From a virus: a stretch of DNA of 25,069 nt. The first letter of the stretch is position 1. Each line of letters begins with the position of its first letter. The stretch covers positions 1 to 25,069 of the IMG/VR virus record IMGVR_UViG_3300005527_000273; one strand, 5' to 3'. The position numbers and the translations under genes are program-made. The notes beneath the pieces were generated by a model. That model saw nothing but the letters and a program-made list of their open reading frames with translations, did not search any database and was not told the origin of the DNA. Shown in pieces: positions 1 through 25,069 of this stretch.

Positions 1-509
1 CTATATTAATATTTTTAAGAAATACTGCCTTCGGACCTGAATATGATTATCTTATAACTGACCCAAAAACGGACAATAAATTTGAAGTCAAACTTATTGT
101 GGATGAGGTAAATTACATAAAACCTAAACATGAAATGGGTACAGATGGTTTGTTTAGCGTTGAGTTACCAAAATCAAAAAATAAAGTTAAATGTAAATTA
201 CTAAGTATAAAAGAAAGTAATGAAATTGAATCGATTAGTAATAATTACCCTTCAGGAATGATTGCACCAATAGTTACAAAAAAATTAGAGAGTCAGATAG
301 TAGAACTAAACGGGTCAACGGATAAGGGTGAGATTGCAAAAATGATTTCAAACATGCCAATTGCCGACTCCAAATTTTTAAGAAGATTTTTATCTGAGTG
401 TGAACCACAACTTGATTTAATAAAAACAGTTACAGCCCCGTCAGGAGAAAAAGTCAACGTAATGGTTGGTTTTGGGGTTGAATTTTTTCGCCCTTTCTTC
501 ACAATATAA
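1..509 (+). CDS. 26: gp26-type baseplate hub/tail assembly chaperone (5' partial)
   Basis: The reading frame is open from the window edge (frame starting at base 3) to TAA at 507-509, so the ATG at 99 is internal and the true start lies upstream. The visible part begins with residues like FLRNTAFGPEYDYLITDP, continues with DGLFSVELPKS, KVKCKLLSIKE and a C-terminal GVEFFRPFF. From memory this pattern fits the T4 gp26 baseplate protein family (Pfam T4_baseplate), whose members often end in a GxxFFWP-like motif. These proteins act in the cytoplasm during baseplate hub and tail assembly and lie just before the tape measure gene, as here. The end of the frame contains TTT TTT CGC, a candidate +1 shift site into the next small ORF. 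Family call is moderately sure; the biochemical role is inferred from position. Confidence 0.7.
   Translation, partial: ILIFLRNTAFGPEYDYLITDPKTDNKFEVKLIVDEVNYIKPKHEMGTDGLFSVELPKSKNKVKCKLLSIKESNEIESISNNYPSGMIAPIVTKKLESQIVELNGSTDKGEIAKMISNMPIADSKFLRRFLSECEPQLDLIKTVTAPSGEKVNVMVGFGVEFFRPFFTI
483..491 (+). other. Candidate +1 programmed frameshift site
   Basis: In the gp26 frame the bases read TTT TTT CGC, followed 15 bases later by the TAA. A tRNA-Phe in the P site could move from TTT to the better-pairing TTC, leaving the A-site CGC, a codon rarely used in this AT-rich phage. The +1 frame (codon starts such as 487, 490 and 520) has no stop from the site to 642, so the product would be gp26 fused to the next small ORF. 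This is prediction only. Confidence 0.4.
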
Positions 510-519
510 AAAAATTTTA

Positions 520-642
520 ATGGATGAATTTTATTATTTAATAAAATTTGCAAACTTTTCATACTTGGATTTACTTAAAATGCCAACATTCGAAAGAAAG
601 TACTTTTTGGATAAGCTAATATCTGAATCAAATAAAACATAA
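520..642 (+). CDS. Small ORF after gp26, possible frameshift extension (chaperone C-domain)
   Basis: This is a 40-residue ORF starting with MDEFYYLIKF and containing a pattern of leucine, then MPTFERKYFLDKLISES. It begins 10 bases after the gp26 stop. Short segments of the type YYL...FS...L..MP..xR.+F...L resemble, from memory, the extension domain of tail assembly chaperones (the T part of gpG/gpGT in lambda-like phages) and small ORFs found after gp26 in other myoviruses. It could be a free protein started at ATG 520, which has an A-rich leader with no Shine-Dalgarno, or the tail of a gp26 fusion made by +1 frameshifting. The frame is open without a stop well upstream of 520, which allows the second reading. 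Its position directly before the tape measure gene supports a chaperone role. Confidence 0.6.
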   Translation: MDEFYYLIKFANFSYLDLLKMPTFERKYFLDKLISESNKT

Positions 643-650
643 TCCTAAAA

Positions 651-657
651 TATTTAT
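651..657 (+). promoter_or_regulatory. TATTTAT motif, 14 bases before ATG 672
   Basis: TATTTAT lies in the leader of the tape measure gene, with exactly 14 bases between motif and ATG. The same motif and spacing occur before the genes at 2507 and 16269. It could be a phage late promoter element or a translation-related leader signal. Function not shown. Confidence 0.4.
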
Positions 658-671
658 TTAAAAAAATTATT

Positions 672-2468
672 ATGTTTTTTAATGACCCACAACTAGAAGG
701 AGGTGCTGCCAAATCAATAGCCGAGCAAATTGAGGCCTTAAAGGGTGCTATTAAAGCAAATATAGCAGCACTCAGTGCATCGGATGCATTTACAGCTTAC
801 AAAAATATAGAAAAAACCGCAATAAGTATTGCTGATAGTTCTAAGACCTTACAAAGGTCTATGGGTGGTGTTGTTATGGACAGCTCTAAATTTGCGAGTA
901 AATTAATTGAGTCATACAAAAACACCGTCAAAATAGGTGCCGAGTTTAAAGATATCACTGGAACAGTCCAAGGACTTGCTGAAAGTATGCAAAGAATGGT
1001 AGACCCTTCTTTGCAAACTATTGAAAATATGGTTGCTCTTTCACAGGCAACAGGTATGGGTGCTGGTGAAGTTGGTAAAATGGTTGGTGAACTTACTAGA
1101 TTTGGTGGAACACAGTTGCAAGCAACAGAAAAAATGCATGATTTAGCCGTTGAAGCTAGAAAAGTGGGGATTGATTCAAAAAAGTTTTTAACTGATGTCA
1201 ACGCCAATATGAAATCATTAAATGGTTTTGGTTTCGGTAATAGTGTAAAAGGTTTAACTGACATGGTAAAACAAGCTACACTTTTAAGAACATCTATTGA
1301 AAAAATTGGTGCAAGTGCATTACAATCAAAAATATTAGACCCTGAAGGTGCTATGGAAACTGCAGCATCATTTCAAATGTTAGGTGGTGCTGTAGGTAAA
1401 TTAGCGGACCCTTTTCAATTAATGAGAATGGCACAATCAGACATGAAAGGGTTGCAAGATGAAATTATAAAATCAAGTGCATCTGCCTTTAAATTTAATA
1501 GTGAAACAGGAAAATTTGATACTTCAGTTGCTGACATGTATAGATTAAGAGAACAAGCAGCGTTAATGGGTAAATCTTTGGATGAGGTAATGGAAGTTGG
1601 AAGAGAGGCTGCAAAGGCAAACTTTTTGAAAGATAGATTTGGTTTTGCGGATTTGGATGAGGATGAATTGAATTTAGTAACGGGACTTACTGAAATTGGG
1701 CCTGACGGTAAAGTAACGATTGATATACCTGGTTATGGTGAAATTGAAGAAGCTAATTTAGGTAGTGCTGAAGCCCAACAAGCATTAAATGATTATATGC
1801 AGAAGGCTGGTAAAGACGAAAAAGATATTGCGATAAATAACTTAACTATTACTGAAAATCAGGCAAAAGATGTAAACATTATTAAAAGTGCTATATTAAC
1901 ACAAATGGGTGTTCAAGATAGGGCTACTTTTTTGAAAAATATTGAAACCGCAAACGAAAAACTTGGTAAAGCCATAACAAACGGAGCTGAAACAACAGCA
2001 AATACTCTTGAAAAAACCGCTAGAGATACTGCGAAATTTGAAACAACCGCAGCAGGTGAATTACCAGACCCATTAATTTCTGAAAATGCAGTGAATAGAA
2101 TGATGGATGTACAAGAGGAAGTAAAAAAAACTATCAAAAAACCAATTGAACCGGTACCTACCGTTACCGGTAATGATATGTTATTTAAACCTGGAGGTGC
2201 CCCACAAATAATGGCTAAAGACACGATATATAAAGGAATAGTTGGTGATGAGGTTGCTTTCGGAACTAACTTAACAGACGCACTTAATAAAGGTGGTGGG
2301 AGTATTGGAGGTAATATAGATATTAACATTAATTTAAATGGGTCTATTGCTGGTGACCCAGGACAATTGAACAAAATGTTTAATTCTCCTGAAGTTCAAA
2401 AACAAATTATGGATACCGTACTTTATAAAATGAACGAATATAAAAGACAACAAGGCGTATTATCCTAA
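672..2468 (+). CDS. Tail tape measure protein (gp29-like by position and length)
   Basis: A 598-residue protein, mostly helical and rich in Ala, Lys and Glu. It contains a tape measure-like segment at about residues 100-250 (VDPSLQTIENMVALSQATG, followed by GEVGKMVGEL). Its C-terminal part at about 540-598 is Gly/Asn-rich (GGGSIGGNIDININLNGS) and is followed by an amphipathic end. Length is close to T4 gp29 (590 residues), the hub protein that sets tail tube length. Position after the gp26-type chaperone locus and before baseplate genes is the usual one for a tape measure. Using the general rule of about 0.15 nm per residue, a tail near 90 nm would be expected; this is inference. The ATG at 672 is preceded by an AT-rich leader with a TATTTAT motif. 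No membrane segment or peptidase motif is obvious. I did not recognise a precise family, so the call rests on position, size and composition. Confidence 0.7.
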   Translation: MFFNDPQLEGGAAKSIAEQIEALKGAIKANIAALSASDAFTAYKNIEKTAISIADSSKTLQRSMGGVVMDSSKFASKLIESYKNTVKIGAEFKDITGTVQGLAESMQRMVDPSLQTIENMVALSQATGMGAGEVGKMVGELTRFGGTQLQATEKMHDLAVEARKVGIDSKKFLTDVNANMKSLNGFGFGNSVKGLTDMVKQATLLRTSIEKIGASALQSKILDPEGAMETAASFQMLGGAVGKLADPFQLMRMAQSDMKGLQDEIIKSSASAFKFNSETGKFDTSVADMYRLREQAALMGKSLDEVMEVGREAAKANFLKDRFGFADLDEDELNLVTGLTEIGPDGKVTIDIPGYGEIEEANLGSAEAQQALNDYMQKAGKDEKDIAINNLTITENQAKDVNIIKSAILTQMGVQDRATFLKNIETANEKLGKAITNGAETTANTLEKTARDTAKFETTAAGELPDPLISENAVNRMMDVQEEVKKTIKKPIEPVPTVTGNDMLFKPGGAPQIMAKDTIYKGIVGDEVAFGTNLTDALNKGGGSIGGNIDININLNGSIAGDPGQLNKMFNSPEVQKQIMDTVLYKMNEYKRQQGVLS

Positions 2469-2485
2469 AAAAATCTAAAACAATC

Positions 2486-2492
2486 TATTTAT
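2486..2492 (+). promoter_or_regulatory. TATTTAT motif, 14 bases before ATG 2507
   Basis: This lies in the 38-base gap after the tape measure gene, with the same 14-base spacing to the ATG as at 651 and 16248. It is a candidate late-gene signal for the baseplate block. Confidence 0.4.
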
Positions 2493-2506
2493 CATAAAAA
2501 GACTGA

Positions 2507-5500
2507 ATGGAGAGTCCACTATCATTTAATTCGAGCGAAAATTTTAGAAAAAAACTATTGGTGAGAAACCTTCCACCATACAAAGTAGATAGTGCTTTTT
2601 CAAATGACGGTAAACCAGGTTCTTCTGAATTTAATATTAATGACCTAACACCCATTGACTCCCCAAGTGTTGAACAAATAGGTAACCAACAAGAACAAAT
2701 TCTTTTACCTATAAATCAGTATGGTCCACAAACAAGTACTGGAGAATATGGAGACATCGTACCAATCAATATTAATTTAAATTATAAATCAAATGAAGGT
2801 GAATATGGATATCCTGACACTATAGAAAGTGATTTAGAGATTATTGGTAACAATACTGAAAAACAAATTATAATAAAAAATGTTTATAGACCTGAAAATG
2901 GTTTATCAGACTTCGGCTCAACTGCTTGGTACATTAATAATGATAAAGTTATTAATACTGTTGGTGAAGGTGAATATACGGTACAAGATACGATTGGTAG
3001 TAATTTAGAAACTACCGCAAATGCCGACCGACCTATTCTTATTACAAATAATCAATACGGACCTGAAAACCCTTCTAATGTCGAAGTTTCGATTAATAAT
3101 AATTTACAAACTAATGCTAACGAAGGTGAGTATGGTTTTCCTGATACTGTAGATAGTCCATTAGAAATAAAAGGAGAAACGGATAGACCTGCATTAATTG
3201 CTATAAATCAATATGGTCCTGAAAATTTACCAACAACCGAAGTATCAATAAATAATAACCTACAAACCAACTCAAATGAAGGTGAATATGGGTTTCCTGA
3301 TACTGTAGATAGTGAATTACAAATTGTAGGTGAAGACGTTAGAAAACCTAATTTCTTACAAAATCAATGGGGCCCTGAACAGGGACAAAGTGAAACTGAA
3401 GTTGAACCGTACAGAAAACAAAAAAATTTAGTAATACCACAAGGTAATTACGACGTTACTGATTCGGATGGCTCTCTTTTAGAACTTGTTGGAGGAATTA
3501 AAGAAACTGAAGCATACCTATCAAACAGATATGCTACGGGTGATGGTGAATATGACCCGACAGATTTCAAAACCCTTCAACAAGAGGCGTTACAGTTACC
3601 ATATGCTAATTCAGATAATACGTTTATATTTTTACCATCTACCTACACACCATATAGTATATTATTAAATGATGACCCATCGGGTTCTGATGGTAGTTTA
3701 TCACAAGACTCTGACTTAGCAAATATTGGCGCAAAACAATTAAATAAAGAATTTAAACATAGAGTTGCGCTTGAGTTATTTCAACAAACATTAGGACAAG
3801 TAAATATATTCAATTCTAATGTTAATCCCGATACTGGAGAAATATCTGCTCAACCAAATACCGACCCTTTCGATGCTATTGGTTTATTAACAGGTAATAT
3901 TCCTATTGTATCGAGAGTTTATAATATTACAACTCCTGATTTTCTATTTGGTCAAGGTATTAACTTTGCCGCTAAATTAGGTGGTCTTTATTCACCCTAT
4001 TCTTATATTCCTGGTGAGTATTTTGATTATCCTGAACGAATAGGTAATGGACCTTTTGAAAACCCATTATCATTAATAGGTGGGGCTTTAGGTTCTTTAT
4101 TTAGTGCTCTACAACCCGCAAATCAATCTTCATCTGAATTATTTGTTGAATTTACATCAGTACCAACACGTAAATTACTTTATGACCAATTAAAATATAA
4201 TCAGTACAGACCCGATTATAAAATAGGTAATAATTTACTCGCACCTAAAGGTGTGTTCTACCTTGGTGATAGAAAAAATCATTTGACAGAATTAATGTCC
4301 CCCGCACCCGAACTACCATATGCAAAAGATGGTAAAACCTCATCAATGGGACCTGTGCTTTCTTACTCTAATATGGGTAAGTTATATGAAGGAGAACAAT
4401 TAAATGAAACACAATTTGGTTTAAATAGTAGAAACTTATATAGTGCGGGAGCTAATAAAGATGGTGTTAAATGGATTGGTGCTGGTATCTTCGGTGGCGT
4501 AACTTGGATTGGTAGTAAGAGTCCGAAAGAGGATAACAAACCACTACAAGGTAAATTACAAGGTAGAGGTGGAGAGCAATTCGAAGACAATAGTGAATTT
4601 ACTTTTGGTAATTTAGTAGGTTTTGATTCAACTAAGTCTACTAATTTAGATTTCACACCAGGTTCTTTATTAGATGTAACACAAAAACTTGTAGATGCAG
4701 GGCAACGAAGTTCACAACCTTTAGAACATGTTGGAACCGCAATTAACCAAGTATCAAAAGTATTTAACGACGGATATCAAGAATTAACAAAAGGTTCAAG
4801 AGTTGTAAGATATACAACCCAAAACTCTAAACCTGATAGTAGCGCAACACCAACAGGTCTTGAGTATTGTAGAGTATTCACAAAAGACAGACCATACTAC
4901 ACTTATGACGAGTTACAAAAAACAGATGGTAATATAAGAGGTTATACTAATTCAGTATTAGACAACACTTACAATTTAAATATTGCACCAACTGACGGAT
5001 ATAGTATAAAAGATGGTAAAGTAAAAAAATACATGCTATCTTTAGAAAACTTGGCATGGAGAACATCAAATAAAAAGGGTTTTACTTATGATGATTTACC
5101 GGCTTGTGAAAAGGGACCAAATGGAGGTAGAATTATGTGGTTCCCACCATATGATTTAAGTTTTGATGAAAGTGTTAGTACACAATGGACTGACAACAAT
5201 TTTTTAGGTAGAACTGAACCGATTTATACTTACACTAACACATCAAGAAAGGGTAACGTTTCTTTTAAAATTATTGTTGACCATCCATCAATCCTTAATG
5301 TATTAGTTGATAAAGAATTAGAAAATGTTGGAAACAATGGAGAAATAACACAAATTATTGATTCATTCTTTGCGGGATGTACTAAGTACGATTTATGGGA
5401 CTTAGTTAGTAAATTCCCAATGTTTACTCCTAATGATATTTTTGAAACTCAAATATTAACTACGGAAGATGTTGTCACTGTAGTACAAGAAAACAGTTAT

Positions 5501-8500
5501 TCTATACCTGAACAAGAAATTGATATTGATAGTGAAATAGAACCTACACCTACACCATCACCATGTGTTGTTTTAAAATACCAAATTGGTGTTACCACCG
5601 ATTTAACGTATACGGGTTGTTCAGGAGATGTAATAACACTAACAGGTTTAGCACCAAACGCGAGTGGAGAAATATGTGCAATAAGAAGTAATGCTTATAA
5701 TTACTCAACACCTGACCCTACAAATACTATAACACCAACAGGACAAAATTGTGTTCAAACAACACCTGGACCAACTCCAGGACCAACACCTACACCAACA
5801 CCTACAGCAACCGAACCACCATTAAATATTCAATTTCCGGATATTGGTTTTTATTTTGATAACAACTTTCCTGACGGAACAGGAAATAGATACGGTACCA
5901 CTGTTACTCAAGATTTTGAACATTGGTACGATTTATATATTGCTTCAAAAAACAATTATTTAAATGATGGAAAACCTGATACCTATAGTGCTGCTTTGAA
6001 TAAAATATTTTCATACGATGATAGTACTAAAGCAGATAAAACTAGTTTCATTTTAGGACTTGATGATAGTAATGCGGCTAAAATAGAATATCTAAGGAAT
6101 TATGTAGATACAAGAAAAGAGGAAATAGGTATTTTTTTCGATTATATAACTAAAGAATTTAATGAAGCCAAAAGTTTCATACCAAAACTAGGTAAAATAT
6201 TAGATGACGGGGGAACCGTTGAATTTGATTTAGAGGCTAGTGCATCCGCTGTTACCGACCCTGAATATAATCTAAATTTATCTAAAAGAAGAAATGATGC
6301 AGTTTTGAAGTGGATATTAAAACAAAAGTCACCAAATCAAACAACTTTACAAAATTATAACCAACAAGGTAAATTGAAAATTAATCAAACGTCCGTTGGG
6401 GAAAGTCCCACACTGGAAGACAAACCATATAGATTTGTTGTATGTTCTAAAGGTTTTAAATCATCGAAACAAGAAGGTGTTGTGTCAATAAACGCAATGG
6501 CTTGTCGTAGAACTAAAATTAGTAATATCAAACCTATATATAACCAATCACAAAACGAAAACCAATCACAAAATTCAACTGTTCCATTAACTAATGGTGG
6601 TGATTCGTCACAAACTGGTCAAGAATTATCAGGTCAAGATTTCTTAGTGATTGCACCGAATCCACAACCCGGTGTTGATGGTGGTGTACCACAACCAAAT
6701 GACACAACTAACCCTTTTGTTACCCAAGACCCAATTTCACAACCTTATACAAATACACCAAATACGAGACAACAAGACGTACAAACACAAACACTACAAA
6801 AAAGAAAAGATTTAACAAAAAGATTAGCAAGAAAACTTTTAACTGAATGTAATTATTTTGAATACATCAAACAAAATGAACCAATGGTTTATGATGGTAT
6901 TAAATCAAAAATAAAATACTTCCAACCTGCATTCCATTCAATAACGCCAGAAGGACTTAATGCTAGATTAGTGTTCTTACAACAATGTATGAGACCTGGA
7001 GACACGATACCTACTGTATCTCAGTCAGATAGCGGTCAACAAACATTATTATTTAATGATGCGACGAACAGTGCTTTTGGTGCACCTCCAGTTTGTATTT
7101 TAAGAATAGGTGATTTTTTCCATACAAAAATTGTTATTGACCAAATAACTTTTAAATATGATGATGGTAGATTTGATTTAAATCCTGAAGGTATCGGAGT
7201 TCAACCAATGATTGCAACTGTGAATGTATCATTCAATTTTATAGGTGCTCATGGTTTGGCAGGTCCTGTCGCTCAATTACAAAATGCATTATCATTTAAC
7301 TATTATGCTAATACTGAAATGTATGACGAAAGAGCCGAATCAACAGAACAACTTAATTTAGAAGTTTATGATGCTCAAATACTTTCACAAGTAAAAGATG
7401 ACTTAAATGTTGTCAATACGGAAGCACCAAGACCGGTAGTTAATGACGGAGGAGTTACGATTGGGACAATAATAACTAATACAATTGATTTAAACACATC
7501 TATTACTTCAGGTACCATCAAGTATAAAGATGTAATGAGTGGGTTGGCAAATTTAACAAAAGAATATACTGAAAAAACACTTTCTACTTTAGAAAAAATA
7601 AATGAAAATTATTTGATTGGTGGACTACAGGTGTTCACAAAAGATAGAAAATATATAGAAGGTAATTTTAATTATTTAGGTGGAAATATAACAAATACTG
7701 CAAACATATTTGGGTACTCTTATGACGTTCAAACTAAAATTGAAAGTATTGCAACTAAAGCGAAGGAAGATGTTGATAATGGAGACGTTTGTCCACTTCT
7801 TTCAGGATTAGCAAATCAAAACTTATCAAACGTTCAAGTGAGAAAAGTTAAAAAAGAATTAAAAAATCAAATAGATGCTAAAAAAGAACAAATGTTGAAT
7901 GATTTAGAAAATTATGCAAATGAAATTAATAATATACAATACCCATTAATAAGTTCAATTGACAAAATAAATTATGTTTCAGATGCCCATGATGGGTTCA
8001 TAAAGAAAAATAATTCAGTAGTTATCTATAATCTTTCAGGAACAACACAGATAACACAACCAACCCTATCTGGTGTGAACAATACATTACAAGAACTTGT
8101 TGAAGATTCTTATTTGGTGAAAAATAACATAAATGATTTTTATCAAAAGTTACAAGATTTCAGTTTAATACCAACAGGTGAGGATGTATACAGAGACGAT
8201 TTTACTCAAAATACTTATATATCCAATCAAAACTTTTTACCACAAGAAACTGTATTCTTTATTTTATTTGGTAAAGACATAATAGATGATTCTGATAAGT
8301 TTGCAATAGATTTGATAGATAAAGCAATACCAAATTTAAATCAAGATGATGAAATTGCTTGGTTGAAATTCTTAGATGAAAATCTAAATCAACCGAATAC
8401 AGGACTTAGAGATTCATACAAAGCTTCTAAAACTGTTGTCGATAAAAAAATTGCAGATTTCAGAACAACGTATTTTAATTCTACATTTACAAATTATAAA

Positions 8501-8644
8501 CCCTATAATTTAGATAAAGAAAGAATAATGTGGTATGAATCCCAAGTAACAGCACAAGCACCTTATACTGATAATTTATCTGCAATTTACTCGTCAACAA
8601 ATGCGACGTGGGACAAATTTAATTTACAAAAAAGTTTTCAATAA
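2507..8644 (+). CDS. Giant baseplate protein with tandem repeats and OmpA-like insert
   Basis: A 2045-residue virion protein. Residues about 70-340 hold tandem repeats marked NQYGPEN...NEGEYGFPDTVDS. Near residues 875-930 are WFPPYDLSF, then FLGRTEPIYTYTNTSRKG and VDHPSI, which resemble tail tube/baseplate adaptor domains of contractile systems. A Pro/Thr-rich linker (about 1012-1021), a four-Cys segment (about 1022-1082) and a second PT-rich linker (about 1086-1105) lead into an OmpA-like domain (about 1107-1335). A Gln/Asn-rich linker (about 1343-1432) follows, then NPEGIGVQPMIATVNVSF and QNALSFNYYANTEMYDERAE (about 1559-1610). That last part is a conserved-looking baseplate core, from memory shared with large myoviruses. 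The C-terminus is helical. The stop overlaps the next ATG by one base (TAATG). I infer a tail-tube/baseplate junction protein decorated with inserts that may touch the host envelope. Exact T4 counterpart unknown. Confidence 0.7.
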   Translation: MESPLSFNSSENFRKKLLVRNLPPYKVDSAFSNDGKPGSSEFNINDLTPIDSPSVEQIGNQQEQILLPINQYGPQTSTGEYGDIVPININLNYKSNEGEYGYPDTIESDLEIIGNNTEKQIIIKNVYRPENGLSDFGSTAWYINNDKVINTVGEGEYTVQDTIGSNLETTANADRPILITNNQYGPENPSNVEVSINNNLQTNANEGEYGFPDTVDSPLEIKGETDRPALIAINQYGPENLPTTEVSINNNLQTNSNEGEYGFPDTVDSELQIVGEDVRKPNFLQNQWGPEQGQSETEVEPYRKQKNLVIPQGNYDVTDSDGSLLELVGGIKETEAYLSNRYATGDGEYDPTDFKTLQQEALQLPYANSDNTFIFLPSTYTPYSILLNDDPSGSDGSLSQDSDLANIGAKQLNKEFKHRVALELFQQTLGQVNIFNSNVNPDTGEISAQPNTDPFDAIGLLTGNIPIVSRVYNITTPDFLFGQGINFAAKLGGLYSPYSYIPGEYFDYPERIGNGPFENPLSLIGGALGSLFSALQPANQSSSELFVEFTSVPTRKLLYDQLKYNQYRPDYKIGNNLLAPKGVFYLGDRKNHLTELMSPAPELPYAKDGKTSSMGPVLSYSNMGKLYEGEQLNETQFGLNSRNLYSAGANKDGVKWIGAGIFGGVTWIGSKSPKEDNKPLQGKLQGRGGEQFEDNSEFTFGNLVGFDSTKSTNLDFTPGSLLDVTQKLVDAGQRSSQPLEHVGTAINQVSKVFNDGYQELTKGSRVVRYTTQNSKPDSSATPTGLEYCRVFTKDRPYYTYDELQKTDGNIRGYTNSVLDNTYNLNIAPTDGYSIKDGKVKKYMLSLENLAWRTSNKKGFTYDDLPACEKGPNGGRIMWFPPYDLSFDESVSTQWTDNNFLGRTEPIYTYTNTSRKGNVSFKIIVDHPSILNVLVDKELENVGNNGEITQIIDSFFAGCTKYDLWDLVSKFPMFTPNDIFETQILTTEDVVTVVQENSYSIPEQEIDIDSEIEPTPTPSPCVVLKYQIGVTTDLTYTGCSGDVITLTGLAPNASGEICAIRSNAYNYSTPDPTNTITPTGQNCVQTTPGPTPGPTPTPTPTATEPPLNIQFPDIGFYFDNNFPDGTGNRYGTTVTQDFEHWYDLYIASKNNYLNDGKPDTYSAALNKIFSYDDSTKADKTSFILGLDDSNAAKIEYLRNYVDTRKEEIGIFFDYITKEFNEAKSFIPKLGKILDDGGTVEFDLEASASAVTDPEYNLNLSKRRNDAVLKWILKQKSPNQTTLQNYNQQGKLKINQTSVGESPTLEDKPYRFVVCSKGFKSSKQEGVVSINAMACRRTKISNIKPIYNQSQNENQSQNSTVPLTNGGDSSQTGQELSGQDFLVIAPNPQPGVDGGVPQPNDTTNPFVTQDPISQPYTNTPNTRQQDVQTQTLQKRKDLTKRLARKLLTECNYFEYIKQNEPMVYDGIKSKIKYFQPAFHSITPEGLNARLVFLQQCMRPGDTIPTVSQSDSGQQTLLFNDATNSAFGAPPVCILRIGDFFHTKIVIDQITFKYDDGRFDLNPEGIGVQPMIATVNVSFNFIGAHGLAGPVAQLQNALSFNYYANTEMYDERAESTEQLNLEVYDAQILSQVKDDLNVVNTEAPRPVVNDGGVTIGTIITNTIDLNTSITSGTIKYKDVMSGLANLTKEYTEKTLSTLEKINENYLIGGLQVFTKDRKYIEGNFNYLGGNITNTANIFGYSYDVQTKIESIATKAKEDVDNGDVCPLLSGLANQNLSNVQVRKVKKELKNQIDAKKEQMLNDLENYANEINNIQYPLISSIDKINYVSDAHDGFIKKNNSVVIYNLSGTTQITQPTLSGVNNTLQELVEDSYLVKNNINDFYQKLQDFSLIPTGEDVYRDDFTQNTYISNQNFLPQETVFFILFGKDIIDDSDKFAIDLIDKAIPNLNQDDEIAWLKFLDENLNQPNTGLRDSYKASKTVVDKKIADFRTTYFNSTFTNYKPYNLDKERIMWYESQVTAQAPYTDNLSAIYSSTNATWDKFNLQKSFQ
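2714..3517 (+). repeat. In-gene tandem repeats of about 52-57 codons
   Basis: Units begin at the codons for N(Q/V)(Y/W)(G/R)P at 2714, 2879, 3050, 3206 and 3362. Spacing is 165, 171, 156 and 156 bases, always a multiple of three. The units at 3050 and 3206 are closest to each other and share INNNLQTN and NEGEYGFPDTVDS. A degenerate unit follows 3362. Many third-position differences show they are old and maintained at protein level, not a recent DNA duplication. Confidence 0.85.
5827..6498 (+). other. OmpA-like (peptidoglycan-contact fold) domain encoded inside the baseplate gene
   Basis: Residues about 1107-1330 of the 2045-residue protein begin with a beta-strand-like IGFYFDNNFPD. Helices follow, then VEFDLEASAS, PEYNLNLSKRRNDAVLKWIL and a closing GES motif. 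This follows the order of the OmpA C-terminal family: xGHTD/xGHAS, YNxxLSxxRAxAVxxyL, GxGES. The Arg of LSxxR is kept, while the usual Asp of GHTD appears as Ser (ASAS). Domain assignment is by eye. Confidence 0.6.
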
Positions 8645-8961
8645 TGGATTACTACAATAGATATAAAGATTTTTTGATTAACGGACAACAAACTGTTGTT
8701 CCGTTTTTATCTATACCTGGTAGAGTTACAGACCAGCAATATTTGTATAGACAAGGAAGAAGTAGGTTAGATAAAATAAGTTTTGAAAAATATGGAACAC
8801 CATATTTTGGTTGGTTAATATTGGCAGCAAATTCTTTATATGGTGGACTTGAACAAAACATACCTGATGGTACAATATTAATTATTCCTTTTCCATTAAC
8901 TGCGGCATTACAAGATTATAAAGCTGCTTTAGATACTCACATATTCTATTATGGCCGTTAG
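8644..8961 (+). CDS. 53: gp53-like baseplate wedge protein
   Basis: A 105-residue protein. The core DKISFEKYGTPYFGWLILAAN, followed by NIPDGTILIIPFPL, matches the pattern of T4 gp53 and related LysM-like baseplate proteins (D.IS..yYG.p.yWWlI...N, then IP.G..L.IP). In T4, gp53 joins the wedge sectors to one another and around the hub. T4 gp53 is about 196 residues, so this is a short version limited to the core. The start overlaps the upstream stop by one base and its last 11 bases overlap the next gene's start (ATG 8951), which indicates translational coupling within the baseplate operon. Upstream bases show no Shine-Dalgarno. The family call is fairly good; the wedge role is by analogy. Confidence 0.7.
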   Translation: MDYYNRYKDFLINGQQTVVPFLSIPGRVTDQQYLYRQGRSRLDKISFEKYGTPYFGWLILAANSLYGGLEQNIPDGTILIIPFPLTAALQDYKAALDTHIFYYGR

Positions 8962-11900
8962 ATTAAAACAAAATAAAAAAATCTTTATTGAGACCGATTA
9001 TGATAACATTGTTGTTGTTAACCCAAACGAAGTTTTTTCTCCCGACGGTACAAAACAAGAACGCCTTGTTGACCATGAAGATTTAGTTTATTATGCCAAT
9101 TTAGAAACATTTATAATCCCAAGAACTAAGTTAGCTATTGGTGATAATTTTGACTCACCGGTTATTAATACAACAAGTATCGCAACAATGTTTGCGGGTG
9201 ACGACGCGTTGAAAATTAATTTCATGAAACCAAAAGGTAAGACACAATTTGATACAAGTTGGTCAGACCAATTGACGGGAGAAGGCACAAGAACTTTCAA
9301 CGGAGCTAATCAATCAAGTGAAAGAGTTGTGAACTTTGAAGGTAGACAATCTTTTAAACGTTCCGTTTCCAACCCTGAAGATACACAATTATTAGGTATA
9401 AAAGAAATAAGAGTTAATATTAAGGGAACGGGTGTTCCTGAAGTAAATATACAATTAGTCGATATACAAGGAAGGTCTTTATTTGAACAAGGAGAAAATT
9501 CATTATATTCTGCATTTTTTAATTTTCCTTATCCATTATTTTATTTGACGTTGAAAGGTTATTATGGTAAAGCTGTCAAATATAGATTATCATTAATGTC
9601 ATTCAACGCAAGTTTTGATGCGGACACAGGTAATTATAATATTTCACTCAAACTAATTGGTAAATTCACTGCACTTCTTTTTGATACGCCTTTATCTTAC
9701 GCGGTAAACGCACCAAAAATGTATAATACCCAAATTACCGTAACACAAGCAAGCACAGGTAATAAGAACGTCTTCAATACATATAAGGGTAGACAAAAAT
9801 TAGAAGAGGTTTACAAAACCTATATGAGAAAAGGTTTAATACCTGACAACTTTCCGATGCTCTCGATAGAGGATTTTGTTTTGAGAGTGGAAAACTTTGA
9901 ATCTAAATTGAAAAAAAATTTAGAAACTCAGGCAGATTTTACTAAGTTAAACGATTTGAAGTTGTTTGCGGATACTTTGATTAATTTAAGAAAAAAAGTT
10001 TATGATTATTCTATTAATAATTTTCTTGATAGAACAAGTTTTTATGTTGTCGGTGAAGAAATATATTACCCTTTCAAAAAAGAAGTTGCGTTACAGTCTA
10101 GAGAAGATTACAAAACATTTATAGACAAAAATATAATTGATTATACAAAACAATTGAAAGACAATGCAACTTTTGGTGAAAAAGGAGAAACAAAAGACCA
10201 AATTACTATTTTAACTAAAAATAAAAAAGATGTAATAAAAAAATTAGATTTTAATGCTTGGCAAAACAATAGGGCCGATGTGTTAAATACATACTTATCA
10301 AGGTATAGTAGAAATTTAGAAGCAGAAAATCCTGATGAATATAAAAAATTTATTGAAAACGAAGCAAGAAATGCTCAACTTACAACACAAGTAAGAGATG
10401 AAAAAGGCCAAATCATAAATGACACGCCTGATTATTTTGTTTTTGGGAACAAAATTGTTGCTGACGGCATATACGTCAAAAATTCTTATTTAGATAAGAT
10501 TGACGAAATGCAAAAAAGTTTAGAGGCAAAACAAAAAGTTATTGAGGATACGTTAACAAAATATTATGCAAGTTTACAATTAAAAAACCCAAGTGAAGGT
10601 GGATTAGGATTTAAACCAACGATTAGAAACATTTTTGCGATAATAATTGCAGGTGCCGATGCTTTTTATAGATTGATGGAAGATAACCATGAAGAAGCAT
10701 GGAATGTAAGAACTGATAAGGACAGGTTATTAGCGGTAATACCAGCAGAAAAAAACTTTTCAGTTGATGCTGTGAAAAGTATACAAAAGTCAAGTACGGA
10801 ATTAAATGATGATAATGTTGTATATCCTTGGCCTTTATATTTTACATTAGAAAAACAAGAAAATGGTAGTGATTTATATACAATACAATATCCTGGAGAC
10901 GCGAAGTACATAAGACAGACAAAGGCTTATGATTATAGAGTTTGGCCCGAAGTTGGTTTTGTTGAGGCATACATAAAGGCTTCATTAGAAAAAGAAAAAC
11001 CAACTTCTAATTACTCATATGACAACCCAACAGATGTAACTAAATATGTTTCTTGTAATGCTTTAGAGTTCCCATTCAAAACAGCACCATATCAAGATTT
11101 GAATGCTATTAAAACATTTTATGAAATATTTGAAAGAAGTTATATTAGTTCTCACTATGGAAACTTACCACTTGATTTATCACAAAAAAAACAGATAGAT
11201 AAATTTTATGGAGATATTGAAAGTTCTAATATAGGTTTAGTTGCTCCTGAGGATATTACAATCAATCAAAATTTAAAGAATTTAAAATTCAATTCATTAG
11301 ACAAATTGATTGATTATATGAAAACAATATCAAACAATGGTAAAGGACAAAGCTGGCAAACGTACATACGAGATATATTCAACACAGAATATATTAAAAA
11401 CTTACTACAAAACGTCAATGAAATTTATTCAATCGACACATTATCCGATAGGTCTGTGAAAGTTTCTGCTGACCTACCATTGGCAACCAATATGAAAGAA
11501 TTTTTAGAGGATAGTGGGACATCCAAAAAAAATACGTTAGATACGTATCCATTTACTGATTTAACATGGTTACAAGAAAATATGGCAAACGGAAGTAATA
11601 TAGGTGCGTTTGAAGATTATAATAATACCACAAGAAGTTACATTTATTTAGATGATAAAAAGACTATCGCTAGAATTAATGAAACTGAAAAATACCCTAA
11701 TTTAAAATTATTCACAAATAACACGGTATTTCAAAGTAACACACAAGCATATTTAACAGAAGTAGGGTCAACTGAAAAAATCAATTCAAGATTATCTCTT
11801 AAAAACTTTTTTGAAACAAGACAAGACAAAGATTTATATTTAACTGAATCATATATTAACTATGGAACAAGTTATAGTGGAAATATCGGAACTTTTATTC

Positions 11901-14900
11901 AAACAACATCATTATTAAACACACCATATTTTGTTAATGCTCTCATCGATGGGGTGACAAAACAAAAAAATAATCAAGAAAACCCATTTGTAGGTTTAGG
12001 TTATTTGTATTTGAACTCATTACCACTGATAACAACCAAAGAAAAAATAAAAGACATAACAGATAATGTATTAACGGATTTAGATTATTTAGCTGCAACA
12101 TTTAATAAATTTTCAGCAATACATCAAGTACCTTATGCTTGGGTATTAAAGTACGGTTCAATATGGCATAGATATAAAAAATACATAGAAGATAATGTAG
12201 ATATATTAGACGATTGTTGGAAAAATTTTGATTTTAATGTTGCTTATGCGCCAACAACAGGTGATAGTACAACCACATACACAATATTAGACTATAGTGG
12301 TAATCCTCAAAATATCACACTACAAGGTGCTCAATTTTATCAAAATCCACAAAACTCATTCATATTAAGAAATACGTTCGATGTTGGGTTTTACCCTAAA
12401 GTTGTAAATTCATTAGAATATTATTTGAATGAAGAAGATTTATTAACGGGTTATACAACAAGTGATTTTGCGGATGTATATAATAAAGGTTTGAAAATTG
12501 GTTTCAATAGTGAGTCTACCACAATGTATGGTACAGGATTTGACCCAAATAATGGATTCAGAGAGTTCTTAAAGAAAAACTATTTTACATATAGATTAAT
12601 TGAAAACACTGCGGTTCAGTCGCAACCAGACACAATAAGACTATACCCATCAATGGGAGGTATACCATTCGACCAATCAATTTTTGAATGTTTCAATCAA
12701 ACGAATAAAATTACCGAAGAAATATATAACAACTCCTCAGTTTTCAACGGTACTGTTAGGTCATTATGGGGTATTTCTAATTTTGGATATTATAACAACG
12801 ATTTAATTAAAAAACCATTACCGACCGAATATCTTAAAGTTATTAAAAATAATGCACCACTTCAAAACGATTTTAATATTGTTAGTAATGATTTAACTTA
12901 CTCAAAAATAGACGAAATATTCAATTTGTTTGATGTTGATTTATTGGATAAAATGGAAGAAAAGTTTTTAACTTTCTGTAATTTTAAACCATTGGCGAGT
13001 GAATTAAAATTGAATGAGGAAAATATTACACCTAATTATATAGACACTAACGGTTTAACAAATTCAGACGTTAAATTATTACGATATCAGATTAAAAACA
13101 TTTTTGATTTTGATAGTAGTTTATTTAATAGTGTGAATCAAAACGAAGATGGAATAGAATTAGGAAAATTACAAATTTCAAATTTATATACATCATTAAA
13201 TAAATTTTTAAATTTTGATTGCGTATTAAAAATTGCAAACCCAACAAACTTTGATAGAAAATTATTTGATTCATTTAGTACTATTTCAAACTTACAAGTA
13301 CAAGACAAGTATAAATTTGAACCTTATGTGAAAGGTACGTTACCCGGTGACGGAACAGCAACTACTTTATTACAAAGTATAACTCAAAACCCTTCTGCTT
13401 GGGATGCGTTCAGAAAATATTTAGGATATACTACAATACCTGGGTTAGAGTTTCAAACACAAGTACAACCGGTGTTACCATCCGTACCTATCGCACAAAA
13501 TAATCCACCTACACCATATACACCACCCGTTGCGGGACAAAATTATAGAACGTTCCAAGATTTATGTAGTGGTACGTATTTTAATATAATTGACCCAAAT
13601 GATAACACAAGCACAACATCATTTAATTACTATAATAATGACGTATGGTTCTTAGAGGTTGTTGATAACACATCACAAACAAAAAAATTCTGTGCAAGAA
13701 AGGTACCTGATAGTGCGACAACAACCACATATAATTTGGAGAATGATGACAATTACCCACAGACAAATGCGGTAGGAACAACACCGGCAAGTTACTGTAT
13801 GTCATTTTATCAAACACAATTAAATTGCCAACAATCACCTTTACTAGACCCAATACAATTACAATTTATTGGAGATTCGGCAACAATATTACCTGACGTA
13901 CCTGGTGATGGTGATTATATTAACATTGAAAAAACAGACGGTACATATCAGGTGTTTAGAATTATAGGTGACCCTAATTTTGATGCTAACAAGATTGAAA
14001 ATATAAGATTTTATCCACCGGGAACCGACCCAATAAACCCACCAATCGGTACTAGTATATATCGTGAAGGGTTTGGGGGTGTTGACACAAACTACGCGAG
14101 AGTATTTAGAGTTGATAATAATGTAGGTGGTAATTATGTTATGACGGTAGAATACACCCCTAATTCCCCAAATGAAATTATATTATCTGCGAATGTTTCA
14201 ACCCTACCTGGTTTACAAAACACAATACCACAACAAACAACAGTACCCCAACAGGCACAACCATTACAAAATACACAAAAATCTTTCTTAACTGATTTCT
14301 TCATTGATAATTCAATTGCATTTAATGAACAAAATATTATTACTTTATATCCATTAGTAAGACTTTATGGTGAACAAAAAAGACTTGACCCTACTTATGA
14401 CAAAACTAAATTCACGACATATATAAATAATTTTTTAGAGGATAGAAGAAGTTTACAGGACAAAATGGTTACAGAAACTTTTTCCAACCTAAATAAAATT
14501 TTAAATAATATTGATGTAACGGTTGATTTACCTACTACTGCGCTTAACGGTGACACTACAAAATTAGCTTTATATAATACATTGAAAGGATTTAACGATA
14601 AATGGATTGCTGGCTCTGATTTAAAAAACAATACTTTGTTTGAGGACTTTTTATTTATGGATAGGGCAAATAGTGATTTAGGTAATTCATTTGTATTAGA
14701 CGTACAAAAAGTTGTAAATGCGTTAGACCTTAAGTCAAAACAAGACCAAAGTTTAATGAGTGTAATAAGTAGAATTTTGGAAGAAAATTATTTTATTTTT
14801 ATGGCAATGCCTGCTTATATTAATTTTTATGGTATACAAAGAGCGGTAAAAGATGGTCAACCATTGAAAGATGTTGAAATTGGTAATTCATTATTTGGTA

Positions 14901-16240
14901 CGTATTTAGAAGTTGACTATACAAACTCAAGTCCCAAATTTTTGTGTTTATATGTTGGAAACCCTTCAGAATACCCTAAACCAAAAGAGAACACTTTCAA
15001 TCGTTTTGGTGATGATAGTTTTGACTTGAGAATGTCGGATAACCCACTTAGAGTTTCGGACCCAAAAACAAACTATTCGTTGAGTAATCGTGTTGTTGGA
15101 TTTGCGGTTGATTTTGGTATAAGAAATCAAAACATATTCAAAAGCTTGAGTCTAGATATGTCAGAAATGAAAAACACATCAGAGTCATTCAAAGTTTATG
15201 CTGACATGGGTAGTTCTGTTGCTGGTGATAAAGTGGCACAACAATCCGCATCGCTTTATAGTATATATAAATCTAGGTCATATAGTTGTGGTGTAAGTAG
15301 TATGGGAAATGTCATGATACAACCTACAATGTATTTTGTACTAAGACACGTCCCTATGTTTTATGGTCCATATTGGATAACTGAAGTGAACCATAATATT
15401 AATACTGGCGGATTTAATACCGAATTTAAAGGTACTCGCATACCAAAATATGCATTACCAAAAGTGGATAATTTATTGGCGTCTGTAAATCAAATAGTAA
15501 TAACTAAGATTAAAGAGTTGGCAGCAAAGGATAAAGAAAAACCAACAACTGAAAATGAACCAGTCACACAAAATCCAGTACCTGTTAATTTAGCTAGCCC
15601 TGAAAATAATTGTGAAACAATTACACAATATCCTTCAGTACCATTTGAAACACTTGTACAGAGCACGTTCACAGATACAGATATCATACCTGTAATAAAA
15701 CAAGAAACAAGTGACACATCTTTACGAGCTTTAATTTATGGATTGACTAAAGGAGTTGTTCCAGGAACCACAATGAATAACGGTATTACAAATTGCATCA
15801 ATAACAACCCATTCGGAATTAATACAATAATAAATTATAAAGGTAATCTTCCTAGTTTGATTTTAAAACAATCTTGTATAAATATTGCAAATACACCAAC
15901 CCCTTTAGTTAAGTTTAATAATTTAACAGAGTCTATAAAGTTCATGATTTCATACATGACTCAGGTTATAAATTTAGTACCACAGTTAAAAACATTAAAT
16001 CCTGACGCCGACGAAAACAAACAATATGGAAAGGCTTTATTTCAGTTAGTATATGCTTCTTGGTTAACTCAAAAAGCATTTGGTAACCCAACTGCGGTAC
16101 CACCACAACCCCCATTAAACGCTCAACAGATAAAAGATACTACTATACAAGATTTTACAAATCAAAATAAATTAGACACATATAACAATTGGGTTGAAGA
16201 ATTTGCCCGAAGTTATAAGTATTTTAAACAAAACCCATAG
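8951..16240 (+). CDS. Giant baseplate hub-like protein (2429 residues)
   Basis: The N-terminal region (about 1-265) is beta-rich, with YLTLKGYYGKAVKYRLSLMS and an SFDADTGNYNISLKLIGK-type segment typical of baseplate adaptor barrels. The middle (about 270-2020) is mostly unrecognised, with helical stretches. One segment at about 1503-1780 is bounded by Pro/Gln-rich linkers and contains four cysteines. Residues about 2031-2175 (MGNVMIQPTMYFVLRHVPMF, then YGPYWITEVNHNI and GGFNTEFKGTRIP) resemble the last barrel of hub proteins such as gp27/gpD, which binds the tail tube and spike. After a charged, Pro-containing linker (about 2190-2222), a C-terminal domain contains NNPFGI and VKFNNLTESIKFM, which loosely recall muramidase/glucosaminidase-type folds, but I see no clear catalytic Glu. 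The start overlaps the gp53-like gene by 11 bases. Hub role inferred; T4 splits comparable functions over gp27 and gp5. Confidence 0.6.
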   Translation: MAVRLKQNKKIFIETDYDNIVVVNPNEVFSPDGTKQERLVDHEDLVYYANLETFIIPRTKLAIGDNFDSPVINTTSIATMFAGDDALKINFMKPKGKTQFDTSWSDQLTGEGTRTFNGANQSSERVVNFEGRQSFKRSVSNPEDTQLLGIKEIRVNIKGTGVPEVNIQLVDIQGRSLFEQGENSLYSAFFNFPYPLFYLTLKGYYGKAVKYRLSLMSFNASFDADTGNYNISLKLIGKFTALLFDTPLSYAVNAPKMYNTQITVTQASTGNKNVFNTYKGRQKLEEVYKTYMRKGLIPDNFPMLSIEDFVLRVENFESKLKKNLETQADFTKLNDLKLFADTLINLRKKVYDYSINNFLDRTSFYVVGEEIYYPFKKEVALQSREDYKTFIDKNIIDYTKQLKDNATFGEKGETKDQITILTKNKKDVIKKLDFNAWQNNRADVLNTYLSRYSRNLEAENPDEYKKFIENEARNAQLTTQVRDEKGQIINDTPDYFVFGNKIVADGIYVKNSYLDKIDEMQKSLEAKQKVIEDTLTKYYASLQLKNPSEGGLGFKPTIRNIFAIIIAGADAFYRLMEDNHEEAWNVRTDKDRLLAVIPAEKNFSVDAVKSIQKSSTELNDDNVVYPWPLYFTLEKQENGSDLYTIQYPGDAKYIRQTKAYDYRVWPEVGFVEAYIKASLEKEKPTSNYSYDNPTDVTKYVSCNALEFPFKTAPYQDLNAIKTFYEIFERSYISSHYGNLPLDLSQKKQIDKFYGDIESSNIGLVAPEDITINQNLKNLKFNSLDKLIDYMKTISNNGKGQSWQTYIRDIFNTEYIKNLLQNVNEIYSIDTLSDRSVKVSADLPLATNMKEFLEDSGTSKKNTLDTYPFTDLTWLQENMANGSNIGAFEDYNNTTRSYIYLDDKKTIARINETEKYPNLKLFTNNTVFQSNTQAYLTEVGSTEKINSRLSLKNFFETRQDKDLYLTESYINYGTSYSGNIGTFIQTTSLLNTPYFVNALIDGVTKQKNNQENPFVGLGYLYLNSLPLITTKEKIKDITDNVLTDLDYLAATFNKFSAIHQVPYAWVLKYGSIWHRYKKYIEDNVDILDDCWKNFDFNVAYAPTTGDSTTTYTILDYSGNPQNITLQGAQFYQNPQNSFILRNTFDVGFYPKVVNSLEYYLNEEDLLTGYTTSDFADVYNKGLKIGFNSESTTMYGTGFDPNNGFREFLKKNYFTYRLIENTAVQSQPDTIRLYPSMGGIPFDQSIFECFNQTNKITEEIYNNSSVFNGTVRSLWGISNFGYYNNDLIKKPLPTEYLKVIKNNAPLQNDFNIVSNDLTYSKIDEIFNLFDVDLLDKMEEKFLTFCNFKPLASELKLNEENITPNYIDTNGLTNSDVKLLRYQIKNIFDFDSSLFNSVNQNEDGIELGKLQISNLYTSLNKFLNFDCVLKIANPTNFDRKLFDSFSTISNLQVQDKYKFEPYVKGTLPGDGTATTLLQSITQNPSAWDAFRKYLGYTTIPGLEFQTQVQPVLPSVPIAQNNPPTPYTPPVAGQNYRTFQDLCSGTYFNIIDPNDNTSTTSFNYYNNDVWFLEVVDNTSQTKKFCARKVPDSATTTTYNLENDDNYPQTNAVGTTPASYCMSFYQTQLNCQQSPLLDPIQLQFIGDSATILPDVPGDGDYINIEKTDGTYQVFRIIGDPNFDANKIENIRFYPPGTDPINPPIGTSIYREGFGGVDTNYARVFRVDNNVGGNYVMTVEYTPNSPNEIILSANVSTLPGLQNTIPQQTTVPQQAQPLQNTQKSFLTDFFIDNSIAFNEQNIITLYPLVRLYGEQKRLDPTYDKTKFTTYINNFLEDRRSLQDKMVTETFSNLNKILNNIDVTVDLPTTALNGDTTKLALYNTLKGFNDKWIAGSDLKNNTLFEDFLFMDRANSDLGNSFVLDVQKVVNALDLKSKQDQSLMSVISRILEENYFIFMAMPAYINFYGIQRAVKDGQPLKDVEIGNSLFGTYLEVDYTNSSPKFLCLYVGNPSEYPKPKENTFNRFGDDSFDLRMSDNPLRVSDPKTNYSLSNRVVGFAVDFGIRNQNIFKSLSLDMSEMKNTSESFKVYADMGSSVAGDKVAQQSASLYSIYKSRSYSCGVSSMGNVMIQPTMYFVLRHVPMFYGPYWITEVNHNINTGGFNTEFKGTRIPKYALPKVDNLLASVNQIVITKIKELAAKDKEKPTTENEPVTQNPVPVNLASPENNCETITQYPSVPFETLVQSTFTDTDIIPVIKQETSDTSLRALIYGLTKGVVPGTTMNNGITNCINNNPFGINTIINYKGNLPSLILKQSCINIANTPTPLVKFNNLTESIKFMISYMTQVINLVPQLKTLNPDADENKQYGKALFQLVYASWLTQKAFGNPTAVPPQPPLNAQQIKDTTIQDFTNQNKLDTYNNWVEEFARSYKYFKQNP

Positions 16241-16247
16241 ATAGATA

Positions 16248-16254
16248 TATTTAT
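16248..16254 (+). promoter_or_regulatory. TATTTAT motif, 14 bases before ATG 16269
   Basis: This is the third copy of the motif with identical spacing to the start codon, in the 28-base gap after the hub-like gene. It sits in a TA-rich run (gatatatttatataata), so some chance similarity is possible. Confidence 0.35.
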
Positions 16255-16268
16255 ATAATAAAAATGTT

Positions 16269-16493
16269 ATGAGTATGAAAGCATTATTAGATGATTATTT
16301 AAAAAAAGATACGAGAGTTACCCAAAGAGACGCGGGTAATGGTTATCAAGAAGTTTGTGATTTAGATACGGGTGATTGTTATACAATCAGAATGAAAGAT
16401 GGTCTAATCGAAAGAGTGGATAATACTATGAGAACAAACAGAACATTAAAGGTTGAGACTCCACAAGGTGTTAAAACATTATTAAACGGATAA
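16269..16493 (+). CDS. Small conserved-looking protein of unknown function
   Basis: A 74-residue protein. The central part reads QEVCDLDTGDCYTIRMKDGL, followed by IERVDN. Two cysteines flank a DLDTGD turn, suggesting a small beta-hairpin unit. Small proteins with a VCDLDTGxC...GLIER pattern are, from memory, found near baseplate genes of other marine and environmental T4-like phages. I do not know a function. It starts 28 bases after the hub-like gene and its stop is directly followed by the next ATG, so it belongs to the structural operon. A nearby ATG at 16264 reads only two codons before a stop and is not a start. Confidence 0.65.
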   Translation: MSMKALLDDYLKKDTRVTQRDAGNGYQEVCDLDTGDCYTIRMKDGLIERVDNTMRTNRTLKVETPQGVKTLLNG

Positions 16494-17186
16494 ATGTATA
16501 GTAAAATGAACGTAGAAAAAAAAATATTGGAAGAATTAAAAAGATTCAACCAAATTAATTCATATATCTTAAAAGAGCAACCTGAAGCACCTACAGAACC
16601 TGAAGGTGGTGTGCCACCGGCACCAGAAGCACCTATTGAAGGTGATGCACCACCGGCACCTGATGCTGCCGCACCAGCTCCTGAAGCACCGGCAGCAGAT
16701 GCAGGAGCTGCTCCAACTGAAGTTCCTGAACCTGTAGATGTGGAAAACGACCCGGATGTAGAAGAGGTTGATGCTGAAAAACCTGAGGATGAGGAAACTG
16801 AAGAAATTGATATCACTGACCTTGTAACATCACAACAAGAAATTCAGGCAAAACAAGATGAGTTCATGAATGATATGTTTTCAAAAATTGATGATTTGGC
16901 ATCAAAATTAGAAAACATGGACCAAATCATGAGTAAGATAAATGACTTAGAAGCTAAATTTGATAAGTACAGAGAAAAAACACCTGAAGAGAAACTAATG
17001 TTACGTTCTTTAGATTCTTATCCTTACAATCAAAAACTGACAGATTTCTTTCAAGATAAAGAAGAAGAGATGGAGAAAACAGGAAAAAATGAATATGTAT
17101 TAACATCAGACGAGGTTGAGAACTTTTCTCCAAATGAGGTAAAAAAAACATTTAATATATATGACGACGAGAATCCAAACATGTAA
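16494..17186 (+). CDS. Acidic Ala/Pro-rich coiled-coil protein, possibly a virion or scaffold component
   Basis: A 230-residue protein with three parts. The N-terminal amphipathic helix (about 1-28) ends in LKE. A low-complexity Ala/Pro/Glu/Asp-rich stretch covers about 29-105. A coiled coil (about 106-165, heptad-like ITDLVTSQQEIQAKQDEF and MDQIMSKINDLEAKF) then leads to a charged end containing LRSLDSYPYNQKLTDFF. No enzyme motif is seen. The N-terminal helix with an L-x-E site recalls capsid-targeting peptides cut by T4-type prohead proteases, but this is a weak clue. It is the last gene before the terminator at 17213, so it is probably late and structural. The alternative start at ATG 16506 would remove four residues; ATG 16494 abuts the previous stop and is preferred. 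Confidence 0.6.
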   Translation: MYSKMNVEKKILEELKRFNQINSYILKEQPEAPTEPEGGVPPAPEAPIEGDAPPAPDAAAPAPEAPAADAGAAPTEVPEPVDVENDPDVEEVDAEKPEDEETEEIDITDLVTSQQEIQAKQDEFMNDMFSKIDDLASKLENMDQIMSKINDLEAKFDKYREKTPEEKLMLRSLDSYPYNQKLTDFFQDKEEEMEKTGKNEYVLTSDEVENFSPNEVKKTFNIYDDENPNM

Positions 17187-17212
17187 AAAATAATAGGATA
17201 AAGAATCATTAT

Positions 17213-17238
17213 AAAGGGGGGCATAAGTCCCCTTTTTT
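17213..17238 (+). terminator. Rho-independent terminator of the structural block
   Basis: Stem AAAGGGG (17213-17219) pairs with CCCCTTT (17229-17235) across a 9-base loop, followed by a T run to 17238. It lies 27 bases after the last structural gene and immediately before a new promoter. Confidence 0.85.
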
Positions 17239-17240
17239 AT

Positions 17241-17270
17241 TTGACAAACTTAAATATTCACCTATATTTG
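17241..17270 (+). promoter_or_regulatory. Bacteroidota-type sigma promoter for the gp32 gene
   Basis: TTG at 17241-17243 (within TTGACA), a 19-base spacer, then TATATTTG at 17263-17270. This matches the Bacteroidota primary sigma consensus of TTG at -33 and TAnnTTTG at -7. Transcription would begin near 17277, giving a leader of about 30 bases to ATG 17306. It implies use of host RNA polymerase early in infection. Confidence 0.75.
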
Positions 17271-17305
17271 TTGTAGATAAAAGAGTAATAATTAAAAATT
17301 TATTT

Positions 17306-18160
17306 ATGGCAAATTCAGTATTAGATTCAGTACTTGCGCAGTACGAAAAGAACTCAACAACTACGGGTTCACAAAAATCAAACATTTCACAAGAAGACAG
17401 ATTGAAGAAGTATTTTTCAGCAATCCTTCAGAAGAATGAAAAATCCGCATCACGACGTATTCGTATCTTACCTACAAAAGATGGTTCTTCACCATTTGTT
17501 GAAGTATGGTATCACGAAATCCAAGTAAACGGACAATGGGTTAAGTTGTATGACCCTGAAAAAAATGACAACGAACGTTCACCTTTGACTGAAGTTTATA
17601 ATGAACTTATTTCAACAGGTAAGAAAGAAGACAAAGAATTGGCATCACAATACCGTTCACGTTTATTTTACATCGTAAAAGTAATTGACCGCGACAACGA
17701 ACAAGATGGTGTTAAATTCTGGCGATTCAAACACAACTACAAACAAGAAGGTGTGTTAGATAAAATTCTTCCTATTTGGAAAGCTAAAGGTGATGTAACT
17801 GACGCCGAGAAAGGTCGTGACTTAATCATCGAGCTTACAAAAGCAAAAACACCACAAGGAAAAGAGTATACCGTTATTCAAACAATCATGTATGATGACC
17901 CTCAACCTTTACACGAGGATAAAGAAATCATGGAAGGATGGCTCCAAGATGAACTTACATGGAATGATGTGTATTCAAAAAAACCCGTAGAATATTTAGA
18001 AGCAGTTGCGGTTGGCGAAACACCAATGTGGTCATCTGAACTTAAAAAATATGTTTACGGTGAAGAAGCTGAAATTTCACTTGGAGGGGCAAAACAAGAA
18101 ACACCAACTCCTGTTGACCCACAAGCGAACGAAGAACCAGCAGAAGATTTGCCATTCTAA
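17306..18160 (+). CDS. 32: gp32-type single-stranded DNA binding protein, zinc-less
   Basis: A 284-residue protein that coats ssDNA in replication and recombination. The pattern follows T4 gp32: RRIRILPTKDGSSPF (T4 AVIRFLPSKND..PF), WYHEIQVNGQWV (T4 HGFKKNGKWY), then VKVIDRDNEQDGVKFWRFKH (T4 [20 protein letters not shown]). The T4 zinc ligands (His, then three Cys including CPVC) fall at DPEKNDNERSPLTEVY here. The protein contains no cysteine at all, so no gp32-type zinc site is possible. The C-terminus is acidic and ends in EDLPF, like the host-partner-binding tip of bacterial SSBs. Nine of ten Arg codons are CGN, unlike the AGA-rich neighbours, which suggests selection for high expression. 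Its own promoter lies upstream and a strong hairpin lies downstream. Confidence 0.85.
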   Translation: MANSVLDSVLAQYEKNSTTTGSQKSNISQEDRLKKYFSAILQKNEKSASRRIRILPTKDGSSPFVEVWYHEIQVNGQWVKLYDPEKNDNERSPLTEVYNELISTGKKEDKELASQYRSRLFYIVKVIDRDNEQDGVKFWRFKHNYKQEGVLDKILPIWKAKGDVTDAEKGRDLIIELTKAKTPQGKEYTVIQTIMYDDPQPLHEDKEIMEGWLQDELTWNDVYSKKPVEYLEAVAVGETPMWSSELKKYVYGEEAEISLGGAKQETPTPVDPQANEEPAEDLPF

Positions 18161-18168
18161 ATTTAATT

Positions 18169-18210
18169 AAGCATGGATACTTTTAAACATATTGTATCCA
18201 TGCTTTTTTT
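18169..18210 (+). terminator. Strong intrinsic terminator after gp32
   Basis: GCATGGATAC (18171-18180) pairs perfectly with GTATCCATGC (18194-18203). The stem extends by flanking A-T pairs around a 13-base loop and is followed by a T run to 18210. It separates gp32 from the recombination/replication genes, allowing far higher gp32 mRNA levels. No clear host-type promoter is visible between it and ATG 18234, so downstream genes may depend on read-through or an unrecognised promoter. Confidence 0.9.
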
Positions 18211-18233
18211 ATAAACAAAATTAAAAACACAAA

Positions 18234-18455
18234 ATGAAACCAGTGATTGCAGAAAAATTAAAAGAAGCATTAGTTAAAAAATATGAAGCAGAAATTGCTG
18301 ATGCTGAAGCAAGACTTTATGTTTATTTCACAAACCCTGTTGGGATTGGTGAACATCCACAACACACAGAAGAGATGGATAATTTAGTTGGACAACTTAC
18401 AGATGCTAAAGATAAGTTGGAAACTATAACAAATTTTAAAATTTACGAACTATAA
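18234..18455 (+). CDS. Small helical protein of unknown function upstream of uvsX
   Basis: A 73-residue protein with two predicted helices (KLKEALVKKYEAEIADAEAR and MDNLVGQLTDAKDKLE) joined by a YFTNPVGIGEHPQH turn. The NPVGIGEHP pattern occurs, as far as I remember, in small uncharacterised proteins of many T4-like phages, but I know no function. The stop overlaps the uvsX ATG by one base (TAATG), implying coupled translation with the recombinase. The leader is A-rich and without Shine-Dalgarno. It could be an accessory protein in recombination or simply a linked small gene. Confidence 0.7.
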   Translation: MKPVIAEKLKEALVKKYEAEIADAEARLYVYFTNPVGIGEHPQHTEEMDNLVGQLTDAKDKLETITNFKIYEL

Positions 18456-19462
18456 TGGCTATTAAAAAGAACGACTTTAGTTCACTTAAAAAGAAATTTT
18501 CCACATCGGCAAAGTATAAACCACAAAGATTCTTTGACCTTGGTGCGCCGTTTTTGGATGCGGTTGGTTTACCTGGTCCTGCGATGGGACACATCAATAT
18601 GTTCTTAGGACATTCAGATACAGGTAAGACTACAGCATTAGTTAAAACTGCGGTTGATGCTCAGAAGAAAGGTATTTTACCTGTATTCATCATCACTGAA
18701 CAAAAATGGTCGTTTGACCACGCAAAATTAATGGGTTTTGAATGTGAAGAAGTTGTTGATACAGAAACAGGAGAATTAGAGTGGGACGGTTTTTATATAT
18801 TCAATAATAACTTTGATTATATTGAACAAATCACAGATTACATCAATGATTTATTAGACGCTCAAGAAAAGGGTGATTTAGATTATTCATTGTGTATTAT
18901 GTGGGACTCAGTTGGTTCTGTTCCTTGTAAAATGACTTACGAAGGTAAAGGAGGTAAACAACACAACGCAAGTGTTTTGGCAGACAAGATTGGTATGGGT
19001 ATTAACCAACGTATTTCAGGTTCACGTAAAGCTGACTCTAAATACGAAAACACCTTAATCATCGTTAACCAACCTTGGGTTGAATTACCTGATAATCCAT
19101 TTGGACAACCTAAAATCAAAGCAAAAGGTGGTGAAGCTATTTGGTTGAACTCTTCATTAGTATTCTTATTTGGAAATCAAAAAGGTGCTGGTACTACGAA
19201 AATTACCGCAACTAAAGATAAGAGGACTGTGAAGTTTGCATCAAGAACAAAGGTATCGGTTATGAAAAACCACATTAACGGACTTGGTTTCGAAGATGGG
19301 AAGATTATCGTGACACCACACGGTTTCTTACCAGGAAAAGAAGCTTCCGAAGAAAAGGCATCAATCGAACAATACAAAAAAGAATATGCCGAGTACTGGA
19401 AGGAAATAATCGGAGTTGATGGTGACTTCGATTTGAAAGCAGAAAAAGAAGAAGTAGAGTAG
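18455..19462 (+). CDS. uvsX: UvsX RecA-like recombinase
   Basis: A 335-residue ATPase of the RecA/UvsX family that forms filaments on ssDNA, performs strand exchange and supports recombination-dependent replication and repair. Near the N-terminus, FFDLGAPFLDAVGLPGPAMG is typical of UvsX (residues 26-45). Walker A GHSDTGKT lies at 52-59, Walker B LCIMWD at 146-151, and the segment NQRISGSRKADSKYENTLII corresponds to the DNA-binding loop region. It is shorter than T4 UvsX (391 residues). Translation probably couples to the 73-residue gene through a one-base overlap. In its neighbourhood are gp32, which UvsX must displace with the help of UvsY; no uvsY is seen in this window. The C-terminus is acidic, as in other RecA-type proteins. 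Confidence 0.95.
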   Translation: MAIKKNDFSSLKKKFSTSAKYKPQRFFDLGAPFLDAVGLPGPAMGHINMFLGHSDTGKTTALVKTAVDAQKKGILPVFIITEQKWSFDHAKLMGFECEEVVDTETGELEWDGFYIFNNNFDYIEQITDYINDLLDAQEKGDLDYSLCIMWDSVGSVPCKMTYEGKGGKQHNASVLADKIGMGINQRISGSRKADSKYENTLIIVNQPWVELPDNPFGQPKIKAKGGEAIWLNSSLVFLFGNQKGAGTTKITATKDKRTVKFASRTKVSVMKNHINGLGFEDGKIIVTPHGFLPGKEASEEKASIEQYKKEYAEYWKEIIGVDGDFDLKAEKEEVE

Positions 19463-19483
19463 TAACAATTAAAAACAAAAAAA

Positions 19484-20491
19484 GTGACAAAAACCTTATT
19501 GGTTGATGGAAACAATTTGATTAAAATTGGTTTTCATGGGGTGAAAGATTACTTTCACAACGGACAACATATCGGTGCTATTTGGCACTTTTTGAATACT
19601 TTAAGAAAGTTCTTAGAAGAAAACAACTATAACAAAGTTGTTGTATTTTGGGACAGTGATACGAATTCATCTCAAAGAAGGATTATCTACCCTAAGTATA
19701 AATTAAATCGTAAGGACGACTCTAATGAGTTTAAACAAGCTTCTTATGAAAGTCAGAAGCAACGAGTTAAACAATATCTTGAAGAGATGTTTGTTAGACA
19801 AGTTGAAGTTGAACATTCAGAGGCTGATGATTTAATTGCTTACTACTGTAAAATTTCTGAAGATGAGAATAAAACTATATTCTCAAGTGATAGAGACCTA
19901 ACACAATTAATTTCTGAAAAGGTATCTATCTATTCACCATCCACAAAAAGATATTATAAGATGGGGGACACAATCAAAATGAGTGATTTTGAAGTTCCCC
20001 ACTTTAATGTCAAAACTATTAAAATCCTCACGGGAGATTCATCCGATAATATTGATGGTATTTTTTATTTAGGTGAAAAGACACTATTTAAGTTTTTCCC
20101 TGAACTACTTGAAAGAGTAGTGGAAATACCCGATATTTTAACAAAAGGTGAGGAACTTCTTAAAGAAAATAAGGACAATAAATCATTACAAAACCTTTTA
20201 TCGGGCAAGACAAAAGAGGGAGTATTTGGTGATGAATATTATGTAATAAACAAAAAACTAATTGATTTAGATGAACCACTGATAAATCAAGAAGGTAAAG
20301 ATTTAGTTGATGCATATTATTCTGAATCGTTGGACCCTGATGGTAGGGGATATAAAAATCTAATTCGTATGATGATGGAAGACGGTTTATTTAAGTACCT
20401 ACCAAAACAAGATGACGGTTGGATTTATTTTTTAAAACCATTTTTAAAGTTAACAAGAAAAGAAAAGTCAAAATTCAAAAACAAAAATTAA
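19484..20491 (+). CDS. rnh: RNase H / 5'-3' flap exonuclease (T4 Rnh-like)
   Basis: A 335-residue protein of the FEN/5'-nuclease family that removes RNA primers and flaps on the lagging strand. Metal-binding acids are visible: D8 in LLVDGNN, D57 in VVFWDSD, E113, D115 and D116 in EADDL, D136 and D138 in SSDRDL, and D185 and D188 in TGDSSDN. A helix-hairpin-helix-like DNA-binding part follows (IDGIFYLGEKTLFKF). T4 RNase H has 305 residues. The start is a GTG at 19484; a later ATG would lie inside or after the catalytic LVDGNN and would destroy the active site, so GTG is required. It follows uvsX by 21 bases and precedes the next gene by five. The link to uvsX differs from T4, where rnh lies elsewhere. 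Confidence 0.9.
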   Translation: MTKTLLVDGNNLIKIGFHGVKDYFHNGQHIGAIWHFLNTLRKFLEENNYNKVVVFWDSDTNSSQRRIIYPKYKLNRKDDSNEFKQASYESQKQRVKQYLEEMFVRQVEVEHSEADDLIAYYCKISEDENKTIFSSDRDLTQLISEKVSIYSPSTKRYYKMGDTIKMSDFEVPHFNVKTIKILTGDSSDNIDGIFYLGEKTLFKFFPELLERVVEIPDILTKGEELLKENKDNKSLQNLLSGKTKEGVFGDEYYVINKKLIDLDEPLINQEGKDLVDAYYSESLDPDGRGYKNLIRMMMEDGLFKYLPKQDDGWIYFLKPFLKLTRKEKSKFKNKN

Positions 20492-20496
20492 AAATT

Positions 20497-20949
20497 ATGA
20501 AAGAACAAAACGACGTAACCAAAGTTGAATTTCTTATCACATTGAACAACAACTTTGTAGTTCAAAGATTCTTCAACGTTAAAGGGTACAACCCAAAAAC
20601 AAAAGGGAGTGTTGAACTTATGAACTATATGTTCGGTTTAAGACAAGATTTGCAAACACAACTTAGAAACAAATGTGCTGTTTATATGTTGGAAAATAGA
20701 TTCCAAATTGAAGAGGACCAATCGGTTCTTGAAACATCAAATACTGATGGACCTGAAACATTTAACATTATTTTAAGAGTCGGAAATGAGACAATTTGTC
20801 ACTATGTGATTGACGGTAAATTGTACCCACCAAAGGTAAGATATACGCTGGATGTACGACCATCCATAAAAAACATATTAAGAGAGCTTACTGACATTTT
20901 TTCAGCTAAAAATTTATCTTACAATTACTTAAACTATTCGTTAGTTTAA
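20497..20949 (+). CDS. Unrecognised 150-residue protein between rnh and helicase
   Basis: The start at ATG 20497 is preferred over the upstream in-frame ATG at 20419, which would overlap the exonuclease gene by 73 bases. The short form begins MKEQNDVTKVEFLITLNNNF and follows the upstream stop by five bases with an A-rich leader. The sequence is a mix of strands and helices, with FVVQRFFNVKGYNP near the N-terminus and YTLDVRPSIKNILREL near the C-terminus. There are two cysteines but no zinc pattern, membrane segment or nucleotide-binding motif. I do not recognise the family. Its place between primer-removal nuclease and replicative helicase suggests a replication accessory role, for example helicase loading, but only context supports this. 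Confidence 0.75.
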   Translation: MKEQNDVTKVEFLITLNNNFVVQRFFNVKGYNPKTKGSVELMNYMFGLRQDLQTQLRNKCAVYMLENRFQIEEDQSVLETSNTDGPETFNIILRVGNETICHYVIDGKLYPPKVRYTLDVRPSIKNILRELTDIFSAKNLSYNYLNYSLV

Positions 20950-20988
20950 TCATATTTATCATATACAAAAAGAAAAAAATCATAGAAT

Positions 20989-22368
20989 ATGTCAGACAAA
21001 AAAAGCTTCGGATACTTAGGGAATACCTTTCAAATACAGTTATTAAACAACATCATTTTATATAAGGATTTCTCAAATTCGATTCTTGAAGTTATTGACC
21101 CACATTACTTTGATAACCAATATTTTCGTATTATCTGTCAAATGATTAAGGAGTATTATTCAAAATACGAACATACTCCTACATTTGATACCTTAGAACA
21201 ACTTACAAAGTCAGAAATCTCGTCTCCAATGGCTCAGAAGAGTGTTTTGGATACATTACAACAAGTAAAAGATGTATCTGATGAAGGGTCATCATTTGTT
21301 CAAGAGAAGTCATTAAAATTCTGTAAACAACAAGAATTACAGAAGGTTATGACTAAAGCTCAATCAATTATTGATAAGGGTGATTTTGAAAGTTATGACC
21401 ACTTAGAGGAGATGGTAAGAGGAGCCTTACAGGTTGGTGAAGTTGATAAAGGAACAACCGACGTTTTCTTTAACCTTGAAGAGGTTTTAGATGACGACTA
21501 TAGACACCCAATTCCAATTGGAATCCCTGGTATTGATAATCTTCTTCGTGGAGGTTTGGCAAAGGGAGAAATTGGTGTTATATTAGCACCTACAGGAGTT
21601 GGTAAGTCTACATTTACTACAAAAATTGCAAACCATGCATTCAACTTGGGTTATAATGTTTTACAAATATTTTTTGAAGACAACCCAAAAATTATCCAAA
21701 GAAAACATATTACACTTTGGACTGGAATGCACCCTGACGATTTAACAGAAAATAGAGAAGATGTTCTTGAAAAAGTAAAACACATCCAATCTACAAGAAA
21801 AAATAAATTGATAATGAAAAAGTTACCATCTGATACGGTCACTATGAACCAGATTAAAAATCAGGTTAGAAAAATGATTGCTGAGGGTAATAGAGTTGAT
21901 ATGATTATCTTGGACTACATCGATTGTGTTGTACCTGATAAAATGTTGGGAGATGAGTGGAAAAGTGAGGGTTCGGTTATGAGAGCATTTGAGGCGATGT
22001 GTCACGAATTGGATATTGCTGGTTGGACGGCAACACAAGGAAATCGTAATTCAATATCATCAGATGTTGTTACGACAGACCAAATGGGTGGGTCTATTAA
22101 AAAGGCTCAAGTTGGTCACGTAATTATTACGGTTGCTAAATCATTACAACAAAAAGAAATGAACTTGGCAACAATAGCGATTACAAAATCAAGAATCGGT
22201 AAAGACGGTATTGTGTTTGAGAATTGTAAATTCGACAATGCAATGCTTGAAATAGATACTGAACAAAGTGTTACTTTCTTAGGTTTGGAAGAACAGAAAG
22301 AAGAAAGAAACAGAAGTAGAATCAAAGAGCTTTTAGAAAAGAAAAAGCAAAAAGAACAACAATCTTAA
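20989..22368 (+). CDS. 41: Replicative DNA helicase, gp41/DnaB type
   Basis: A 459-residue hexameric 5'-3' helicase for the replication fork. The N-terminal helical domain (about 1-150) is followed by a RecA-like ATPase domain: GIPGIDNLLRGGLAKGEIGV leads into Walker A APTGVGKST at 200-208. Walker B MIILDYID lies at 305-312, the sensor-like TQGNR near 348, and a QMGGSIKKAQVGHVIITV segment near the C-terminal end of the core. Length is close to T4 gp41 (475 residues). In T4 it partners with the gp61 primase and gp59 loader; neither is recognisable in this window. The 39-base gap upstream contains TATTTAT at 20953-20959, but 29 bases from the ATG, unlike the fixed 14-base spacing at the structural genes. 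The C-terminus is Lys/Glu-rich. Confidence 0.93.
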   Translation: MSDKKSFGYLGNTFQIQLLNNIILYKDFSNSILEVIDPHYFDNQYFRIICQMIKEYYSKYEHTPTFDTLEQLTKSEISSPMAQKSVLDTLQQVKDVSDEGSSFVQEKSLKFCKQQELQKVMTKAQSIIDKGDFESYDHLEEMVRGALQVGEVDKGTTDVFFNLEEVLDDDYRHPIPIGIPGIDNLLRGGLAKGEIGVILAPTGVGKSTFTTKIANHAFNLGYNVLQIFFEDNPKIIQRKHITLWTGMHPDDLTENREDVLEKVKHIQSTRKNKLIMKKLPSDTVTMNQIKNQVRKMIAEGNRVDMIILDYIDCVVPDKMLGDEWKSEGSVMRAFEAMCHELDIAGWTATQGNRNSISSDVVTTDQMGGSIKKAQVGHVIITVAKSLQQKEMNLATIAITKSRIGKDGIVFENCKFDNAMLEIDTEQSVTFLGLEEQKEERNRSRIKELLEKKKQKEQQS

Positions 22369-22382
22369 ATTAATTTAAAACT

Positions 22383-23330
22383 ATGGAAAAAATATTAACA
22401 GAAAATCCTGGTAGGTTCGTCATCTTCCCTATTGAACACAATGATATATGGGAATTTTACAAACAACACCAAGCCGCATTTTGGACGGCAGAAGAAGTCG
22501 ATTTAACAAATGACATCAGAGATTGGGAAAATTTAACAGACAATGAAAAATTCTTTATTAAGAACGTATTGTCGTTTTTCGCAGCTTCAGATGGTATTGT
22601 AAATGAAAACTTAGCTGAAAACTTCTACCGTGAAGTTCAATATCCTGAGGCTAAGTTTTTCTACGGGTTCCAATTAGCGATGGAAAACATTCACTCATTA
22701 ATGTATTCATTATTGATTGATACCTATATCTCTAATGCTAAAGAAAAGGACGAGTGTTTCAATGCAATTGACAGATTACCTGCGGTTCAAAAGAAAGCTA
22801 AATGGGCGTTAGAATGGATTGAAAAGGCGTCATTTGCAGAAAGATTAGTTGCGTTTGCTGCTGTTGAAGGTATCTTCTTTTCTGGTTCATTCTGTTCTAT
22901 TTTCTGGATGAAATCAAGAGGTATTATGCAAGGTTTGTGTAACGCGAATTCACTTATCTTTAAAGATGAAAACTTACACTGTGATTTTGCAATTCACTTA
23001 TTAAATAATCATTTGGAGGAAAGACCATCTGAAAAAAGAATTAAAGAAATCTTACTTTCAGCTTTAGAAATTGAAAAAGAATTCATCACTGAATCACTTC
23101 CTGTATCACTAATTGGTATGAACTCAAACTTAATGAAACAATATTTGGAGTTCGTTGTTGACGGGTTGTTGGTTAAGATGGGATGTAGTAAAGAATTTAA
23201 TGTAGAGCAACCATTCAAGTTCATGGAACAAATTGCGGTTGAAACTAAAGGTAATTTCTTTGAATCAAGAACGATGGAATACCAAAAAGCAAAGTTAAAC
23301 GAAACTATAACATTCACAGACGATTTTTAA
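22383..23330 (+). CDS. nrdB: Class Ia ribonucleotide reductase small subunit NrdB (eukaryote-like)
   Basis: A 315-residue R2 subunit carrying the di-iron tyrosyl radical for dNTP synthesis. All ligands are present with family spacing: D70 ([13 protein letters not shown]), E101 and H104 (MENIHSLMY), radical Y108, E162 ([12 protein letters not shown]), E196 and H199 (KDENLHCDF). The C-terminal TDDF matches the R1-docking tail. Motifs such as [18 protein letters not shown] and LIGMN are strikingly close to human RRM2 as I remember it, a subtype also known in Bacteroidota, and distinct from T4/E. coli NrdB. The phage protein lacks the eukaryotic N-terminal extension. It starts 14 bases after the helicase gene and lies before nrdA, the reverse of the T4 order. 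Confidence 0.97.
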
Positions 23331-23339
23331 ATTTATAAT

Positions 23340-25069
23340 ATGTCATTAAAAATAATTAAAAGAAATGGAGACCTTGTGGCGTTTAATCCACAAAAGATTT
23401 ACAACCGTGTAAAGCGCTCCGCAAAAGGATTAAGTGTTAACTCTGATGAGATTTTTATCAAAGTTATTACTTCTGTACCGACAGAAGGCAAAGTCACCAC
23501 TAAGGAGTTGGATAAGTTGATTTATGAAATTGCCGCGGCATATACTGGTAGCCATCACGACTATTCAAGACTTGCATCGTCTGTTGCCATTTCATCTTAC
23601 CACAAAGAAACTTCAGATAGTTTTTGTGATACTATGAAAGTATTACATGGCGATGGTATCATCCATGAAGAGCTAATGAACAAGATAAATCAATATGGTG
23701 AAGAAAACATTGACTCTATCATCAATCATGAAAATGATTATAACTTTGATTATTTTGCTTGGAGGTCTCTACAAGAAATGTATTTGTTAAAAAGACCAAA
23801 CGGACAGGTTGTGGAACGACCACAACATATGTATATGAGAGTTGCGTTGTGGGTTACGGATAGTTTAGAACAAGCTAAAGAATATTACACTTCTTTATCA
23901 AACCAACTAATTTCTAAGGCAACACCTATCATGATTAACTCCGGTACAAAAGTTCCACAATTAGCATCTTGTGTATTACATTATAATGATTCAGATTCGA
24001 GAGAAGGTTTGTTAGGGACTTTGAGAGACATTTCAACATTCTCTTCAGACGCGGCAGGTATTGGACTTTCAATGTCAAACATCCGTAGTAAAGAAAGTAG
24101 AATTTCAACATCAGGTGGATATGCTGGTGGACTTTTGAAATACTTAAAAATTGTTAATGAGTCACTTAGATTCTTTAACCAACAAGGGCGTAGACCTGGT
24201 AGTGCTGCTATCTATCTTGAACCATGGCACAAAGATATTTTTGATTTATTAGACATCAAAAAGAACACAGGTGCAGAAGAACTAAGAGCACGTGATTTAT
24301 TTACGGCACTTTGGATTCCTGATAATTTTATGAAGGCGGTTAAAAACAATGCTGATTGGTATTTGTTCTGTCCTAATGATATTAAAAAAGCCGGATTGAA
24401 AGCATTACAAGAATGTTATGGTGAAGAATACGAAGAAGTATATAACACGGCAGTTAGTATGGGTCTCGGTAAAAAAGTTAAGGCTCAAGACATTTGGACT
24501 AAAATTGTTGAATCACAAGTAGAAACAGGTGTTCCTTATTTATGTTCTAAAGACAATGCGAATAGAAAAACTAACCACCAAAATATTGGGGTAATTAAAC
24601 AATCTAACTTGTGTAATGAGATTTACCAATACACTGATGAGAAGACTACTGCGATTTGTACTTTATCATCTATGGTATTGAAAAACTTTGTAAAAGATGG
24701 TGAGTTTGATTTTAACTTATTATATGAAGAAACACGTAAAGTTGTAAGGTCATTAAACAAAGTTATTGATATCAACAACTACTCAACTGAAAAGGGACGT
24801 AGAGGTGGATTGGAACAGAGAGCAATTGCTATTGGGACACAAGGTTTAGCTGATGTATTCTATTTAATGGATTACACTTTCACGTCTGATGAAGCAAAAA
24901 AATTAAATAAAGATATTTTTGAAACAATCTATTACGCTGCTATTAGTGAAAGTAATGAATTGTGTAGAACAGGTCAGTACCAACCATATAAGTTTTTTGA
25001 AGGTTCACCAATGTCACAAGGAGTATTTCAGTTTGATATGTGGGGTCTTAAAGAAGAAGAACTTTCAGG
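23340..25069 (+). CDS. nrdA: Class Ia ribonucleotide reductase large subunit NrdA (3' partial)
   Basis: The frame is open from ATG 23340 to the window end (576 complete codons), so the C-terminal part with its regenerating cysteine pair is not visible. An ATP-cone-like N-terminal region (about 1-90, starting SLKIIKRNGDLVAFNPQKI) suggests allosteric activity control by ATP/dATP. Catalytic residues are visible: C211 in PQLASCVL, N423, C425 and E427 in SNLCNEI, and C440 in AICTLSS. These align with human C218, N427, C429, E431 and C444. VERPQHMYMRV, GSAAIYLEPWHKDIFDLLD and ARDLFTALWIPD are also close to the eukaryotic-type subunit. It follows nrdB by nine bases, so the pair is cotranscribed and reduces ribonucleotides for phage DNA synthesis. 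Confidence 0.97.
   Translation, partial: MSLKIIKRNGDLVAFNPQKIYNRVKRSAKGLSVNSDEIFIKVITSVPTEGKVTTKELDKLIYEIAAAYTGSHHDYSRLASSVAISSYHKETSDSFCDTMKVLHGDGIIHEELMNKINQYGEENIDSIINHENDYNFDYFAWRSLQEMYLLKRPNGQVVERPQHMYMRVALWVTDSLEQAKEYYTSLSNQLISKATPIMINSGTKVPQLASCVLHYNDSDSREGLLGTLRDISTFSSDAAGIGLSMSNIRSKESRISTSGGYAGGLLKYLKIVNESLRFFNQQGRRPGSAAIYLEPWHKDIFDLLDIKKNTGAEELRARDLFTALWIPDNFMKAVKNNADWYLFCPNDIKKAGLKALQECYGEEYEEVYNTAVSMGLGKKVKAQDIWTKIVESQVETGVPYLCSKDNANRKTNHQNIGVIKQSNLCNEIYQYTDEKTTAICTLSSMVLKNFVKDGEFDFNLLYEETRKVVRSLNKVIDINNYSTEKGRRGGLEQRAIAIGTQGLADVFYLMDYTFTSDEAKKLNKDIFETIYYAAISESNELCRTGQYQPYKFFEGSPMSQGVFQFDMWGLKEEELS

Follow-up and report, generated by a model that had tools for sequence, protein, structure and literature searches.

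A probable programmed +1 frameshift and a predicted upstream hairpin in the gp26-like tail chaperone gene of an IMG/VR virus fragment and its relatives

The gp26-like gene at the 5′ edge of a 25-kb IMG/VR virus fragment (the window, meaning the whole 25,069-nucleotide stretch analyzed) ends early, and an open +1 frame runs on beyond its stop codon. Do ribosomes change frame here to make a second, longer protein, and what would push them forward? The window edge cuts into the gene, whose zero frame closes with GTT GAA TTT TTT CGC CCT TTC TTC ACA ATA TAA. The TAA lies 15 bases beyond GAA TTT TTT CGC (first TTT, 483 to 485; second TTT, 486 to 488), and the +1 frame has no stop from 463 until the one at 640 to 642. 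These coordinates, on which an earlier note had based its proposal of a +1 fusion at TTT TTT CGC, were confirmed. The 40-residue extension proposed there is correct as a count from the ATG at 520, but the full extension, read through the shift, has 50 residues after Phe-Phe (490 to 639). If tRNA-Phe moved from TTT (486 to 488) to TTC (487 to 489), translation would give VEFF-ALSSQYKKILMDEFYYLIKFANFSYLDLLKMPTFERKYFLDKLISESNKT, a product of 296 residues when the 5′ part is taken from the related locus L003. CGC is rare in the window (4 of 7,870 codons in the 13 other open reading frames [ORFs]), and an in-frame TTTTTTC is absent from those 13 ORFs. From the comparisons below, we consider it very likely that the locus specifies a programmed +1 frameshift yielding short and long chaperone forms, probably stimulated by an upstream hairpin that refolds. 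The features are listed in Table 1.

Table 1. Features of the gp26-like locus (window positions)
Feature	Position	Strand	Remarks
gp26-like tail assembly chaperone, zero frame, short form	3..509	+	PF12322, phrog_150; start codon precedes window edge; full length 252 residues in L003/L020
Outer helix, 5′ arm (predicted)	433..440	+	Window fold; conserved core GCCCCG, 435-440
Nine-base bulge UCAGGAGAA (predicted)	441..449	+	Conserved
Inner helix and loop (predicted)	451..472	+	Window fold pairs 451-458 with 465-472; clade consensus register pairs 450-456 with 466-472
Outer helix, 3′ arm (predicted)	473..480	+	Conserved core UGGGGU, 473-478, 4 nt before the T run; window fold adds two pairs, to 480
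Slip site TTT TTT C (proposed)	483..489	+	Proposed P-site tRNA-Phe slip, 486-488 (TTT) to 487-489 (TTC)
Rare zero-frame A-site codon CGC	489..491	+	CGN in 75/75 distinct relatives (from the best 80 of 598 plus 7 earlier loci)
+1-frame extension, C-terminal domain of putative long form	490..642	+	50 codons plus stop
Zero-frame stop	507..509	+	4 to 7 sense codons between second Phe and stop in 102 clade 1 places
ATG in extension frame	520..522	+	Start not conserved
598-residue ORF in tape-measure position	672..2468	+	Identity suggested by place only; no informative Pfam or PHROG match

Relatives of the locus (clade 1) were found with gp26 N-terminal peptide patterns that are blind to the slip site. 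The best 80 of 598 matches plus 7 earlier loci gave a conservation set of 87 loci with 75 distinct gp26-plus-extension proteins; counts out of 87 and 75 below refer to this set. Left out of the 87 were L002 to L005 and L009 to L011, which match the window at 100% (L020 represents this sequence; L009 to L011 sit on the same contigs as L002 to L004), and L008, whose letters are identical to those of L007. TTTTTTCG was present in frame in 87/87 loci, and every one of the 87 also had the early zero-frame stop and an open +1 frame leading into the same conserved domain (in 3 of the 75 distinct proteins the extension reaches the contig end). Stops in the +1 frame between the site and the ATG, the pattern that the earlier note had held to speak against a fusion, occurred in 0/87. 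A further subclade found with the gp26 of L165 showed the same layout in 53/53 complete loci, a count that omits 4 incomplete loci among 57.

The codons at the site were also constrained. A DNA scan of IMG/VR in which both Phe codons were degenerate returned at least 120 places, and among the matches listed, all 120 were gp26 genes by HMM. The Phe codons were TTT TTT in 117 of these and TTC TTT in 3, and the second Phe was TTT followed by C in 120/120, including the 3 with TTC first, as expected for a P-site tRNA that slips from UUU to UUC. The re-pairing proposed earlier, from TTT to TTC with a rare CGN codon in the A site, fits this pattern. In a separate codon survey the slip site was conserved in 100/100 distinct places. 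The Arg codon at the site is CGN in 75/75 distinct relatives, compared with about 15% of Arg codons in the rest of gp26; CGG and CGC together account for 37/75, compared with 0.5% each elsewhere. The neighboring Pro is CCT in 74/75, and the Gly is GGG in 75/75 (11.5% elsewhere in gp26). Part of this bias arises because the codons after the slip are doubly coding; the GGG codon lies upstream and is not explained in this way.

A feature beyond those in the earlier note is a predicted bulged RNA hairpin upstream of the slip site, with compensatory changes in both helices. The hyperconserved stretch GCC CCG TCN GGA GAA lies 48 to 34 nt 5′ of the T run, and its partner is YGGGGY, with 4 nt between the last base of the partner and the T run. 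The order is GCCCCG, a nine-nucleotide bulge, a seven-pair helix with a nine-nucleotide loop, and a continuous 3′ strand. The outer helix was present in the minimum-energy fold of 73 of the 75 distinct sequences. When 75 sequences (70 distinct) from the same set were aligned without gaps, 94.1% of cells paired, compared with at most 61.8% when the partner was slid out of register. Two-sided changes numbered 43 versus 15.9 ± 3.0 in shuffles (0/500 reached this value), while the number of pairs with such changes, three, was not unusual (98/500 shuffles). In this alignment the covariation is that of the inner helix; the outer helix varies on one side only, without a two-sided change. When 175 distinct stretches were pooled (137 of them less than 95% identical; 14 pairs), 147 two-sided changes were counted versus 60 ± 8 in shuffles, with a shuffle maximum of 80. 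In divergent members the outer helix is recoded. L108, L189, and L203 carry GCACC/GGUGY, which keeps the core pairing and is synonymous on both arms, and L165 and L316 carry GUCC/GGAC, with the core pairing kept and the end pairs lost. One outer pair is lost in three members (L038, L194, and L358). All six outer pairs form in 107 of the 120 pattern loci among the matches listed.

Folding energies were consistent with this structure. For 102 places in clade 1 (75 taken from the 87 loci as representatives, and 27 distinct members of the L165 subclade), upstream folding had a mean z of −2.27 against dinucleotide shuffles, compared with −0.57 for a control stretch, and a mean z of −2.58 against synonymous-codon shuffles that keep the protein. 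The named pairs formed per sequence (0.872) lay only about one standard deviation above the synonymous null (0.756; standard deviation, 0.108). The stretch in the window itself has a folding energy of −15.6 kcal/mol (z, −2.0), with 8/200 shuffles equally good. The helix core ends 7 nt from the P codon, or 5 nt by the window's own longer fold. The GGGG of the outer helix, 8 nt from the slip codon, was considered as a Shine-Dalgarno-like stimulator and rejected: it pairs within the mRNA with the upstream CCCC, the two arms co-vary in some divergent members, and the spacing is also unlike that of prfB.

What kind of protein would be extended? The window-cut protein scores 17.6 bits against PF12322, below the cut-off of 24.5, and phrog_150 was matched by 38/38 alignment members (7.3e-11 for full-length L020). 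An AlphaFold2 model of the zero-frame protein, built from the same 38-row alignment (A8, which is the 42-row A6 minus three named-record rows and L013), had a pLDDT of 85 and a pTM of 0.80, and the predicted fold matches T4-like hub proteins in BFVD. By phrog_150 and these hub matches, the protein is homologous to the T4 gp26/PF12322 family; an hhalign comparison of A8 with the single T4 gp26 sequence found nothing (0.16%). Foldseek alone gave no significant PDB match for the zero-frame model. A second look at the PDB (VIA) placed the HK97 tail assembly chaperone 2ob9_B at the top (Z, 5.7; next, 2.2; a Z under 8 is not decisive), with an rmsd of 3.3 for 79 residues over residues 132 to 220; given the Foldseek result, we take this match as support and not as proof. 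For the fused protein, a sequence search of the PDB and a tblastn search of phages with the fused C terminus gave no match, and the one PDB match of profile A1, a ribosomal protein at E 0.15, was taken as chance.

Gene order points the same way. Tail sheath and tail tube genes lie upstream of gp26 in L003, and in immuto, SP-15, and LIS04 gp26 lies between the tail tube gene and an annotated tape measure gene. Both gene order and predicted fold thus support the tail chaperone idea of the earlier note. Elsewhere in the window, two very large tail-region ORFs (2507 to 8644 and 8951 to 16240; 2,045 and 2,429 residues) had no PHROG match at E 0.01. Positions 17306 to 23330 form a T4-like replication block with a gp32-like protein, a RecA-like protein (below the Pfam cut-off), a 5′-3′ exonuclease, a DnaB-like helicase, and a ribonucleotide reductase small chain. 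Ribosomal protein bS21 (PF01165) was seen in 5/20 large clade 1 contigs (L449 to L452; records behind L038, L328, L331, L334, and L104). A scan of genome contigs for a host gave a single distant match, in a MAG titled Alphaproteobacteria, and we claim no clade 1 host.

The layout extends beyond clade 1. A search seeded by Microcystis phage Mel-JY01 and Flavobacterium phage immuto gave clade 2, sampled as the best 80 of 562 loci, of which 79 have the +1 layout (two of the 79 open +1 frames, those of L241 and L270, reach the contig end). Start-codon counts in this clade used 77 of the 80 loci, those with 40 or more codons left or with 25 scanned. The usual clade 2 arrangement is TTT TTT T followed by TGG or TAC (TTT TTT T in 71/76 distinct loci); the others are CTT TTT T, TTC TTT T, TTT CTT T, L289, whose site is the last Phe pair within a longer run, and L281. 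No folding was detected on either side of the site in clade 2 (z, −0.23 and −0.37; 80/80 places), and since the +1 layout occurs there without the hairpin, the hairpin is no general need. The exception, L281 (IMGVR_UViG_3300020442_002272), has TTC TTC, and its extension, which lies in the −1 frame, follows the canonical −1 heptamer A AAT TTC. It looks as if the frameshift direction had switched, which, in a single contig, is suggestive only.

Cyanophage-like loci (L369 to L448; best 80 of 594, with 2 repeats left out) have the opposite arrangement. T TTT TTC stands in the −1 phase in 78/78 distinct loci, so these share the letters TTTTTTC with clade 1 in a different phase. In 77 of these 78 places, folding was downstream (z, −2.24; control, −0.45) and not upstream (z, +0.19). 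Comparison by hhalign shows the extensions of clades 1 and 2 to be homologous (98.5%). The cyanophage extension has a weak profile link to clade 2 (59.7%) and none to clade 1 (2.2%); its motif and position do agree. The annotated gp51 of cyanophages S-SSM7 (L228) and S-RIM8 (L229) resembles the C-terminal part of a putative gp26 −1 frameshift product. Among named phages, the +1 layout was also found in Rhodothermus phage RM378, Bacillus phage SP-15, Listeria phage LIS04, Streptococcus phage vB_SagM-GXN1, and the 484-kb LR756508, and the −1 layout in Atu_ph07, PA5oct, and RAS14. The hosts of +1-layout isolates, all distant from clade 1, are Flavobacterium, Rhodothermus, Microcystis, Bacillus, Listeria, and, according to its record, Streptococcus.

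T4 itself has genes 26 and 51 on opposite strands (L018, NC_000866). In single-target searches, the cyanophage zero-frame profile matched T4 gp26 (33.9 bits), and the cyanophage fused profile matched the C-terminal half of T4 gp51 (20.0 bits). These profile matches suggest that T4 has a separate gene for each of the two forms, short and long, which would be in keeping with the title of Vladimirov et al. 2022. An extension-like motif also lies at the C terminus of T4 gp51 itself.

Could the extension instead be a separate small gene, started from ATG 520 by re-initiation or internal initiation, with no fusion? Annotated cyanophage gp51 is a precedent for such a gene, the window has the ATG, 38 of the 75 distinct relatives have an ATG in the first 25 extension codons, and such an ORF is annotated in several named phage records: of 11, Mel-JY01, immuto, SP-15, Atu_ph07, S-SSM7, S-RIM8, RAS14, and RM378 have the extension as a separate ORF, and in SagM-GXN1, LIS04, and PA5oct it is unannotated. 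However, ATG is missing from those 25 codons in 37/75 and all of ATG, GTG, and TTG in 22/75; in a larger clade 1 set the corresponding counts were 61 and 35 of 101 distinct extensions. Conservation of the +1 frame already begins at the slip site, 5′ of any ATG, and a separate gene leaves the fixed TTTTTTC, the CGN codon, and the hairpin unexplained. We regard a separate gene as very improbable. Slightly less probable still is slippage of RNA polymerase on the T6 run, with the extension made from edited transcripts. Most sites do carry a T6 or T7 run, and identical letters are read in the −1 phase in one clade and in the +1 phase in another. Against this, L100, L134, and L180 have TTC TTT C, in which the longest T run is 3, and the run is likewise interrupted in immuto and L294 (TTT CTT T), L292 (TTC TTT T), and SagM-GXN1 (TTC TTT C); in all of these sites the second codon could still re-pair at +1. 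With the window being a single metagenomic contig, one might suspect a sequencing error, a decayed gene, or a chance overlap. The same layout in 87/87 loci on many contigs, together with coding periodicity in the +1 phase over extension codons 10 to 32 (0.61/0.68/0.42), leaves error or decay practically no probability, and conservation in all 87 loci excludes a chance overlap.

A different question is whether the frameshift is real and the hairpin serves another role, for example in autoregulation or mRNA stability, or as a protein-binding site at the bulge. The bulge, UCNGGAGAA (441 to 449), is nearly invariant, beyond the needs of a plain stimulator; clade 2 has the +1 layout without a hairpin; and GGAGAAA could pair with downstream UUUCUUC in 98.6% of cells. 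For this last pairing, a candidate pseudoknot, no covariation was found. The fixed distance of 4 nt between the helix end and the slip site argues against a separate role, as does the −1 clade, which lacks upstream folding and has downstream folding instead. A different role for the hairpin therefore appears unlikely, and stimulation of the +1 frameshift remains the preferred reading.

The following course of events would account for the conserved features. Most ribosomes presumably terminate at the TAA and release the short form (TAC-N, 252 residues). Some would pause with tRNA-Phe on the second TTT and the rare CGC in the A site, and the paused tRNA may slip one base forward onto TTC, giving the long form (TAC-NC, 296 residues). 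The hairpin (433 to 480), unwound by the ribosome, would refold behind it and probably push the slip forward, substituting for the Shine-Dalgarno duplex of prfB. The weakest step is the distance: with 7 nt from helix to P codon, refolding must reach into the exit channel. By analogy with lambda gpGT, the long form may link the tape measure to the tail tube. Comparison of the loci directly gives the slip site, a conserved open frame that lacks a fixed start, a hairpin that covaries, the order of the genes, and a predicted fold like that of a chaperone; from these we infer the slippage itself, its efficiency, and the role of the hairpin. On a broader scale, clade 1 would combine +1 slippage with an upstream hairpin, and the cyanophage-like loci −1 slippage with downstream folding. 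We think it reasonably likely that hairpin refolding behind the ribosome drives a natural +1 frameshift here and that slip direction and the side of the folded RNA have switched together within one gene family.

The prfB gene is the textbook bacterial +1 site and leans on Shine-Dalgarno pairing. A naturally occurring +1 site preceded by a covarying hairpin would, if real, offer another way to push ribosomes forward, and the −1 and +1 clades of one gene provide matched natural sites for comparing what sets slip direction. For annotation, it matters that the shifted extensions of the 11 named phage records are entered as separate ORFs or overlooked. A literature search covering few subscription papers found no +1 frameshift in a gp26-type gene and, at +1 sites of bacteria or phages, no upstream hairpin of natural origin.

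A review presents frameshifting of the lambda G/GT type as conserved widely “except T4” (PMC5009743). Lambda gpG/gpGT resembles clade 1 in having a short protein plus a rarer frameshifted long form, encoded between the tail tube and the tape measure; in addition, the closest PDB fold to the clade 1 zero-frame protein is the HK97 chaperone. In contrast with gpG/gpGT, clade 1 would slip forward and not −1, belongs to the gp26 family, and has its hairpin upstream of the site. The earlier note knew of no described case at T4-type gp26 loci, yet such loci do appear in print: T4-like phages carry poly-T −1 signals in their TAC-N genes (PMC12846349, citing Vladimirov et al. 2022). These TAC genes (gp26/gp51) share family, place, and poly-T site with our loci, but they are −1, whereas clades 1 and 2 are +1. 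Vladimirov et al. 2022 may describe part of the +1 findings. The canonical −1 heptamer X XXY YYZ does not describe clade 1, in which the extension is +1 in 87/87 loci. Forward shifts in the same kind of gene are known from the TAC of haloarchaeal myovirus HSTV-2 (PMC5009743) and from the PRFect training set, with 350 forward cases, most of them annotated tail assembly chaperones (PMC10274946); the accessible portions of these two sources mention no upstream hairpin. Bypassing in T4 gene 60 (PMC11194080) was considered as a parallel and was of no use here.

The nearest mechanistic relatives are prfB and a set of hairpins upstream of model frameshift sites. In prfB, a P-site tRNA slips forward at a slow A site, destabilized by a Shine-Dalgarno duplex 3 nt from the P codon (PMC8710568, PMC12421855). 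Clade 1 shares the pyrimidine run on which a P-site tRNA would slip forward, the putatively slow A site, and the duplex upstream. The A site of prfB is a stop, however, and that of clade 1 a sense CGN codon; its duplex is formed with the Shine-Dalgarno sequence and lies 3 nt from the P codon, compared with an mRNA hairpin whose core ends at 7 nt, and a Shine-Dalgarno-like duplex at 3 nt with an A-site stop was not found in clade 1. In E. coli 70S lysates, a refolding upstream hairpin can replace the Shine-Dalgarno duplex, stimulating +1 and attenuating −1 shifts, with an effect that grows with hairpin stability (PMC6321510). The distribution among our loci, in which the +1 layout of clade 1 has its hairpin upstream and the −1 layout its folding downstream, fits this rule. 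Like the clade 1 hairpin, those of PMC6321510 and PMC3639245 lie directly 5′ of a +1 site. They are test constructs, with which stimulation of +1 shifts by upstream hairpins has so far been shown, or a coronavirus attenuator, whereas the predicted clade 1 hairpin is natural and conserved at a putative phage +1 site.
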